From Novosphingobium sp. MW5 (GTDB lineage: Bacteria > Pseudomonadota > Alphaproteobacteria > Sphingomonadales > Sphingomonadaceae): DNA of 64,000 bases. The position numbers and the translations under genes are program-made. The notes under the pieces are model-generated. The model worked only from the letters and a program-made list of their open reading frames with translations. It was not told the DNA's origin and searched no databases. Below, in pieces: positions 1 through 64,000 of this stretch (position 1 is the first letter of the stretch; each line of letters opens with the position of its first letter). The stretch covers positions 2,294,001 through 2,358,000 of the forward strand of contig JAPCWB010000001.1 of the NCBI GenBank assembly GCA_025938935.1, in the 5' to 3' direction.

Positions 1-1
1 T

Positions 2-868
2 TACGCATCGGGCCGGACTTTACGCGGGCAGGTCAACGAGGCTGTTCAGACCGGGCTCAAGGCCAATGGTGAAATTGGCGAGCCGTCGCTGAAGCTCCGG
101 GTCCTTGCCCGGATCAACACCACGCAGGAAGAGCTGCGTCATGCCGGAACCTATCAGGTGGGAATGGTGGTCGAGGTCGAGCGCGACAAGCGCGCCCAGG
201 GCATCAGCCGCGGCATGTACCGGGTGGTCGGGGTCGATCCGAGGCGCGAGCGCGTCGAACTTGAAAACGAGCGCGGCAGGCGTTTCGACTTTCGTCCCGA
301 CAAGCTGCGACCGCAAGGTGAGCATGACGCCTTGCGGCTCCATGAACTCAAGGATCTCGCGCTGCACGGCGGCGACCGCATTCGCTGGACGCATACCGAC
401 CACAAGCGCGGACTGCTCAATGCCGATCAGGCGCGGATTACGTCGGTCGAGCGCGGCGGTGTCCGGCTCGTGACCTCGACCGGGATCGAGCATCAGCTTG
501 GCAAGGACGATCCTATGCTTAAGCGGCTCGATCTGGCATATGCGCTCAATGCCCACATGGCCCAGGGCCTGACTTCCGATCGCGGCATTGCTGTCATGGA
601 CAGCCGTGAGCGCAACCTATCGAACCAGCAGACCTTCCTGGTCACGATTACCCGCCTGCGCGACGGCCTGACGCTTTACGTCAACAATGTCGCGCGGCTC
701 GAGGCAGCGGTCGAACGAAATACCGGCATGAAGCGCTCCGCCCTCGAGACTATCGGCTTGCTCCGCGATGCTGCCGCCACGGGGCAGGCCAAAGGCCAAG
801 TGCAGCCTCCTGCTCCTGAGAAGCAACCCCCGAAAAGGACCGTTCGATTGTCAGGTCGTTCGAGATAG
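2..868 (+). CDS. MobF-type conjugative relaxase/helicase, C-terminal part (5' end outside window)
   Basis: The reading frame is open from base 2 and ends at 868, so only the last 288 residues of a much larger protein are present. MobF relaxases (TraI of F, TraA-like proteins) nick oriT in the cytoplasm and unwind the strand that is transferred. Seen here is a RecD/TraI-like helicase C-terminus: the segment around bases 535-600 reads YALNAHMAQGLTSDRGIAVM, matching the helicase motif V/VI region (AHxxQGxT). The N-terminal relaxase tyrosines and Walker A lie upstream of the window. It is on the opposite strand to the tra operon and about 17 kb from it, separated by cargo genes and an IS. An internal ATG at 158 is not the true start, because homology-like sequence continues upstream of it. 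Assignment to the MobF class is from recall of the family. Confidence 0.85.
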   Translation, partial: YASGRTLRGQVNEAVQTGLKANGEIGEPSLKLRVLARINTTQEELRHAGTYQVGMVVEVERDKRAQGISRGMYRVVGVDPRRERVELENERGRRFDFRPDKLRPQGEHDALRLHELKDLALHGGDRIRWTHTDHKRGLLNADQARITSVERGGVRLVTSTGIEHQLGKDDPMLKRLDLAYALNAHMAQGLTSDRGIAVMDSRERNLSNQQTFLVTITRLRDGLTLYVNNVARLEAAVERNTGMKRSALETIGLLRDAAATGQAKGQVQPPAPEKQPPKRTVRLSGRSR

Positions 869-887
869 GGATTTGAGCGATGCTCGC

Positions 888-1112
888 TTAGTTGCGCGGC
901 GTTTTGGCGCCTGCCTCAAGTTCGACAATCCGCCTGGCGATTTCCTGCCAGGTGCGGATACCTTCGTCATCACCTTTAAGCGCGAGCGCGCCAATCTGCT
1001 CGGCGACGTGGACTGGCGCCTGGGTTCCGTGAGCTTCCAGCACCGTGTTGGCGCAGGCCCACAGCTCCCAGTCGCTCAGCGGCACCGGTGGCCGCGCCAG
1101 TAGCGATCCCAC
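888..1112 (-). CDS. DUF6961 family small protein
   Basis: A 74-residue protein resembling the small DUF6961 family that I recall from sphingomonad genomes, often near conjugation or phage-like genes. The recognisable core is a Trp-rich N-terminal helix (LSDWELWACANTVLE), then a segment AEQIGALALKGDDEGIRTW, then a helix ending in ARRIVELE. No catalytic motif, signal peptide or membrane segment is visible. Its start overlaps the 3' end of the upstream thermonuclease-like gene by 37 bp, so the two are probably translated from one mRNA that begins at the S24 repressor. Function is unknown. The 3' end faces the relaxase gene only 19 bp away (convergent). Confidence 0.7.
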   Translation of the reverse strand: MGSLLARPPVPLSDWELWACANTVLEAHGTQAPVHVAEQIGALALKGDDEGIRTWQEIARRIVELEAGAKTPRN

Positions 1113-1504
1113 CTGAGCACGGTGCCGCTCGCTACCATCGCGCAGGAAAGATCTTCACCCGTGGGAAGGGTGCACCAGGCGGCCGTGCGCGTGCCGCCGG
1201 CCGAGCCTTCGGATAGGCACGTCATGGTCGGCCCGCGCACGGCGACGTGTCCGGTGCCGATCGTGCCGCGCGCCCCGCCAAACAGATCCACGAGCGCATC
1301 GCGGGCCTCGATTGCGCTCGCGGCCGGGCAGGGCTGATTGTCGCGGCAGGTTCCATCCATCTCGCGCGCCGCAATCCCGGCGATGCGGACATGCGGGCCT
1401 TCGGCGCACCAGATCGGGCCGTCGCCGTCGTAAACGTGGGTCGGGGTGCAGGTGAAGGTCTGGCCGGCGCTGACGACAGCAGCGGCGAGGGCAAGCAAGC
1501 TCAT
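1076..1504 (-). CDS. Thermonuclease-fold (SNase-like) secreted protein, possibly degenerate
   Basis: A 142-residue protein with a short hydrophobic N-terminus (MSLLALAAAVVSAGQ) that could be a signal peptide, followed by a staphylococcal-nuclease-like core: YDGDGPIWC, then VRIAGIAAREMDG, the counterpart of the RLxGIDAPE strand/turn. In the classical family two Arg and one Glu catalyse phosphodiester hydrolysis. The first Arg and the Glu have counterparts here, but the usual DRYGR segment with the second Arg is replaced by GGTRTAAWC, so activity is uncertain. Several Cys suggest disulfides in the periplasm. It lies between the S24 repressor (10 bp upstream) and DUF6961 (overlapping), apparently in one operon. 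A second, more canonical thermonuclease homologue lies at 3028-3741. Confidence 0.7.
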   Translation of the reverse strand: MSLLALAAAVVSAGQTFTCTPTHVYDGDGPIWCAEGPHVRIAGIAAREMDGTCRDNQPCPAASAIEARDALVDLFGGARGTIGTGHVAVRGPTMTCLSEGSAGGTRTAAWCTLPTGEDLSCAMVASGTVLRWDRYWRGHRCR

Positions 1505-1514
1505 GCGCCGGTAG

Positions 1515-2186
1515 CTACTGCAACTTGCGCCCGAACCAAAGCACCCGTCCGACGATGTTCACCGTCCGGCGATCGAGCCCGCTCCAGGTCGGGTAAGCGG
1601 GATTGTCGCTCACCACCGAAACCTTGCGGCCCTGCGGCTCAATCGCAACGCGTTTCACCGCGAGGGTATCGTCCATCCGCAGGACATAAATTCCGTCGCG
1701 CAGCCGCGTCTGGTTGTCGCCAAGGTCGACCAGCACATCGTCACCATCGCTCAGCGTCGGCTCCATCGAGTCCCCGCGCACACCGATGATCGAAAGGCTT
1801 GGACTCTTGCTTGCGGTGAGCTTGCGCAGCCAGTTGGGGTCGAACCCGAATTGCGCACTCTTGGCCTCCATTTCGGCAAGAGCGCCGTAACCGGCCGAAG
1901 CCTCGACATCGAGGATCGGGACCTGGACGAGATCGATTACCGGACCTGAGCGCCGTGCCGGACCACCGAGCACCGCTTCGTCCACGCCGAAGAACCGCGC
2001 AAGAATGCCGCGATCCCGCTCGTCGAGATGGCGCGGGCTACCCTTGCGCATGAACTGCTGGATGTAAGAGACATTGCGGCCGAGCAGCCGCGAAATCCCC
2101 GAATAGGTGCATTTGCGCTCAAGGATCAACCGGTCCAGCGCGACCCGGGCTTCGTCCATCTCTGGGGCTTCCAAAACTGCCTGCAT
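1515..2186 (-). CDS. S24 (LexA/CI-like) self-cleaving transcriptional repressor
   Basis: 223 residues with a divergent helix-turn-helix (about residues 27-50, YSGISRLLGRNVSYIQQFM), a linker with an Ala98-Gly99 pair suitable for autocleavage, and an S24 peptidase domain with the nucleophile in GDSMEPTLSDGD (Ser140) and the general-base Lys in LAVKRV (Lys178). Such proteins repress mobile-element genes and are inactivated by RecA-stimulated self-cleavage after DNA damage. That is family knowledge; SOS control is inferred here. A perfect palindrome (2195-2211) sits just upstream of the start and a second inverted repeat (2186-2200) covers the ATG, which indicates autorepression. The protein may control the conjugation genes; see the matching half-sites at 36010 and 36822. 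Confidence 0.85.
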   Translation of the reverse strand: MQAVLEAPEMDEARVALDRLILERKCTYSGISRLLGRNVSYIQQFMRKGSPRHLDERDRGILARFFGVDEAVLGGPARRSGPVIDLVQVPILDVEASAGYGALAEMEAKSAQFGFDPNWLRKLTASKSPSLSIIGVRGDSMEPTLSDGDDVLVDLGDNQTRLRDGIYVLRMDDTLAVKRVAIEPQGRKVSVVSDNPAYPTWSGLDRRTVNIVGRVLWFGRKLQ

Positions 2187-2194
2187 AGGAAAAT

Positions 2195-2211
2195 ATCCTA
2201 GACTCTAGGAT
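2195..2211. promoter_or_regulatory. Palindromic operator of the S24 repressor (predicted)
   Basis: ATCCTAGACTCTAGGAT is a perfect inverted repeat with 8-bp arms and one central base, 9 bp upstream of the repressor ATG. An overlapping repeat TAGGA-5 bp-TCCTA spans 2186-2200, over the start codon. The central CTAG tetranucleotide is generally rare in proteobacterial DNA. The position suits autorepression and control of the divergent small gene at 2260. Binding is inferred. Confidence 0.6.
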
Positions 2212-2259
2212 TGGCGTCCTATACGGAACATAACAAGAACACAAGCCCTAAGTGAGTCG

Positions 2260-2469
2260 ATGCCAATGGAGCTCCCGGACCAGATCGAGACCTACCTTGC
2301 GCAGCACCGGATGCCGCCCAGCAAGTTCGGACGGCTTGCTGTGGGTGATCCTAGGTTCGTCGATGATCTCAGAGGAGGGCGATTGCCCCGGGCAAAGACC
2401 TGCGAACGGGTTCGAAACTATTTGCTGGGCGACATAAGGCATGTTGCTGGGCGACATAAGGCATGGTGA
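2260..2469 (+). CDS. Small conserved sphingomonad protein, possible DNA-binding regulator
   Basis: 69 residues resembling a small protein family seen in sphingomonads, with a pattern IETYLAQHRMPPSKFGRLA, then GDPRFVDDLRGGR and a helix CERVRNYL. This looks like a compact helix-turn-helix (a helix, a turn after Phe-Gly, and a basic helix), so a regulator role is plausible but unproven. It is divergent from the S24 repressor and shares its operator region. The last 15 codons fall in a 22-bp tandem duplication (2422-2465) that shifts the frame and gives a new C-terminus ending AGRHKAW. The stop is directly abutted by the 3' end of the convergent gene at 2470. Start choice between Met codons at 2260 and 2266 is open. 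Confidence 0.55.
   Translation: MPMELPDQIETYLAQHRMPPSKFGRLAVGDPRFVDDLRGGRLPRAKTCERVRNYLLGDIRHVAGRHKAW
2422..2465. repeat. 22-bp perfect tandem duplication
   Basis: The 22 bases 2422-2443 (TTGCTGGGCGACATAAGG followed by CATG) are repeated exactly at 2444-2465. Because 22 is not a multiple of three, the duplication changes the reading frame at the end of the small gene 2260-2469 and decides where it stops. It looks like a recent slippage event. Confidence 0.9.
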
Positions 2470-3021
2470 TCAGCAAATGCTCTCGCAGGGAACCCCGTCA
2501 CCATCGCCATCGAGGCGTCCAAGCCCGCATTGGTTGAGGTAGTGATAGGCTTCCTCACAGCTATCCATTTGCCCGCACTTCCATTTGATACCGCAGCTTG
2601 GTCCTTCGTTGGACCGGTCACGCAGATTGCGGGTTGATGCTGCGATCGGCGCAACTGCAGCCGCGGCCTCGGCGATCGGTGCGCTTTCGCCAAGGTTCTG
2701 ACGGGCTACCCAGCATTGGCTTGGCGCGCCATCCGGCACCAATGCCCAATCACCCGAATACCTCGTTATGTTAACCTGATCTCCGCGCGCGAATTTGGCG
2801 ACGATCGTCGACTTTTTAGAAGGCTCGGCCCTGCATCTCAACGAACGGGTTTGCACATAGAGCGCTGTCGAAGTTTGGGCGGGCTCAGGCGCGGCTTCGG
2901 CGTAGAGGCTTTGCGGGGCTTGGGTGGTCGGCTCACTTCCTCCCACGCACTTGCTCAAAACGAACAGAAGGACACCGTCAACAAGGAGCGGTGCGCAACC
3001 GGCATCACTCTTCTTCGCCAT
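2470..3021 (-). CDS. SH3-like and excalibur calcium-binding domain protein
   Basis: 183 residues. The N-terminus has a short hydrophobic stretch (APLLVDGVLLFVLSKCVGG), probably a membrane anchor or lipoprotein-like signal. The middle (about 55-110) is a bacterial SH3-type domain: LYVQTRSLRCRAEPSKKSTI, GDQVNITRYSGDWALV, then CWVARQNL. The C-terminal 40 residues are an excalibur domain with the calcium loop DGDGDGVPCESIC. Proteins of this architecture are usually exported, and excalibur domains are often found with or beside secreted thermonucleases. That is exactly the case here, since the next upstream gene encodes a thermonuclease only 6 bp away. Substrate and function are unknown; envelope localisation is inferred. 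Confidence 0.75.
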   Translation of the reverse strand: MAKKSDAGCAPLLVDGVLLFVLSKCVGGSEPTTQAPQSLYAEAAPEPAQTSTALYVQTRSLRCRAEPSKKSTIVAKFARGDQVNITRYSGDWALVPDGAPSQCWVARQNLGESAPIAEAAAAVAPIAASTRNLRDRSNEGPSCGIKWKCGQMDSCEEAYHYLNQCGLGRLDGDGDGVPCESIC

Positions 3022-3027
3022 GCGCTT

Positions 3028-3741
3028 TCAATTTCTCACGATCGCGCGGCGATAACCGGCGGCCTGGGCTTCAGCTTCTGTGCAGAACATCTCTTCTGCT
3101 CGCGTTTGATCGTAGTAGGGCATACCCGGCAGGTGATAAATCCACTGGCCCCGGCGATTGCGATTGCCTTTGATGACGCACCCGGTCGGTGCAACTGTCG
3201 CTGAGCGCCTTGGTGGCGGCTGCACCGTTCGTGGTGCAGCAACAACGGCAGGTGGCAGCAAGCTCATTCGGTAATCGGAAGGGTTCTGGAACTGCGATGA
3301 CCAAATTCCAAGCCGACTGGCTTTCGCCCGCGCTTCGGCGGGAACATATGCATCGCTAAATTCCCGGTAGGCTAATGCCCAGCCATACGCGACCATCGTC
3401 TCGTTGAGTTCCAACCCTCCCGCTAAGCAGACGGCAATCAACCGGGCATGTTGGTCTACACCCTGGCCTTCACAGTGGACGGTCTGTCCTTTGATTAGTT
3501 CGGCGAGATTGCCCCTGGCTTGCTCGCCGCAGTTCCACGGAGTGCTATTTGCGCGACAGGTTTGAGCGAGTTCCGGGGCGTCAATTCCAAATAGTCTCAC
3601 CCGCTTGCCACCCACAACCAGTGAGTCGCCATCAGCAGCTGAAGCCTCTCCCGACAACGATTGCGCATAGCTAGTTTGGCACACGCCTAATGCAGAGATC
3701 GCAGCGGCAATAATTGACCAATTTCGTCGATTGGAAGGCAT
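3028..3741 (-). CDS. Thermonuclease family protein with C-terminal sunset-type domain
   Basis: 237 residues with a cleavable signal peptide (about 1-27, ending TSYAQ). Residues 30-150 form a staphylococcal-nuclease fold: [21 protein letters not shown] contains the calcium-binding Asp residues, the first catalytic Arg and the Glu. [11 protein letters not shown] supplies the second Arg in place of the usual YGR, and AYGWALAY is the conserved helix. After a Pro-rich linker, the C-terminal 50 residues ([19 protein letters not shown], then MPYYDQT and [13 protein letters not shown]) match the small sunset domain that often accompanies these enzymes. It probably acts as a periplasmic or secreted nuclease. 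It forms a two-gene operon with the SH3-excalibur gene downstream. Residue-level activity is predicted, not shown. Confidence 0.85.
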
Positions 3742-4104
3742 TTCTTGATTGCTACGCTTTGCAATGTCTTAGTCAATTCGTAAGTTCGACAGATCCCGCC
3801 AACCAAGCTGACATCCGAGGTCCGCATCCGCTCGCCTCAAAACAGCCCGTTCAGATTTAGAAGGTGTGGCGTGCGCCGCGAAAGACACTGTGTCTGAGCA
3901 AGCGCTTATTAACGCCTAACCCCAGCTCACGGGCCTTGGCGGAGGAATTCGGGTCCTCACATCCCCGACGCTCGATGTGAAGAATGCTGCTCGGTCTATT
4001 TCTGGAATTGCTTCAGATCGACAAATCCTTAGGACATGCAAAATTCCCAAATTTGAAGAATTTCAACAGTCATATTGTAGTTTCCTTCTAGGCTTAGATG
4101 CTAT
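3742..4104. other. Intergenic region between thermonuclease and AbiE operons
   Basis: 363 bp with no convincing gene. It holds the divergent promoters of the thermonuclease operon (minus) and the AbiE operon (plus). The right half is clearly more AT-rich than its surroundings, as is common upstream of horizontally acquired defence genes. I see no tRNA, no clear att repeat and no strong terminator hairpin. Confidence 0.5.
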
Positions 4105-4953
4105 ATGGAGACCGAAGAAATTCACGGTTTTGATGAACTGCCAATGATGAAAAATAGCACCTTCCTGCCTGAAGGGCGAAAGCAACTCGCCACCCTCGTA
4201 CGTGGAGCGGGAGATGTGATCGCGATTGATGATGCTGTCAGGATACTGGAAACGGACCGTAGCCTGGCCGCAAAAACCTTGGCTCGATGGACCAAACAGG
4301 GGTGGCTACGCCGGGTAAGCCATGGCCATTATGTCCCGGTTTCCCTGGACTCGCTAACAAGCGAACACGTGCTCGATGATCCATGGGTCCTAGTCCCAGC
4401 GCTCTTCGCGCCAGCCTACGTAGGTGGCCGAAGTGCTGCGGTGCATTGGGATCTAACCGAGCAACTCTTCAACGACATTGTTGTGCTAACAACGCGAGCT
4501 ATTCGCGCCAAGACGGAAATCCGTCACGGTGCCGTCTTCACGCTCAAACATATCAAGCCGGGCAAGCTGTTCGGCATGAAAACGGTATGGCGCGGCCACA
4601 GCAAGGTTCAAGTGTCCGATGTGCACCGAACGGTGATCGACATGCTGGACGATCCCGTGATCGGCGGCGGCATCCAGCAGGTGGCCGATTGCTTTGCGGA
4701 ATATCTGCGTCGTAGCGACCGCGATGACGACACGCTCATCGATTACGCGACAAAGCTGGGGAACGGGGCAGTATTCAAGCGCCTCGGATTCCTGAGCGAA
4801 GCCCAGCCCAATGCCGAGCGCCTCTCTGCGGTCTGCTTTGCCCATTTGACCAAGGGAAACGCGAAACTGGATCCGGCACTGGATTGCTCTCGCCTCGTTT
4901 CGCGCTGGAATCTGTGGGTCCCTGACTTCTGGATCGCAAGGGCCCGTCCATGA
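4105..4953 (+). CDS. AbiEi-type antitoxin / transcriptional repressor
   Basis: 282 residues. The N-terminus carries a winged helix-turn-helix (about residues 45-80: IDDAVRILETDRSLAAKTLA, RWTKQGWLRRV, then GHYVPV), which in AbiEi proteins binds the operon's own promoter. The rest matches the AbiEi antitoxin domain (VLVPALFAPAYVGGRSAAVH, then KIFxxKTVWRG-like and VSDVHRTVIDML segments). In type IV toxin-antitoxin systems this protein neutralises the AbiEii nucleotidyltransferase without stable complex formation, and it autoregulates. The stop overlaps the toxin start by 4 bp (ATGA), giving translational coupling. The longer N-terminus (Met4105) could be trimmed to Met4144 or Met4147. Confidence 0.85.
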   Translation: METEEIHGFDELPMMKNSTFLPEGRKQLATLVRGAGDVIAIDDAVRILETDRSLAAKTLARWTKQGWLRRVSHGHYVPVSLDSLTSEHVLDDPWVLVPALFAPAYVGGRSAAVHWDLTEQLFNDIVVLTTRAIRAKTEIRHGAVFTLKHIKPGKLFGMKTVWRGHSKVQVSDVHRTVIDMLDDPVIGGGIQQVADCFAEYLRRSDRDDDTLIDYATKLGNGAVFKRLGFLSEAQPNAERLSAVCFAHLTKGNAKLDPALDCSRLVSRWNLWVPDFWIARARP

Positions 4954-6377
4954 TCGACCGCCGCGAGATATTGGACATGGCGACGCGCATGTCGCTGAAC
5001 CCGCATGTCGTTGAGAAGGACTATGTGCTCGGCTGGATGCTCGCAGGCATCAACGCGCATCCCGCGTTGCGGGAAAGCTGGGTGTTCAAAGGGGGAACGT
5101 GCCTCAAGAAATGTTTCTTCGAGACCTATCGGTTTTCCGAGGATCTCGACTTCACGCTAACCGACGCAGCGCATCTCGACGATGGATTCCTGCGACAGAC
5201 CTTCGCCGAAATCGGGGACTGGATATATGAGCGCACAGGCATCGAGGTGCCAGCTGACCGGCAGTTGTTCGACCTTTATCAGAATCCGCGCGGCGCGATT
5301 TCCTGCCAGGGCAAGATCAGTTATCGCGGCCCTGTTTCCCCGCGCGACATGCCGCGCATCAAGCTCGACCTTACCGCCGACGAGCGGCTGGTCCTGGCCC
5401 CGGTGCGCGTCCCGGTATTTCACCCATACTCAGATGCGCCCGAAGAAGGCATCTTTGCCTACGCTTATGCCTATGAAGAAGTCTTTGGAGAGAAGGTGCG
5501 TGCGCTGGCAGAGCGAACCCGCCCGCGCGATCTCTACGATGTAATCAATCTCTTCCGTAACGTGGAAGCTCTCCCGTCGGCAGCAGTCATGCTCGATGTG
5601 CTTGGTCAGAAATGCGCATTCAAGGGCATCGGAATTCCCGTGCTTGCCGATCTCGAACCGCACCGGGGCGAGTTGCAGGGCCTTTGGGAGAACATGCTCA
5701 ACCACCAGCTTCCGTCGCTGCCGCCCTACGAGGCGTTTTGGGATGAACTGCCCGCCTTCTTCGAATGGCTGACTGGCGGGGCCGCGCCGGTCATCCCTGC
5801 CGCCTACGCCCTGGGCGCTGGAGAAACTGTCCTACGCGCCCGCCACTTGAATCTTCGCCTTCCAGCTGCGGCGCAATCCATCATCGAAGTGATACGTTTT
5901 GCCGCTGGCAATCGTCTGCTAGTCGAACTCGATTATCAGGGATCGACGCGTCGCATCGAACCTTATTCCCTTCGCCGAACGCAGGATGGCAATATACTGC
6001 TCCATGCATTCAATACCGATAAAGGGGAGCATCGCAGCTACCGCGTCGATCGCATGATCGCGGCTCGCGTGACCAATCAGACGTTCGCGCCACGCTACGA
6101 AATCGAACTCGCCCCACAGGGGCCTGTGAGCATTGCGCCGTCAGCAACCCGATCGGCGGCAACGCCTCAAGCGAGAATGCGGCAGATGCGCCCAGCGTCG
6201 CGGGCAAAGCGCGCAGCAGTCCGCCCATATGGACAGGTCACCTACGTCTACGAATGCCCAATTTGTAATAAGAAGTTCCGGCGCAACCGCATGGACAGTC
6301 ACCTCAACGCTCACAAAAACGATATGGGTTGGCCTTGCCAAGGAACAGTCGGGTATCTGGTTGATACGAAATATTAG
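4950..6377 (+). CDS. AbiEii nucleotidyltransferase toxin fused to WYL domain and C2H2 zinc finger
   Basis: 475 residues. Residues 1-270 are an AbiEii/AbiGii-type nucleotidyltransferase: FKGGTCLKKCFF (GG motif, 48-50) and YRFSEDLDFTL (SxDxD metal-binding motif, 63-68), then EKVRALAERTRPRDLYDV (181-198, conserved K/RD helix). The toxin is thought to transfer nucleotides to tRNA and arrest growth, which aborts phage infection. Residues about 313-388 look like a WYL ligand-sensing domain (VELDYQG, RIEPYSLRR, LHAFNTDKGEHRSYRVDRMI). The C-terminus has CPIC (436-439) with His451 and His455, a C2H2 zinc finger. Ordinary AbiEii proteins end near residue 300, so this is an extended architecture. Function of the extra domains (damage or phage sensing, RNA binding) is inferred. 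Confidence 0.8.
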   Translation: MIDRREILDMATRMSLNPHVVEKDYVLGWMLAGINAHPALRESWVFKGGTCLKKCFFETYRFSEDLDFTLTDAAHLDDGFLRQTFAEIGDWIYERTGIEVPADRQLFDLYQNPRGAISCQGKISYRGPVSPRDMPRIKLDLTADERLVLAPVRVPVFHPYSDAPEEGIFAYAYAYEEVFGEKVRALAERTRPRDLYDVINLFRNVEALPSAAVMLDVLGQKCAFKGIGIPVLADLEPHRGELQGLWENMLNHQLPSLPPYEAFWDELPAFFEWLTGGAAPVIPAAYALGAGETVLRARHLNLRLPAAAQSIIEVIRFAAGNRLLVELDYQGSTRRIEPYSLRRTQDGNILLHAFNTDKGEHRSYRVDRMIAARVTNQTFAPRYEIELAPQGPVSIAPSATRSAATPQARMRQMRPASRAKRAAVRPYGQVTYVYECPICNKKFRRNRMDSHLNAHKNDMGWPCQGTVGYLVDTKY

Positions 6378-6597
6378 TGCGCGCCGCGAGCGGAGTTCGA
6401 GGGGTAGGCGCGCATCGTATTCCTGTTGCTCGAGTCCTGCGATTTCTAAGCCGTGGCGATGCAATTCCCATACGACTGAACCGGTTGGCCGCGCGCATGG
6501 AAGGGTAAATCCGCGAACAAAGCAGACGCACGCCCTCACAAGAATGTTACTAAAAGCTGCGCTTCATTCACGCTTCACCGCCAATAACGACACATTG

Positions 6598-7812
6598 TCA
6601 TTCTTGGACTTTTGGGCGGTGCTTCGCGGGCGTCCAAGGCCAAGCGACGAGCAGCCCGATCAGGGCGAGGATCGCCATGGCCGAGTAAGATGCCGCAATT
6701 CCCTGCGACCAAAGCAAGCCAGACCCGAACGTTACAACGGCCAGGGCTATTCCAAGCAGCACAGCATTGAAGCCCTGCGCGGCGGCGCTCAGCCGAACCG
6801 GAACACGATGCGCAATCACGAGCATGACACCAAGGATTGCTCCGGTCGATGTCACGCCCTGCAGCACCTGCACGGCTAACACCACCGGCAGACCCGGGTT
6901 CAACGCCATGATGCACCAGCGAGCAAATGCGGCTGCCGCGGCGATGCGGATCAGTATCATCGGGTCGCGTTGTCCCAACAATTTGGCCCCGAACCAGAAA
7001 GCGAAAATCTCGAAGGAGATCGCAACCGCTTGAATGGTCCCAATCATCCCTGTGGAGATGCCCTGGGCGCTCAACTGGATGGCAATGAAGTTGGCAATTA
7101 CGCCATGACTGGCGATCACGAGTGCGCCAGCAACAAGTGCAGACATCAACTGGCGGTCACCGACCAAATCGCGCCAGCTGCCCTCTGTCTTGTTTTCCAA
7201 TGCCGCCATTGAACGGTCCGAAGGCAGCAGCGGCGCAGTCAGTGCCGGGAGCAAGAGCAGACCAGCCACGAGTGCTGGGAGCAGCTCGATGCCAGTAACG
7301 CCGATTACCCAGCCTGCTGCAGCGGAGGACGCGACTGCTGCGATCGACCCCCACACTCGGACCCTGCCAAAATCAACCGCATGGCTTCTTACAGTCATGA
7401 CCGCGTAAGCATCGGCGAGGACTGGCAACTGGTCCCAGGCGATCGAGAAGGCCAGCACGATGACGATCCGGCCGGCATAATCGGGCTTGCCCAAAAGGAG
7501 CAGGATCAGTGCCGCCGAGAGAACGGCGGTGATCGAGATGGCGTTGCGAACCCATCCGTTTCGCCCTGCCCACGCCGAGAACGGTGCCACGGTCAAAATG
7601 CGCAGCACCAGCGGAATGGCGAGCAGAAAACCAATCTCTGCAGGTGTGGCGCCGGTAGCTTTCAGCCACAGCGGAATGAATGCGAAGAAGCCGTAGTGTA
7701 GGTAGAGCGCCAGGTAGAGGCCGGAAACGCCAACCGTCAGCTGGCGCGTCTTGGGATCAGGCGAAGCTGCCGATGGTTCGACTGGAAGTACAATTTCTGT
7801 AGTGACCGACAT
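6598..7812 (-). CDS. MFS transporter (MFS_1-like), probable sugar/nucleoside-type proton symporter
   Basis: 404 residues with about 12 hydrophobic segments starting at residue 27 (VGVSGLYLALYLHYGFFAFI). The sequence resembles the MFS_1-like group (NupG/HcaT/LacY-type): YGFFAFIPLWLKATGATPAE near the N-terminus and FGRVRVWGSIAAVASS at about 150, the counterpart of the conserved R-WGS motif after TM4-5. It would act in the inner membrane as a proton-coupled importer. It is divergent from the esterase/LacI operon, with a LacI-type operator between them (7849-7864). The permease is therefore the likely inner-membrane importer for the ligand taken up by the TonB receptor at 10899. Substrate (trehalose or a derivative) is inferred from context only. 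Confidence 0.8.
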   Translation of the reverse strand: MSVTTEIVLPVEPSAASPDPKTRQLTVGVSGLYLALYLHYGFFAFIPLWLKATGATPAEIGFLLAIPLVLRILTVAPFSAWAGRNGWVRNAISITAVLSAALILLLLGKPDYAGRIVIVLAFSIAWDQLPVLADAYAVMTVRSHAVDFGRVRVWGSIAAVASSAAAGWVIGVTGIELLPALVAGLLLLPALTAPLLPSDRSMAALENKTEGSWRDLVGDRQLMSALVAGALVIASHGVIANFIAIQLSAQGISTGMIGTIQAVAISFEIFAFWFGAKLLGQRDPMILIRIAAAAAFARWCIMALNPGLPVVLAVQVLQGVTSTGAILGVMLVIAHRVPVRLSAAAQGFNAVLLGIALAVVTFGSGLLWSQGIAASYSAMAILALIGLLVAWPWTPAKHRPKVQE

Positions 7813-7848
7813 ACCGTGTCCTCATTCTCTTGCCACCTCGTAACGAAC

Positions 7849-7864
7849 AATGATATCGATGTCA
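7849..7864 (-). promoter_or_regulatory. LacI-type operator, copy 1
   Basis: On the minus strand this reads TGACATCGATATCATT, identical over 16 bases to 10831-10846. The core is a near-palindrome around the central CG, typical of LacI/GalR-family sites. It lies between the MFS gene (start 7812) and the esterase gene (start 7883), where it can control both. The strong ribosome site AAGGAG for the esterase follows directly. Confidence 0.75.
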
Positions 7865-7882
7865 TCAAAGGAGTGAAGGACC

Positions 7883-8788
7883 ATGCTCAATCCGGACATC
7901 GCGGCGCTGATGGGGGAGCCGCAATCGATGCCCGCACTGACCGCTGCTACCATTCAGGCTATGCGTGAGGGCATGGCCGCGGCCGGCGGAGCCTTACCTG
8001 GCGTCGATATGGCTGAAGTTCGCGACTTTGATGCCGACGGCGTTCCGGTGCGACTTTACCGCCCGACGATGGAGGCGCCATTGCCTCTGCTGGTGTTCTT
8101 GCATGGGGGAGGCTGGCTGTTCGGCGACCTTCAAACGCATGACGCGATGCACCGGATCCTAGCGAAGCGCAGCGGCTGCGCCGTACTGGCGGTGGGCTAC
8201 CGGTTGGCCCCTGAATATCCCTATCCAGCCGCAATTGACGACTGCGCGACAGCCTTCGCCTGGGCGAGACGGCATGCCGCAGTCCTGGGCTGCCAACGTT
8301 CAAGCATTGCCCTCGGCGGCGAGAGCGCAGGTGGAAATCTTGCCGCGGCGTTGACGCTCAGGCTGCGTGAGGCAGGCCAAGATCAGCCGGAATTTCAGCT
8401 GCTGATCCATCCTGTTACCGACCTGGCACTTAGCTTTCCTGCCATGGATGAGGTGCAGGTGCCTGGCCTGTCGCGCGATTATCTTCAAGGCGTTCGCGAG
8501 CTATACGTTGGCCAAGCCGATTTCCGCAATGCGGCGATCTCGCCGCTCCGCGCCTCGCGGCACGATGGACTAGCGCAAGCGATCGTGCTAACCGCGAGCG
8601 AGGACCCGCTTCGCGACGACGGAGAAGCCTATGCTGCGGCTCTGGCGCGGGCAGGGGTTGAGGTTCTAGGATGCCGGCTGCCGGGCCTGCCTCACGGGTT
8701 CATGTTCCTCCCAGCGACTATTCCGGCGGTTTCGCACTCGTTTGACTTGATCGCGCGGCTGGTCCGTCGCTACTTCGATCAAGGCTAG
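7883..8788 (+). CDS. Alpha/beta hydrolase, HSL-family esterase (copy 1)
   Basis: 301 residues of the hormone-sensitive-lipase (acetyl-hydrolase, Aes-like) family. The oxyanion-hole motif HGGGW is at about residues 74-78, the nucleophile elbow GESAGG at about 147-152, the acid in SEDPLRDDGE and the His in LPGLPHGFMFL near the C-terminus, so a full Ser-Asp-His triad is present. No signal peptide is seen; it probably acts in the cytoplasm on short acyl esters. A strong ribosome site (AAAGGAG) precedes the ATG. The LacI-family regulator gene follows after 23 bp in the same operon. Three such esterases in one sugar locus suggest deacylation of an acylated sugar (inference). Confidence 0.85.
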   Translation: MLNPDIAALMGEPQSMPALTAATIQAMREGMAAAGGALPGVDMAEVRDFDADGVPVRLYRPTMEAPLPLLVFLHGGGWLFGDLQTHDAMHRILAKRSGCAVLAVGYRLAPEYPYPAAIDDCATAFAWARRHAAVLGCQRSSIALGGESAGGNLAAALTLRLREAGQDQPEFQLLIHPVTDLALSFPAMDEVQVPGLSRDYLQGVRELYVGQADFRNAAISPLRASRHDGLAQAIVLTASEDPLRDDGEAYAAALARAGVEVLGCRLPGLPHGFMFLPATIPAVSHSFDLIARLVRRYFDQG

Positions 8789-8811
8789 GGTCCAGTGGAG
8801 GCGATGAGAAA

Positions 8812-9819
8812 ATGAAGCATCCCGCCAATACTGGCGAGCGACCGACCATGGAAAAGGTGGCCGAACTGGCCGGTGTCTCAAAGATCACGGTATCGCGAGC
8901 CCTGCGTGGCAGCGATCTTGTCCGTCCCGAATTGCGCGAGCGGATCGTCCGGATTGCGGCCGAGGCGGGCTACCGGATGAACTTGGCGGCTCGAAGCCTG
9001 CGCACGCGCCGCACGCAGACCATCGCGGTGGTCATCGAACAGTTGCAGCGCGACGATCGGCCAATCACCGACCCGCTGCTGCTTGCCATGATTGGCGGGC
9101 TGCTAGAGGTGTTGACCCCCGCGGATCACGCGATGCTGCTTACCACGCACGATCATTTCCTTGGGTCCAATGCCATCGGTGCGGATGGTGTGGTGGTGCT
9201 GGGACAGGGCGAAGGTGGACGCGGCTTGGAGAAAGTAGGAAGCTTCGGTCTGCCTGTCGTCGCTTGGGGCGAGCCCGTACCGGGGCTGACAATACCGGTT
9301 ATCGGCAGCGACAACCGATTGGGCGGCAGACTTGCCGCCGAGCACCTTATCGCAGGTGGGCGGAAGCGATTGCTGTTCCTCGGCGATGCCCGACACCCCG
9401 AAGTTGCGGGGCGACTGGAAGGTGTACGCGAAGTGCTGGCCGCCAGCGAGGCTGTGCTTGCGGGAGTGCTCCCCTGTGCGTTTGCCACTGAAGCCGGAGC
9501 CAAGGCCATTGACGAGGCGTTAGCTGCAGGCTTGCAGTTCGACGCAATCATCGCGGTCAGCGACTTCATTGCGGCCGGAGCCTGCGACACCCTGATCGCT
9601 CGCGGTTTAGCTGTACCCGAAGCGATCGCTGTTGTGGGTTTCGACGATACTCCGATCGCAAGCACGCACCGCCCCTCGATCACCTCGATCCGCCAGGATG
9701 CCAATGCCGCTGGCCGCGCCTTGGGTAAGGCTATCCTGTCCGTTATTGACGACCCGACCAAGGCACCTTTTACACCGCCGCTGCCGGTCGAACTGGTGGT
9801 CCGGGAGAGTAGTTGCTGA
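8812..9819 (+). CDS. LacI/GalR-family transcriptional regulator
   Basis: 335 residues. The N-terminal helix-turn-helix is at about residues 13-35 (MEKVAELAGVSKITVSRALRG), followed by the hinge region with YRMNLAARSLRTRRT, and a periplasmic-binding-protein-like sensor domain (IGSDNRLGGRLAAEHL, GRLEGVREVL, VAVVGFDDTPIA-like segment, SITSIRQ). Such proteins are usually repressors released by a sugar or sugar phosphate. It is the second gene of the esterase operon. The only repeated palindrome in this locus (7849-7864 and 10831-10846) is the obvious target, so autoregulation plus control of the MFS, TonB receptor, esterases and trehalase is predicted. The ribosome site is GGAGGCG, about 14 bases upstream. 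Confidence 0.9.
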   Translation: MKHPANTGERPTMEKVAELAGVSKITVSRALRGSDLVRPELRERIVRIAAEAGYRMNLAARSLRTRRTQTIAVVIEQLQRDDRPITDPLLLAMIGGLLEVLTPADHAMLLTTHDHFLGSNAIGADGVVVLGQGEGGRGLEKVGSFGLPVVAWGEPVPGLTIPVIGSDNRLGGRLAAEHLIAGGRKRLLFLGDARHPEVAGRLEGVREVLAASEAVLAGVLPCAFATEAGAKAIDEALAAGLQFDAIIAVSDFIAAGACDTLIARGLAVPEAIAVVGFDDTPIASTHRPSITSIRQDANAAGRALGKAILSVIDDPTKAPFTPPLPVELVVRESSC

Positions 9820-9821
9820 AT

Positions 9822-10749
9822 TTAGCCCAAGTGCCGGCCGAAGAAGTGTGAAACCGCTGCAAACGCCTCGCGCGCTTCGGGCAAAGTCGTTGCCATGTGG
9901 AATGCGTGCCACATGCCATCGAAACACAGCAAACCGGTATCGACACCGGCGACGAGCAGCCGTCGGTGCATGGTCATAACAGAACTGGCTGCAAAATCGC
10001 GGGTGCCGGTGATCAGCAGACTTGGTGGGAAGGCGGCCAGGACATCAGTGTGGTGGCCCGGAAACACCAATGGATCGTTGGGACGAACGCCCGAAAAATA
10101 GGGCAGTGCGGCCAGGTCAGGCGCTGCTGCATCAACCTGCCCTGTCAGCACTCCAACTGTGGCAGCCGAGTCTCCTGCCATCTCGAGACCGGTTCCGCAG
10201 AACATGGCAATGGCGCCGGGCAGGGACTGGTTCTCGGTAATCAGCCGCGCGACAGTCTGCGCGGTAAGCACCCCCGGCCGAGCAGCCATAGATGCCAATC
10301 CGGTTGGCTGGCATGGTTTCGCGGAGCGCGTTGTAAACCGCGAGCACGTCTTCGACTGCAGCAGGAAAAACGGCCTCGGGTGCCAAGGCGTACGCAACAG
10401 CGATCACCGCGCTGCCCGAGGTGGCAGCTACCGGCACTGCCTCAAGTAGGGCACCAGCCCCACGGCCCCACATGAACGCGCCGCCGTGCAGGCACAACAA
10501 AGCGTTGCCGTTGGTCGCGCCGCCTTTGGGCCGGACAATATCGACTGCAACGCTGCCGAGTGAGCTGCGAGTGATCTCAACCTGATAATGATCCAACGCC
10601 GTCGCAAGGTGGCGACGGTTGTATGCATCGTAGTGCTCTCGCAGTCTCGCGATGTCGGAATCCGGCCGCGTCATTGCATCTGCCTCGATCCGAAACATTG
10701 CCTGGGCCTGTGGACTCACCCACGATGCGAATGCTGCGGGGTCGATCAT
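9822..10749 (-). pseudogene. Alpha/beta hydrolase, HSL-family esterase (copy 2), single-base frameshift
   Basis: Translation from ATG at 10749 (ribosome site AGGAGCGG) gives MIDPAAFASWVSPQ, HGGAF and GCSAGG, then loses the family sequence. The sequence continues in another frame as VLTAQTVARLITENQ, DVLAAFPPSLLITGTRDF and MWHAFH to the stop at 9822. The break is at a G5 run (C5 at 10271-10275 on the plus strand). Adding one G restores CSAGGVLTAQTV, a normal nucleophile elbow and helix. The joined protein would be about 309 residues with Ser, Asp and His all present. It is divergent from the TonB receptor operon and shares the LacI-type operator at 10831. Either a sequencing indel or a real inactivation. 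Confidence 0.8.
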
Positions 10750-10830
10750 AGTTCCGCTCCTACTGATACCGATACCACCGGGGTAATCTAGCACAATAAC
10801 TCACAAAATAGACCTTTACGCAAGGCGTAT

Positions 10831-10846
10831 TGACATCGATATCATT
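10831..10846 (+). promoter_or_regulatory. LacI-type operator, copy 2
   Basis: TGACATCGATATCATT, identical to the reverse complement of 7849-7864. It lies 53 bp upstream of the TonB receptor start and 82 bp upstream of the divergent esterase start, so it can govern both. The overlap with a possible -35 element (TTGACA at 10830-10835) suggests repression by occlusion of the receptor promoter. Confidence 0.75.
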
Positions 10847-10898
10847 TGATCTCATAAAGCGTGCGATCGGCTAAAGCCGGTGATTCAGGAGAGGAACG

Positions 10899-13205
10899 AT
10901 GAAGTCTACCCGATCTGCCTTTGTCTTGGCGCTGCTTGCCGGGGCCAGCCTGCTACCGTCTGCCGCCCTTGCCCAAGATACAGTTGAGGCTGCTGGTGGC
11001 GAGCAGCCGGGTGCCTCCGATGGCCTTGGCGATATCGTCGTTACGGCTCGCCGCCGCCAGGAGAACCTGCAGGAGGTGCCGATCGCGGTCACTGCATTCA
11101 CCTCTGAGTCTCTTGCGGATAAGGGTATCACCGATCGCACATCGCTGGCCGATAACACTCCCTCGCTCTTCACGATCAACGGCGGCTATCCTCGTGAGTT
11201 CGCATTTTTCGCCCTGCGCGGCCAGGGGCCTGCCTTCGGGTCGACCCCAGGTGTCGTGAACTATTTCGCCGAAGTGCCCAACACCACGAACATCGATGGC
11301 CGCGTCGGCACCTACTACGACCTCGCCAATGTTCAGGTACTTGCCGGCCCGCAAGGGACGCTGTTTGGCAAGAACGCTACTGGGGGCAACATCCTGTTTG
11401 AACCGGCCAAGCCCGGTAATGACGTCGGCGGATATCTCCGGGGCGAATACGGCAATTACAACAACCGGCGCGCCGAGGGGGCCGTCAACCTGCCTGTCGT
11501 TACCGACAAGGTCCTGCTGCGGGTCGCCGGCTCGATCGGGCGCCGCGATGGCTACACGACTGACGTCGGGACACTGTTCAGCGGCAAGGATTACGATGAC
11601 CTTGGTTATGAAAGCTTTCGCGTTGGCTTGACCCTGCGCCCGGCCGACGGCTTCGAGATCTACACCGTTGGCCGCTATTATCATTCGAAGAACAATGGCG
11701 GCGGTACCGTGCTGGGCGCCTACAATCTTGCCGCTGGCTTCGACGGTACCGCCTTCGGCCTGGGCTTCATCCCGACCGCAGCGATTTTCCCTGGGCTGGC
11801 CACTGCAGTATCGGCTCAGCAGGCTCGTGGTCCGCGTCAGGTTGGATACGATCTCGATCAGTTTTCACAGACCGACTACTGGCAGATCATCAATCAGGCG
11901 ACGCTGGATCTGAGCGATACGCTCAAGCTGCGCAACATCATCAGCTACTCGCAGTTCCGCAACAAGTACGCTTATGATTATGATGCCACCGTTTTCCCGG
12001 TAGCAGGCCAATCCTCCCGAACGATCAATGTCCTCGCGCCCAACACCTTTACCGAAGAACTGCAGCTACAAGGATCGGCCCTCGACGGCGCGGTACAATT
12101 CTCGGTCGGTGGGTATCTCGATCGCCAGACCACCAAGAACCCGGCGGGCATCGAGGCCTATACCTTCTTCCCGCTCGGAGCACTGGTCCCGGCGATTTCC
12201 GGCCTGTTCGACAGCCGCAACCATAGTGAAGCTGTCTTTGGCCAGGCGACTGTCGATCTCGGCAAGCTCTCGACGGGTCTCACCGGACTGAGCCTGACGG
12301 GCGGCCTGCGCTATACCTGGGAAAACAGCTTCAGCTCGCAGATCATCGGCAGCCCCATTGCAGTCACTGGCTCGGTCGACAGCCGCTACCCCAGCTATAC
12401 GGTAACGCTGGACTATGACGTTACGGCCGGTGTCCACACCTACATCACGGCACGCAATGCTTATAAGTCGGGCGGCGTGAATGGCCCGGTGCCGGCAAGT
12501 TCGGAATTCCGGACCTTCGCGCCGGAGAAGCTCTCCGACATCGAGGTCGGCTTAAAGTCGCAGTTTGCGGTTGGCACTGTTGAAGTTCGCGCCAATCTCG
12601 CCGCCTATCGCGGCATCTACAAGAATATTCAGCGGACTACTGCTGAGCCCGTGCAAACGCCGAGCGGCACGCTACTGCTTAATGTCACGCGCAGCGCGGC
12701 CGAGGGCAAGATCCAGGGGCTCGAATTCAATGGTGCCATTGTCCCTGCCCGTGGGCTGACGCTGACCGGCAGCTATTCGTATATCGATTCCAGTTATACC
12801 AAGGTCGCCAGCGCCAGCGCCAGTGCGATCCTTGCCGGCGCGCCGTTCCCTTACACGCCCAAGCACAAATTCTCGCTCGGCGCGACCTACGAAACCCCGC
12901 TTGGCAGGCTTGGCGACCTCGGCCTGGCAGTCAACTACAGCAGGCAGAGCCAGGTTTCGACCGCACAGACCAATGCATCTTTCTATCGGTTCCTGCCTGC
13001 CTATGGCGTGCTAAATGCGAGCATCGATCTGCGAAACGCTGGCGGCAGCGGTCTCGATGTCGGCGTGTTCGCAACCAACCTCGCTGACGTGACCCGGCCG
13101 GTCGGGGTGGCGGATTTCTATGCATCGAGCGCCGGGGTGGTCGGCCTGACCTTCAACGAACCGCGCATGTACGGTATCCGCATCGGCTATCGCTTCGGAA
13201 ACTAG
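10899..13205 (+). CDS. TonB-dependent outer-membrane receptor
   Basis: 768 residues. It has a signal peptide (about 1-25, ending ALAQD). The plug begins with GDIVVTARRRQENLQEVPIA and contains VLAGPQGTLFGKNATGGN, and the remainder is a 22-strand barrel ending in YGIRIGYRFGN with the terminal aromatic sorting signal. These receptors import large or scarce ligands across the outer membrane using TonB energy. It is the first gene of a three-gene operon with an esterase (3 bp gap) and a trehalase, under the LacI-type operator at 10831-10846. This makes a trehalose-containing or acylated sugar the likely ligand (inference). The ribosome site AGGAGAGG precedes the ATG closely. Confidence 0.92.
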   Translation: MKSTRSAFVLALLAGASLLPSAALAQDTVEAAGGEQPGASDGLGDIVVTARRRQENLQEVPIAVTAFTSESLADKGITDRTSLADNTPSLFTINGGYPREFAFFALRGQGPAFGSTPGVVNYFAEVPNTTNIDGRVGTYYDLANVQVLAGPQGTLFGKNATGGNILFEPAKPGNDVGGYLRGEYGNYNNRRAEGAVNLPVVTDKVLLRVAGSIGRRDGYTTDVGTLFSGKDYDDLGYESFRVGLTLRPADGFEIYTVGRYYHSKNNGGGTVLGAYNLAAGFDGTAFGLGFIPTAAIFPGLATAVSAQQARGPRQVGYDLDQFSQTDYWQIINQATLDLSDTLKLRNIISYSQFRNKYAYDYDATVFPVAGQSSRTINVLAPNTFTEELQLQGSALDGAVQFSVGGYLDRQTTKNPAGIEAYTFFPLGALVPAISGLFDSRNHSEAVFGQATVDLGKLSTGLTGLSLTGGLRYTWENSFSSQIIGSPIAVTGSVDSRYPSYTVTLDYDVTAGVHTYITARNAYKSGGVNGPVPASSEFRTFAPEKLSDIEVGLKSQFAVGTVEVRANLAAYRGIYKNIQRTTAEPVQTPSGTLLLNVTRSAAEGKIQGLEFNGAIVPARGLTLTGSYSYIDSSYTKVASASASAILAGAPFPYTPKHKFSLGATYETPLGRLGDLGLAVNYSRQSQVSTAQTNASFYRFLPAYGVLNASIDLRNAGGSGLDVGVFATNLADVTRPVGVADFYASSAGVVGLTFNEPRMYGIRIGYRFGN

Positions 13206-13208
13206 GCC

Positions 13209-14159
13209 ATGACCCGTCAGCAGCCTCCCTTCGCCGCCACTGTCAGTGCCGAGGCCCAGGCGGCGATGGCACAGCTGCTGAGCGGCGAAGGCGGGCCGGA
13301 AATGGCAGTAACCTTGCTGCGCAATCCGGTGACCCGGGCGGGTGTTCGTCTGGCTGTCACCCAGCAGTGGAAGCCGATCGCCAAAGCGCGCGCCAAGCGG
13401 TTCGGGGTCGCAGTCAGTAGGAGCCGAATGGGCGGCGTACCCGTCAAGCATGTGCGCAAGCAGGCCACCGATGCGGCAGCCGACCGCCGCTTGTTGATCA
13501 ACTTTCACGGCGGCGGGTTCCTGTTCGACGGTGGGTCGCTTAACGAGACGATTCCGCTCGCCGGGCTAACCGGGATTCCGGCGATCACAGTGCTTTATCG
13601 CATGGCACCCGAGCATCCGTTCCCCGCTGCGGTTGATGATGCGATTGCCGTCTACCGCGCGGCGTTGGCGGATCGTCCGCCCACCGCAATCGGCGTGTTC
13701 GGGACTTCGGCCGGAGCTGTGCTGACCTTGCAATTGCTGGCGCGGATCAAGGTCGAAGGGCTGCCAATGCCGGCGGCGGCGGGGGTGTTTTCCGGAGCTG
13801 GCGACTTGAGCATGATCGGCGATTGCGAGGCCTTCCTGCCGCCGATCATGGGTACGCGCACGGCATCCGAAACGCTGAACGAGTATTGCGGTGATACACC
13901 GCGCAATGATCCGATGCTGTCACCGACGTTTGGCGACCTGACTGGGTTTCCGCCGGTCTTGCTGATGACCAGCACGCGCGATCAGTTGCTGAGCCACACG
14001 ATCCTGACCGATCTGGCGCTGCGACAAGCGGGGATTTTGGTCGACCTGCGTGTCTACGAAGGCCTGGCGCATGCTTTCTGGGGCTGGATCGACTGCCCGG
14101 AAAGCGAAATCGCCTTGGCCGCCCAGGCAGAATTCTTTGCCAAGCACCTAGAGTCGTGA
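13209..14159 (+). CDS. Alpha/beta hydrolase, HSL-family esterase (copy 3)
   Basis: 316 residues, third HSL-family esterase of the locus. The oxyanion motif HGGGF lies at about residues 99-103, the nucleophile in GTSAGA at about 165-170, the acid in TSTRDQLLSH, and the His in YEGLAHAFWGW. There is no signal peptide, so a cytoplasmic or cell-associated enzyme is expected. It starts 3 bp after the TonB receptor stop and its own stop overlaps the trehalase start (GTGA), so the three genes are translationally coupled. Together with the trehalase it could remove acyl groups and then split the disaccharide; this is inference from gene order. Confidence 0.87.
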   Translation: MTRQQPPFAATVSAEAQAAMAQLLSGEGGPEMAVTLLRNPVTRAGVRLAVTQQWKPIAKARAKRFGVAVSRSRMGGVPVKHVRKQATDAAADRRLLINFHGGGFLFDGGSLNETIPLAGLTGIPAITVLYRMAPEHPFPAAVDDAIAVYRAALADRPPTAIGVFGTSAGAVLTLQLLARIKVEGLPMPAAAGVFSGAGDLSMIGDCEAFLPPIMGTRTASETLNEYCGDTPRNDPMLSPTFGDLTGFPPVLLMTSTRDQLLSHTILTDLALRQAGILVDLRVYEGLAHAFWGWIDCPESEIALAAQAEFFAKHLES

Positions 14160-15664
14160 GCCGGTTGAACCGCACCGAGCTAACACCGGCCGAATTGTTC
14201 GGCCCGCTGTTCAGCGCCGTGCAGGAAAGCGGAATTCTGGGGGACGGCAAGGCCTTTGTCGATGCCGTTCCGCGACGGCCCGTCGCCGAGATCATGGCCG
14301 ATTATGGGCAGCTTACCGGCGACGAGGCGGCTTTGCTGCGCTTCATAACGGCCAATTTCGAACTGCCGCCCGAAGCTGAATCGATCACCGCAACGACGGC
14401 CGCTGTGCCCCTGCGCCAACACATTCGGGCCATGTGGCCCGCGCTGGCGCGGGACCCACGGGAGCGGGATTCGTCCGCCTTGGCCGTACGGCATCGCCAC
14501 GTTGTGCCCGGCGGCCGGTTTCGCGAAATATACTACTGGGACAGTTTCTTCACCATGCTGGGGTTGGTCCGCGATGGTGAGATCGGGTTGGCGGAAGGCA
14601 TCGTCGATGCGATGACGGACCTGATCGAAGAACATGGCCACGTGCCGAACGGCGCTCGCACCTATTTCGTTGGTCGGTCACAGCCGCCATTGTTCCATAT
14701 GATGGCCTCACTGCTTGGAAACCAGCCGCCTGAAGTGGCCAAACGGCGGCTGGCGGCTATGAAGCGCGAGCACAGCTGGTGGATGGAAGGCGCATCAGCG
14801 CTCGTGCCTGGCGTCCAGACCAATCGCGTGGCGATGCTGGCCGACGGCAGCGTGCTCAATCGTTATTGGGATCCGCGCTGCACCCCTCGCGACGAAAGCT
14901 GGCGTGAGGATGTCGAAACTGCACGGGCGAGCAGCCGGCCAGCCGCCGAAGTCTATCGTGAGCTGCGAGCGGGCGCCGAAAGCGGCTGGGATTTCTCATC
15001 CCGCTGGCTCGAAGGACCATCCCTTTCGACAATCCGCACAACAACCATCGCTCCGGTCGATCTCAATGCCTTTCTCTACGGGCTGGAGGTGTCGATCGCA
15101 GCGGCCGGCGATGCCGCGGCCCCCCTGTTTGCCGAACAAGCCGAAGCACGCCTGGCGGCGATGCAACGGCACATGTGGAATGCAGAGCTTGGCCTCTTTT
15201 GCGACTACGATCTTGCGACCAGCCAGGTGCTGTCGCAACCGACAGCGGCTGCGCTTGCTCCGTTGTTGGCGGGTGTGGCGCGCCAGGACCAGGCCGAAGC
15301 GACAGCCGAATTCGTGACCGACCAACTGCTGGCACCGGGAGGCTTGCGGACGACCTTGGTGGAAGGCGGCGAACAGTGGGACCGGCCAAATGGCTGGGCG
15401 CCGCTACAATGGATCGGTGTTTCCGGATTGCGTCGCTATGGTCATGATTCGCTTGCGCAGGAGATTTCAAGCCGCTGGATCGCAACGGTCGAAGCCGTCT
15501 TTGCGCGCACCGGCCTGATCTTCGAGAAGTACGACATTGAAGCATGCGAGATCGGAGCCGGCGGTGAGTATACCGCGCAAATCGGGTTTGGCTGGACGAA
15601 TGGTGTCACGGCAGACCTGATTGATGATCGCGCGCTTTGCCATATCGGGAAAACTAGCCAGTAG
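14156..15664 (+). CDS. Alpha,alpha-trehalase-like glycoside hydrolase, family GH37
   Basis: 502 residues. Both trehalase signatures are visible: PGGRFREIYYWDSF at about residues 118-131 (the last Tyr of the pattern is Phe) and QWDRPNGWAPLQW near residue 404. The general acid sits in AESGWDFSSRW and the base region in IFEKYD, as in TreA/TreF. The enzyme inverts and hydrolyses trehalose to two glucose molecules. No signal peptide is seen, so a cytoplasmic enzyme acting after import is likely. It starts with GTG and overlaps the preceding esterase stop. It is the last gene of the TonB receptor-esterase-trehalase operon. The true substrate may be a modified trehalose. Confidence 0.9.
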   Translation: MSRLNRTELTPAELFGPLFSAVQESGILGDGKAFVDAVPRRPVAEIMADYGQLTGDEAALLRFITANFELPPEAESITATTAAVPLRQHIRAMWPALARDPRERDSSALAVRHRHVVPGGRFREIYYWDSFFTMLGLVRDGEIGLAEGIVDAMTDLIEEHGHVPNGARTYFVGRSQPPLFHMMASLLGNQPPEVAKRRLAAMKREHSWWMEGASALVPGVQTNRVAMLADGSVLNRYWDPRCTPRDESWREDVETARASSRPAAEVYRELRAGAESGWDFSSRWLEGPSLSTIRTTTIAPVDLNAFLYGLEVSIAAAGDAAAPLFAEQAEARLAAMQRHMWNAELGLFCDYDLATSQVLSQPTAAALAPLLAGVARQDQAEATAEFVTDQLLAPGGLRTTLVEGGEQWDRPNGWAPLQWIGVSGLRRYGHDSLAQEISSRWIATVEAVFARTGLIFEKYDIEACEIGAGGEYTAQIGFGWTNGVTADLIDDRALCHIGKTSQ

Positions 15665-15954
15665 ACCTAGGTCGTCAGTTAGAGGCGATCAACGACCGCC
15701 ATTTGAATTTTCGTCTTTGAAAGCTGCCATTCCGGATTGTTGTCTAATTGATTTTCTCACGGGCGTTCCTTCTCCCGGTGCCAATGGTTGTCTTCGAGGT
15801 CATCGGACAGCGTTTGGTGGCGTTGCGTCCGAGCCTTCATGATCGCGGCCGGGCGAAAAGGGTTGGGTGTCTCTGGGTCCAACTCGAGGTCATTGCCTCT
15901 ACAGTCCGGGCGAGATCACCCTGGCATGGCTGACCGGGAAGAAGGCCGCTGGCG
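15665..15954. other. Intergenic region between trehalase and IS110 transposase
   Basis: 290 bp with no supported gene. The right part should contain the end of the IS110-family element beyond the transposase stop, but IS110 elements usually lack long terminal inverted repeats and I cannot fix the exact boundary by eye. No hairpin with a T tract follows the trehalase stop. Confidence 0.4.
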
Positions 15955-16971
15955 TCATGCCCAGCGAAACTCCGTCTCGTTCAGCCATAGCGAATGAAGC
16001 AGAACGGCGAGCTTGCGTGCGACCGCGATCCTCGCTCGTTTGTTGCCCTTGGATTCAGCGATCCGCTGACCCCACTGCTGCAAAGCAAACGGTCGCTGCA
16101 CACGGCACAGCATGATGTTGGCTGCCTCATAAAGTGATCGGCGCAACATCGGATCACCTGCTTTGGAGATGTTGCCGCGCACATCGCGTTCCCCGGATTG
16201 GCTTCGCCGCGGGGCTAGGCCGGAATAGGCTCCGACATCCTCACTACGGGAGAAGCGGCGAGGATCTTCGATGGTGGCGGTGAACGTCAGTGCAGTGATC
16301 GGTCCAACGCCAGGAACAGTCATGAGCCGGCTGCATACCGGATCGTCAGCCGCCCGGCTTTCCAGCAGCCGGTTGGAAGCACGCAGCTGGTCTTCGATGA
16401 CCTCGATGGATGCCACCAGAGGTGCAAACAGCGGCTCGAGATCTGGCCGCTGCTGGTACAAGGCAACCAACCGCTCGCGGCGTTTGCCGGGTGTGTGGGC
16501 GGCGCCCAGGCGCAACCCGAACAACTTCAGCAATCCTCGCAACTGGTTCCCCATTGCGACCCGCGCGGTGATCAGTTGTGCACGGATGCGCAGCGCTGCC
16601 CGATCAATGTGCGTTGCAGAGGCCTTCATATGCACCCGCTTGAACCAGCCCGTGCGGGCCAGCTGCGCCAGCCCTTCGGCATCGTGCACATCGCTCTTGT
16701 TTACGCGTGCCGCCAACACGCCCTTGGCATGGCGGGCACAGATGCACTCGATCGGGATGCCGCGCTCGACCAGGCCGTGATACAGGAACGTTGATAGCGG
16801 GCCGGTCTCCAGCACCACTCGGGTCAGTCCAGGGCAGTGCTTGGCGAACCACTTGGCAAGTACCTCGGGATCGCTAGCTGCGACATCCCTCTTCAGAACC
16901 GCTCCGTCGGCATCGACCACGCAAAGGTGGGTGGTCTTGTCACTCACATCCAAACCAGCAAAGATCGACAT
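15955..16971 (-). CDS. IS110-family transposase
   Basis: 338 residues. The N-terminal RuvC-like DEDD domain begins FAGLDVSDKTTHLCVVD (Asp8), with the Glu in VVLETGPLS and the Asp pair in NKSDVHDAEGLA. The C-terminal Transposase_20 domain has VPGVGPITALTFTATIEDP, YSGLAPRRSQSGER and GNISKAGDPMLRRSLYEAAN with the conserved Ser of the Tnp domain. Members of this family move through a circular intermediate guided by a bridge RNA from the noncoding end of the element. The gene is full length and appears intact. It sits between the sugar locus and the end of the tra operon, so it may have taken part in assembling the island. Confidence 0.93.
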   Translation of the reverse strand: MSIFAGLDVSDKTTHLCVVDADGAVLKRDVAASDPEVLAKWFAKHCPGLTRVVLETGPLSTFLYHGLVERGIPIECICARHAKGVLAARVNKSDVHDAEGLAQLARTGWFKRVHMKASATHIDRAALRIRAQLITARVAMGNQLRGLLKLFGLRLGAAHTPGKRRERLVALYQQRPDLEPLFAPLVASIEVIEDQLRASNRLLESRAADDPVCSRLMTVPGVGPITALTFTATIEDPRRFSRSEDVGAYSGLAPRRSQSGERDVRGNISKAGDPMLRRSLYEAANIMLCRVQRPFALQQWGQRIAESKGNKRARIAVARKLAVLLHSLWLNETEFRWA

Positions 16972-17420
16972 CGGTCACCCTCCTGCATTGAAGCGCCAAG
17001 GCGACTTCGTACCATCCAGGGGGTGGCTAAATCAATTACGCGGTGTCCAACATCCCGGGCATGAATGCGGAGCGGGAATTCTCCGTTGTCGCACTCTGGC
17101 CTCGCTGGCTCGGACCAGGGTGCGGCGTTCTTGTCGCTGACCCGCAGGCACTCTTGCGGCTCTCCTGGCCGAACTCCGGCTGGCGCCCAGTCCCGCGCGC
17201 CTGGCGTTTGGCTGCGTCGAGCCCTGCAAGGGTGCCGTTTCTTGTTGGCTCACGGAGCGAGCCTGACGCACCGCTCTTCAGAGACGTCTAAATCGTTGGT
17301 CAATACCGACCGATGAATGAGGGGAGGGGGCTTGGGAATGATGCCGAGGAATGCGACCATTCCCGAGTAATTTGGTCTTCTCGGCAGCTAAGTTTCTGCT
17401 ATGTTCCAAGGATCAGACCA
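16972..17420. other. Noncoding end of the IS110 element and adjacent spacer
   Basis: 449 bp without a supported protein gene. The part next to the transposase start is the place where IS110 elements encode their bridge RNA, and the stretch from about 17060 to 17240 is very GC-rich with many short self-complementary segments. I did not fold it, so this is a candidate region only. The element boundary is not resolved. A weak promoter and the ribosome site for the gene at 17421 lie at the right end. Confidence 0.35.
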
Positions 17421-17651
17421 ATGACCGCCATCATGACCGATTTCGACTTCAAGCGCGGTAGCGAACCAGTCCCCGAGAAATGGGAGGGCCTTGCCGAGCT
17501 TGATCGTGCGCTCGCTGAAAACCGTCTGACCGAATACCGAGCTCGGAAGGCATGGGCTGATCCTTGGAGCCGCCGCATTACGATTGGCGTGCTCACTTTG
17601 ATCGCATGTGTTCTCGCGTTTCTTGCCGGCGGCACATTCGGCCTTTGGTGA
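17421..17651 (+). CDS. Small single-pass membrane protein of unknown function
   Basis: 76 residues from ATG 17421, chosen because AAGGA lies about 12 bases upstream and the longer reading frame before it looks noncoding. The first 50 residues are soluble and charged (DFDFKRGSEPVPEKWEGLAE, then ALAENRLTEYRARKAWADPW). The last 25 form one clear transmembrane helix (ITIGVLTLIACVLAFLAGGT). I do not recognise a family. It is convergent with traG, with 12 bp between the stops. It could be a small plasmid-encoded membrane protein linked to conjugation (for example entry exclusion), but nothing in the sequence proves that. Confidence 0.5.
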   Translation: MTAIMTDFDFKRGSEPVPEKWEGLAELDRALAENRLTEYRARKAWADPWSRRITIGVLTLIACVLAFLAGGTFGLW

Positions 17652-17663
17652 TCAATAAATCGC

Positions 17664-20372
17664 CTACCATTCTTTCACATCGTCGGCAGCTTCAGCACTG
17701 GCGCCCTTGGCGGGATCGGTAACTCTTTGGAGATCCGATCGCTGTCTCGAGATCCGCTGATGGCCTGCGCCTTGTTGTCGACTGACCTCGTCATGGATGG
17801 CTGTTGGATCCGGCCCTTGTGGCAGACCACCCGGCGCAGGAATGACCCCGAGCTGGCTTGAGGCGCGAACGCTGGCGGGGCTGCTGACAGACGGGCTTCC
17901 GATCGGCGCAACAGGAGGCAAGACGAGGTCGCTTTCAACCTGGGACTTGATGCTTCCTGCATAAGATTCAACAAACTTGCGTTGAAGCGCTTGGCCCTTT
18001 GGGCTGAGCTGGAATGCCGTATCGTCGAACCGCACATTGCCATAATAGTCGCGATTGCTGTCGATCTCGGCCATTCCCCATTCGCGGTAAGCCTGGCTGA
18101 GATTGAGATTTCCGGCCGCATTGCTCCCTGAAAAGAACGAAGCCTGCTCTTCGAGCCGGTTGCCGGTCTCTTCGGACCGGCGTGCCTCAAGAGTGCTGGT
18201 CTTGGTCTCGGTAAGTGAGGCATTGAGCCCGCTGGCAGTCGAATGTACGCGGCTATTGGTCGAGGTGCTGACCGTTCGAAGGAACCCGTCGCGCGTGCTA
18301 TTCCAATTGCGGCTCTCTGCGCTTTGGCTCAACGAACCGTAGATTTTGGAGCGGTCCTCAGAGGCAATGCCGATGTCGCTGTCAGTCCAGGTTCTGGTTC
18401 CGCCACCCTTCACGCCGACCTTTGCCGAAGCAACGCCTGCGTTAATTCCAGCGTCAGCGCTCGCTTCACCTCCCAAGAACCACGCCGTTGAAATGTCATC
18501 CGCCGCACGGCGCGACAGCCCGAACTGGCGTTGCAAGCCAAGTGAAGCCTGATCAACCTCGCCGTAGGCAGTCTGTACGCTGTCGGAGCTTGAGGTGCCC
18601 GTGGCGGTCTCGATGCTCTGGCCGCTGTTGGTCTGATCGCGGAGCTCACGGAACTGTGAAATCGAGCTGACGGTCGATTGCTGGGCCAGCGCGGCCTTGG
18701 ACTGGCTATTGGCATGGTATCTGCTCGCCATGGTCGAAAGCCGCGAGGAGAAGTCGCGGCCGAGCGTCGGGGTGAACGGGTAGCTAGAGTTCGGGAGCTG
18801 GTCGTAAGCTGCCTCGGGATAGCTGGTCGTCTGGCTGCCGCTGCCACTGATCGTGCGGGTCTGCGCTGCGCCATAAGTAAAGCTCGGCGCGACGGTCCCT
18901 TGGGCGAACTGACGGGTCATCACGGTTGAGTTCTCAAGGCTGGTGTTGCCGAGCGCGACATTGCCGGTACTCGCCTCGCGGGCGGCTTCCTCTGCGGCGT
19001 TCTGGCTCGGATTGAGATAGGAGGTGGCCTGATGCGAGATTGCCATCGCGCCTTTTGCGACGCCGCCCGCGAGAAACGGCACCGAGGCAATCAGGTAACC
19101 GGCGAGGAGGCCAATGTCTGAGTTGACGTCGGCCATGCCGGTGAATGTCGCGAGGCTGAGCCCATTGGTGCCGGCGACCGCGGTCATGTCGGCCGCGCCC
19201 TTGACCATCAGCATCATGTGGAGGATCACGAACAGCGGTCCCCAAGCGGCAAGGTAGAAGAACCCGGTGACATAGCCCTTCAGTGCGAGCGGTCCGGTCT
19301 TGGGCAGCAGGAACAGCGGGAACAGCACCGGGAACAGCGCGTAGAACAGCACGGTCAGCACCACGTTAAGAAGCGGCACCCATTTCATCGCGGAATTCGC
19401 GATCGAGGAGTAGGTCCGCTCGGTCTGGATGTCGGCGCGGGTCTGGGCGTAGACATCGACATTGCCTGCACCGCTCGCGCCACTGAACCCATGCATTGCC
19501 TGGCTCATCGCGTTGATGGTGAGCGTCTGCTTGAACAGGTCGGTGGCGCTCGCCGAAACGCCGGTGAGGTACTGGTAGGCAACCGGCAAATCGGAGAACA
19601 GCTTTGCACGGGCGAGGGCGGCGGTCTTGCCCGGGTAGAGCTGCATCCCGAAGACCTTGCCCATGTAGTCTATCAGGCCCTGCCACTGCCCATTGAGACT
19701 GTCATAGGCTTCGCGGCAGGTGATGATCGTCGAGGTGACCTGGCCGGTGGTAGCGTCCCGGCTGAGGAAGCGCTGCGCGCGGGCCTGGCTGCCGGGCGCG
19801 ATCGTGGTCCAGATGTCGCTGCTCTCGGCGAGCTGCTTCATCGAGTAGCGGCCGAGCAGGACGTCGTAGAACACGCATTGACGAAAATGCTCGTCGAGAT
19901 TGGCGGCAAATTCGGGGTCGGAAATGCGCAGGGACCGCGTGGCATCGTAAAGCCGCGCGCCGTAAATCATCCCGTTCTTCGAGTAGTTGAGATCTCCGGG
20001 GAGGCCAAAAACCACCTCGGCCGAGCCGGTCAGGTAGTCGCCGACCTGGCTGGTGAAGCTCGCCATCAGCGCGAGCCCAAGCGGAACGTTGCTGACATTG
20101 GCAGGCGCGAGGCTGGGATTGAGCCGGTCGGTGATGTGCACGTCGGTGCGCGGCACCATCAGGCAGGTGTACATCAGCGTTGCGCCAAGGAACCAGTTGA
20201 TCCAGGCGCGCCAGTCCTGATTGAACGCCAGCGTGATCGCCGAGAGCGCCAGCCCCATGACCATCACGACCTGGAGCAAGCTCTTGTAGCCGCCATTGCC
20301 GGTCCAGGCGGCGACCGCCTGGAACACATTGACCAGATAGTCGCCGCCGCCAACCGTGAAGATCTCGAGCAT
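17664..20372 (-). CDS. traG: F-type mating-pair stabilisation protein TraG
   Basis: 902 residues from ATG 20372 (MLEIFTVGGGDYLVNVFQAV), preferred over longer frames because the extra N-terminus is an antisense-like Arg-rich stretch that overlaps traH. TraG spans the inner membrane and is needed for pilus assembly (N-terminus) and mating-pair stabilisation or entry exclusion (C-terminus). Seen here are hydrophobic segments at about residues 30-85 and around 330-480 (VLFYALFPVLFPLFLLPKTG, GFFYLAAWGPLFVILHMMLM), followed by a long polar, Ser/Gln/Asn-rich C-terminal half with low-complexity stretches. It is the last gene of the tra operon and ends 12 bp from the convergent small gene. Confidence 0.9.
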   Translation of the reverse strand: MLEIFTVGGGDYLVNVFQAVAAWTGNGGYKSLLQVVMVMGLALSAITLAFNQDWRAWINWFLGATLMYTCLMVPRTDVHITDRLNPSLAPANVSNVPLGLALMASFTSQVGDYLTGSAEVVFGLPGDLNYSKNGMIYGARLYDATRSLRISDPEFAANLDEHFRQCVFYDVLLGRYSMKQLAESSDIWTTIAPGSQARAQRFLSRDATTGQVTSTIITCREAYDSLNGQWQGLIDYMGKVFGMQLYPGKTAALARAKLFSDLPVAYQYLTGVSASATDLFKQTLTINAMSQAMHGFSGASGAGNVDVYAQTRADIQTERTYSSIANSAMKWVPLLNVVLTVLFYALFPVLFPLFLLPKTGPLALKGYVTGFFYLAAWGPLFVILHMMLMVKGAADMTAVAGTNGLSLATFTGMADVNSDIGLLAGYLIASVPFLAGGVAKGAMAISHQATSYLNPSQNAAEEAAREASTGNVALGNTSLENSTVMTRQFAQGTVAPSFTYGAAQTRTISGSGSQTTSYPEAAYDQLPNSSYPFTPTLGRDFSSRLSTMASRYHANSQSKAALAQQSTVSSISQFRELRDQTNSGQSIETATGTSSSDSVQTAYGEVDQASLGLQRQFGLSRRAADDISTAWFLGGEASADAGINAGVASAKVGVKGGGTRTWTDSDIGIASEDRSKIYGSLSQSAESRNWNSTRDGFLRTVSTSTNSRVHSTASGLNASLTETKTSTLEARRSEETGNRLEEQASFFSGSNAAGNLNLSQAYREWGMAEIDSNRDYYGNVRFDDTAFQLSPKGQALQRKFVESYAGSIKSQVESDLVLPPVAPIGSPSVSSPASVRASSQLGVIPAPGGLPQGPDPTAIHDEVSRQQGAGHQRISRQRSDLQRVTDPAKGASAEAADDVKEW

Positions 20373-20406
20373 GGGATGGATTGCCTTCTGGGGCCTGGAG
20401 GGAATG

Positions 20407-21843
20407 TCAGTGGGTGAGGCCGCGGGCTTGCACGCCCCGCGACCAGTCGAGCGCGGCGGCCATGCCTGGCGACATCTGCGTTGCCAGCACGTTCTCGATG
20501 AACGCAGTCTTCTCGATGATCTGGAGGACCGCATTGACCTTCAAATGCGTGTTGGCCTGCCGGTCGGCGAGCGCCTGGCGGACAGTGTTCACTTGCCCCT
20601 GCCACATCGAGATCTTGGCTTCGTCGGCGCCGATGAAGCTCGACATCGAGCGCCCGGCTTCGCTGACGATCCGGTCGAGCACCGCGAACAGCAAGTCGAC
20701 CGAGGCGAGCTCGGCAAGCGTCTCGCGGTCATCGGTTGGCATGCCGCGCCCGTAAGCGGCCTGGACAGTCAGGATCTTGTAGAGCGGGACCGAGGAGACC
20801 TGGAGCAGCTCTTTCTGCGCCGCAGTGATCGGGGTGTCATCACGGATCGCCTGGACCATCCCGTCAATCAGCGACGAAACCCGGTGGCGCAGCGACTTCG
20901 AGACGGGCAGGTTCAAGGAACGGAAGCCCGGATCGAGGCATTTGCCAGTTTCGTCGCAGTGGAAGATCAGGACATTGCCGCTCGTCGTGCCGTCGAGAAG
21001 TGATGTGACCAGGGTCGAGGAGCTTTCGCCAACGATGGGCACGAACTTGCCCGGCTCGTCGTCCTTGGGCGGTACGTAGATGATCGTGCCGAGCAGGGTC
21101 ATCGCATATTCGGCGAGCTCTTGGTCGAGGCTGCCGTTCGGCGAGAAAAACGCGGACTTCTTGAGGATCGTCCAGGTATAGTTGCGCGCGACGCCGGGAT
21201 TGACGTCGTCGTACTTGCCCGCGCCCGCCGCCGTGGTGCTCGAGCGCTGGCCGCGCGTACCGCAGCCGTGCTTGGCGGCGGCGTAATCGGTGAAGATCCC
21301 TTCCGAATTGCCGATCGCCTCGCAGATCGCCTTGTCGGCGAGATCGCCCTTGGGCCAGATCCCGCCGACCAGGCCCTGGGCAAGCTCGCACGAGTTGATG
21401 TTGAGGTTGTTCATGAGCTGAGCCTTCTGGCTGAACTCCTGCATGATCTTCGAGCACTCGGGGCAGACTGTGTCGATTGCGAGGGAGAACGCAAACCCGA
21501 CTGCATTGTTGGCGACGGCTTTGAGCATCGCGACGATCTCGCTCGCGTTGATGAAGCTGAAGGAGCCCGCAAAGATGTCGATCCCGCCGCAGCCGGCCCG
21601 CGCGCGCGGGAGCTGCAGGTTGGCGAGGTTGGTGGTCTTCTGCGGGAAGCGGGTCCAGACGTTGCCGAGGCTGTAGTAGCCCGCCGACTGGCCCCGGAAG
21701 GCGGTCGGCCCGTTGACGTTAGCCGCGCCGCCGACGTCGCTCAGGAACGAGTCCATCGACGAGCCGACATCGGCGTGAAGCGAGGTTAGGGGGAGAGCGG
21801 CCGCCAAGAGTGCGGCGACGATGCGTTTGAACCTAGTAGTCAC
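20407..21843 (-). CDS. traH: F-type conjugal transfer protein TraH
   Basis: 478 residues with a signal peptide (about 1-25, LLAAALPLTSLHADV). TraH is a periplasmic/outer-membrane-associated component needed for F pilus extension and retraction with TraF and TraW. Recognisable segments are SFLSDVGGAANVNGPTAFRG, QSAGYYSLGNVWTRFPQKTT, CGGIDIFAGSFSFINASEIV and a Cys-rich loop (DTVCPECSKIMQE and INSCELAQGLVGG) that is strongly conserved. The gene is intact, starts 4 bp before the traF stop (overlap) and is followed by traG after 34 bp. Length matches F TraH (about 450-480). Confidence 0.93.
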   Translation of the reverse strand: MTTRFKRIVAALLAAALPLTSLHADVGSSMDSFLSDVGGAANVNGPTAFRGQSAGYYSLGNVWTRFPQKTTNLANLQLPRARAGCGGIDIFAGSFSFINASEIVAMLKAVANNAVGFAFSLAIDTVCPECSKIMQEFSQKAQLMNNLNINSCELAQGLVGGIWPKGDLADKAICEAIGNSEGIFTDYAAAKHGCGTRGQRSSTTAAGAGKYDDVNPGVARNYTWTILKKSAFFSPNGSLDQELAEYAMTLLGTIIYVPPKDDEPGKFVPIVGESSSTLVTSLLDGTTSGNVLIFHCDETGKCLDPGFRSLNLPVSKSLRHRVSSLIDGMVQAIRDDTPITAAQKELLQVSSVPLYKILTVQAAYGRGMPTDDRETLAELASVDLLFAVLDRIVSEAGRSMSSFIGADEAKISMWQGQVNTVRQALADRQANTHLKVNAVLQIIEKTAFIENVLATQMSPGMAAALDWSRGVQARGLTH

Positions 21844-22667
21844 GTCCGGCGTCCTTTGTCGTCAGGAGGTAGATGCGGTCCTCGGAGTTCGTCGGCGCTC
21901 ATCACGCCGTAGCCGATCGGGATCGCGCGCCCCGTTGCAGCATCCCACAGCACCACCGCGGGCGTGATCCCGGGATCGAGCCCCATCCTGGTGCGCTGGT
22001 TTGTCTCGACGGTGTAGCGCGGGAAGTGCCGCGAGGGTCCGCCGTCGGTCGAGATGGCGCGCACGGTGATGTGCCAGGTCTGTGCGACGCTCTGGACGAT
22101 CGGCGACATGACTTCGCAGGCGCCGCAGGACTGGGCGAAGAAGTAGAACAGCCCATAGCGCTCGGAGAGATGCGCCATCACGCCGTCGCGTTCGGCTTTG
22201 CGGGTGTCCTGCCAGGCGCGCTTGCCAAGCGTCGAGACCGGACGCTGAAGCGTGTAGTCGAGCTCAGGCTCCTGCCAGATCGCGCGCTGCCAGACATCGC
22301 TGAACAGCGAGGCCTGGTCGAGTTGGCGGCGCTGGAAGCGGATATAGGCAGTGACGTTTTCCGGGCTGGGCTCAAGGATCGCCCTGGCCTTGAGTTCACG
22401 CAGCTCGGCGGTGATCGCATCGAGGCGGCTCGTCGCGCTCGGTTGGCTTTCAGGGAGCGGCTCTTGTCTTTCCGGCGGCTTGGGCCGGGTGCAGTAGAAC
22501 CAGTAGCCGAGGCGCCGCTCTGCGCAGTAGAACGGGTCCTGTCCGTCGATGGTCTGTCCGTTTGGCTGGTCCTCAGCTGCAGCGGGAAGCGGAGCTGAGA
22601 GGAGGCTGGCGGCAAGCAGGCAGGCAGCAGTGAGCCGCCGGGTGCGGCTAATTGCGGGCGTTGGCAT
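21840..22667 (-). CDS. traF: F-type pilus assembly protein TraF (thioredoxin-fold)
   Basis: 275 residues from ATG 22667, which opens a good signal peptide (LTAACLLAASLLSAPLPAAAE). TraF is a periplasmic thioredoxin-like protein that works with TraH and TraW in pilus assembly. The family's F plasmid member lacks the CxxC, but here FFAQSCGACEVMSPIVQS contains a CGAC motif, so disulfide chemistry is possible. The N-terminal part contains PFYCAERRLGYWFYC and a helical region ALRELKARAIL-like; the C-terminal part has the cis-Pro region GITPAVVL. The start overlaps the 3' end of traN by 20 bp once the traN frameshift is corrected. Confidence 0.88.
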   Translation of the reverse strand: MPTPAISRTRRLTAACLLAASLLSAPLPAAAEDQPNGQTIDGQDPFYCAERRLGYWFYCTRPKPPERQEPLPESQPSATSRLDAITAELRELKARAILEPSPENVTAYIRFQRRQLDQASLFSDVWQRAIWQEPELDYTLQRPVSTLGKRAWQDTRKAERDGVMAHLSERYGLFYFFAQSCGACEVMSPIVQSVAQTWHITVRAISTDGGPSRHFPRYTVETNQRTRMGLDPGITPAVVLWDAATGRAIPIGYGVMSADELRGPHLPPDDKGRRT

Positions 22668-24349
22668 AGTAGTCCTCGATCTTCTGCTGGATCTGGGTGG
22701 CGGCCTGGAGCTCGTCGGGGAGCCGAGCGGCATCGGTGAACTCGGCGTAGACCTCGCTGAAATCCATCCGGGAGAGGTCGAGCCGGGCGAATTCGTCGAT
22801 CGTGAAGCCGAGGCACTGCTCGGTCTTGGGCTTGCCCCAGTGGCTTGTTCAGCTGGAGGCGGCCTTGCTCCTGGAGGATCCGGCTGAGCTTGGATTCAAA
22901 GCAGCAGTAGACCTTGCGCTTGGTCAGGCAGACCCCGAGGAACGAGGACGAGCAGTAGGTCCCGACATAGGCGCAGAGGCCCTGGACGTCCTTCTGGTGG
23001 AGCAGCATCTCCTCGCGGCTGCAGCCCAGCGCCACCAGCAGCTGGATCCCCGGGATCAGCGGGAAGCCCTTGCCCTTGCAGCAGTTGAGGATCCCGAATA
23101 CCTTGGACGAGCAGGTCTCGCGGGTGCCCTTGAACAAGGTCAGGCTATCGGGATCGAACTCGCGGCGGGCCTGATCCATTGCATTGAGGGCAACGACCGC
23201 GTCCTTGAACTCGTCGTTGGGGGTGCGCTCGATCGTCTCGCACGAGCCGTCGATGCAGTAGACATCGCCGTCGCAGATGTACTGGTTCGGGTTCTGTGGC
23301 TGATCCGGGACCGGGCAGTCGTAGACCCGCTCGAATGTCCGGCAGGGCACTTCGTCGGTGATGCAGTATTCCTGCTCCAAGGAGCAGCCAGGCGTGGAGG
23401 CGAGGGTGTCGCAGTCCTGTGCCGGGCTGTAGCGGTTGCACTGGTAATCGCGGCGCCAGGCCCAGCAGGGTTGGGTAATTGCCACACCGTCCACGATCCG
23501 GGTTGTTGGATCGCTGTCGGTGCAGGTCTCGGTTGGACTGGAGCAGTTGCTGTCGGCCGCGAGGCTGGCGCACTGGCTCTCATCCTTGCTGGTGGTGACC
23601 ACATTGCGGGTTGTGACACTGATCGGCGATTGTCCGGCAACCAGAGCCGAACAGGTATATTCCGCGATGGGATCGCCAGGTTCGGTGCAGATGAACCGGG
23701 TCCCGTCACGGTAGCCCTGCAGGCAAGGGCCGGGATGGCTCCCAGTCAGCCGGCAAGTCGGCAGATCGTAGGCCGTGCATTCGGGGTCGAGCCGCGGGCA
23801 GTAATAGAGGTAGTCAGTGACTGTCGAGACACTGGCTTGCAGTGTCACCGTGCAGCTTTGGGTACTGCTGTCGACCGTGTAGCCCGTGTTGCAGGTAGCC
23901 TTGTAGCGTGCGGCGGTGCCGCTTGTGGGCGGAAGCGGCACGCAACGGCCCTGCGTGCCGCCGACCGCCATCCCGCTGGTGTAGGAGAGTGGGTCTTCGC
24001 TGATCGTCTTCGACCGGGCGATCGCTGCGTCGAGATCGACCTTGCTGAATGTCGCCCGGCGATCAATCGAATCCCGCATCGTCTGGTAGCCAGTGTTCGC
24101 GCTCGCCTGGCTCGCCGCGGCACGTTCCATCGCCTTGGGATCGTCAAAGTAGCCCGATTGGCTCGGAGTTCCATTGAACCCGGGCACCCGGTCGGCACTG
24201 GGCTGGGTGGTCGCTGCAGCCTGTGCAGCAGCGCCTATATCCTTGCCAAAGGCCTTGCCATCGGCCTTGGCCGCATCTGTGGTGGTTTGGGCCTGCGCAA
24301 CACAAGGCAGAGCGAGCGCCAATACGAGCGCGAGGGTGAGACGGTTCAT
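22648..24349 (-). pseudogene. traN: Outer-membrane mating-pair stabilisation protein TraN, frameshifted
   Basis: From ATG 24349 the frame encodes a signal peptide (LALVLALALPCVAQA) and a Cys-rich body with many CxxC-like pairs, typical of TraN, the outer-membrane adhesin that stabilises mating pairs. Family sequence continues to QEQGRLQLNKP, then one surplus base near 22840 throws it out of frame. In the next frame WGKPKTEQCLGFTIDEFARL, then DLSRMDFSEVYAEF and QQKIEDYYANARN complete a normal C-terminus with a stop at 22648, 20 bp inside traF. The uncorrected frame would run on to 22178 over traF, which is clearly wrong. Conserved codons on both sides of the break favour a sequencing error or a very recent mutation. 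Confidence 0.85.
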
Positions 24350-25104
24350 AGCTGGTCTCCCTGGAGGCGGGCGAGATGCTGCGCGGCAATCCGCGCACCG
24401 GGCCCGCCTCCTTCAGCAAATGTGCGCAGCGCGTATTCGGCGGTGACGTTGCCGTTCATCCGGTCGTAGGGCGGCACTGCACTGGTGCAGTCGAACCCCG
24501 AGCAGAGATCGAAATCGCTGGCGGTGACGACGTAGGCTGGGACCTCGCTAACGCTGAACGCGCGGAACAGCCGCGGGTCGATCCCGACCCCGTCCATGCG
24601 CTCGCCGGGCTTCAACACCTTGCCGAGCGCCTCCGTCATGACCTTGGCCGAGCCTTGGGTAAGCCCGCGAAACACCACGACGCCGCCGGCACGGGTGACA
24701 TCGTCCATCATCTGGCGCAGTGCCTGGGGCGGCATCGACAGCGAGGCAAAGGCGATGAACCGCGGCGCTTCGCCGAGCCCGTCCTTGGCCATATCCCCGG
24801 CGTCGGCGACCATCCGGTCGAAGTCGAACGTTGCATCGCCCGGCGCGGGGCGGGGAACGGCACCGGCATAGCGGCGGCCATTGGCCTTGCCCGCTTCGGC
24901 GCTCTCGCTCGCGTCCCCGGTGACCTGCTTCGCGCGCTCGCGCGCGCTCGCTGCAAGTGCTTCGGCTTCGGCGGTCTGGTCGGCGGCGCGCGTGCGGATC
25001 GATGCAAGATCGATGTTCGGGTCGCTGGACTGCGCCAGCGCACCGCCAAAAGCAGAGCTGGCGGCAAGGGCTGCTAAAGCAAGGGCTTGAAGATGACTTT
25101 TCAT
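24346..25104 (-). CDS. trbC: Type-F conjugative pilin assembly protein TrbC
   Basis: 252 residues from ATG 25104, which gives a signal peptide (MKSHLQALALAALAASSAFG). Residues about 130-250 form the TrbC_Ftype domain: FIAFASLSMPPQALRQMMDD, VTRAGGVVVFRGLTQGSAK, GIDPRLFRAFSVSEVPAYVV and DFDLCSGFDC. This thioredoxin-like periplasmic protein is needed for F pilin assembly together with TraW; in some plasmids the two are fused. The preceding central part has a helical, Ala/Glu-rich stretch. The gene overlaps both neighbours by 4 bp (traU upstream, traN downstream), as expected for a coupled operon. The reading frame is intact. Confidence 0.92.
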   Translation of the reverse strand: MKSHLQALALAALAASSAFGGALAQSSDPNIDLASIRTRAADQTAEAEALAASARERAKQVTGDASESAEAGKANGRRYAGAVPRPAPGDATFDFDRMVADAGDMAKDGLGEAPRFIAFASLSMPPQALRQMMDDVTRAGGVVVFRGLTQGSAKVMTEALGKVLKPGERMDGVGIDPRLFRAFSVSEVPAYVVTASDFDLCSGFDCTSAVPPYDRMNGNVTAEYALRTFAEGGGPGARIAAQHLARLQGDQL

Positions 25105-26128
25105 AGCGCGCAGCAGTTCCGTTTGCGCCAGACCAGGTAGCCCATGTCTTCCCCGATCGCGGGGTAGACCTGGCCGGCCGACATGAAGGTGGTGGATGCG
25201 CCGATCGGCGCGCAGGCGTAGCGACCTTTGGTTTGCGGGTTGGGGTTGGTGGCCTGGAAGCGGTATTGCTGCTTGCGCATCACCGGCATCAGGTATTTGC
25301 CGCAAAGTCCCTTGCCGCCCATCGTGCCCCAGGCGACGAGTTCGCGGTGGAGCTTGTAGGCAAAGCGCGAAAGCGCGAGGCGCGAGGCTTGGACGTGGCC
25401 GATCGTCGCCGAGACGTTGCCGTTCAAGGGATACATTGAGCCCTCGCAGCCCGCGCACCAGAACAGGCTGTCCGAGGGCAGCTTGGTGGTTGCGAGCACG
25501 CAATCGGCGGCGCAGGCGGCAAGCGCCAGCGGGTTGGCGAACAGCACCGCTTCGGGGTTGATGATCGCGGTGAGCTCGCTGTCCTGCCACAGCGGATCGA
25601 TCTCGGTGATGTAGAGGATGTCGACCGAGCCGGACTCAAGGCAGAGGAAGTCGGCGACGAGCTCCATCCAGTAGATCAGCGGATAGGCGTACCAATGGAT
25701 ATTCCACTGCGAGTTGTACTGAGCGTTGCCGCCGACCGCCGAGGGCCCGGCCATGGTCTTGAACCCGATGTCGAACCCCGGATCGAGCTTGAGTCCGCCG
25801 AGGTTGACGAAGCACCACGGCTTCATCGAGACGTCGGCAAGCCGCACCGGCTCCCAGAACCCAATCGCGATTCCGGGACGCAGCCCGCACAGGCATACCG
25901 GCAGATCGGGATTGTCGGGATCGGGGCGGTTGGAGGGCCAGATCTTGAGCCCCCGATCGAGATCGGGAACAGGCACGACCAGCAAATGTCGGTGATCGGG
26001 TTGACGAAATGCCCGGTGCACTTGCCCGGCGTTCCGGCATGGGCAGGTGCAGTCGTTCCAAGAACCATCAGGCTCGACGCGAGCAATGCCAGACAACGCT
26101 TTGCGAACGATGATCTTTTGCGGCTCAT
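25101..26128 (-). pseudogene. traU: Conjugal transfer pilus assembly protein TraU, frameshifted
   Basis: ATG 26128 opens a signal peptide (CLALLASSLMVLGTTAPAHA) and GKCTGHFVNPITDICWSC, LFPISIGG. The frame is then lost at a G5 run (C5 at 25950-25954 on the plus strand). Adding one G restores GLKIWPSNRPDPDNPDLPVC and the whole TraU body: CGLRPGIAIGFWEPVRLADV, PWCFVNLGGLKLDP, YPLIYWMELVADFLCLE and CxxCEGSMYPLNG. TraU is an exported, Cys-rich protein essential for DNA transfer and pilus assembly. Corrected length is about 342 residues, normal for the family. It overlaps traW and trbC by 4 bp each. The pattern fits a homopolymer miscall. Confidence 0.87.
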
Positions 26129-26784
26129 GACGGCCTCGCTGGCGTGAGTTTGGGGGGCTGCTCGGTGACCAGAAGCTGGCGGCCCTGCTGCTCGACCACC
26201 GCCGGAACTGCGCGGATGGCGAAGTGCGCGGTGAGCTTGCCGCCCTGGTCGAAGTAGAACCGGCGCTGCTTCGCCTTCATCAGTTCGAGCGGCGCGCCGC
26301 CGACCAGGATGAACTTGGCGGGCGATCGGCCGAAGCGGGCGAGTGCCCAGTCGATCTGTGTCTGGTCGTCGCCGTCAAGAAACACGAGGGAGCGCGCAGC
26401 GGCACAGTGTCGAGCGGATTGACGCGGGTACCCCGGGCGATGATCGTCCGGCCCTTGTCGTCCTTGATGTCGGCATCGACCGTGATCGTCGGATCAAAGC
26501 TCCAGCGGCGCACGGCGCTCGCGTTTCCGATCCCGGCGACCGGAGCTGGGCGGTTCACCCGCGCGATCGTGCGGCGCTTCAGTTCCTCATTGAGCCCGGC
26601 AGTCTCGCCGGTCTGCTCGAGGTGGACGAGGCGCGCATGGATCTGGGCGAGGAGGTCGGGCTCGACCACCGGCCAGACGGTGCCATGCTGGCCGTAGTCG
26701 CGCGCCTCGGCCGAGGAGGCCACAACCAGTGCACAGCGCGGTGGCGCAGAGCGGGAAGGACAAGCTCTTCACAGCGGGTGTCAT
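26125..26784 (-). pseudogene. traW: Conjugal transfer pilus assembly protein TraW, two compensating frameshifts
   Basis: ATG 26784 starts MTPAVKSLSFPLCATAL, a signal peptide that leaves frame at about 26733 (one surplus base) and resumes as ALVVASSAEARDYGQHGTVW, PVVEPDLLAQI. The body continues to NPLDTVPLRAP, where one base is missing in the GGG at 26388-26390. The original frame then gives VFLDGDDQTQIDWALARFGR, FILVGGAPLEL and YFDQGGKLTAHFAIRAVPAV. These are classic TraW features (periplasmic pilus-assembly factor that works with TrbC). Corrected length is about 219 residues. Flanking overlaps with the S26 peptidase and traU (4 bp) are intact, so two independent indels in one short gene suggest sequence error rather than decay. 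Confidence 0.85.
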
Positions 26785-27326
26785 AGGATCGGCCTCCCGA
26801 CCCCGACGACCTGCGGCTTGCAGATCCATCCGATCGCGGCGTAGCGGCTGTCGAACCCGTCCTTGTGCTCGGAGCCGACGAAGTAGCAGCCCTTGGGGAT
26901 TGTGCCGGTCGGTCCGAGCGCCAGCGGTTCGCCAAGCCGGCTCGTGAGCTTGGCGAGGGCAACCGGATTGCCATTGACGTAGAATTCGCGGTTCCGTTCG
27001 GTGACCTGGTCGCCGGCGACACCCAGCACGCGCTTGCCGAACGGTTCGGGCTTTGCGCCGAAGTGGCGCATGACGAGGCTGGAGCGCGGCGGCATGAACA
27101 CGATCAGGTCACCGCGCGTGGGCGTGCCGGTGCGGTCGAGCCAGATCGCCCAATAGGGCAGCGATGGGCTGGCGTTGATCATCAGCGCGTGGCTCTCGGC
27201 AAACCGGCTCGTCGCCGCGAGCACAAGCGCGCCAGCGCCAAGCCCCGCGAGCAGCACAAGCCGCGGCGTCCGGGTCAGCAGTCTGCCGATCCGGGACGAA
27301 TGGCGGGGCGCATCAGCGTGCGTCAT
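26781..27326 (-). CDS. S26-family signal peptidase of the conjugation system (TraF/LepB-like)
   Basis: 181 residues from ATG 27326; longer frames upstream overlap trbI and look noncoding. One N-terminal membrane segment (about 22-40, LVLLAGLGAGALVLAATS) is followed by the nucleophile region NASPSLPYW (Ser55 before Leu-Pro) and, after RGDLIVFMPP, by the general-base region GKRVLGVAGD (Lys98). C-terminal boxes include IPKGCYFVGSEHKDGFDSRY, the usual SxDSR strand. In F-like systems of alphaproteobacteria such peptidases mature the pilin or other exported Tra proteins, as RP4 TraF does. It sits between trbI (14-bp overlap) and traW (4-bp overlap). Confidence 0.9.
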   Translation of the reverse strand: MTHADAPRHSSRIGRLLTRTPRLVLLAGLGAGALVLAATSRFAESHALMINASPSLPYWAIWLDRTGTPTRGDLIVFMPPRSSLVMRHFGAKPEPFGKRVLGVAGDQVTERNREFYVNGNPVALAKLTSRLGEPLALGPTGTIPKGCYFVGSEHKDGFDSRYAAIGWICKPQVVGVGRPIL

Positions 27327-27729
27327 GGCTCGCTGCTCCTGGTGCTGTGAGCCGGCGCGCAACGTCGGCGCGGACCTGCTCGGTGAGATCCGGGACGCCG
27401 CCCGAGACCACGGCCTCGGCGACGAGCACGGTGCGGCCATCCTTGCCCAGCGCCTCGACCGAGGCCTCGACCGCCTTGAGGTAGGCGGCGACGCGGGCCT
27501 GGGTCTCCTCGGCGGGGCGGCCCGAACGGGCCTCGGCTTCGACGAAGTCGCCCATGACGCGTGAGAGCTGGACCGTGACCACTTCGCGGTGCTGCAGGGT
27601 TACGATCTCGCGGGTCGCCCAGGCACCCCATAGCACCGAGGTGAGCATCGAGCCGGCGAGGACCAAGGCGGTCGGCGAAAGTCCGGCGAAGCGGCGCGAG
27701 AGGCTCGATGTTGCCATAATGTTCTTCAT
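27313..27729 (-). CDS. trbI: Type-F conjugative transfer protein TrbI
   Basis: 138 residues from ATG 27729 (AAGGAAAG ribosome site). One transmembrane helix at about residues 18-38 (LSPTALVLAGSMLTSVLWGA) is followed by an alpha-helical periplasmic part with VTVQLSRVMGDFVEAEAR and DLTEQVRADVARRL. This matches the small F-type TrbI family, an inner-membrane protein that influences pilus outgrowth. It overlaps its neighbours at both ends (4 bp with the upstream membrane protein gene, 14 bp with the S26 peptidase). An internal Met at residue 5 is a possible alternative start. Confidence 0.85.
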   Translation of the reverse strand: MKNIMATSSLSRRFAGLSPTALVLAGSMLTSVLWGAWATREIVTLQHREVVTVQLSRVMGDFVEAEARSGRPAEETQARVAAYLKAVEASVEALGKDGRTVLVAEAVVSGGVPDLTEQVRADVARRLTAPGAASHDAR

Positions 27730-28196
27730 GAGACTTTCCTTGCCGTCTTGAGGCCATCGCTGACTTCATCGAGGAAGCGTGGCAGCCGCCAGGCGGCGAC
27801 CGCGGTGGCGAGCGCAACAAGCACCCAGCTTGCTTGGGCAGCGAAGGCATATTGGCGGTCGGGGGTGGCATCGGCGTAGGCCCCGAACAGCGAGCCCAGG
27901 AAGACCAGGCTCTTGTCCATATGCCCGCCGGTCAGCAGCAGCAGGAACATCAGCGGCAGCCCCATCGCGATGATCCAGCAGGCCATCAGGTAAAGGCCCG
28001 ACTTAATCACGATGTAGCAGCAGTCGGCACCAAGCCCCCACCAGTGGCGCCGCGCGGGCGGGGCCGACTTGCGCGGCGGGCGGGGCAGGTCGTCGCCGTT
28101 CTCGACGGCGGCGATGAACGGCGCGTGCGGCCGCCAATCGGGCTCGGGGTGCACGTCGACCTCGCGGTCGAACGGGTAATTCATTTGGTGCGGCAT
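27726..28196 (-). CDS. Tra-operon inner-membrane protein of unknown function
   Basis: 156 residues from ATG 28196 (MPHQMNYPFDREVDVHPEPD); Met 28184 is an alternative. The N-terminal 60 residues are soluble and Pro-rich. Hydrophobic segments follow at about 80-100 (YIVIKSGLYLMACWIIAMGL and LMFLLLL) and 125-140 (ASWVLVALATAVAAWRL), and the C-terminus ends DEVSDGLKTARKVS. I recognise no named family, although the place between traC and trbI is often taken by a similar membrane protein in sphingomonad tra operons. Longer frames extending to 28994 lie antisense-like within traC and are not credible. It probably contributes to the inner-membrane part of the T4SS. Confidence 0.7.
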   Translation of the reverse strand: MPHQMNYPFDREVDVHPEPDWRPHAPFIAAVENGDDLPRPPRKSAPPARRHWWGLGADCCYIVIKSGLYLMACWIIAMGLPLMFLLLLTGGHMDKSLVFLGSLFGAYADATPDRQYAFAAQASWVLVALATAVAAWRLPRFLDEVSDGLKTARKVS

Positions 28197-28228
28197 GGGA
28201 CTTCTGGTCCTCCTGTTTGCGTGGGGTT

Positions 28229-30775
28229 TCATTGGATTTCGGGGAAGGCGATGCGTTCGATCGCATCGGCGAGCTGGTGGCCGCGGGCGATCTCGGCATC
28301 GATCGCCGCGAACGTTGCGGGCGAACTCGAGAACAGCGTTGCGGAATAGTCGTCGAGCACGAGCCGGCCGATCGCCTCGGTCTCCGGGCCCTTGATGAAC
28401 ACCTCGGAGTAGGCCGAACCCGACCGCTTGAGGCTGCGGATCAGCGTTTCGGTGCGCTCGTCCATGTCGAGGCGTTTGCTCGCCTTGAAGTCGGCGATGG
28501 TCTCGGGCTTCTGCTGGAGGATGAGCATCCAGTCGCTGTTCTCGAGCGCAGCCGTCGCCCCGTCGGACTTGTAGTAGTCGTTGAGGCTCTGGGTCGCGGT
28601 CGCGAGCGCGCCGCCGTACTTGCGGCAGGTGCGGGCATAGGTCTCGACGAACTCGCCCATCGAGCCGCCCTTGAGCATCGACCAGGCCTCGTCGATCAGC
28701 AGCAGCTTGCGAACCGAGCGCGGGCTGCGGGTCATCGCCTGGCTGGTCATGAACATGATCGCCGAAAGCACCACCGAGCGCAGCTCCTCGCGGGTCGCGA
28801 GGTCGGACATCTCGAACACGGTGAAATCGGCTTCGAGATCGAGGCTCGCCTGGCCCTCGAAGAACTGCGCGTAAGTGCCTCCGGCGGTGAACGGCCCCAA
28901 TGATGTGGCGAGGTCTGCGGCGGTTTCGTTGTCCATCGCAGCGAGGCAGAGGCCGACCTTGGTGACACTGGCGCTGGGCCCATGCTCGGACCAAACCAGG
29001 TTGACCGCGCGGTCGATCAGGCCGCGCTCGGTATCGGTGAGCCTTGCGACATGGCGCGCCATCTGGCCGACGATGGCTTTGACCATCGCGAAGCAGTCGA
29101 GGCGGTAGTCTTCGTCATCAGCCGCGCGCGCGGCGTCGATCATCGAGAATGGATTGAGGCAGAACCCCGAGGCGAGGGTGAATTCGATGAATCGCCCGCC
29201 CTGAAGCTTGACCGAATGTTCGAAGCTGCGGCCGTCGTCGATCACCACGACCTTCGCACCCGCTCCGCGCAGCGCCGCGCACATTTCCTGGAGGAGTACC
29301 GATTTGCCCGAGCCCGACTTGCCGCAGATCGCGACGTTGTGGTTGCCTGCCTCGTTCTCGAACGGCGACCAGTAGAACGGTTGGCCGCGCCGCCCGACGA
29401 ACAGCAGGTGCGGCACCGGGCCGCCGAGATACTCGCCCTGCAGCGGCGCGATGTTGGCGGCCGTGGTCGAGAGCAGCGTCTTGAAGCGTTTGAGGCGCTC
29501 CATGTCGCTGCCGAGTCCGTCGGCGAGAGTAAGCGGCATGGCGGCGAGCAGCCCCTGAATCTGGAGATAGCGCTCGTCCGAGAGATCCCAGCCTGCCGCC
29601 TTGTAGATCGACTTGACCGCCCGCTCGTGGCGGTCGCCCTGGCCGAGCGGTGACCAGGTGGTGATCCCGTAGAACACCCGGACCAGGCGGCGGCCCTCCC
29701 GGAGTTCGGCCTGGACGTGCTGCCATTCAGCCGATTGCTCGGCGATCCGCGGCAGGAACCGCGCGCTGCGGGTCTGCGACAGGCTGGTGGTGCGCATGAA
29801 TTTGAATCCGGCCTTGGCGGCGGCGGCTTCCTGGTCGGGGTAGACGAGGCACAGCATGGTCGCCGCAGGGCAGGGAAACCGCAGCTTGTCGGTGAAGAGA
29901 TCGCCGATCAGCCGCGCGCATTCGTGCGGCGCCCAGCGCGGCGGCATGTTGCGCACCGCAAAATGCCTTACGTCGAAACGGTCGGGATAGACCGCGCCGA
30001 TCTCGGGCACGCCCTGGTTGTGGACGCCGGTGGCACGGAATCGCTCGGTGCCGAGTTCGATCCGGTCTTCGCGCACCAGGAGCTCGATGTCGCGGCGGAT
30101 CGCCTGATTGGCGATCGGGTCATTGGGATTGTAGGGCACCGCATCGTCCTGCGGCGCGGTGGTCGGCGAGGTCAGATCGTCGAGCAGCGCGATCAGATCG
30201 TGCGGCTCGTATTCGACCACGCCTAGATTGAGCGACTTCAGCATCGCGATCAGCCCCTCGCGGGCGTGGGTGAGCTCTTCGTTGCTCACCGCCTTCGCTG
30301 CAGGTACGCCGAGCGAGATCACCACCTGGTGCGCACGGGCGTGGAAGGGGGCATCGCTGGCGCCCGATTTCCAGACCATCGAATAGAGCTTCTTCGCGCG
30401 GTGGCGCGCGATCGCCTCGTAGACCCCGCCCTGTTCGTAGCGGGGCGCGAACCACGGCGCGACGATCCGGCTGATCCGGGGGCTGGCGAGATGGAGGATC
30501 TGCAGACAGGAGCCGGCCGGCAGGCCTTCGGAGAAGAACGCGCCCAGGATTTCGCCGGTGCGTTCGTCGGCGCCGATCAGCGGGGTCACGCCGAGCACGA
30601 AACCTTTCGAGCGGGCGTTGACGTAGAGCCGGCTCGTGGGATCGTAGACCCGGTATGGGAGCCAATCCGAGAGCATGTCGAGCATCAGCGCTGGCCGGCC
30701 TGCCTCGATCTGCTCGGCATCGCCGAGCAGGCCTGCAAGCAGGCGGTCGCGCAAGGTTCCGAACGAAAGCGCCAT
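28229..30775 (-). CDS. traC: F-type T4SS ATPase TraC (VirB4 family)
   Basis: 848 residues. TraC is the VirB4-like cytoplasmic ATPase that powers pilus assembly. The N-terminal half matches the TraC_F_IV domain (LPYRVYDPTSRLYVNARSKG, FVLGVTPLIGADERTGEIL). The Walker A motif GKSGSGKS lies at about residues 485-492, followed by KVVVIDDGRSFEHSVK. The Walker B region reads KLLLIDEAWSML near residue 705, and ATQSLNDYY is the conserved sensor region. Length is typical (F TraC 875). The start overlaps the traV stop by one base, and the gene is intact. No signal peptide. Confidence 0.95.
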   Translation of the reverse strand: MALSFGTLRDRLLAGLLGDAEQIEAGRPALMLDMLSDWLPYRVYDPTSRLYVNARSKGFVLGVTPLIGADERTGEILGAFFSEGLPAGSCLQILHLASPRISRIVAPWFAPRYEQGGVYEAIARHRAKKLYSMVWKSGASDAPFHARAHQVVISLGVPAAKAVSNEELTHAREGLIAMLKSLNLGVVEYEPHDLIALLDDLTSPTTAPQDDAVPYNPNDPIANQAIRRDIELLVREDRIELGTERFRATGVHNQGVPEIGAVYPDRFDVRHFAVRNMPPRWAPHECARLIGDLFTDKLRFPCPAATMLCLVYPDQEAAAAKAGFKFMRTTSLSQTRSARFLPRIAEQSAEWQHVQAELREGRRLVRVFYGITTWSPLGQGDRHERAVKSIYKAAGWDLSDERYLQIQGLLAAMPLTLADGLGSDMERLKRFKTLLSTTAANIAPLQGEYLGGPVPHLLFVGRRGQPFYWSPFENEAGNHNVAICGKSGSGKSVLLQEMCAALRGAGAKVVVIDDGRSFEHSVKLQGGRFIEFTLASGFCLNPFSMIDAARAADDEDYRLDCFAMVKAIVGQMARHVARLTDTERGLIDRAVNLVWSEHGPSASVTKVGLCLAAMDNETAADLATSLGPFTAGGTYAQFFEGQASLDLEADFTVFEMSDLATREELRSVVLSAIMFMTSQAMTRSPRSVRKLLLIDEAWSMLKGGSMGEFVETYARTCRKYGGALATATQSLNDYYKSDGATAALENSDWMLILQQKPETIADFKASKRLDMDERTETLIRSLKRSGSAYSEVFIKGPETEAIGRLVLDDYSATLFSSSPATFAAIDAEIARGHQLADAIERIAFPEIQ

Positions 30776-31548
30776 CAGTTGGGATCCTTCTTCGGAAGGG
30801 CCTTGGCCTCAGCTTGGGCCTTCAGCGCCTTGGCGGCTTCGATCGCTGCCGCGCTCGGCCAGACGCGCTGAACTTCCTCCGAGGACCGGGGAGCCCGCTC
30901 ATGCCGAGTGGGGGACATGGTGGGCTCCCCGGCGGCCGACGAAGCCTGAACAGGATCGGCAACGTCGGCTTGGGCCTCGCCGCCCGGGGAGGGGAGGACA
31001 AGCGGCGAGGAAGGGATGAAGGGATTGGAGGCTGCGGGAGCACTGACTTCGGGAGACAGGGGCGCGGGGTTCGCATTAGCGTCGACGTCGGTCTTGTGCG
31101 AAGCATCAGCGGCGCGGCGGGCCTGGTCCTTGAGTGCCTGACGCAGCGCGCGCATCGTGCCTTTGGACTCGGTCACTTTGTCGGCGCTGAGTTCGCCCGC
31201 CCAGCGTGCCGCCTCGACCACCGTCCAGACCGTAGCTTCGTCGTGCAGCGTGCCCGAGGCGTCGACGTGCGCCGGGAACACGACCTTCAAGGTGCGCTCG
31301 CCGGTCCGGGCATTATCGGCCGCGGCCACAGCCACGCGCTGGCGGACTGCCGCGAGATCATTGCTTTCGGCCTTGACCAGTTCGCGGATGGCCTTGGCAT
31401 CAACTTCGCTGAGGGGCTGGCAGCCAGCCTTCGGTACGCGGCACGAGAAATCGCCCGCGATATTGGTGCCGAGATGGGTGCAGCCAGCGAGGCTGAGCGC
31501 AAGACTGATGTTGGCGAAGGTGAGCGGGATTGAGCGGTGCATGAGCAT
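30775..31548 (-). CDS. traV: Conjugal transfer outer-membrane lipoprotein TraV
   Basis: 257 residues from ATG 31548, which overlaps the dsbC stop as TAATG; Met 31542 is an alternative. The signal ends in a lipobox, LALSLAGC, so the mature protein is lipidated at Cys and anchored in the outer membrane. Next come HLGTNIAGDFSCRVPKAGC with a conserved Cys pair, as in TraV (VirB7-like), which forms the outer-membrane core complex with TraK and TraB. The C-terminal half is a long Pro/Ala-rich and charged tail, more extended than in F TraV (171 residues). It ends one base into traC. Confidence 0.85.
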   Translation of the reverse strand: MLMHRSIPLTFANISLALSLAGCTHLGTNIAGDFSCRVPKAGCQPLSEVDAKAIRELVKAESNDLAAVRQRVAVAAADNARTGERTLKVVFPAHVDASGTLHDEATVWTVVEAARWAGELSADKVTESKGTMRALRQALKDQARRAADASHKTDVDANANPAPLSPEVSAPAASNPFIPSSPLVLPSPGGEAQADVADPVQASSAAGEPTMSPTRHERAPRSSEEVQRVWPSAAAIEAAKALKAQAEAKALPKKDPN

Positions 31549-32414
31549 TATCCTTGGGGCTGAGTAGGGGAGAGGAAGGCGCGCAGCGCGGCGGCGTCGC
31601 GGTAGCCCTCGATCACCGCTCCATCGGACGGGCGGACGATCACCGGCGTGCCATTGAAGCCGTGGGCCTTGGCAAAGGCCTCGTTGGCATCGAGCCCGCG
31701 CGTGTCGCAAGGAGCTGGATTGGAGAGCGCGAGCCCGGAATAGGCGACATGAAGGCTCGCCTCCTGGTTCGCCGAGCACAGCACGCGCTCGGCATCTTTG
31801 CGTGCCTCAGCCCCGAAGATCGAAATCGGGCGTTCCTCGACCCGCGCGCCGATTGCCTTGAGCTGCGCCGAGAGCTTCTTGCAGTAGCCGCAGTGGAAAT
31901 CGGAGAAGACCGTGACCCCGGGGCCATTCGCAGGTCCCCAGGTGACCGCGCCATTGGCGGGGAGCCCGGCCAGCGACACCTGTTTCGGCGCACTCTTGGT
32001 CTGGGGCTGCGCGTCCTCACCGTCACCGCCGCCGCGCCGGGCGGCCCCGGCAGCGAGCAGGTCGGGATTGAGCGCCAGCAGCCGCGCCGCGGTCAGATCC
32101 TGCCGCGCCTCCATGTCATAGACCCGGCCGATCACCAGGTACTTGGCGCGGGCATCGACATAGAACAGCGTGGTCTTCGAGGCCACTTCGCACAGGCCGC
32201 CAAGCCCCTCGCAGTTGATCGCATCGATCGGGGTCTTGGGGAGGCGCAGCTTGAGCGCCGCCTTGACCTTGGCGAGATCGGGCGAACCGATGCTACTGGC
32301 CGCGAAATGGGCAGCGCCCCATCCGGTGGCGCCAGAGAGCAGGGCCAGTGCGGCCACGCCGAGGGCGAGTTTTGGCCAGCGGCGCTGAGCCCGCGAATGC
32401 AGTCCTTCGATCAT
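31548..32414 (-). CDS. dsbC: DsbC-family thiol:disulfide isomerase of the tra operon
   Basis: 288 residues. A membrane or signal segment (about 15-35, LALGVAALALLSGATGWGAA) is followed by a DsbC dimerisation-like domain (INCEGLGGLCEVASKTTLFY) and a thioredoxin fold with VTVFSDFHCGYCKKLSAQLK, active site CGYC, and the cis-Pro region GFNGTPVIV. It probably isomerises disulfides in the Cys-rich exported Tra proteins (TraN, TraU, TraH), which all lie in this operon. It overlaps traB by 4 bp upstream, and its stop is linked with the traV start. The gene is intact. Confidence 0.9.
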   Translation of the reverse strand: MIEGLHSRAQRRWPKLALGVAALALLSGATGWGAAHFAASSIGSPDLAKVKAALKLRLPKTPIDAINCEGLGGLCEVASKTTLFYVDARAKYLVIGRVYDMEARQDLTAARLLALNPDLLAAGAARRGGGDGEDAQPQTKSAPKQVSLAGLPANGAVTWGPANGPGVTVFSDFHCGYCKKLSAQLKAIGARVEERPISIFGAEARKDAERVLCSANQEASLHVAYSGLALSNPAPCDTRGLDANEAFAKAHGFNGTPVIVRPSDGAVIEGYRDAAALRAFLSPTQPQG

Positions 32415-33775
32415 TTGGAATTCCTCACGTAAACGCCGTCGAGGAAAACGACCTCGACCTCGATGCCGGTCGGCATCTCGACAACGGGCTGGTATTGTTC
32501 GGCGCGCTCGATGAGGTACTTGCTCACCGTATCGGCCGCATCGGCAGCGCCCTGGCCGAGCCCGCCGCCGAGAATGTCGCCGGCAGAAAGCTTGGCCTTG
32601 GAACCATCGGGATTGGTGCGGGTGCTAGAGAACACCGAATTGGCATTGGCCGAGAAGCCGCGTCCGAACCCGCCGACGATCCCTGCCAGCAGCGCCTGGG
32701 AGACCAGGTTGCCCTCGCGGCTGACAACGCGGCCGCGCACTCCGGACTTGCCGGCAAACGAGATGAAGCCCTTGACCTCGCTGACAGCGACGCGCCCGCC
32801 GGGCTGGTCGCAGGTCATCCGGGCGAGCTTCACATAGACCTTCTCGCTCGAGAGATCGCCGCGCGCCGCGCCGTTGATCACGCAGCCCTCAAGCCGGGTG
32901 GTCAGCACGCGGCCGTTCTGCAGCACCGAGCGGGCCGGGCCGGTAATGCGCAGCACCACGGGCAGCGGGTCGGTCTGGCTGGCAACCCCGGCCGAGGCAT
33001 CGACCCCGACGATCACCCGCGCCCGCGCGTAGGAATTGGGCGGCAGGTAATCGGGCGAATCCTCGACCACCAGCGGCGGGACATCGGCGCGGGCCAGTTT
33101 GACCCCGGCGCCTGCACCCTTGTCACCGCTGAAGGTCATCAGCTTGACCTCGGCGGGCGGCGGAGCGCCATCGGCACCAGGGTTTCCCGGAGCCGGGGTG
33201 CCAGCACTCGGCGGCGTGCCAGCGGCCCCTCGGGCATCGTAGCCGCCAGCGCGGGGACCGTAGGCGGGCATAGCTGCGGCATTGGGAGCGGGCGTGGCGG
33301 CCTGCGTCTGCAGCTGGTTCTTGAGCGCCACGTTTTCGGCCGAGATCGCATCGATCGCCGCCTGACCATCGGTGCGCATGGCCTGGTTCTCGGCCTTGAG
33401 TGCAGCCAGTTCGGCTTCCATCTCGGGACGCATCACCGCGCTGTCCTTCAGCGCCTTCTGCTCGCGGGCAACCGCACCCAACTGATTGCCGTAGACAGTC
33501 GTGAATTCGCGCTGTGACAGGTTGCGATTGACCAGGCTGGCGGTCTCGATCGTCTCGGCGTCGCCTTCCTGATGCACCTTCTTCGCGTGATCGCTGCCGA
33601 AGATGATCCAGCTGGTGCCTGCAAGGATCACCGTCGCGATTCCTGCAAGCAGCATCCGCTGGCGCTTGGCGGTGCGCTCGTTGAGCTGGCCGACACTGCT
33701 CGGCTCGTGGCCCTCGGGCCGCGTCCCGGCAGCGGTCTTACCGCCCTCTGCCTGCTGTGATGCCTGATCAGTCAT
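32411..33775 (-). CDS. traB: Conjugal transfer protein TraB (VirB10-like core complex)
   Basis: 454 residues from ATG 33775 (MTDQASQQAEGG); the longer GTG frame lies inside traK. An N-terminal cytoplasmic tail is followed by one transmembrane helix (about 41-58, MLLAGIATVILAGTSWIIFG), a coiled-coil region (about 95-160, with EAELAALKAENQAM), a Pro/Gly-rich spacer, and the VirB10-like beta domain (LPPNSYARARVIVGVDASAG, LEGCVINGAARGDLSSEKVY, then GFISFAGKSGVRGRVVSREG). TraB bridges the inner and outer membranes and contacts TraK and TraV. It overlaps traK by 8 bp and dsbC by 4 bp. Confidence 0.92.
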   Translation of the reverse strand: MTDQASQQAEGGKTAAGTRPEGHEPSSVGQLNERTAKRQRMLLAGIATVILAGTSWIIFGSDHAKKVHQEGDAETIETASLVNRNLSQREFTTVYGNQLGAVAREQKALKDSAVMRPEMEAELAALKAENQAMRTDGQAAIDAISAENVALKNQLQTQAATPAPNAAAMPAYGPRAGGYDARGAAGTPPSAGTPAPGNPGADGAPPPAEVKLMTFSGDKGAGAGVKLARADVPPLVVEDSPDYLPPNSYARARVIVGVDASAGVASQTDPLPVVLRITGPARSVLQNGRVLTTRLEGCVINGAARGDLSSEKVYVKLARMTCDQPGGRVAVSEVKGFISFAGKSGVRGRVVSREGNLVSQALLAGIVGGFGRGFSANANSVFSSTRTNPDGSKAKLSAGDILGGGLGQGAADAADTVSKYLIERAEQYQPVVEMPTGIEVEVVFLDGVYVRNSK

Positions 33776-34520
33776 GACCCTGCTCCCCGTTCGGACCGAC
33801 GAGATAAGCCGTGGTGGCAGCGCCGGGTTCGAGCGTGGGCCGGGCGATCGACACCGCGAGCGCACCTGCGCCGGCGAGATCCTTTTCGGCCACCGTCAGC
33901 GGCTTGGTTCCGCGGTTGGCGAGACGGATGACTTTCCCTGCAAGCGCCGCGCCGCGATATTCGGCGATCAGCTGGACTTCGAGCGCGCCGATGCGGCTCG
34001 GCAGCGCGGCAGGCTGGCTGATCTCGAAGCCTTCGATCGTCTTCTGGCCGGCCATAGCCTGAACGAGGCGCACAGCGGCTTCGTCCTGGCCGGTCTGGCT
34101 CTCCCAGCGGCCCGCGTCGCCCTTGTCGAGTGCGGGGTTGGTGATAAACACCTGGGCGGCTTCGATCTTGTCGATCGAGCACGAGAACTTGTAGACGTAG
34201 CCCGCCTTGGTGGTGGCGAAGAAGCTGATCCGATTGGCGGCGAAAGTCTCGGGCACCGATACATAGATGTCGCCGCGCACGGGCTCGTGGGTCACCGCGA
34301 AATCGTTGTAGGGAAAACCGCTCGAGATCTTCGATACGCTCGCGAACTGGTCGCCGGTCAGCGCGAAGCGGGTGAGCTCGCGCGCCGAGACCGAGCAGGC
34401 AACCGTGCCGCCGTCGGCGCTTTCTTTGAACTGGTCGGCCAGCGCCGGGCTGGCCAGCGCGAGCAGCGAGGCAGCGAGCGCGATCATGGGCGCGCGCCGG
34501 GTCGAATGAGGCGACATCAC
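33768..34520 (-). CDS. traK: Type-F conjugative transfer secretin TraK
   Basis: 250 residues with a signal peptide (about 1-28, MIALAASLLALASPALAD). TraK is the VirB9/secretin-like periplasmic to outer-membrane part of the core complex. Recognisable are DGGTVACSVSARELTRFALT, AVTHEPVRGDIYVSVPE and FFATTKAGYVYKFSC near the middle, then GFEISQPAALPSRIGALEVQ and a C-terminal beta domain. It starts 4 bp before the traE stop and its 3' end overlaps traB by 8 bp. The length agrees with the family (about 240). No internal defects. Confidence 0.92.
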   Translation of the reverse strand: MMSPHSTRRAPMIALAASLLALASPALADQFKESADGGTVACSVSARELTRFALTGDQFASVSKISSGFPYNDFAVTHEPVRGDIYVSVPETFAANRISFFATTKAGYVYKFSCSIDKIEAAQVFITNPALDKGDAGRWESQTGQDEAAVRLVQAMAGQKTIEGFEISQPAALPSRIGALEVQLIAEYRGAALAGKVIRLANRGTKPLTVAEKDLAGAGALAVSIARPTLEPGAATTAYLVGPNGEQGHD

Positions 34521-35089
34521 TTGGACTCCTTGGCTGTGTCGTCACTGGGAAGTTGGACGAACCCGGAAAGGCCGAGGCGCAGGCCCTGGTAGGTCCAGCT
34601 GAACCGAAACCGCCGTTCGTCGCTGCCGATCACGGTCGCACCGACGAAGGTCTTGAGCGTCCCCTTGACCTCGGAGGTGAGGGCGGTGGGATCGACCTTG
34701 ATCTCCCTGATCACGAAGGCCTGCGTCACGTCCGAGCCGCGCTGCTCTTCAACGATCTTCATCAGCTCGCCCTTGAGCGTGCCGTTTGCAGCGGGATCGG
34801 CGAGCTCGAGGATCTGGCTCATCCAGTAGTCCAACCCTTCGGGGCTGCGGTTGAGCAGCATCAGCGCGGCATCGCGGGTGATGAACTCCATGTACTGCGC
34901 GGAAACCCCCGCGCTCGACACGGTGAGCGGCGCACGGACAGTCGGGACCAGCACGACCTCGCGGTCGCGGGTCGCGGCGAAACCGCCGGCGACGATGAGG
35001 GCAACCGCGAGCCCGGCACTGGTCAGCGCGAACAGGTTGCGCTGCCTGAGCAGCGCCTGGCTGCGTTCATGGGAAATCTGGACGAGCAT
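34517..35089 (-). CDS. traE: Conjugal transfer protein TraE (VirB5/8-like)
   Basis: 190 residues. One N-terminal transmembrane helix (about 20-40, LFALTSAGLAVALIVAGGFA) is followed by a periplasmic domain with EVVLVPTVRAPLTVSSAGVS, QYMEFITRDAALMLLNRSPE and FRFSWTYQGLRLGLSGFVQL. This is the TraE family, an inner-membrane-anchored T4SS component. It lies 13 bp downstream of traL and overlaps traK by 4 bp. Length is typical (F TraE 188). Confidence 0.93.
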   Translation of the reverse strand: MLVQISHERSQALLRQRNLFALTSAGLAVALIVAGGFAATRDREVVLVPTVRAPLTVSSAGVSAQYMEFITRDAALMLLNRSPEGLDYWMSQILELADPAANGTLKGELMKIVEEQRGSDVTQAFVIREIKVDPTALTSEVKGTLKTFVGATVIGSDERRFRFSWTYQGLRLGLSGFVQLPSDDTAKESK

Positions 35090-35102
35090 GGTGTGTCTCC
35101 CC

Positions 35103-35390
35103 TCAGCCGGCGAGCAGCCGGCAATGGGAGGGCGGGGTCACTTTGAGACCGGTGAGACCTGCGGGCAGGTGCCAATAGGCGGCATGGATCACCCAGGCCC
35201 AACTGCGGCCTGCCTTGGCCTTGCGGAGCGCAAACCAGGAAGCAGCGGCAAGGGCGATGCCGACAAAGACGTGCTGTGCGAGGATCCCCCAGGTGAAGGG
35301 GACGATCATCCCGGCGAACTCGTCGACGGTCCAGAAGCCGATCAGCTCCGGATCGTCGAGCCGCCGGGGAATGATGTACCGGTCGCTCAT
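35103..35390 (-). CDS. traL: Conjugal transfer protein TraL (VirB3-like)
   Basis: 95 residues matching TraL, the small inner-membrane VirB3-like protein. It begins YIIPRRLDDPELIGFWTVDE, the family's conserved N-terminal segment, then has two hydrophobic helices (about 26-55, AGMIVPFTWGILAQHVFVGI and ALAAASWFAL), and ends with a WAWVIHAAYWHLPAG segment. It lies 27 bp after traA and 13 bp before traE, in the usual order A-L-E-K-B. Length is standard. Confidence 0.9.
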   Translation of the reverse strand: MSDRYIIPRRLDDPELIGFWTVDEFAGMIVPFTWGILAQHVFVGIALAAASWFALRKAKAGRSWAWVIHAAYWHLPAGLTGLKVTPPSHCRLLAG

Positions 35391-35417
35391 GTGTTCCGCC
35401 CTCCCCGGCTTTGCCGA

Positions 35418-35747
35418 TCAAATGATCGCGGTGACCACCGAGGTGACGATCGGCACGCCGGTCCCGACGCCGATTCCGACCCCGACCGGGACCGCGATCT
35501 GCGCGAGGGTGAAGCGGCCCGAAGCGAGCCCGATCAGGCCGCCGGCGAGGCTGAGTACGGTGATGATCTTGCCGCCCGAGCCTTCGAGGAAATCGGTGAA
35601 CTTCTGCAGGGCGGGGGCGAAGGTCGTGTCGGCACCGGCATAGGCGGCGCTGGCAGCCAGGGCCCCGATCGCGACCGGCAGGGCAATGCTCGCAAGCTTG
35701 CCGAGGCGGGTGCCGCGGCGGATCGAGGGGAGGGCAGTGGCATTCAT
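35418..35747 (-). CDS. traA: F-type pilin TraA
   Basis: 109 residues. A long basic leader (ALPSIRRGTRLGKL) precedes a hydrophobic signal (ASIALPVAIGALAASAAYAG). Mature pilin would begin near GADTTFAPALQKF and carry two hydrophobic segments (IITVLSLAGGLIGLASG and QIAVPVGVGIGVGTGVPIVT) separated by a short basic loop, as in F pilin. It is the first gene of the tra operon, with ribosome site GGAGAA 8 bases before the ATG. The S26 peptidase at 26781 is a candidate for its processing. Family assignment rests on position, size and hydropathy more than on identity. Confidence 0.85.
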   Translation of the reverse strand: MNATALPSIRRGTRLGKLASIALPVAIGALAASAAYAGADTTFAPALQKFTDFLEGSGGKIITVLSLAGGLIGLASGRFTLAQIAVPVGVGIGVGTGVPIVTSVVTAII

Positions 35748-36098
35748 GGGGACTATTCTCCGTCTGGTGGCACAGCGGATGTTCGCTGTACGTTCTTGGT
35801 GCGGAGAAGTTCGGCTGTAGGAAATCGAGAACCATTTCCTCTGGCGATTCGCAGGTTCAAAAGTGAAGCCGAAGGCGGAGCAATCGGCGTTCTGCGCGAG
35901 AAACCGACGCGTTTGCGCCGACTTGGATATCTGGTGCGTGGTGCCTGCGCATTGGTGCGCGAATCATGCGCATTTTTGCGCCGGACCTCGGCTGTGTTCC
36001 ATTATGGAAATCCTAGATGTTCCGCATGTGTTCTTTTTGCTTTCCTACAGACGTTCTGCAGGGATAGCTCAAGGCTCAACTGTTCGAGTCGACCAAAC
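35748..36098. promoter_or_regulatory. Divergent control region of the tra operon and XRE regulator
   Basis: 351 bp without a gene, between traA (minus) and the XRE regulator (plus). It must hold the tra operon promoter. At 36010-36017 it contains ATCCTAGA, the exact arm of the palindrome in front of the S24 repressor (2195-2211). That arm is centred in a loose palindrome GGAA-10 bp-TTCC at 36006-36023. I could not assign convincing -35/-10 boxes on either strand. Regulation of tra by the S24 or XRE protein is inferred. Confidence 0.45.
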
Positions 36099-36557
36099 AT
36101 GGACCAGTCACTTCTTGACCTACCGACCCGCGTCGCACGGTTGCTTGGACGCGCAGTCGATGCGAGTGGCAAATCAAACTCCGAAATTGCACGACTGTCA
36201 GGGATGAAGCGTGACAGCCTTCGGCGTTCGCTTTCCGGCGATCGTCCCGTCACGCTCGGCGAAGCTATGGCAATTCTCGATGCAACTGACCATGCGGGGG
36301 AAGACACCCTTTTGCTGTTCCTGCTGGCAGGTGAGGATTTTGCTCTCGAGCAAGTCGGCACAGCACCGGCTCGCTTCCTTGGCGAGTTGTTCAGGCAAGC
36401 CCCATCGGAAATTATTGCAAGACTGGGTGACAATCTCGATGAGCTTCGTCCTCGCTGGGCCAACGGAACTGCAAAGTTTCTGGCACGCACACTTGAGCAG
36501 CACATCGCTGACCTTAACAGCCGCAGCGAACTAATCGCCGAGCGGCTCGCCAGATAA
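36099..36557 (+). CDS. XRE-like helix-turn-helix regulator
   Basis: 152 residues from ATG 36099; an open frame continues far upstream but is antisense to tra genes and noncoding in style. Residues about 20-55 form a Cro/CI-type helix-turn-helix: SGKSNSEIARLSGMKRDSLR, RSLSGDRPVTLGEAM. The C-terminal part is helical (FLGELFRQAPSEIIARLGDN) without a recognised ligand domain. Its place, divergent from the tra operon, suggests a plasmid transfer regulator. It is followed after 14 bp by the AlpA-type gene, probably in one transcript. Ribosome site is weak. Confidence 0.75.
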   Translation: MDQSLLDLPTRVARLLGRAVDASGKSNSEIARLSGMKRDSLRRSLSGDRPVTLGEAMAILDATDHAGEDTLLLFLLAGEDFALEQVGTAPARFLGELFRQAPSEIIARLGDNLDELRPRWANGTAKFLARTLEQHIADLNSRSELIAERLAR

Positions 36558-36571
36558 CTTGGAGGAAAACC

Positions 36572-36784
36572 ATGCGCAGCGAAGCCGCGAGGAACGCCGT
36601 TGAATCACAACCGCTTCGGCTCATTCGTCTTGCTGAGGTCAAGCGCCGGACTGGCATGTCGACTTCGACTATCTATCGCTGGATGAAGGCCGGGAAGTTT
36701 CCCCGATCTCGATCCCTAGGCTTTATAGCTGCATGGTCGGAAGCAGAAGTTGAAGCTTGGATCAAGGCCGCCATTGAGCGCTAA
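36572..36784 (+). CDS. AlpA-family (excisionase-like) DNA-binding protein
   Basis: 70 residues with the AlpA/Prophage-CP4-57 regulator pattern: LIRLAEVKRRTGMSTSTIYR, WMKAGKFPRSRSLG, then AAWSEAEVEAWIKAAIE. This is a MerR-like winged helix in which the first helix pair binds DNA and the WxExEVxxWI segment packs the wing. Such proteins activate integrase/excision or other mobile-element genes. No integrase is visible in the window. Good ribosome site GGAGG is present 6-10 bases upstream. The 3' neighbour is a 298-bp spacer before the SMR pump. Confidence 0.85.
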   Translation: MRSEAARNAVESQPLRLIRLAEVKRRTGMSTSTIYRWMKAGKFPRSRSLGFIAAWSEAEVEAWIKAAIER

Positions 36785-37082
36785 ATTGGCGAACCAATCG
36801 CGTAAGGCGGGTCGGGCAAAAATCCTAGATGCGAGCAGCCTGAATCCCGGGGGCAAGCCGCCGTAAGGCATCCTATTTGCATCGACCGCAAAGTCCGTCG
36901 CTCATGCTTTCCCGGTGACAACCAAGGGACTTTCGCATACCAGAAAGCTGCCGAGAATAGAATTGCAGGCTTGTGGCCCCTGCACCCGCGATGCGGACGC
37001 TTTCCTGCCGTGGCGTAGATGCAACGACGTTGGGACGCGAACTCTCACAAGGGGCCGTCGCTCCCGAAATTAAGGAGCGTAT
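36785..37082. other. Spacer between AlpA-type gene and SMR pump, with CTAG half-site
   Basis: 298 bp with no supported gene. It contains AAATCCTAGATG at 36820-36831, the same 12 bases as 36008-36019 in front of the XRE gene, so the two regulators are bracketed by a direct repeat about 810 bp apart. I looked for a guanidine-type riboswitch upstream of the SMR gene and found no convincing motif. The ribosome site of the SMR gene is AAGGAG. Confidence 0.4.
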
Positions 37083-37412
37083 ATGAGTTATCTGTATCTC
37101 ACTGGTGCAATCGTATCCGAGGTTGTCGCCACCAGCTTCATGAAAGAAAGTGAAGGATTCACCAGGCTGGTGCCCAGCTTGATTACCGTCGTCGGATATG
37201 TCTTCGCATTCTACTGTCTCTCGCAGACTTTGAAATCTATTCCCACGGGCGTAGCTTATGCCATCTGGTCCGGCCTCGGGATCGTATTGGTTTCGGCGGT
37301 TGCTTGGTTGTTTCATGGACAGAAGCTGGACCCGCCTGCTTTGCTCGGAATGGGCATGATAGTTGGCGGCGTCGTTGTGATGAATGCCTTCTCGAACACA
37401 ACTGCACATTGA
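37083..37412 (+). CDS. Small multidrug resistance (SMR/EmrE-type) efflux protein
   Basis: 109 residues with four transmembrane helices. The essential membrane-embedded Glu is Glu13 in [20 protein letters not shown]. Other family marks are [15 protein letters not shown] (helix 3), with the conserved GxxYAxWxGxG, and a C-terminal [11 protein letters not shown] helix. SMR dimers export quaternary cations or guanidinium in exchange for protons; which subtype this is cannot be decided by eye. It is a single-gene unit with ribosome site AAGGAG 5-6 bases upstream, placed between mobile-element regulators and the catabolic region, a common cargo position. Confidence 0.9.
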
Positions 37413-37546
37413 TGTCAGTTGCGCTCTGATTATAGATTCCGCTTTGAATTGGCGGAGGAGGGTGCTGGTTGGGGCTACTCCTCCCAACATTGTCGCCGTT
37501 CGATGCTGTGATCGCTCATGCCGAAAGCGGCATTTCTGAGATACCG

Positions 37547-37901
37547 ATGAGACCAAGCAGCGTGCCGAAACCAGAACCAAAGATCTTCGCCACTGACAAC
37601 GGCTTTGCGATCGTTGGGACCAAGGCGACCGACGCTGTTTCCCTCGATGAGATGAGTGAAGTCGTCGCCTACGAGATCGCCAAACTTACTACTGACCTGG
37701 TCTGCTGCGACATCGTGACCGGCTTGGGCGACGAAGAATGCACACACGGTAAATTCGCAGTTTCGACAAGATCATGGCTTACTCGGAAGCCCTGTACGGC
37801 TTCAGTCCGGCTTCAAAAAGAAGTGGCGCAGCCCGTTCATCCTTCTGCCCTTCGCCGCCAACCGCACCATCATCGACAATCGGGTCAAGAACGCCACCTG
37901 A
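37547..37901 (+). pseudogene. Broken small gene, unknown function
   Basis: From ATG 37547 one frame encodes EPKIFATDNGFAIVGTKATD and then MSEVVAYEIAKLTTDLVCCD. The sequence then jumps frame twice (near 37760 and near 37803) to give FDKIMAYSEALYGF and SGFKKKWRSPFILLPFAANR, ending in VKNAT at 37901. Read together this is a compact protein of about 118 residues with a pattern I associate with small uncharacterised proteins carrying a VAYxxxxLTTDLxC core. The second break can be mended by one added C (TTC-CAG-TCC). Decay or sequencing indels are both possible. Family recognition is weak. Confidence 0.45.
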
Positions 37902-38294
37902 CGCATCCTCAAACGGTCCCTACATGCGCCAAAGCGAATGCCGAAGCCTCATTGATGTCGTCAGGAAGAACCGATAACCATCCCAATGAAGGCCTATGTC
38001 GCAGTCGCATGTGCGTCCAAGGAACGGCTTGAGGTTGTCTAGTTTGGCCTCTGAGTTCCCATGGTGGTTGCATCGGCACCTACGACACGGAATAGTCACT
38101 CCAAGAGGAGTGTATTCGGGTCGATATTTTGTTTGGCGCATACTGCGGAGAGCTTGCAGACGCAGTGATGCCCTGCACCTTGCACTGCAGGCGAGCCTTC
38201 GGAGCCAAATGGCCACTTATGGTCATCGCCCGCAGCGCAGCGCCTCCAGAGACGCGCAAGGACGCTTCATGCGGCACGGCAAACGTGCACTCAG
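37902..38294. other. Intergenic region before TonB receptor 3' end
   Basis: 393 bp with no supported gene. Short frames on both strands have Arg/Cys-rich translations without recognisable domains. It may contain worn remnants of older sequence between the conjugation and catabolic regions. No transposase fragment or RNA gene was recognised. Confidence 0.4.
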
Positions 38295-40512
38295 CTACTG
38301 TCCGAACCGGTAGGTCAAGGTCGCGCCAAACGTTCGCGGGGGTTGCCGTAGTCAGCGATGTCCCCGAGAAACGCATAGGACGCAAGCTGGGAAACGACAA
38401 TCTCATCAAGGAGGTTTCGACCCCAGATTGAAAGCGAAAGATCCCCGCTGTCATTGGTATAGGTTAGTGCAGCGTTCAGATAGTGGAACGCCTTCTGCTT
38501 TAGCCTGTTGTCTGGCTCGCTAGCGTAACTTGAGCTGTACGAATCGGTGAAGTTAAAAGCGAGGTCACCTTTTTGTAGCGGAATAGAGTAATCCAGACTC
38601 AGGTTATAAGTGAACTCGGGTGCGTACGGGAGGTTGTTGCCGCGGGCGTTAGCTATGGTGCCGGGTAGCAGGATGAACACCGGGTCCGGGAACGTTGTTG
38701 GCGCGTTGGGATAGTCGGTAAATTCGTTGTGAACGTAGGAAAGACTACCACCCAACTTGAGCCGATTGGTTACCTGCCACTCGACATCTAGATCGATACC
38801 ATAGAGTTCAGCCTTAGCGGCATTGTCGATAAAGGCGTTGGCTCCGACGATATAGCTGACCTGGATGTCATTGTATTTGTTCAGGAACAGGCTTGGATTT
38901 ATCCGGAGGGATTTGCCGAGGAGTTCGGCTTTGAGACCGACTTCATAGGCATCCAGCGCTTCGGACCTGTAGGGCACCGTCTGCGTGAGGAAGGGATCGA
39001 AACCGCCGCTCTTGAAGCCCCGGTTGAATGAAGCATATGCCATGACATCGTCCGCAATCCGGTGATCGAGAGCAAGGCGGAAGGTCACTCTTGATTCATC
39101 GAAGCTGGCATTGACGACCGAGTTAGGCGGCGGCGGACCGGCACCAAGCGCAGTATAGTCGAGGCGTCCAGACGCACTTCGCTCCTCATGCGTATAACGA
39201 ATGCCGGCCGTGAAGTTCGTTGCATCTCCCATAGGCAATGTAGCCTGGCCAAACAGGGCATAGGATGAAGCCTTGAAGCTGTTGTCGAGTTTGAGCGAAT
39301 ATGGCGCCGCTGGATTTGTAAAGATCGTCTCGGATAGAGGATCGAAACCCTCATTGGACCAAAAATAGAAGCCGCCGATCTGCCACTTTAGCTTGCTGCT
39401 TGAGGGTGAGATGAGGCGCACCTCCTGGGTGAATTGCTTACCGTACCAGTGACTGCCTGGCATGACCTCGACGACTGGGAAATTCGTTCCTGCCGCCGAG
39501 AAGGCGATAGAGTTCGAGTACTCTCGATACGCGCTGATACTTGAAAGAGTTGCAAAACCCAGACCCTGGTTGACCGTCAGGCTCGCACCTCCACCCTTGA
39601 ATCTATTGCGGTTTGTGATGTTGGTGTCGACATCCTGAAGGTCACTTTCGACGCCAGGGTCATCGAGACTGGAGAAGAAAGTGCTGTAACCGGGTACCGG
39701 GCGTAGATTGGCACCGAGACTGTTCTTCCGGCTCGTGTAGTCGAGCGCGAGGTTGATCTTGGTCTCGCTGCCCGGTGCCCACGCCAATTTCGTGCGTAGC
39801 GCGAGGTCATGGTCGATCTTGCGGATATCCTCACCGGTCCGGATATTTGTGCCCCAGCCGTTGCCTTGCGTCGTAAACTTGACCGAAAGGTTGGCGTTGA
39901 GATTGTCCGCAACCCGGCCTGTCAGATAAGCAAAGCTTCGACTTGTCAGATAGTTGTCAAGGCTTGTCCGAAGTTCACCACCGACTTCGCCATTCGGCTC
40001 TCGCGTAGTCAGCTGGATCACGCCACCGGTAGCGTTTCGTCCAAACAGGGTGCCCTGAGGCCCCTTGAGCACAGCAACCTGTTCGATATCGGCAAGATCG
40101 GTCAGCCCGAACAGGGCAGAAGCATAGTAGACATCGTCCACGACAAGCGCGACAGGGTTCTCGACGCCCGGGCCAAATGCGGTCGTACCGATGCCTCTTA
40201 TGTGGGGGAGAAGCTTTGGGCTGTCGCGTTGATCGACAGGCCAGACACAACCGTAGACAAGCTACTGACGCTGACGATTCCGACGGTCTCCAGTCTCTCA
40301 TCCGAGACAGTTGAAACGGAGATCGGAACGGACTGAAGGTTTTCCCGCGTCCGCTGCGCGATCACCGTGATTTCTTCCAGCTGAGCGGTGGCGTTGTCAT
40401 CCGCAGTCTCGCAATGTGCGGCAGACGGAAGTGATACACCCAAAAATGCAGATGTAATTAGAATCCGGCTCCTAACGTATGAAGGATATCGTTTTTTTAA
40501 AAAAAAGTCCAT
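38295..40512 (-). pseudogene. TonB-dependent receptor (copy A) with two frameshifts
   Basis: ATG 40512 opens a signal peptide (ILITSAFLGVSLPSAAHC) and the plug start LEEITVIAQRTRENLQSVPI. At a C5 run (G5 at 40204-40208 on plus) the frame breaks; one added C restores PHIRGIGTTAFGPGVENPVA and VLKGPQGTLFGRNATGG. The barrel then reads normally to GDIADYGNP, where another C5 run (38338-38342) breaks it. One more C gives RTFGATLTYRFGQ with the expected terminal aromatic and a stop at 38295. Corrected length is about 740 residues. The protein is clearly paralogous to the intact receptor at 43746-46031 (shared ENLQxVPxxxxxVS, KNSLGAN and NRGFKSGGF segments). Divergent from an AraC regulator. Confidence 0.82.
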
Positions 40513-40639
40513 TTTTTTGCTCCAAATGCTGAAATATAATTCTAATATTCCTGTCAATAAATGCTTTAATTTCAGCCAATCAATAGGAATATTGCGTCGA
40601 TATGATTTTCCAAGATTGATCGAGGGCCACATTGAACAG

Positions 40640-41013
40640 GACTTTTGATCCCGCAGTGGGAAGTTCATTCTGATGCGGTCCGCCTCATGGCAGGCGCCAT
40701 GCCTCTGCTCGAAGATCGCGATGAACAAGGATGAGGTGGCCTTGAGGGAGGCTTTCATCGCGTCCCAGCTTTCGGCAGTCTCGCCGCCCTCCTGAAGGCT
40801 GAGTTCATGTTCAGGCATCGGGCGATCAAAATGCGGGACCAGGGGCTCAATGACCTCGACCGAGCCATCCTCAAGAACTGCTAGGCAAAGCATCATGCCA
40901 CGCTGCGGCCATGCATCGCGCAATTTGTCCATGGGGTTAAAACGGATCACATGCCCAAACAGCTCGCCGCAAGGGGCATTCGCCAGTTCAGCAGGGCAAT
41001 TCTCCGGATCCAC
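40640..41013 (-). other. Possible gene remnant fused in frame upstream of TonB receptor A
   Basis: An open frame from ATG 41013 encodes about 125 residues with ordinary coding composition (CGELFGHVIRFNPMDKLRDA, MMLCLAVLEDGSVEVIEPLV, then ESWDAMKASLKATSSLFIAI). It then runs through an AT-rich, noncoding-like stretch (about 40513-40640) into the receptor gene without a stop. I do not recognise the family. It is either a truncated gene whose 3' end was lost, or a real small gene whose stop is masked by an indel. The receptor's own start at 40512 is preferred because a signal peptide begins there. Confidence 0.35.
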
Positions 41014-41198
41014 GTCGCTCTCCCAAGCGTTGAATAAGGGATAGCAATCCTGTGGCGTGTGCCGTTAGCCGCAATCGGAAATATGGGAGTCAGATGATGT
41101 CCCGGTCGCAACTTGTCGGCGGGGATTGACGGGGAGCACCGCTGGGCCACAATCCGCGCTGGCAAGCTGACGGCGCGCATGTCGACGGGGTATCAGGT

Positions 41199-42133
41199 AT
41201 GGGTGAGACTGCGAAATTTTTGCACCAGATTGACCATGCCCTTGCGGTGAGCGGCTCAGGAAAGCGCTGTAATGCCAGAGTAATGTTCGGATCTGCGAGC
41301 GATCTCTTCGAGCTTGGATGCGCCACCGGCTGCGATGACATACCCCTGCAGGTATCCCCCGGACCACTCCGCGCGCATGTCGGATTGCTCTGTTTCGAAG
41401 GCTTCAGTCTGGGATACAGCCTTGCAAATCGAGACCTCGTGTTCGAACAAAAGGATGTTGGCCCGACGTTATGCCTGCATACGGATTACAACAGCTTTGA
41501 CTTGAACGTGATGGATAGGCCGAGCTTGCAGGTTCGCCCGGCCGGCCGTCCTTCGGTCTGCCTGATCTTCCATGACGACTTTGCGCTGGCGGACGAGGTC
41601 CGTTCCGACTGGCCCAATCTGCACCGATCCGTCGAAGATCTGTGGGCGTCCGTGGACAAGATTTTTCGCCGGATCACCATCATCCCGCCACCAATGGGTC
41701 TCGCGGTCTTCGCGATGTAGTCATCGATTCATCGGAGATCGTGACGATACTTTCGGCATTCCGTTGTGCTCTGCGGACATCCGGCAGTCAGGAACAGAGC
41801 CTGGCCCCGGAGAGCATGATTGAGGCGCTAAGAATATCGAAGCAATACGAATGCAGTAGAGTTGATTTTGTTGCACAGAAAATGAGAATGACGACGAGGA
41901 ACCTCAACTACCGTTCGGTAAAGGAACTCGGTATGTCACCTAAGAAGCTCATCAAAAGCGCGGCCCTGCGTGATGCCATGATTTCCATAACGAGCTGCAG
42001 TAAGACAGGAAAGGCTATTGGAGACATAGCTTTCGAGAATGGATTTGAAAGTTTTTCTCGATTTTCAGCTGATTATCGCATGCTATTTGGTGAGCGACCA
42101 AGCGCTACTTACCAGCGCTATTTCCGCGAATAG
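41199..42133 (+). pseudogene. AraC-family transcriptional regulator (copy A), frameshifted
   Basis: The 5' frame from ATG 41199 encodes a ligand-binding-type domain (LRAHVGLLCFEGFSLGYSLA, NRDLVFEQ, RPSVCLIFHDDFALADEV) and ends prematurely after VDKIFRRITIIPPPMG. The C-terminal part continues in another frame: LRDVVIDSSEIVTILSAFRC, then an AraC helix-turn-helix pair (CSRVDFVAQKMRMTTRNLNY, RSVKELGMSPKKLIKSAALR, then AIGDIAFENGFESFSRFSAD). One added G at the GGG 41696-41698 joins the two. Corrected length is about 311 residues. It is divergent from TonB receptor A and paralogous to the regulator at 46906. It probably activates the nearby transport or catabolic genes. Confidence 0.78.
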
Positions 42134-42251
42134 GGTGGCGTGACCTGCTGCTCGATTGCCACAATGAACAGATCCGGCCGATTGTGCGGATCGTGCCCGG
42201 AGGCTGCCACGCTGTCGCGGTTGCCCGCGAAGTGCGCTGCGACCTCCTTGC

Positions 42252-43556
42252 CTACGTCTCAAGTCGCGATTTTGCACGCCGGATCAACATCCAGACAATC
42301 ACAAATACAAGGGGAGCACTCGCGGAAACGCCATAGTGGAGATCAAGGTCAAAAACGTTCCTGATACTCGTCGCAAAGTGCTCAAGAATTCCGATGGCGT
42401 AGTAGCTGATTGCAACGACCGATAGTCCTTCAACGAGCTGCTGGAGCCGCAATTGTCGCTCAGAGTTGCGCTCCATTGAGACCAAGACCATCGCATTCTG
42501 GCGCTCAATGCGGGTCTCGACTCTGGTCCGCAAGAGCGCAGCAAACTCCTGCAGGCGCTGTTCCAACTGGGCGCTTCGACGTCGGTGAGCTTGGCATGTC
42601 CGCAAGGCAGGAAGAAGCCGCCTCTGAGTAAAGTCGACCAGAGACTGGAATCCCGATACCTTCCCAACGTTTAGATCAGCCAGTCGATCAAGAACGATGG
42701 CTCCGTACGCCTCAGTGGCATCCATCCGATAGTCGATGCTCGCAGAGTCGCGAGCAAGGCGCATGGTCAGGGTCGTAATCTCATCAAGAATAACGGTGTC
42801 ATCTGCTGACGCTTCCAGCACGTTGCGGGCAAGAGAGGCGAGGCCCTCTTCGGTGGCATCCAGCCTGTCCCAACCTTCCCGTGCCAGAGGTAGGCCGAGT
42901 AGTGCCAGGTTGCGATAGTTGCCAAGCTCCTGCAGCCGCTGCGCCCATCTCGAAAGTTCTTCGCGCGGAAGGTCGTTGGCGGCCATCAAGGTCAGCCCAA
43001 AATCATTCTCGTGGATACGGAAGTCGGACCAAATCCGCGCTCCGCGGGTCTTTTCGCTGCCTCCGATATAGCAGCTGACGAGTTCCTGCCTAGAGAAGCC
43101 GATCGACGGAAGCAGCGCCTCAGCCTCAGCTTCGTCTCGGCAAATGAGGATGTGGGTCGCGCGCATCACTTTGCCCGGCAGCGAGCAAGCCCATTGAAGC
43201 GGTTCCCGAAGGGATGTGACGCGGTGGATGTCCCACTCAAGTTCGTCCGTACCGGAGAGTGAAAAGAGCGTAGTGGTAGTCGCCTCATTGTGGCGTTCGC
43301 AGGTAAAGTGGACACCACCAGTCAATTCGCCATTCGTATGGCGCGCGCCCAATTGGAGTGGGCCGCTGACTACCTTGTTGAGTCGAGCGTCGCTTGCGAA
43401 TTCATAGTCTCGATCCACCAACCTCACTAGTTGTACGACATGGCACGGTGCGTCGAACGGCGGCCATGAACGCAAGTGCATTTCCTTGACCAGCGGCCGA
43501 CGCAGGTCATGTTCATCCAAGGCATAATGAGGGGCGTGTTTGAAAGGCACTTCCAT
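42252..43556 (-). CDS. DUF3422 family membrane-associated protein
   Basis: 434 residues of the DUF3422 family (found widely in alphaproteobacteria, function unknown). Marks are FKHAPHYALDEHDLRRPLVK, NEMHLRSW-like start, HFTCERHNEATTTTLFSLSG, GGSEKTRGARIWSDFRIHEN and, near the C-terminus, a helical region with two hydrophobic segments (LVEGLSVVAISYYAIGILEH and SAPLVFVIVWMLI), so it is anchored in the inner membrane by its C-terminus. Intact, single gene, convergent with AraC regulator A. I infer no specific pathway role; the family sometimes lies near genes for aromatic or methylated substrates. Confidence 0.88.
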   Translation of the reverse strand: MEVPFKHAPHYALDEHDLRRPLVKEMHLRSWPPFDAPCHVVQLVRLVDRDYEFASDARLNKVVSGPLQLGARHTNGELTGGVHFTCERHNEATTTTLFSLSGTDELEWDIHRVTSLREPLQWACSLPGKVMRATHILICRDEAEAEALLPSIGFSRQELVSCYIGGSEKTRGARIWSDFRIHENDFGLTLMAANDLPREELSRWAQRLQELGNYRNLALLGLPLAREGWDRLDATEEGLASLARNVLEASADDTVILDEITTLTMRLARDSASIDYRMDATEAYGAIVLDRLADLNVGKVSGFQSLVDFTQRRLLPALRTCQAHRRRSAQLEQRLQEFAALLRTRVETRIERQNAMVLVSMERNSERQLRLQQLVEGLSVVAISYYAIGILEHFATSIRNVFDLDLHYGVSASAPLVFVIVWMLIRRAKSRLET

Positions 43557-43677
43557 GAAGATTTTGATGCCTCGGTCATTAGGTTACTGGACACGAAACA
43601 CTATTCGAGAGCCATCACTTAGGTGAAGTTCCAAACATATGCGTACTGTTTTGCAAATAATGTCGCGGCTTGGGCGC

Positions 43678-43713
43678 AAAAAGAACGGGGCCGGTTCGCA
43701 AAGAACCGACCCC
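43678..43713 (-). terminator. Rho-independent terminator after TonB receptor B
   Basis: On the minus strand, GGGGTCGGTTC and GAACCGGCCCC form an 11-bp stem with one mismatch (43687-43713) and a 5-base loop TTTGC. A run of T's (TTCTTTTTGC) follows at 43678-43684. It lies 33 bp past the receptor stop, the expected place for termination of that transcript. Confidence 0.75.
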
Positions 43714-43745
43714 AATATGACCTTATCCTAGCAGTAACGGTGAAC

Positions 43746-46031
43746 TTACGAGCCAAACTTGTAGGCCAGGCTGATGCCAAAGGTTCTCGGGGCCAAGGAG
43801 AAATCGGCTTCGTCGCCGTAGTAGGTCGTCGAAAGCTGCGCCGGGATGTGTTCGTCCGCCAGGTTGCGACCAAACACTCCAACCGTGAAGCGATCTGACT
43901 TGTCTGTCCAGGAGATACTCGCATTGACCATGTGGAAGGAACCGATCTTCAGGCGACCGTCGGTCTCAGTGCTGTACCCACTGTTGTAGGCATCGTTGGC
44001 ATTGAGCGTGATCTTGCCGCCGGCGAAATCATGGGTGTAGTTGACCCCTGCATTGAGGGTGAACTTGGCAGCAAATGGCAGACGCTTCCCGCTGAGGTCC
44101 CCTAAGACAATCACGTTCCCACCCCCTGGCAGGGGTACAGTGACGTTTCCGTCCGGATAGTCGGTGAACTTGGCGCTTAACCACTCCGCGCTGAGGTTGA
44201 AAGTCAGATCCGGTGTCGGTGCCCATTGGGTTTCCAGATCGAGACCGTAAATCTCCGCCTTGGCTGCATTGAGAATGATCGGCAACGGTGGCGGGATAAG
44301 ACTAGTGATCTGGATCTGGGAATACTTGTAATAGAACGCCGAGGGATTGAATCGAATGGTCCGATTGGCCAGTTCACTCTTCAAACCGATTTCATAAGCA
44401 TCGATTTTCTCGGGCTGATAGGGCGGGTTGGTGGGGTTGAAGCCATTGAAGCCGCCACTCTTGAAGCCTCGGTTGTAGGAGGCGTAGACCATGGCATCAG
44501 GACCAATGTCCTGGTCGATCGATACTCTCCACGTTGCCTGATCGGTCTTGTCCTCAGATGTCACAGTCGGGACCAGCGGAAAGCTCGTCGAGGGGTCATT
44601 GTCGACATATGCAAGGATGAAGCCAGAGCTCGAGCGCTTCTCGTGGGTGTACCTCAAGCCTGCCGTTATCCGCGTGCTATCGGTAATCTTGTAGGTCGCC
44701 TGCCCGAATACCGCGATTGACTCGCTGCGCACATCCGAGAACGTGTCGAGCGTGTTGACGCCAGTGAGCGACGGCAGGAACACACCGATGGAGGGGAGGG
44801 TAAACTCGCCGCGCAGTGGAACAGCTTCTTCCTGGTTCCAGAAATAGAATGCACCGAGTGTCCAGGTGAGCTTCTGGTTCGAATTGGATACCAGCTGCAA
44901 TTCCTGGGTGAACTGCTTGCCCTTCTGATAGATTTCGAAGCGCTCAAGCGGGATCGGGCTGGGATCGGTATCGAAAATCGAATCAAACTTGTACTGGCGG
45001 TAGCCAGTAATGCTCACAATGTGCGCGAAGCCCACATCCTGATCGATCTGGAGCGAGCCGCCACCGCCCTCCCAGTGGTTCTTGTTATCGAACGATGTCG
45101 CTACGTCATAGTCACTGTTGTAAGCCGGATTATCCTGCGCTGTGACGATCGGCGTTGACGGTCCGAAGGTTATTACGTCGGGGATCCCGGCGGGGCCGGC
45201 GGCAACGATATTGGCGCCAAGGCTGTTCTTCCGGTAGCCGTAGTCGCCGCTGAGCTTGATTGTAGTCGTGTCTGTGGGCGACCAGTTGATCTTGCCACGC
45301 ACGGCAAAATCATCATCGATCTTGTGCACGTCGTTCCCGGTAAGAAGGTTCTGACCCCAGCCTTCAGCCTGGGTAGCGTATTTCACGGTGAGGCCAGCAG
45401 CGAGCCGTTCTGACAACGGCCCGCTGACATGGGCCATGGAACGGCTCGTCCCGTAGTTGTCGATCTCGGTACGCAGATCGACCTTAAGAACCTTGCCCGG
45501 CTCAAGCGTCGTAACCTGGAGAACGCCGCCTGTCGCATTGCGGCCGAACAGGGTGCCCTGTGGTCCTTTAAGTACAGCGAGCTGCTCAAGGTCGCCTAGA
45601 TCGGACGGCGCCATCAGGGTCGAGCCGTAGTAGATGTTGTCGACATAGAGGGCGACAGGGCTCTCGACGCCAGGACCAAACGATGTCGTGCCAACGCCGC
45701 GAATGTGCGGAGAAAAAGTCTGCACCGTGTTGTTGATCTGGATGCCGGCTGCGGCGTTCCCGAGATCAAAAGGCGAGGTTACGCCGCTCGCCTGCAACTC
45801 AGACGAGGAGACAGCCGTAATTGCGACCGGCACCCTCTGAAGGTTCTCAGAGCGCTTCTGTGCGGTTACGACAATTTCCGAGAGGTTACCCTGGTCATCA
45901 GTTTCCTGAGCCAAGGCAGGTTGGGCGGCGAGTGCAAAGGTAAGGCCGGCCAGCGACGCCGAAGCGCAAAACCGAAAGGTTGAAATAACATTGCGGTTTG
46001 ACTTTTGGTTTGAATCGAATGGCATTTTCAC
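43746..46031 (-). CDS. TonB-dependent outer-membrane receptor (copy B)
   Basis: 761 residues, intact. Signal peptide (about 1-41, ending LAAQPALAQE), TonB-plug start LSEIVVTAQKRSENLQRVPV, plug motifs PHIRGVGTTSFGPGVESPVA and VLKGPQGTLFGRNATGGVLQ, then the barrel with YNRGFKSGGFNGF and the C-terminal FGISLAYKFGS. Paralogue of the frameshifted receptor at 38295. In sphingomonads such receptors import aromatic or other hydrophobic compounds as well as sugars and siderophores. It has its own terminator and a long upstream region before the next gene. The AraC-type regulator at 46906, transcribed away from it beyond a MAPEG gene, is the likely controller, by analogy with copy A. Confidence 0.93.
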   Translation of the reverse strand: MKMPFDSNQKSNRNVISTFRFCASASLAGLTFALAAQPALAQETDDQGNLSEIVVTAQKRSENLQRVPVAITAVSSSELQASGVTSPFDLGNAAAGIQINNTVQTFSPHIRGVGTTSFGPGVESPVALYVDNIYYGSTLMAPSDLGDLEQLAVLKGPQGTLFGRNATGGVLQVTTLEPGKVLKVDLRTEIDNYGTSRSMAHVSGPLSERLAAGLTVKYATQAEGWGQNLLTGNDVHKIDDDFAVRGKINWSPTDTTTIKLSGDYGYRKNSLGANIVAAGPAGIPDVITFGPSTPIVTAQDNPAYNSDYDVATSFDNKNHWEGGGGSLQIDQDVGFAHIVSITGYRQYKFDSIFDTDPSPIPLERFEIYQKGKQFTQELQLVSNSNQKLTWTLGAFYFWNQEEAVPLRGEFTLPSIGVFLPSLTGVNTLDTFSDVRSESIAVFGQATYKITDSTRITAGLRYTHEKRSSSGFILAYVDNDPSTSFPLVPTVTSEDKTDQATWRVSIDQDIGPDAMVYASYNRGFKSGGFNGFNPTNPPYQPEKIDAYEIGLKSELANRTIRFNPSAFYYKYSQIQITSLIPPPLPIILNAAKAEIYGLDLETQWAPTPDLTFNLSAEWLSAKFTDYPDGNVTVPLPGGGNVIVLGDLSGKRLPFAAKFTLNAGVNYTHDFAGGKITLNANDAYNSGYSTETDGRLKIGSFHMVNASISWTDKSDRFTVGVFGRNLADEHIPAQLSTTYYGDEADFSLAPRTFGISLAYKFGS

Positions 46032-46304
46032 AAACTCCCCTTTTTGTTTCGCGGAGGTGCGCGCCCGTGTGCGCCCAGCATGCCCTCGTCCACCGCGTTG
46101 ATCCGGATGCGGCTCCCTACCGCTTCCGTTATGACCAGAGCCAAGCTAGACTTCGAAAGGGACGAAGCGAAATCATGCTGGGGTCAAAGCTGTTTCACCA
46201 TTTTTGGCATACAATTTAACCGAACTCGGGAGTCCTCCGATTGGCGCATCGCAATTCGGATATCCGGCCAAGGGCTAGGATGGAGTGCTGCGGCAGCCCC
46301 CCAA
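46032..46304. other. Upstream region of TonB receptor B
   Basis: 273 bp between the receptor start and the 3' end of the MAPEG gene. It holds the receptor's promoter and leader; the stretch 46150-46230 is more AT-rich. The ribosome site before the receptor ATG is AGGGGAG. No further gene seen. Confidence 0.4.
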
Positions 46305-46724
46305 TCACGCCAACACGAATAAAAGTCGGACCACCATAATGATCAGGACAATCGTGTAGGCAATGAACAAAATAAATCGAACCTGAAGCGTATTTACAAA
46401 AGATTGCCATAATGAGTGAATAATACGCAGTATGGTATAGGTCCAAGCCAATTTCACGTCAATAACGCCATAACTCAGGGTGGAAATCATTATAACCAAC
46501 GGATAGTAAATAGTTGGCTGCTCCATCAGGTGATTATAGTTATGTGCCTTCCAGTTTACTTTATCCGGCAGAATGCCTTCGAGCGAATCCCCTCTTGTCC
46601 CTGGCCCTCCAGCAGGTATTTTCTGGCGGATTATGGACTGGAAACGGACGAATTCCATCCACACAAGCATGAAGAGCGACCAGGCGATCAGCGTGGCGGC
46701 GGGGTAAAGGATCTGTGTCAACAT
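46305..46724 (-). CDS. MAPEG-family membrane protein
   Basis: 139 residues with four hydrophobic helices. The family signature is in the middle: KAHNYNHLMEQPTIYYPLVI, with the Asn-x-x-Glu-x-x-Pro arrangement of MAPEG proteins, followed by YTILRIIHSLWQSFVNTL (Arg and His/Ser conserved). Eukaryotic members are microsomal glutathione transferases and leukotriene synthases; bacterial members are mostly uncharacterised, and a glutathione-dependent detoxification role is only possible. The codon composition is more AT-rich than its neighbours, suggesting separate acquisition. Single gene, tail to tail with receptor B's upstream region. Confidence 0.82.
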   Translation of the reverse strand: MLTQILYPAATLIAWSLFMLVWMEFVRFQSIIRQKIPAGGPGTRGDSLEGILPDKVNWKAHNYNHLMEQPTIYYPLVIMISTLSYGVIDVKLAWTYTILRIIHSLWQSFVNTLQVRFILFIAYTIVLIIMVVRLLFVLA

Positions 46725-46905
46725 CTTGAGTTGGTCCTTATCGGCTTGTCACGGCACAAGTGTTTTGCGTCTTGGGTGGCTGATGCAGTCTCGCGAGAAG
46801 GCGCCGTGGGGGCGAAAGGTTATGCGGTGAGCGGCCAAAGGTGGTATCGATAAGCGGAAATGGAGCGCTTTTCGGCGGCTTATCGGAAGGCTCAATGAGA
46901 AGGGC

Positions 46906-47903
46906 TTGAATTTGCAGGGTGGTGCTGTGGGCGTTCGTTACGAAGTATGGGCACATCGCAAGGATACCTTGGAGGCTCACGTCGAGCTGCTGCTCAGCGC
47001 TTTGACCGATCTATGTGCATCTCTCTCGCGCGAGTGCGATATTCCTGTCGGTGTGACTCTTGTCGCGCCAACCGATCTCATCAGTTTTAGTCGCGGTCTC
47101 GGAGGCCATACCCCCCGGTACAAGTTTCACCTGGACGCCTGTCAGGCATAGTCCTTAGAATCGATCTCGGCTCCGTCGAGGTCATGTATGAATCCTGCAA
47201 TCAGGATCTTGTATTCGAGGATGATCAACGTCTGGTCGGGGCGTGCCTCTATCGGGAGGAGCAAGGTCTTCGAGTGCACCTTCCTGGTGAGCGCGGCTTG
47301 ATCGCTCGTCCCGCCAACAGCCAGGCAGTTTATGTTCTGTGCAAGACAGCTGACAATAGGCTCAAACGGCAGGCGCCACGAGCGGGTATGCAGGATAAAA
47401 CTTCGCTGCCAGAAGCCGCGTTCTGGCGCGGCGTTGATCAGGCTGTGCAGGTTCTTTCCAGAAACTACACCAGGTTCGACGTCGACGATCGCCTTGTGGT
47501 TCCGGCGCACATGATCGTGCCTATACTCGAAGGGTTTCGATCATCTCTTTCCGTGCATGAGACTTGCAGTATGGATCGTCGCGACGTGGTGCTTGGCCAA
47601 TTCTATTCGCTCGCGAAGCGTGATGCCTTCGCTAACGTCGACGAGATCGCGCGATGTCTCGCCATGACTCGCCGCAACCTGCATTACTATGCTTCCAGCC
47701 GGCTCGGGATTGCGCCCAAGAAACTGATCAAGAGCATGGCCTTGCGCAATGTCATGTGCCAGCTTCCCAGCAGTGGCCCGCACTCGAGCTCGATTGCGGA
47801 CATCGCCTTTGAGCACGGCTTTGAAAGCCCTGCGCAATTTTCCATGGATTATCGCAAGCACTTCGGTGAGCGACCAAGCGAAACCCGCCGCCGGTATCAG
47901 TAG
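46906..47903 (+). pseudogene. AraC-family transcriptional regulator (copy B), frameshifted
   Basis: The 5' frame from about 46906 gives HVELLLSALTDLCASLSREC and LISFSRGLGGHTPRYKFHLD, ending early at 47151. The rest continues in another frame as IVLRIDLGSVEVMYESCNQD, LVFEDDQRLVGACLYREEQ and an intact AraC C-terminal domain (NVDEIARCLAMTRRNLHYYA, SSRLGIAPKKLIKSMALRNV, SSIADIAFEHGFESPAQFSM, GERPSETRRR). One added G at GG 47145-47146 joins them as ACQGIVLRID. Corrected length is about 332 residues. It is a paralogue of the regulator at 41199. The exact start is uncertain; GTG codons further in are possible. Confidence 0.75.
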
Positions 47904-47968
47904 TAACTCCTGTCTGGGTCAGCCGGGCAACCAATCAGAGTGGCCCGAGCTGAACCAGAACAAGCCCT

Positions 47969-49996
47969 TCAGGATTTGGCAACGGCCGCGCCGGCAGCCC
48001 GCATGCCCTCGATTGCCGCGAAAAACCAGAGTTGGGAGCCCATCAGCTCTGTATGTGCAAATCCGATCCGGCCGTGTCCCTGGCGCAGGATTGCACTTGG
48101 GGGTGGTCCGCCGTTCTTGCCAAAGTAGAAGCCCGGCGGCGTCACAACGTAGGCATGACCCATGCGGTTGGCGACAATGCCCGCAATGTCGCGCTTGGAG
48201 TCAAAACCGTAGGGTTTGAACATGCGCTCAAGCTGCTCGCTAACGCCGGCTTCAATGTCTGCGTAAGACAAGGCGTACATGGCGTGGCGGGCGAGCGTGG
48301 ACTGTTCCGGAGCGGGCATGCCGCGTCCGTCGAGAAACGGGATAAACCATGTCATGACTGCGGGTTTGTCGGGATGAAAGGGCGGCTGCTCAGCGCCCTC
48401 AATCACCACTTCGGGAACGAGCCCGCCGAACCAGCCAAACCCCTCGAACCAACGCGCGTGCGAGATGCCTGCCTTGTCAAAGAAGCGCCAGTTGTTGAGC
48501 GCGATATTGACGGACAGAATCGGCGCATGGTTGAATTCATTCATCGCGGCCTTGATCGCAGGCGTGATGTCCCGGCAGACATTCTTGTTCACATGCTGCT
48601 GCCCGCCCATGATCACATTCCTGCCGCGGACCCGGACCATGTCCTTGCCGGCGTTGTTGTAGACAACGTCGACGGCAACCGCCTTGTCGACCTTGCCGAC
48701 GTGCTGCACCGAGACAGCAACGGAATCCAGACGCACCCGCACCGCTTGACCCGGTCGGTCAAGCGTTTCTCGGCGAAGAGATGCTCTCACGAACGATGCA
48801 AACGTCGGTGTGTCACCATAGGCATCAGGGACAAGGTGCTGGAGCAGTTTGCGAGCGATGGTCGCATTCCCGCCGGGCAGTTCCACATTGCGCGAGACGG
48901 GGCCGGCAATTGCAAATGGGCTGGGAATGACTGGTTTGAAGAACTGTTCTCGGTGTTCGTAGTAGACATTCGCGACGTCCATGCCCGAGATCACGTCGGT
49001 GCCGAGCCCCTGAAGCGAAGCACGCATGGGGCCTTCCGCGAAGTAGACCGCATCGGGGCTGACGCCTGCCATTTCGTGCCACCACTGTTCATAGGGCATT
49101 GAGTCCAGTTTCTGGCGCCAGTCCTCTCGATAGGGAACACGCCAGAAGGCAGCCATCTTCATGAGGTCCTTCTTGAGACCGTCGGAGATTGGCGCGTCCT
49201 CAAAGCCGTTGCTCCACGGATTGCGGATGAAGCCCTTGCCTTCGAAGTAGTAGCCGACGTCCGCCCCCTTGTAGTTCGGGAACATTGGGAGCCAGTCATC
49301 GGCGGGGAAGATGATGTCGTTGGTCAGACCTTCCGGCTTTTGGTGGGTGAAGGCCGACGGCAGACCCAGTTCGTGATAAAAAGGATGCCATGGCATGAAG
49401 GAACCGTCAGGCAGGATGCTTCCGCAGGCCGAAGAACCTTGCTTGCCGATCAGTCTATAGCCGCCAACGTCGAATTCGTTGGCACGCGCCACGCCGCCGA
49501 TGATGTCTGCAGCTTCGAGCACCAGGATGCGAGCAGAGGGCTTGGCTTTCCGATAGGTGTAGGCAGCGGTGAGGCCGGCAATGCCAGCACCGACCACGAT
49601 CAGATCGTACTCTTCGCCGCTCAGACGCGCGCTGGCGATCTTCTGATCCTGTTCATGGTTGCGGATCATGCCATGGCCGCGCTTCACGTCGACATGGGTG
49701 TTACCATTGGCGCTGCTGTAGTCGCCGACACCCCCGGGGCCGGTCCATTCCGGGCCCACATCCGTCATGCCGACAGGCCGGGGCTCTGCTTTTGCGGCGG
49801 CCAGAGCAGACGGCGCAAGCGATGTGGCGAGAGCGCCTGTAAGGCTCACACCTGATGCTTTGAGGAATGTCCGGCGCTCTACACCTGCCTGCATTTCACA
49901 CGGCGGCGAGTTATCCTGGGTTGTCGCGTCCTGCTTCTGCCTTGCGTCATCGTTCATGCTGTCAACTCGCCTGAAGTGGGTGGCGCTTGTCGCCAT
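47969..49996 (-). CDS. Exported FAD-dependent amine-oxidase-like oxidoreductase
   Basis: 675 residues. It has a long N-terminus followed by a Tat-type signal (RRTFLKASGVSLTGALATSL, about 41-60). The flavin-binding Rossmann motif is VVGAGIAGLTAAYTYRKAKP (about 137) with the acidic end LVLEAAD and the GGVARANEFDVGGYRL segment typical of the amine oxidase/protoporphyrinogen oxidase superfamily. The C-terminal part (LRQGHGRIGFAHTELMGSQL) closes the FAD site. It should fold in the cytoplasm with FAD and then be exported. Met at 49957 is an alternative start with a better-spaced AGGCGAG. A second predicted Tat-exported flavoprotein lies just upstream (50127), on the same strand, so they may act on the same substrate. 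Confidence 0.83.
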   Translation of the reverse strand: MATSATHFRRVDSMNDDARQKQDATTQDNSPPCEMQAGVERRTFLKASGVSLTGALATSLAPSALAAAKAEPRPVGMTDVGPEWTGPGGVGDYSSANGNTHVDVKRGHGMIRNHEQDQKIASARLSGEEYDLIVVGAGIAGLTAAYTYRKAKPSARILVLEAADIIGGVARANEFDVGGYRLIGKQGSSACGSILPDGSFMPWHPFYHELGLPSAFTHQKPEGLTNDIIFPADDWLPMFPNYKGADVGYYFEGKGFIRNPWSNGFEDAPISDGLKKDLMKMAAFWRVPYREDWRQKLDSMPYEQWWHEMAGVSPDAVYFAEGPMRASLQGLGTDVISGMDVANVYYEHREQFFKPVIPSPFAIAGPVSRNVELPGGNATIARKLLQHLVPDAYGDTPTFASFVRASLRRETLDRPGQAVRVRLDSVAVSVQHVGKVDKAVAVDVVYNNAGKDMVRVRGRNVIMGGQQHVNKNVCRDITPAIKAAMNEFNHAPILSVNIALNNWRFFDKAGISHARWFEGFGWFGGLVPEVVIEGAEQPPFHPDKPAVMTWFIPFLDGRGMPAPEQSTLARHAMYALSYADIEAGVSEQLERMFKPYGFDSKRDIAGIVANRMGHAYVVTPPGFYFGKNGGPPPSAILRQGHGRIGFAHTELMGSQLWFFAAIEGMRAAGAAVAKS

Positions 49997-50126
49997 GTGA
50001 GGGAGGTTCTTCCTTGGGCTACGCCGCGTCTCAGGCTAGTCCGATCGCGCCAGCATCTGGTATCGGAATTGGGAAAGTATTGTCGGGAACGCACTTTTGT
50101 CGCGGGCAGTGCAGGTCACGGTGCGG

Positions 50127-51624
50127 TTACATCCGGTACGCGAAATCGGATCCGTCGGAGAAGCGGCTGAGACGATAGTTCTTCGGATCGACCGATGGTC
50201 TGGCCCCGGTCACCAGATCGGCCAGGAGGATGCCCGCGCCTGGCCCCATGGTGAGACCATAGTAGAAGCCCGTACCAACATAGAGCCCCGGGATGGAATC
50301 CACACCGGAGATGATCGGCATATTGTCGATCGCCATCTGCATGGCGCCTGACCAGCGCTCCCGGACGGACCCCCGTTCGAAGATCGGCATGGTCTGCTGC
50401 AGATGGGTGATCCCCTCGTCGATGGCCCTGACGGCGAGTTCAGGCTCATAAATTCGGGTCTGCTCGAAGATGCCCGGACGATCGAGAGGGACTTTCCCTG
50501 CAGACGGCACCCAGCGCCAGAACGTCGAAGGCGAGAATCGCGGTCTCAGTGCAGCGGCATTGGCTTCGAAGGCCGGCATGAGCTGAAAGGGGTGCTGCAG
50601 TACGACCGGAAGGAGGGGGCAATGCCCGTGAATTCCCAGACGATATATCCGCCGTCAGATTGTTTGCGCCAGCCGACCTCGTGGTCGGCAACGATTGAGA
50701 GCGTGCCATAGTCTGGACCCTCGAAGGGGTGAAGGCTGGCACCCTTTGCGAAACACTGGAGGGTACGGAGATCGAGCCCGAGATCATGCGCCAGAACCTG
50801 CGACCAGACTCCTCCCGCGAGCACTACCGATGAGCATTTCACCGTCCCCTTCTCAGTTACGACTCCCGAAATACGCCCACCGGTCCGCTCAAGGCCGCGC
50901 ACAGCGCAGAACTGATAAATCTTCGCGCCCAACTTGCGTGCGCCGATTGCCATCGCCGGTGCACTGTAAACAGGTTCCGCACTCGCATCATCCGGACAGG
51001 TCAGGCCGCCAGCAAGCGGGCTCGTGCTGCCAGGAGCCATTCTGGCGGCTTCTGCCGCACTTACCATCCGGGCGCCGCCATTTGGCAAACCCTTCACGCT
51101 CTCCACCCAACCTTCGCACAGGCCAAGCATGTCAGCCTTGTTCTTGCCAAAGAGCATCGTGCTCCCCCGCCTCAGGAAGCCGATATCCTCACCCGTAATG
51201 CTGGACAGTTCCGACCAGCGTTGTTTGGAGAGCTCGATCAGGTCCATCTTTGTCGGGTCCGATAGCATGGCCTCAATAAGGCCACCGGATCGTCCGGACG
51301 ATTCACCTGCGATTACGCCCTTTTCAAAAAGGGCCACGGAAATCCCTCGCCGCGCTAGTTCGAGCGCTGTTGCCGTGCCGATGAATCCACCGCCGATTAT
51401 GGCAACATCAACATTGCCTGGTAGATCCGTATCCGTCAGGATGGGCCGGGCCCGCGAAAAACCCTTCGGCTTCACGCCAGCCCCATCAGCAAGCCAGCCT
51501 GCCCCCTTGATGGTCGCGCCCCCAACGACCGCCGCAGATCCATAGCGAAGTGCGGTACCGATCAGCGCGCGGCGCGAAAGCTTCCTTTTGCCTTAGCCGG
51601 ACTGGACGCTTCTACCTCTGACAT
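50127..51624 (-). pseudogene. Tat-exported FAD-dependent oxidoreductase (DAO family), two frameshifts
   Basis: The start ATG 51624 has a good ribosome site (GGGAGCG) and reads MSEVEASSPAKAK. One missing A at A4 (51586-51589) then hides a twin-arginine signal, KRKLSRRALIGTALRYGSAA. The main frame carries the DAO-type FAD motif VAIIGGGFIGTATALELARR, FEKGVIAGESSGRSGG, and PLAGGLTCPDD. It breaks again at a C5 run (G5 at 50615-50619); one added C gives APLLPVVLQHPFQLMPAFEA and the C-terminal flavin motif GLYVGTGFYYGLTMGPGAG. Family members oxidise amino acids, amines or hydroxy acids. Corrected length is about 498. It lies 130 bp upstream of the other exported flavoprotein. Confidence 0.8.
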
Positions 51625-51800
51625 TCCGCGCTCCCGGAGTTACTGCTTAGCCGGCAGAATGGTTGGTCCAAGGTCCGGCTGGCAAGGCCCTTGTGCCCCT
51701 CATCGCGCCCATTCCGCTTTAAAATGCATGTAGCAATTTGAATGCAATCGAGCTGCAGCCAGTATGCAACGATATCGGCCCGTGTTTGCAATAGGGTGGT

Positions 51801-52289
51801 TCAATCGTCCTTCTGGCCAACGAACAGGGTCATCAGGCCGATGTAACCGGCATACCGGAATGCGGTTTCCGCGACGTTGAAGCCGGTCTCCCCGAGGTAC
51901 ATGAAAAAGATGACCTCGCCGAAGTAGGCAAAGCCGACGAACAGCCACACCACTGCCGACCAGCCGCCCAGCAGCGCCAGCGTCTTGGATGCTTGAAACG
52001 CGGCTGAGTCTGCGTCACGTGCCTTCCACATTCTGCGGACCCCGGTCCAAGAAAGTAATGCGGTGACGAGCTTGCCGCCGAGGAGGCACGCGACGCCGAG
52101 CCAGATGACACCGGGCGCCGAAGTCTTCCAAGGCGGGGAATTTTCGCCTAATTCGCGCATGGAGCTAACCATCTCGAGAGCGCCATATGTCTTCTCGAGG
52201 GCGCCAAGGTTGGTGAACAGGCTCGTTGCAGCCCATAGCCCTGTCAAGAAGACCAGCAGAATCTTGGTGTAACGGATTGGCAGGTTCAC
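51801..52289 (-). CDS. DUF2165-like small integral membrane protein
   Basis: About 162 residues from GTG 52289, chosen because GGAGGA lies 4 bases upstream; ATG codons at 52301 and 52331 are alternatives. Four hydrophobic helices: TKILLVFLTGLWAATSLFTN, IWLGVACLLGGKLVTALLSW, TLALLGGWSAVVWLFVGFAY and AFRYAGYIGLMTLFVG. The N-terminal pattern with conserved Asn and YGALEMVSSM resembles DUF2165. No function is known. It is upstream of the exported flavoprotein gene on the same strand with a 176-bp gap, so co-transcription is possible and a membrane redox partner role can be imagined, without direct evidence. Confidence 0.7.
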   Translation of the reverse strand: MNLPIRYTKILLVFLTGLWAATSLFTNLGALEKTYGALEMVSSMRELGENSPPWKTSAPGVIWLGVACLLGGKLVTALLSWTGVRRMWKARDADSAAFQASKTLALLGGWSAVVWLFVGFAYFGEVIFFMYLGETGFNVAETAFRYAGYIGLMTLFVGQKDD

Positions 52290-52331
52290 GCATTCCTCCA
52301 TCGCATCTGGTGTGTCTTTGGCCGGTCGCAT

Positions 52332-52739
52332 GCCGTACCATCAGCGTTGTTTCGAGTGCGGGTGCCGTTCGAGTGCAACCGCGATGCTCCAAATTCAGCC
52401 CGACGAACAAAGCCAACTTAACCCGCGTAGAGTGCTTCGCTTCCGGCATGGTGTTCGACGGTATTCGGAGAGCATGGCACCGGGACGTGACTGACATTAC
52501 ACGCATTCCGCTGTCATCTACTGTTCGACTAACGGATACAATCGCGTTTAATTATTGATAAACAGCTATTTATCACCCTGTTGACCTAGGCAAACTTTCC
52601 AAGTTGCGACATAATCATATGAAGACATAGGATTGTGTCGAAAAAGTCTTTGACCGCTGGCAAGGCTCACATGCACATATCTGTCGCCGTCCAGCATTTC
52701 CCGCTGGGGATGGCCAGGAAAACGTCAGGGAAGCATGCC
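52332..52739. promoter_or_regulatory. Divergent upstream region of DUF2165 and CmcJ-like genes
   Basis: About 400 bp without a clear gene. The stretch 52540-52630 is AT-rich (for example AATTATTGATAAACAGCTAT), as expected for a promoter of the plus-strand gene. TTGACC at 52581 and CATAAT at 52610 have too wide a spacing (23 bp) to be a confident sigma-70 pair. An in-frame extension of the downstream gene to 52635 exists but is judged noncoding. Confidence 0.35.
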
Positions 52740-53555
52740 ATGGACATTCTCGAGCAGACCACCCAATTCGATTACTTCGATGGGCCGGACACCCGGCCGG
52801 CTTTTGACTTCCATACAGGTGCGCGCACAACGCTGCGCTGCCGTCAGTTCGAACTGTCGATCACGGATGCGCGCACGCTTGCCGATGCTCCGCAGATTGA
52901 ACGCGAGGGTTTCGAACTCGTCAATCACAAGACGTCGGTCTCGATGAGCGATGATCGCGAGACGATCGACAGGATCTACCACGAAGAAGTTGGCTCGATG
53001 CTCAAGGAACGCTTTGGCGCATACCTTGTCATCCCCTTCCGGATCGGTCTGCTCATCCGCAAGCCGCCTAAGGAAGACGGCTTCTACCGGGACCAGATGA
53101 AGGGCACCCGGATCGCTCACCTTGATTACACCGACAATTCGATGGACATGTGGGTCAGGGTCTGTGCCGAAATGGAAGGCGTCGATCCTGGCGAATATAA
53201 GCGCATGGCTGTCTATCAAACCTGGCGCATGTTTGCGCCGGGGCCTCAGCAGGAGACTCTGGCCCTGTGCGATGCGCGTACAGTCAAGCCAGGCGGCGAT
53301 GTCGTGTTCGACTCAATCATCAGTGATGATGACCGCCAGACCTTTGAATCCCGCGTGATGAAGTACAGTCCCGACCATTCCTGGTACTACTGGAGCAATC
53401 TGACCCGGGACGAGATGCTCCTGTTCAAGGGCTATGACACTGATCTGTCCTTGATCCGCGACGTGCCGCATCAGGCGATCACCACACCGGGCGATCCAGC
53501 AGGCCGCAATCCGCGCGAGAGCATCGAGACCCGCTTCTTCCTGTTCTTCCGTTGA
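52740..53555 (+). CDS. CmcJ/NvfI-family oxidoreductase (putative Fe(II)/2OG-type oxygenase)
   Basis: 271 residues from ATG 52740. The sequence follows the CmcJ/NvfI (AsaB-like) pattern: DTRPAFDFHTGARTTLRCRQ near the N-terminus, FELVNHKTSVSMSDDRETID, YHEEVGSMLKERFGAYLVIP, MAVYQTWRMFAPGPQQETLA, and the diagnostic end WYYWSNLTRDEMLLFKGYDT, PHQAITTPGDPAGRNPRESI, ETRFFLFF. Members include cephamycin biosynthesis CmcJ and the fungal NvfI; many are predicted Fe(II)/2-oxoglutarate oxygenases or hydroxylases. No signal peptide. It is followed after 63 bp by the tandem-TetR gene on the same strand. The true substrate is unknown; an oxidative step in catabolism is inferred. Confidence 0.8.
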   Translation: MDILEQTTQFDYFDGPDTRPAFDFHTGARTTLRCRQFELSITDARTLADAPQIEREGFELVNHKTSVSMSDDRETIDRIYHEEVGSMLKERFGAYLVIPFRIGLLIRKPPKEDGFYRDQMKGTRIAHLDYTDNSMDMWVRVCAEMEGVDPGEYKRMAVYQTWRMFAPGPQQETLALCDARTVKPGGDVVFDSIISDDDRQTFESRVMKYSPDHSWYYWSNLTRDEMLLFKGYDTDLSLIRDVPHQAITTPGDPAGRNPRESIETRFFLFFR

Positions 53556-53618
53556 CAAGAACGCCGGTCTCTGGTTGTCCCTGAGACCGGCAGTTTGCCC
53601 GTGCGGGGCCAGATCTCG

Positions 53619-54944
53619 ATGATGCATCGGCATGATTTCGGCGAGGATTGTTTCCACTTGGCGACCGCCGCTTTCGCTCCCGAGAACTGCGCAGGGGGAT
53701 CCCCGCGGCAACCAAAGCAGCGGTGGTCTGACCGCAGACAGCGGATCATCGAGGTCGCTTCGTTACATATCAATCGCTTCGGCCCAGCCGATATAGACCT
53801 GCGCCGCATTGCATCCGACTGTGGATTGTCCCGCAGCACACTCTACCATTATGTGAAGGATCGCAGCGATCTCGTCGAGGATTGCCTCGATAAGGCCCTT
53901 GGTCACATCGAGTGGGCAGCGCAGCAGGCGCGGCAGAATGCAAGTGCTGCCAATACAATCGAGGATTTTGTCCGCCGGAGTCTGGATAAAAGCGGTCGAT
54001 ACACGTGCGCACTCTCCGACTTTGGGTTTCTTGGGCCTGAGAGGTCTCAGCCGCTCTCTCAGCGTGCGAACGCTGTGCGCGATTCCCTTCGGGATATTGT
54101 CGAGAGTGGTATTGCCTCTGGTGAATTTGCTGCCTGCAATCCACAGATTGCGGCCGACCTCGTTCTTGGCGCAATCAACTGGACCAAAGTTGCGGCGATC
54201 TGGGGATCATTTGCCGATGCGGAGTCCGTCTGGCAGATAGCGATCGACGCGCTTGTTGGTCTCGCCCTGCGGGGGATTGCAGCGGGTATTAGCCCCCGCG
54301 GGCTTGAAGAGGCCCCCATAGCCGGTGTGGTCCCAGATTCGATGTTCTGGAAAAGCGCATTTGATGCCGAAGCGCGTGCTCGGGCGAGACGCGAGGAGAT
54401 CTGCCGCGTCGCAACCACCATGTTCAATGAGCGCGGCATCAGCGCAACGACGGTCGAAGACATCGCGAAAATATTGGGCGTTACCATCGGTGCAATCTAT
54501 CACGCCTATCCGGGCAAGCCTGATCTGGTACATGCCTGCTACGCACGGTCGTACGATATCTATTCGACATTCATAGAGTTTGTAGAAGCGAGGGGATTCT
54601 CCGGTATTGGGCAAGTCTATAACTTGCTGCTGTGCCATGCCTACAGCCAGATCGGGCCCTGGACGACAATGCGCGGTCAGTCGGGTGTTGAAGGGCTTCG
54701 TGTACATGGCAAGAATGACATCATGTCACGCCACCGCGACGTGGTCGCGCGATCAGCTCAGTTCTACGAGAATGCCATGGCTGATGGTACCGCCCACGGC
54801 GTAGATGCTCTCCTGCTTAGCTCGGCCGCAGCCGGCGCAATATCATGGCTGCCTTCACATCAACCCAATGACCGGAGCGATGCACTCGCAAAATCGCGCA
54901 TTGTGGCTCGTCAGTTGCTCCAGGGTCTATTGCAGCGAGACTGA
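53619..54944 (+). CDS. Tandem TetR-type transcriptional regulator (two TetR domains)
   Basis: 441 residues from ATG 53619; ATG 53622 and an upstream TTG at 53595 are alternatives. Two complete TetR modules are joined. The first HTH is RRQRIIEVASLHINRFGPAD, LRRIASDCGLSRSTLYHYVK and the second, about 235 residues later, is REEICRVATTMFNERGISAT, VEDIAKILGVTIGAIYHAYP. Each is followed by its own helical ligand-binding part. Ordinary TetR proteins are about 200 residues with one module and act as dimers, so this chain may act as a pseudo-dimer. It lies downstream of the CmcJ-like gene and upstream of the DapA-like gene, all plus strand, and probably senses a pathway compound. Confidence 0.85.
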   Translation: MMHRHDFGEDCFHLATAAFAPENCAGGSPRQPKQRWSDRRQRIIEVASLHINRFGPADIDLRRIASDCGLSRSTLYHYVKDRSDLVEDCLDKALGHIEWAAQQARQNASAANTIEDFVRRSLDKSGRYTCALSDFGFLGPERSQPLSQRANAVRDSLRDIVESGIASGEFAACNPQIAADLVLGAINWTKVAAIWGSFADAESVWQIAIDALVGLALRGIAAGISPRGLEEAPIAGVVPDSMFWKSAFDAEARARARREEICRVATTMFNERGISATTVEDIAKILGVTIGAIYHAYPGKPDLVHACYARSYDIYSTFIEFVEARGFSGIGQVYNLLLCHAYSQIGPWTTMRGQSGVEGLRVHGKNDIMSRHRDVVARSAQFYENAMADGTAHGVDALLLSSAAAGAISWLPSHQPNDRSDALAKSRIVARQLLQGLLQRD

Positions 54945-55104
54945 GCGAGGAAACGCGAGCAGGCTCCGATCCGTGTTTGAGCACAATCGGGTGAAGTCTG
55001 TTTCGCGTGGCGTAGCGTTTTGCCCAAGCCAGCCAGGCTATAGGGCAGCAAATGTAGATGTCTGACCAGCGGCATCATCGACGACCTGAATTGGAGACCG
55101 GCGA

Positions 55105-56052
55105 ATGATTAGTGCATCCGAGATTGGTGGCCTGATGGCCATGATCCCGACTTTCACCACCCCCGATGGTGGCGAACTGCATGTCCGGGATACCATCAAC
55201 GTGGCGGGTATCCATGACGGTGTCGCCAAGATCCTGCGTGATGGTGCGACCGCGATTGCAACGACCGGGAGCTTCGGCGAGCCGATCAATCTTCTCGATC
55301 ACGAGTTCGAGCTTCACGTCAATGAGGTCGTCAAGGCGGTCGACAAGCGTGTCCCGGTCATTGTCGGCGTCATTACGACAAATACGCGCAAAGCCTTGGA
55401 GTACGTGAAGGTCGCCAAGGATGCCGGTGCTGATGCTGTGATGTGCTCAGTGCCATACTACTATGAGCAGACTATTGAAAACGTCGTGCAGTATTACAAG
55501 GATATTGCAGAGACATTCCCAGACTTGGGTATGTTCATGTATCATAATCCGATCATTCATAAGACCCGCATCCCTGTCTCGGCATTCCATGAGATCGTCA
55601 AGCTGCCGAACTTTGTCGGCATGAAGGATTCCCACCGCTCGCCGGAGGAGTTTGATGAGCTCATGTCGATCATTCGCGGGAAGATCAGCACGTTCGTGCT
55701 CCCGCACCAGTACGTCGAGTATGCGGAAAAGGGTGCTGCGGGCGTTTGGGCCATCGATGCCTGGAACGGGCCTGAGCCGTTCGTGAAGCTTGTCGCACTC
55801 GTGAAGGCTGGGCGCATGGAGGAAGCACGCCAGCTCGCACATGATGTGTTTTTCGTCGAGAATGATTACTGTGACGATCTTCGCTGGCGCGAGACCGGGC
55901 ACAAGGTGGTCCAGCGCTATTGCGGCTATATCGACCCGGGTCCGCTACGCCGGCCCTATGTCCATATCCCGCCTGAAGTCGATGCGTTGTTCCGTCGCCG
56001 GGCGACCTACTGGAAGGCACTTCGGGAGAAGGTCGCTTCGATCGAGGTTTGA
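55105..56052 (+). CDS. DapA/NahE-like class I aldolase (hydratase-aldolase)
   Basis: 315 residues of the dihydrodipicolinate synthase/N-acetylneuraminate lyase superfamily. The Schiff-base Lys lies in NFVGMKDSHRSPEEF, the Tyr in MFMYHNPIIHKTRIP, and the substrate turn in TTGSFGEPINLLDHE, where classic DapA has GTTGE. The N-terminal TTPDGGELHVRDTINVAGIH and C-terminal GPLRRPYVHIPPEVDALFRR resemble trans-o-hydroxybenzylidenepyruvate hydratase-aldolase (NahE/DoxI) rather than DapA, so an aryl-pyruvate-type retro-aldol in aromatic catabolism is a good guess. Ribosome site GGAGA. Upstream lies the TetR gene (160 bp), downstream an MFS transporter (155 bp). Confidence 0.83.
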   Translation: MISASEIGGLMAMIPTFTTPDGGELHVRDTINVAGIHDGVAKILRDGATAIATTGSFGEPINLLDHEFELHVNEVVKAVDKRVPVIVGVITTNTRKALEYVKVAKDAGADAVMCSVPYYYEQTIENVVQYYKDIAETFPDLGMFMYHNPIIHKTRIPVSAFHEIVKLPNFVGMKDSHRSPEEFDELMSIIRGKISTFVLPHQYVEYAEKGAAGVWAIDAWNGPEPFVKLVALVKAGRMEEARQLAHDVFFVENDYCDDLRWRETGHKVVQRYCGYIDPGPLRRPYVHIPPEVDALFRRRATYWKALREKVASIEV

Positions 56053-56207
56053 TGTAAGGCGCTCAAGCCTGGATGATATCGATCGCAGGGTCCTTGGAAG
56101 CGCCAAGGCAGAAAGGGCCTTGCGGGAACAACGCCGGGAGGATGCAGGTCTGGCCGCACCTGGGCGAACCTGGATAGCAGGACACTTCTGCCTTGAAGGG
56201 ATTTCCC

Positions 56208-57356
56208 ATGGTTGAGACCGATATTCCTGCCGTTCCGGCAAAGTCCGCCCGGCTGGCTGCTTACGCCTGCTACTTCCTTGGCTCCCTGCAGTTGTGGTTG
56301 CAGCCTTCTGTGGTTGCCGACTTTATCGGCCGCCAGCGGCTGTCAGATGCGGATGCAGGGTTGCTGGCCACCGTCGAGATGGTCGTCGTCTCGGCCACTA
56401 TGCTCGTTGCGCCGCGATTTTCGCTTGCCGTCTCTCTGAGGGCTCTGGCGGTGGCAGGGTCGATCCTGGCTGCACTGGGCAGCATCGCATCGATCCCGCT
56501 TTCAAACTGGTTTGTCCTCGCCGGCGTACGTACCTTTGCCGCAGTCGGCTTTGGACTGCTCTTGCTTTGCGCAAACGTTGCAATCGGGAGAATGCGTGAC
56601 GCTCAGGCCACGTTTGGCAAGATGTATATGGTCAGTCTGCTCGGCGCATCAGTGACTCTGGCTGTCTTGCCGCTTGTTCAGACCCGATTGCCCTACGCTG
56701 CGGCCTTCGTGCTGGTGCCGGTTGCTGCGGGCTGCTTGGGCATTCTGACATTGAGGACCGGAACTGGAAACGCCGGCGCAGGTGGTCCCGACCGGCCAAG
56801 AACTGTCGGCAAAGCGATCGGTGCGCACATTCTTGCTCTGGCGATGGCGCTATCCTTGCTTGCTGTCGGCTTCTTCGGGTTTTGGGCCTTTCTTGTAAGA
56901 TACGCTGAAAAGTCCGGGGTGGATGCCTCGGGTGCCTCGTTTGTCAGCTCGCTTTCCATCCTTGCGGCCATGGCAGGCAGCATGCTCTCTGCTGCCCTCA
57001 CGAAGGCACTCGGGTTCCGGTTTTCGGCAACGCTCGCAGCGTCAGCGATTGGCCTATCTGTGATGGCGCTGATGACGGGAGTTTCCCCGATCGCCTTTTA
57101 CGTTGCGTGCTGCCTCGCGCTCGGCTGCTTCTATCTCCTGTTCCCGCTTGTTCTTGGCGCCGCAGCCGAGCTCGATGCGACCGGTGTCGGGCCTGCCTAT
57201 GTGAGTGCGATTGCGCTTCTGATGGGCGCCTTCGGGCCCTATCTGTTTTCGGTCATCGCATCGAGCGCCGGCATTGGCGGAGCCATGACTGCGGTCGCGC
57301 TCTGCACGGCAGGGTCGATTGGGCTGTTCCAGGTGGTCGCCAGCAAGCTGGCGTGA
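56208..57356 (+). CDS. MFS transporter
   Basis: 382 residues from ATG 56208 (AAGGGA ribosome site); a TTG 15 bases upstream would add five residues. Twelve hydrophobic segments are visible, beginning LAAYACYFLGSLQLWLQPSV and including ALAMALSLLAVGFFGFWAFL in the second half. The first loop carries ADFIGRQRLSDADAGLLATV, an MFS motif A-like region in weak form. I cannot assign a subfamily or substrate. It lies between the hydratase-aldolase gene and the convergent DapB-like dehydrogenase gene, suggesting uptake or export of the pathway's compound. Confidence 0.8.
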   Translation: MVETDIPAVPAKSARLAAYACYFLGSLQLWLQPSVVADFIGRQRLSDADAGLLATVEMVVVSATMLVAPRFSLAVSLRALAVAGSILAALGSIASIPLSNWFVLAGVRTFAAVGFGLLLLCANVAIGRMRDAQATFGKMYMVSLLGASVTLAVLPLVQTRLPYAAAFVLVPVAAGCLGILTLRTGTGNAGAGGPDRPRTVGKAIGAHILALAMALSLLAVGFFGFWAFLVRYAEKSGVDASGASFVSSLSILAAMAGSMLSAALTKALGFRFSATLAASAIGLSVMALMTGVSPIAFYVACCLALGCFYLLFPLVLGAAAELDATGVGPAYVSAIALLMGAFGPYLFSVIASSAGIGGAMTAVALCTAGSIGLFQVVASKLA

Positions 57357-57384
57357 TAGCTTGCTGGCGGCCAGAGGGATTGCC

Positions 57385-57424
57385 TGCCCGCTGCATTGCC
57401 TGTTTTGGACCATTGCAGCGGGCA
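57385..57424. terminator. Inverted repeat between convergent genes, possible bidirectional terminator
   Basis: TGCCCGCTGCA (57385-57395) and TGCAGCGGGCA (57414-57424) are a perfect 11-bp inverted repeat with an 18-base loop. The repeat lies in the 81-bp gap between the MFS gene and the DapB-like gene that converge here. No clear T tract follows on either strand, so the role as terminator is tentative. Confidence 0.45.
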
Positions 57425-57437
57425 AGTGGATATTGGG

Positions 57438-58496
57438 TCAGAGCGTGCGATAGTCCTTCTTGGCGGAGGTAAAGATCGTCGGATAGACGATGCCCGGTTG
57501 AGCTGCGACCACCTGGGGTATGGCCTGAACGAGCGGCACGGCGGTTGCGTAGTGGCCTGGGCAGGTCGTGTCGCCCGCACGGAAGCGCTGGTCGCCCTTG
57601 AGCGTAGCAAAGGCATGGATATCAGCGCGCAGTGACACGGGATCGCCTTCGATCTCAATCTGCCAACGTTCGGGTTTGCCGAGCGACCAGTTGAGCACGA
57701 TCTCGAAACGGTCTTCACTGCCGACCGTACCGATAAAACCAAAGCGTAACATGGAGACCAGCCCAGGGGGCAGCGTTGTACCGCCTGGCAGTGCGATCGG
57801 ACCGTCGCTGACTTCAAATGTCGTTGCGATCCTCACATCAGTCGGTGCTTCGAAGAGGGTGTGGGCGATCAGTGATATCTCTTCATGGTAGGCCCGCAGG
57901 AGCATAGGCTCGACCATGGGGACGGCCTGGCTTGCGGCAGCTTCGGGAACACCAAGGCCGAACATGTTCATCAGCGGAACGGGCAGCGATGAAACATCGA
58001 ACCATTCCTCAAGGCGCAGGCTTTCGACGTTCATGCAGACGCCCGTCATCGCCATTGCGACGCGGTCGAGGAATACGCCGGGAAGCTCGCCAGAGCCATG
58101 CAGGCTGCTGCGACCCTTGCGGCAGGCCTCTTCGATCCTGGCAACGTAGTCCGGCCCCTTGAGATGAGGGTACCAGTAGGCCGACGCCGAGATCACGTTC
58201 TTGCCTGATGCAAGCAGCTGCAAGATATCGCGGTCCATCTGCTCATGGTCGATGGGGACCATGCCGGTATAGATCACCACGTCAGCATCGAGAGCGAACA
58301 CCGCCTCGCGATCATTGCTGAGCGCAACACCGATCGGATCGCGTCCGATGTAGGTGCCGACGTCAATCCCTACCTTGTGGTCACTGTGACACAGAACACC
58401 AGCAATGGTGAAGTCGGGCCTGCCATGGAGGCACTTCAGCACGGCCGTGCCAACGGACCCTGGTCCCCATATGATGACGCGATACGGATCTTTCAT
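57438..58496 (-). CDS. DapB-like NAD(P)H-dependent dehydrogenase
   Basis: 352 residues of the dihydrodipicolinate-reductase-like/NAD(P)H-dependent amine dehydrogenase group. The N-terminal nucleotide motif is VIIWGPGSVGTAVLKCL, followed by GVLCHSDHKVGIDVGTYIGR, ADVVIYTGMVP and the GKNVISASAYWYPHLKG segment. The C-terminal part has an alpha/beta substrate domain (VPMVEPMLLRAYHEEISLIA). Similar proteins in actinobacteria and sphingomonads lie in steroid or aromatic catabolic clusters and include 2,4-diaminopentanoate dehydrogenase. Intact single gene. The next gene (HxlR) is divergent, 162 bp away, and probably regulates it. Confidence 0.83.
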   Translation of the reverse strand: MKDPYRVIIWGPGSVGTAVLKCLHGRPDFTIAGVLCHSDHKVGIDVGTYIGRDPIGVALSNDREAVFALDADVVIYTGMVPIDHEQMDRDILQLLASGKNVISASAYWYPHLKGPDYVARIEEACRKGRSSLHGSGELPGVFLDRVAMAMTGVCMNVESLRLEEWFDVSSLPVPLMNMFGLGVPEAAASQAVPMVEPMLLRAYHEEISLIAHTLFEAPTDVRIATTFEVSDGPIALPGGTTLPPGLVSMLRFGFIGTVGSEDRFEIVLNWSLGKPERWQIEIEGDPVSLRADIHAFATLKGDQRFRAGDTTCPGHYATAVPLVQAIPQVVAAQPGIVYPTIFTSAKKDYRTL

Positions 58497-58658
58497 GCGA
58501 TACTCCCGATGCAGGATTGGACGGAGCAGGCCGCGTCAGCCCAGGGGCATGCGGGCCCCTCAGGGCTCTTCTTCGGAGAAGACCTGCTTGTGGAATGGGA
58601 TGCCGGTGATGTATCGTTTTCTCAAGTAGGGTGATTTTTTAGAGTTGGTCTGCAAAAA

Positions 58659-59057
58659 ATGACTATCGAGTTCGGATCAGTGCCGTTTGAAGCCTGCACG
58701 CCGACACAATCGCAGCGCGAAGCGTTCAAGCAGGCGATGGATATCATTTCGGGCAAATGGAAAATGGATATCATCTTTGCCCTGCTGACGGGCGAGCCTA
58801 CCCGTTTCGGGGTTCTGCGGCGCAAGCTTCCCGGCATAACCCAGCACATGCTCTCGTCGCAGCTGCGCGCGCTCGAGGCCGACGGCATGATTTTGCGCCA
58901 GGTCTACCCCGAGGTTCCGCCGAGAGTTGAGTATTCGATTACGCGCAAGGCCTATGCGCTGGGCCCGGTACTGCTGGGGCTTGTCGATTGGGTAGAATGG
59001 TCGCGCGAGGCCGAGAATGCTGGCTCCGTTTCAGCCAGCAGCGAGCGAGTAGACTGA
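58659..59057 (+). CDS. HxlR-family transcriptional regulator
   Basis: 132 residues with a typical HxlR winged helix: MDIISGKWKMDIIFALLTGE (first helix with the GKW motif), FGVLRRKLPGITQHMLSSQL (recognition helix), then RALEADGMILRQVYPEVPPR and VEYSITRKAYAL (wing). No Cys of the redox-sensing HypR type is seen in the core except Cys15. Family members control neighbouring catabolic or oxidoreductase genes. It is divergent from the DapB-like gene, and its 3' end overlaps the convergent DUF1772 gene by 27 bp. Confidence 0.9.
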   Translation: MTIEFGSVPFEACTPTQSQREAFKQAMDIISGKWKMDIIFALLTGEPTRFGVLRRKLPGITQHMLSSQLRALEADGMILRQVYPEVPPRVEYSITRKAYALGPVLLGLVDWVEWSREAENAGSVSASSERVD

Positions 59058-59501
59058 CAGGCACGCGGCGACAGTGCCGGCTATGGAGCGCACGACGTTC
59101 CACCGATTCCATTTCGGCTGGTATGCCTGCCAGGCCGAAGCCGCGGTCGGCGTGTCGTCCTCGTGTTTGAGCAGTGCATTGTTCAACGGCACATTGAAGG
59201 TGAGCGTACCGCCCGCCATGCCCACGAGGTAGATCGCCGAACCTGCCACTGCGGCTGGAGGGATCGAGGTGAACCTGGCCGCGACGACAACCGCCAAAGC
59301 GGCAATTGTACTCAGCAAAAAGAGCGGAAGCATCCAGCCTTTCACGAAAGCCCGATTGACCGCATTCATGGCCTGAAGCCCCACATAGTCCGGGACGTTC
59401 GCCAGACCGGGCATGACGAACCCCCAGAAGGCCATCGCGATCCCAGCTTCAAGAGCCTGTAGAACCGCGGTCGCTGAAACGAGGGCTGTTGCCCAATGCA
59501 T
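59031..59501 (-). CDS. DUF1772 (anthrone oxygenase-like) membrane protein
   Basis: 156 residues with four hydrophobic segments: VLQALEAGIAMAFWGFVMPG, KGWMLPLFLLSTIAALAVVV, AAVAGSAIYLVGMAGGTLTF and SIAGTVAACLSVYSLAAG. The conserved element NVPLNNALLKHEDDTPTAAS, followed by WNRWNVVRS, is the DUF1772/anthrone oxygenase signature. Some eukaryotic relatives oxidise anthrones; bacterial members are mostly uncharacterised. It overlaps the convergent HxlR gene by 27 bp at the 3' ends and lies 49 bp from the upstream esterase gene on the same strand. Confidence 0.82.
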   Translation of the reverse strand: MHWATALVSATAVLQALEAGIAMAFWGFVMPGLANVPDYVGLQAMNAVNRAFVKGWMLPLFLLSTIAALAVVVAARFTSIPPAAVAGSAIYLVGMAGGTLTFNVPLNNALLKHEDDTPTAASAWQAYQPKWNRWNVVRSIAGTVAACLSVYSLAAG

Positions 59502-59550
59502 AGGCCGTTCCTTCAGGCACTAGCAGCCTGTTTGGAGCAGGTTTATTTTC

Positions 59551-60483
59551 CTAAAGCCAGCGTCCAAGTGCGCTGTCGAGATCAGCGGCAAAGCATTGTG
59601 AAACGCGTGCCGTGGGGATCAAATCGAAGGCATGGACAGCCCCTGCGTAGGCGTGGAGTTCGACCGGAACGCCCGCATGGGACAGACGGCTCGCATAGTT
59701 GAGGTTCTCGTCGAAGAACAAGTCGAGCGATCCTGTGGCCATGTAGGTCTTGGGAAGGCCTGCAAGACTTTGAGCGAGCGCCGGCGAAAAATAGGGCAGG
59801 TCCTGTTCGGGGATGCTGCCGCTCCCGGCCAGTGAAGCCCAGCCGAACCTGTTGCTGGCTCTCGTCCAGATGAACTCGCCGCAGGTCGGATTCTTGTAGG
59901 GGTCTGCGTCAGTCCCCACCCGGTAATCCAGCATGGGATAGATTAGGAACTGTGCGGAGACGACAGGGCCACCCCTGTCCCGACAAAGCAGCGCCAGTGC
60001 GGCCGCGAGACCTCCACCTGCGCTTTCGCCCATGATCACGACCTTGGCGAGATCGATGTCGAGATCCTTGGATCGCGCGACTAGCCAACTCAGGGCAGTG
60101 TAGCAATCTTCGACTGCAGCGGGATAGGGGTGTTCAGGAGCGAGCCGGTACTCGACAGACGCCACGACGACACCGTGCTGCAAGGCGCGGGCTGCATTTG
60201 ACATATCCATCATCTCTGCTGATCCTGCCACATAGCCGCCGCCATGAATGTGCAAGATCAATGGGCGCGGACCATCCGGGTCCGGGGTGCGAAACACCCT
60301 CACCGCAACTTCTGCCTGTCCTGCGCGGGAGGCTACTAGCACCTCCGGCTCGAGGGGCGGTAAGACGCCATCGGGCAATGGCGTCACAGTCCTGAGATGG
60401 GGGAGGGTCTCTTCGGTGAGATCGTGAGGCGGGAAGATTTCGAAAACCAGCGCGGTTTCCTCGTCGACAAGATGGCGCGTCAT
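59551..60483 (-). CDS. Alpha/beta hydrolase, HSL-family esterase (copy 4)
   Basis: 310 residues from ATG 60483 (ribosome site GAAGGGAAC); longer frames to 60564 are less likely. Oxyanion motif HGGGY, nucleophile GESAGG, acid in TGSLDLFFDEN and His in AGAVHAFDLIP form a complete triad. The N-terminal cap begins MTRHLVDEETALVFEIFPP. No signal peptide, so cytoplasmic. It resembles the three esterases of the trehalase locus in family but lies in the aromatic-type region, where it might hydrolyse an ester or lactone intermediate. The downstream DUF1772 gene may be co-transcribed. Confidence 0.87.
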   Translation of the reverse strand: MTRHLVDEETALVFEIFPPHDLTEETLPHLRTVTPLPDGVLPPLEPEVLVASRAGQAEVAVRVFRTPDPDGPRPLILHIHGGGYVAGSAEMMDMSNAARALQHGVVVASVEYRLAPEHPYPAAVEDCYTALSWLVARSKDLDIDLAKVVIMGESAGGGLAAALALLCRDRGGPVVSAQFLIYPMLDYRVGTDADPYKNPTCGEFIWTRASNRFGWASLAGSGSIPEQDLPYFSPALAQSLAGLPKTYMATGSLDLFFDENLNYASRLSHAGVPVELHAYAGAVHAFDLIPTARVSQCFAADLDSALGRWL

Positions 60484-60819
60484 CACGTTCCCTTCGAATA
60501 TACGCGGACGAACTGCAGACCCGCGCTTCAGCCTATTTCTAGATGCCATGGATTGAGCGGCCAAACCCCCCAGCTCCTACAAACAGTCTTGCAAGGCTTG
60601 GCTATTGCAATTTGGTAGGATTTGCAGAGTCAGGCTGATGGCGGCATGCGCCCTGATCGGACGTCAACCTGTCCATGAGGGCCAAACACCTCACTATTGA
60701 AAGCCTGCCGAGCACAACCGTGCCTACATTTATGGTTCTAATCCTCTTTTGCGGAGTGCCTACATCGGCACAACGATGTCAGCCGTAGCGGCGGCATTTC
60801 GTGTAAAGGTGTTCGATCG
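60484..60819. promoter_or_regulatory. Divergent upstream region of esterase and folE
   Basis: 336 bp without a supported gene between the esterase (minus) and folE (plus). The stretch 60690-60770 is AT-rich and could hold the folE promoter. I see no clear tetrahydrofolate or other riboswitch core, but I did not fold the region. The folE ribosome site is weak (GTGTAAAGGTG). Confidence 0.35.
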
Positions 60820-61431
60820 ATGCTGCAGCAAAGCCTAGCCCCGTCTTCAGAAGCGAATCCGCGCGATCGCGCGATCCCGCAGTCGGTCCTTGACGCCGTC
60901 CGCACTCTCATTGCCTGGGCCGGCGATGATCCGGAACGGGAAGGGCTGTTGGATACGCCTGGCCGGGTGGCTCGCGCTTGGAAGGAGTATTGCGCGGGCT
61001 ATGATGAAGATCCACGCAAGCATCTGGGGCGTCAATTCCATGAACTGGGCGGTTATGACGAAATCGTGATACTGCGCGACATTCCATTCCATTCCCATTG
61101 CGAACATCACTTGGCTCCGATCACCGGTAAAGCATCGATCGCCTACCTGCCCGGCAAGGCAGTTGTCGGCATTTCGAAGCTCGCGAGAGTTCTCCACGGT
61201 TACGCAAGGCGCCTGCAGATCCAGGAACGCCTGACCGCCGAGGTGGCTGAAGCCATATGGAAGGGTATCGAGCCGCGGGGTGTTGTCGTGGTGATCGAGG
61301 CGCAGCACGGTTGCATGACCGGACGAGGCGTCCGGACGCCTGGCGTAGGCATGACCACAAGTGCCGTGCTTGGCTGTTTTCTGGAGGATGCGGCAAGTCG
61401 GCGTGAAGTCCTTGCCCTGATGGGTAAGTGA
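60820..61431 (+). CDS. folE: GTP cyclohydrolase I
   Basis: 203 residues, intact. FolE converts GTP to 7,8-dihydroneopterin triphosphate, the first step of tetrahydrofolate synthesis. The zinc and active-site residues lie in HSHCEHHLAPITGKASIAYL (Cys and His ligands) with VVIEAQHGCMTGRGVR later. KAVVGISKLARVLHGYARRL and QIQERLTAEVAEAIW are the other conserved boxes. Its place in a catabolic region rather than in a folate operon is notable. Together with the LigM/DesA-like tetrahydrofolate-dependent demethylase at 63386 it suggests an increased folate demand while methoxylated substrates are used (inference). It is followed after 46 bp by the DUF6506 gene. Confidence 0.95.
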   Translation: MLQQSLAPSSEANPRDRAIPQSVLDAVRTLIAWAGDDPEREGLLDTPGRVARAWKEYCAGYDEDPRKHLGRQFHELGGYDEIVILRDIPFHSHCEHHLAPITGKASIAYLPGKAVVGISKLARVLHGYARRLQIQERLTAEVAEAIWKGIEPRGVVVVIEAQHGCMTGRGVRTPGVGMTTSAVLGCFLEDAASRREVLALMGK

Positions 61432-61477
61432 ACTGATCTTGGAGAAGAGGCTGCGATTTTGTCAGGGAGAGAACGCA

Positions 61478-61780
61478 ATGTTCACATGGGCTTACATCTA
61501 TCACTGTCCTGGTCTGGACTGGAATGAGGATCGCAGTGAGAAGATTGCAGGCGGTTTCCGGATCCTGCTTGTCCCGGCTGCGGACCTGGATAGTGCCGCA
61601 CTTGCTGCCAAACACCTCGTCTCGGAGGATGGTGTCAGATCGATTGAACTGTGCGGCTATTTCGGCGTTTCAGGCACCGCCCGGGTGCTTGAGGCGACCG
61701 GTGGAACCGTACCGGTCGGCAACGTCATGTTCGGAGCTGAATCGGTCTTTTCCGCGGCTGCGGCGTTTTCCGATGGGTAA
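61478..61780 (+). CDS. DUF6506 family protein
   Basis: 100 residues from ATG 61478 (ribosome site AGGGAGAG). The sequence FTWAYIYHCPGLDWNEDRSE, GFRILLVPAADLDSAALAAK, GVRSIELCGYFGVSGTARVL and EATGGTVPVGNVMFGAESVF matches the small DUF6506 family as I recall it. No function is known; the compact ferredoxin-like alternation of strands and helices is inferred from the pattern. Co-transcription with folE is likely (46-bp gap), and it faces the convergent MFS gene 26 bp away. Confidence 0.75.
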   Translation: MFTWAYIYHCPGLDWNEDRSEKIAGGFRILLVPAADLDSAALAAKHLVSEDGVRSIELCGYFGVSGTARVLEATGGTVPVGNVMFGAESVFSAAAAFSDG

Positions 61781-61806
61781 GTCCGTCCACGACATTGCCT
61801 GATAGT

Positions 61807-63128
61807 TCAGCCACCCCGTGCCAGACGGAAATTGGCGACTGTGCCGCGTAGCAACATGGCGCTTGGAATGATCATTGCGGCAAGGCCGCCCAGCGCGAGG
61901 AAGAGAAAGCTGGGGTCATCCTTGCCCAGATCAAGCAGGATGCCCCCCCCATCAGTGCGATGATTCCGCCAACGCGCCCGCCGGAAGCGATGAATCCGAC
62001 GCCAGTTGAACGCAAGTGTGCCGGATAGGCAATCGTCGACAGAAAATTGAAAACCTGAAACATGGCACCAGTGCCTGCGCCAATGAGCCCGAAAGTGGCG
62101 ACCAGCAGGATCTGGTGAGGCACACTGGCAGTATCCGTCTGATCGAGCATCAGGAGCGAGAAGGCCGCAATGGCTGCAACGGTGAATGTGCCGCACAGCA
62201 GGATAGTCGTGCGTACAGTGGCCCGTCGCATGAGCAGGGCCACGGCGAACGTGGTTCCGATCGCCAGAAAATTGTAGACGAAACCAGCTGTTATGCCGAG
62301 CGCAAGCGGATAGCCAGCATCGGTAAACACAACTGCGCCCCAGTTGGTGACGCAATAGCTCACGAATTGGATGAAAACATAGGCGAAGGCGCACGATAGG
62401 CTGGTCCATAGATAGGTTGGCCCAAAGATGCCTTCCTTGCCGGCAGAAGACATGGCGTCCTCAGTCTGCGGATGTCTGATTACCGATTCTTTGCGAAATT
62501 CCGGGCTTTCAGGCACGACTTTCCAGATCACGAACCCGAGGAGCAGGGTGAGCAAGCCTGCAACAGCAAAGGATTCCCGCCAGCCTGTAATCGAGAGCAT
62601 GCCGAGCATGAAGGCTGCACCCAACATTGCGCCAGACGGGAAGCCCATGGTGAGGAGACCTGTTGCAAATGCTCTTCCGCGGCTGCGGACCAATTCGGTC
62701 ATGAGCGCAAACACCGGCGGGGTAAGCGATCCAAACCCCAAGCCGCTCACAAACCGCAAGATGCCCATCTCAAGGGGCGTTCGCACAAATGCAAGCAGCA
62801 TCGTTGTAAGGCCGAACAGCAGAAGGCTGACAACAATCGACCGCTTCCGTCCGAAGCGGTCGCCGGTCCACCCACCGATGGGGGTGCCGACGACCATTCC
62901 CACCGCTGCGGCGGCCAAAACGGGACCGAAGGCCGTCTTGCTCATGGCAAATTCTTTGAGCACCAGCGGCGTGGCGTAAGCTAGGACTTTCGTGTCAAGC
63001 CCGTCGACTAGGATTGCAAGGCTGAGCAAGCCAGGGACGAGGAAGGCCAAAGCCCCCGCCAACCCATCGTGTGCAGCCCGACCCTCATCTGCCGCTGCAA
63101 CGGCGCTGGTTTCCTGCATAATGTCCAT
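61807..63128 (-). pseudogene. AAHS-type MFS transporter for aromatic acids, single-base frameshift
   Basis: From ATG 63128 (AGGATCGG upstream) the protein shows the aromatic acid:H+ symporter (PcaK/VanK-like) pattern: LSLAILVDGLDTKVLAYATP with the DGxD motif of helix 1, GTPIGGWTGDRFGRKRSIVV (motif A in loop 2-3), and FVSGLGFGSLTPPVFALMTE. Near the C-terminus the frame is lost at a G8 run (C8 at 61943-61950). One added G restores MGGGILLDLGKDDPSFLFLA and LLRGTVANFRLARGG with a stop at 61807. Corrected length is about 440, normal for the family. It is divergent from the O-demethylase gene, suggesting uptake of a methoxylated aromatic acid. Confidence 0.85.
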
Positions 63129-63385
63129 CCGATCCTGGTCCGAGGGAGCAACAATAGGGCAAACGGCGAGCAGGGGGATAGCAATGTTCCACTGATAGCC
63201 ACCACTATGAGTAAAACTGTCCGTTCGCTCGTTCGGCTTAATCCAGCCGGACGAAGAGCGTAACCGGGAACTCGGATAAAGCGCTGCGGCGCGTGTCCTC
63301 AGCCCTTCAAGCAGCCGGTCAAGGTTGCCATTTTGGAACAAACCAAGGATACGGAAGCTGTCCGTGTCGCTTTCTGGAGATTGCA

Positions 63386-64000
63386 ATGTCGGACACCCCA
63401 TTCCGGACTCTGCAGGAGTTCGTCGACGGTACTCCGGATCTGGTCGAGTACTTCTACAACGACACGCCTGGACCTTACAGCCGCACCCGCCGGTCTGACG
63501 TGCCGCCCGAAGTCACGAACTGGCGCGATGAGCAGCGGGCGTGGCGCGAGAGCGCTGTGATCTTCGACCAGTCCCACCACATGCCTGAGCTCTATCTTCG
63601 CGGCAAGGATGCGCGGGCGCTGCTGACCCGACTTGGCGTGAACAGTCTTGCGAACCTCGCGCCGGGCGTTGCCAAGCAGTATATCTGCTGCAACCCGGAC
63701 GGTTACATGATCGGCGAGTGCGTTCTGCACGATTTGGGCGATGACACCTTCCAGCTCATCAGCGGGCGGCCATTGCAGAGCTGGGTTCGTTTCAACGTCG
63801 CGACCAGTGGCCTCGATGTCACGGCAGAAGTTGACGAAGCGACCCCTGACAATCCAAGCGGGCGCCGGATTAATTTCCGCTTCGGCATGGACGGTCCGAA
63901 CGCAGGTCAGATTTTCAACGCTGTATGTGAAGGTGGGGCACCCGAACTGAAGTTCTTCCGTACCGCCAAGGTGCGTATTGCCGGCGTCGAATGCATGGCA
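63386..64000 (+). CDS. LigM/DesA-like tetrahydrofolate-dependent aryl O-demethylase (3' end outside window)
   Basis: The frame opens at ATG 63386 and is still open at the window end, so 205 N-terminal residues are present. Key segments are VTNWRDEQRAWRESAVIFDQ, SHHMPELYLRGKDARALLT, NSLANLAPGVAKQYICCNPD and FRFGMDGPNAGQIFNAV, which match vanillate/3-O-methylgallate (LigM) and syringate (DesA) O-demethylases of sphingomonads, members of the aminomethyltransferase (GcvT) fold. They move a methyl group from an aryl methoxy group to tetrahydrofolate. Cytoplasmic. The divergent aromatic-acid permease and nearby folE support this role. The exact substrate cannot be told from the fragment. Confidence 0.88.
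   Translation, partial: MSDTPFRTLQEFVDGTPDLVEYFYNDTPGPYSRTRRSDVPPEVTNWRDEQRAWRESAVIFDQSHHMPELYLRGKDARALLTRLGVNSLANLAPGVAKQYICCNPDGYMIGECVLHDLGDDTFQLISGRPLQSWVRFNVATSGLDVTAEVDEATPDNPSGRRINFRFGMDGPNAGQIFNAVCEGGAPELKFFRTAKVRIAGVECMA

Follow-up and report, generated by a model that had tools for sequence, protein, structure and literature searches.

The question raised by this locus is whether the neighbouring enzyme genes at 47969-60564 (12.6 kb; the block) in Novosphingobium sp. MW5 work as one catabolic pathway, as an earlier note made from the sequence alone had proposed, or stand together for another reason. The DNA analysed, called the window, is a stretch of 64,000 nucleotides, and positions beyond its right end are given in the same coordinates. 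We put the probability at about 55% that the block forms the left-hand arm of a region of ~72 kb, probably acquired, for the breakdown of plant-type and probably methoxylated aromatics, and that it is a mosaic of separately controlled units; this reading is adopted because of the genes downstream of the block. A single ordered pathway made from the eight listed genes is not supported.

All enzyme families listed in the earlier note were recovered at 47969-60564 by profile and sequence matches. The minus strand carries genes for an SpdH-like FAD protein (47969-49996), a DAO-family FAD oxidoreductase (50127-51475), a DUF2165 small membrane protein (51801-52331; PF09933, E 2e-14), a protein like DapB and 2,4-diaminopentanoate dehydrogenase (57438-58496), a DUF1772 protein (59031-59501; PF08592, in Pfam now named Anthrone_oxy, the same family under another name) and an HSL-type esterase (59551-60564; PF07859, E 1.6e-59, with matches to lipase, esterase and heroin-esterase structures). 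The plus strand carries those for a CmcJ/NvfI-family oxidoreductase (52635-53555), a regulator with two TetR-type units (53595-54944; Pfam TetR_N, TetR_C_24 and TetR_C_41), a hydratase-aldolase-like protein of the DHDPS family (55105-56052), an MFS transporter (56193-57356; PF07690, 32.8 bits with the cut-off at 33.4) and an HxlR-type regulator (58659-59057; PF01638). An AraC-type regulator gene (47184-47903, plus strand; Pfam HTH_18) and a TonB receptor gene (43746-46031) lie just left of 47969-60483, the interval to which the earlier note had assigned the set. Because of the strands and the intergenic gaps, we favour several transcription units over one operon, and the arrangement suggests at least four enzyme units, namely SpdH-DAO-DUF2165, CmcJ-TetR-aldolase-MFS, DapB and DUF1772-esterase, accompanied by the AraC, TetR and HxlR regulators.

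The genes to the right bear out the catabolic setting. Immediately beyond the esterase gene are those for GTP cyclohydrolase I (FolE, 60820-61431, plus strand; PF01227) and for an MFS protein akin to aromatic-acid/H+ symporters, with its C-terminus out of frame (61872-63401, minus strand; TIGR00895, 186.7 bits against a cut-off of 418.55). A candidate gene for the postulated O-demethylation is found here: one for a LigM/DesA-like tetrahydrofolate O-demethylase begins at ~63389 inside the window (63389-64000, plus strand, running to ~64786), and folate C1 genes follow it. The protein has the folate-binding GCV_T domain and lies under both equivalog cut-offs (525 bits against 800 and 493 against 580); a second GCV_T protein in the region is 26% identical to it. 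Further right are a xanthine-dehydrogenase-type enzyme, an aldehyde dehydrogenase, FolD, MTHFR, PurU, two VanA-type Rieske proteins, a ring-hydroxylating alpha subunit and a BphC-like extradiol-type dioxygenase (both under their equivalog cut-offs), a gentisate dioxygenase above its curated cut-off, an HcaB/BphB-like diol dehydrogenase and a NahE relative. With this O-demethylase, folate C1, Rieske and ring-cleavage gene content, the aromatic-catabolism setting is well supported, and more strongly than the earlier note could see from the window. The MTHFR is closest to 7xg9, which we guess to be the SYK-6 MTHFR. The combination of LigM/DesA-like and MTHFR relatives resembles LigM and MTHFR of Sphingobium lignivorans SYK-6 (PMC12585457). 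As a difference, FolD and PurU are found here near the LigM and MTHFR relatives; SYK-6 has a formate-THF ligase (PMC12997858). The region pairs LigM-type demethylation with a folate route possibly ending in formate; a formate dehydrogenase alpha gene is at ~112.9 kb, outside the stretch of low GC content described below.

This low-GC stretch extends from ~36 kb to 108 kb, and over these ~72 kb the GC content is 0.580, compared with 0.631 in five 20-kb stretches from elsewhere on the chromosome, of which four were picked around DapB copies and the fifth lies left of the window; among the 25 4-kb pieces of these stretches, 3 go down to 0.583-0.589. To its left are the F-type conjugation genes TraG, TraH, TraN, TraC, TrbI and TraE, and such proximity would help account for the spread of demethylation and folate-linked abilities. 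A search of the window for a tRNA gene as a possible marker of an insertion site found none. The same low GC content and conjugation genes would also fit a decaying or recently assembled mosaic on a mobile region, in which some genes are broken and the block genes have no shared function. Frame changes, in line with such a mosaic, affect three genes in the interval of 38-63 kb: the TonB receptor gene at 38315-40141, the DAO gene (in two places) and the MFS gene at 61872-63401. These may be due either to sequencing error or to gene decay. Sequencing error comes into question because the 16S gene was not found in the assembly, which would fit a metagenome assembly; this argument is weak, since only 9 of 14 control genomes yielded the gene in the same search. 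The remaining block genes are open, and the frame changes may be errors; we regard the decaying mosaic as a possible but rather unlikely explanation, though the one that competes best with an aromatic-catabolism region made of separately controlled units.

The frame changes bear directly on the claim that two FAD oxidoreductases are exported by the Tat system, of which the first half stands as a prediction and the second does not. The protein of 675 aa encoded at 47969-49996 has an intact open frame, carries ERRTFLKAS near its N-terminus and is related in sequence to spermidine dehydrogenase structures (phmmer E 1.1e-44). An RR motif was present within the first 90 residues in 24 of the 25 SpdH-like relatives examined (25 of 29 fetched loci), the single one without it being a 480-aa ORF cut by the locus end. 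Likenesses to SpdH of Pseudomonas are this Tat motif, common among the relatives examined, and the alignment of the FAD-binding region and of the C-terminal part (E 1e-44); the protein differs in that these two separate stretches are all that aligns. For SpDH, haem b and a polyamine substrate have been reported (PMC12564564).

The second flavoprotein gene (50127-51475) does not show one open frame across the whole DAO domain. With three of the four aligned relatives (432-482 aa) the match begins in frame -3 and continues in frame -2, and for the fourth the first piece was seen among the matches listed. Its Tat-like stretch, SRRALIG, is located upstream of the first start codon in its frame, with no start codon in that frame for the stretch itself; the ATG near 51624 is in a different frame. 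No Tat-type N-terminus was seen by eye in the four relatives. The first flavoprotein is the only sound candidate for Tat export.

The earlier note had joined the eight enzymes into one linear route of periplasmic oxidation, import, hydroxylation, retro-aldol cleavage and O-demethylation for a lignin-like phenolic. Physical closeness of the genes is in line with this, as is the presence of the hydratase-aldolase, esterase and O-demethylase families. A further point in its favour is one other genome (L072), where an RR-motif FAD protein is encoded ~1.5 kb from the SpdH-like gene, so that two such genes are near each other (by eye); the former gave no match at 1e-5 to the second flavoprotein of the window. 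In five further large stretches besides L072 around SpdH-like relatives (L068, L070, L071, L073 and L076), and in L072 itself, the only other matches to window proteins at 1e-5 were TonB receptors, in L070. Against one pathway are the division into several strand-defined units on both strands with three regulators, the interrupted second flavoprotein gene and the distribution of the genes. A search of 118 other genomes from this genus did not recover the block; some DNA match to it was present in 51 of 119 genus genomes (own included), outside the own genome over at most 543 bases and mostly in the esterase gene. Individual members are more widespread: with the own genome counted, SpdH-like proteins were found in 39/296 genomes of the order at 1e-30, CmcJ-like in 21/296 at 1e-20, DapB-like in 11/196 genomes at 1e-15 (with five copies in the own genome) and DAO-type in 8/196 at 1e-25, where absences are no proof because few first-look candidates were scored per genome (2 for the block, 4 for SpdH-like and up to 11 for DAO-type).

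We also surveyed the neighbourhoods of 69 loci, one of them an own paralogue and most with 1.5 kb of flank, for 18 query proteins at 1e-6. More than one query protein was matched at 8 loci: five with a TonB receptor and one other, two with CmcJ and the right-hand MFS protein, and one (L063) with CmcJ and an 85-residue esterase match. A conserved gene neighbourhood for the block was rejected accordingly, as multi-match loci were few and mainly TonB pairings, and apart from the pairing in L063 the core enzymes were unpaired in the loci examined. The linear route consequently looks improbable. As to whether the genes belong to separate known functions, the matches place some members in separate contexts but do not assign functions to them. 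A point against the adopted reading, too, is that any tie of the flavoprotein, DUF2165, DapB and DUF1772 genes to aromatics would be hypothetical, and that relatives of two of them occur in other settings.

Within the block, the hydratase-aldolase is the most distinctive member. Its description as NahE-like was right at the family level: the best solved relative is PhdJ (6dan, E 1.6e-27), and NahE is also among the closest solved proteins. Lys174 and Tyr146, which we take to be the Schiff-base Lys and the catalytic Tyr, are aligned in all 14 rows. The window protein and four relatives, at 39-46% identity, have in common the motifs GSFGE, YHNP, MKDSHR, WRETxxK and GYxxPGPLRxP, a combination absent from NahE, PhdJ and the other aligned hydratase-aldolases. 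The five proteins constitute a motif-defined subgroup, distinct from NahE/PhdJ and with the Schiff-base Lys kept. In the tree, these four uncharacterised relatives are the rows nearest to the window protein, and the position of the group relative to NahE/PhdJ is not fixed. Membership of the DHDPS family, the aligned Lys and Tyr, a similar length and, for two of the four relatives, aromatic neighbours are shared with NahE/PhdJ, whereas identity to NahE/PhdJ-type plasmid proteins is only ~25-27%, MKDSHR and WRETxxK replace their motifs, and no ring-cleavage gene stands directly beside the aldolase gene in the window.

With a threshold of E 1e-30, the aldolase was recovered from 1/296 genomes of the order (the own genome, which also has a paralogue ~32 kb to the right) and from 4/337 genomes of the class, own included, absences again being no proof; another genome collection that was scanned gave one relative, at 46%, from a Roseiarcaceae bacterium. 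Aromatic-catabolism neighbours are clearly present for two of the four relatives: in L064, a LigXa-type Rieske gene and two cupins that share 34-36% identity with the own genome's gentisate dioxygenase, and in L133, glyoxalase/dioxygenase-superfamily and FAA-hydrolase genes. In L135, the direct neighbours look by eye like polyphosphate-kinase and TauD-type genes, with an amidohydrolase gene ~4 kb off, and L136 is on a 4-kb contig, where a gene for a Bug-type receptor is the closest one that could be recognised. We do not assume by default that the window aldolase by itself has a naphthalene-type role, since ~32 kb to the right sits another protein more strongly related to NahE (L066:2889-3866, E 1e-65). 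If the subgroup has its own substrate, it would be a new testable branch in a small family of aromatic breakdown.

The CmcJ/NvfI protein scored 204.8 bits with NF041278 against a cut-off of 80. Its residues H162, D164, H279 and R300 are identical in 30/30 aligned family rows, and we presume that HxD...H is the metal site and that the Arg binds 2-oxoglutarate. Because these four residues are invariant, a function as Fe(II)/2-oxoglutarate oxygenase is likely; when the protein is aligned with 7eus alone, H279 and the Arg line up and the HxD is displaced by three columns.

From the gene families, catalytic residues, base composition and neighbours observed, we infer substrates, an order of steps and a joint working of the units as follows. 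The SpdH-like protein would oxidise a substrate in the periplasm, an amine if judged by its family; the CmcJ-type enzyme would oxidise a substrate using Fe(II)/2-oxoglutarate; the aldolase would bind a 2-oxo acid as a Schiff base, releasing pyruvate and an aldehyde; and the esterase would take off an acyl group. The products would then pass to the O-demethylation genes (LigM-like, FolE, MTHFR, FolD and PurU) and the ring-cleavage genes to the right, and the methyl group could in principle be converted to formate via MTHFR, FolD and PurU. In the openly available literature, we found no paper on such a gene set as a whole, and no matching cluster turned up for naproxen or berberine as substrates.

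A route specific for an N-containing, methoxylated, alkaloid-like plant compound, in which amine-oxidising flavoproteins and an amine-dehydrogenase-like DapB protein would open the nitrogen part before demethylation and ring cleavage, is very unlikely. In its favour, SpdH, glycine/sarcosine/D-amino-acid oxidase and diaminopentanoate dehydrogenase are among the closest named families, nicotine degradation employs a pair of Tat flavoproteins, NicA2 and Pnao, in one pathway, a likeness in concept only (PMC12224317), and other bacteria use a THF enzyme on berberine (PMC5547118). Against it, the named families are distant, the second flavoprotein gene is interrupted here, a look for the CxxCH haem motif of cytochrome c in called genes of 80 aa or more at 36-82 and 84-124 kb found none, the O-demethylase resembles LigM/DesA and does not belong to the GcvT-like berberine type, and no alkaloid-specific gene was identified. 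We would give equally little weight to the most far-reaching version, an undescribed pathway in which the Tat-exported SpdH-like dehydrogenase would open an N-bearing methoxylated plant compound in the periplasm and the MKDSHR-subgroup aldolase, with a new specificity, would free pyruvate from a ring- or side-chain-cleaved product, joined with folate-based demethylation in one transferable region.

The DapB-like protein is over the cut-off for DapB_N and falls far below that of 2,4-diaminopentanoate dehydrogenase (NF040740, 84 bits against 400), with DAP_DH_C also under its cut-off. All five stretches examined around its relatives in other genomes (L104-L108) have an HxlR-type gene within 20 kb, 33-39% identical over 57-99 residues to the HxlR protein of the window. 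The association of DapB with HxlR may therefore be real, an old pair separate from the rest of the block. The surroundings of these relatives look like CoA-ligase, SDR and carotenoid-oxygenase clusters, a carotenoid-oxygenase-like gene being recognised by eye in three of the five (L104, L106 and L108). Among the other regulators, the tandem TetR protein has a paralogue of 27% identity at L066:11532-12635.

Genes for FolE, a LigM/DesA-like protein, MTHFR, FolD and PurU lie within about 21 kb, from window position 60820 to about 81.8 kb (window plus L119, a stretch of the same genome to its right), and this clustering suggests a folate route leading from aromatic methoxy groups to formate. L119 also encodes a polysaccharide-deacetylase-family protein (16043-16921) related, at 43% identity, to one at L133:14693-15571, the locus of a relative of the window aldolase; both regions carry the aldolase subgroup as well. 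Another stretch right of the window, L066, has at 82-6977 genes for a diol dehydrogenase, a ring-hydroxylating dioxygenase, a NahE-like aldolase, a BphC-like dioxygenase and a gentisate dioxygenase, a set that resembles a naphthalene-type upper pathway. Adjoining the low-GC stretch on its left, the same contig carries an IS110-type transposase gene and F-type conjugation genes (window 15955-35747). The N-terminal portion of the TonB receptor gene at window 38315-40700 falls in a different frame.

In other genomes, an HxlR-type gene accompanies the relatives of the window DapB-like gene in all five stretches (L104-L108); by-eye labels add SDR, CoA-ligase and SnoaL-like genes at these loci, and carotenoid-oxygenase-like genes nearby in L104, L106 and L108. 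Among relatives of the window SpdH-like protein, the two closest (L068 and L070) each have in their neighbourhood, again as labelled by eye, a TetR-type regulator and a small protein whose N-terminus resembles a signal sequence. An RR-motif FAD protein (L072:6334-7626), identified by eye about 1.5 kb from another SpdH-like gene, gave no match at 1e-5 to the window's second flavoprotein, and genes that by eye resemble methylamine dehydrogenase parts (L076:8675-11971) lie a few kb from a further SpdH-like gene.
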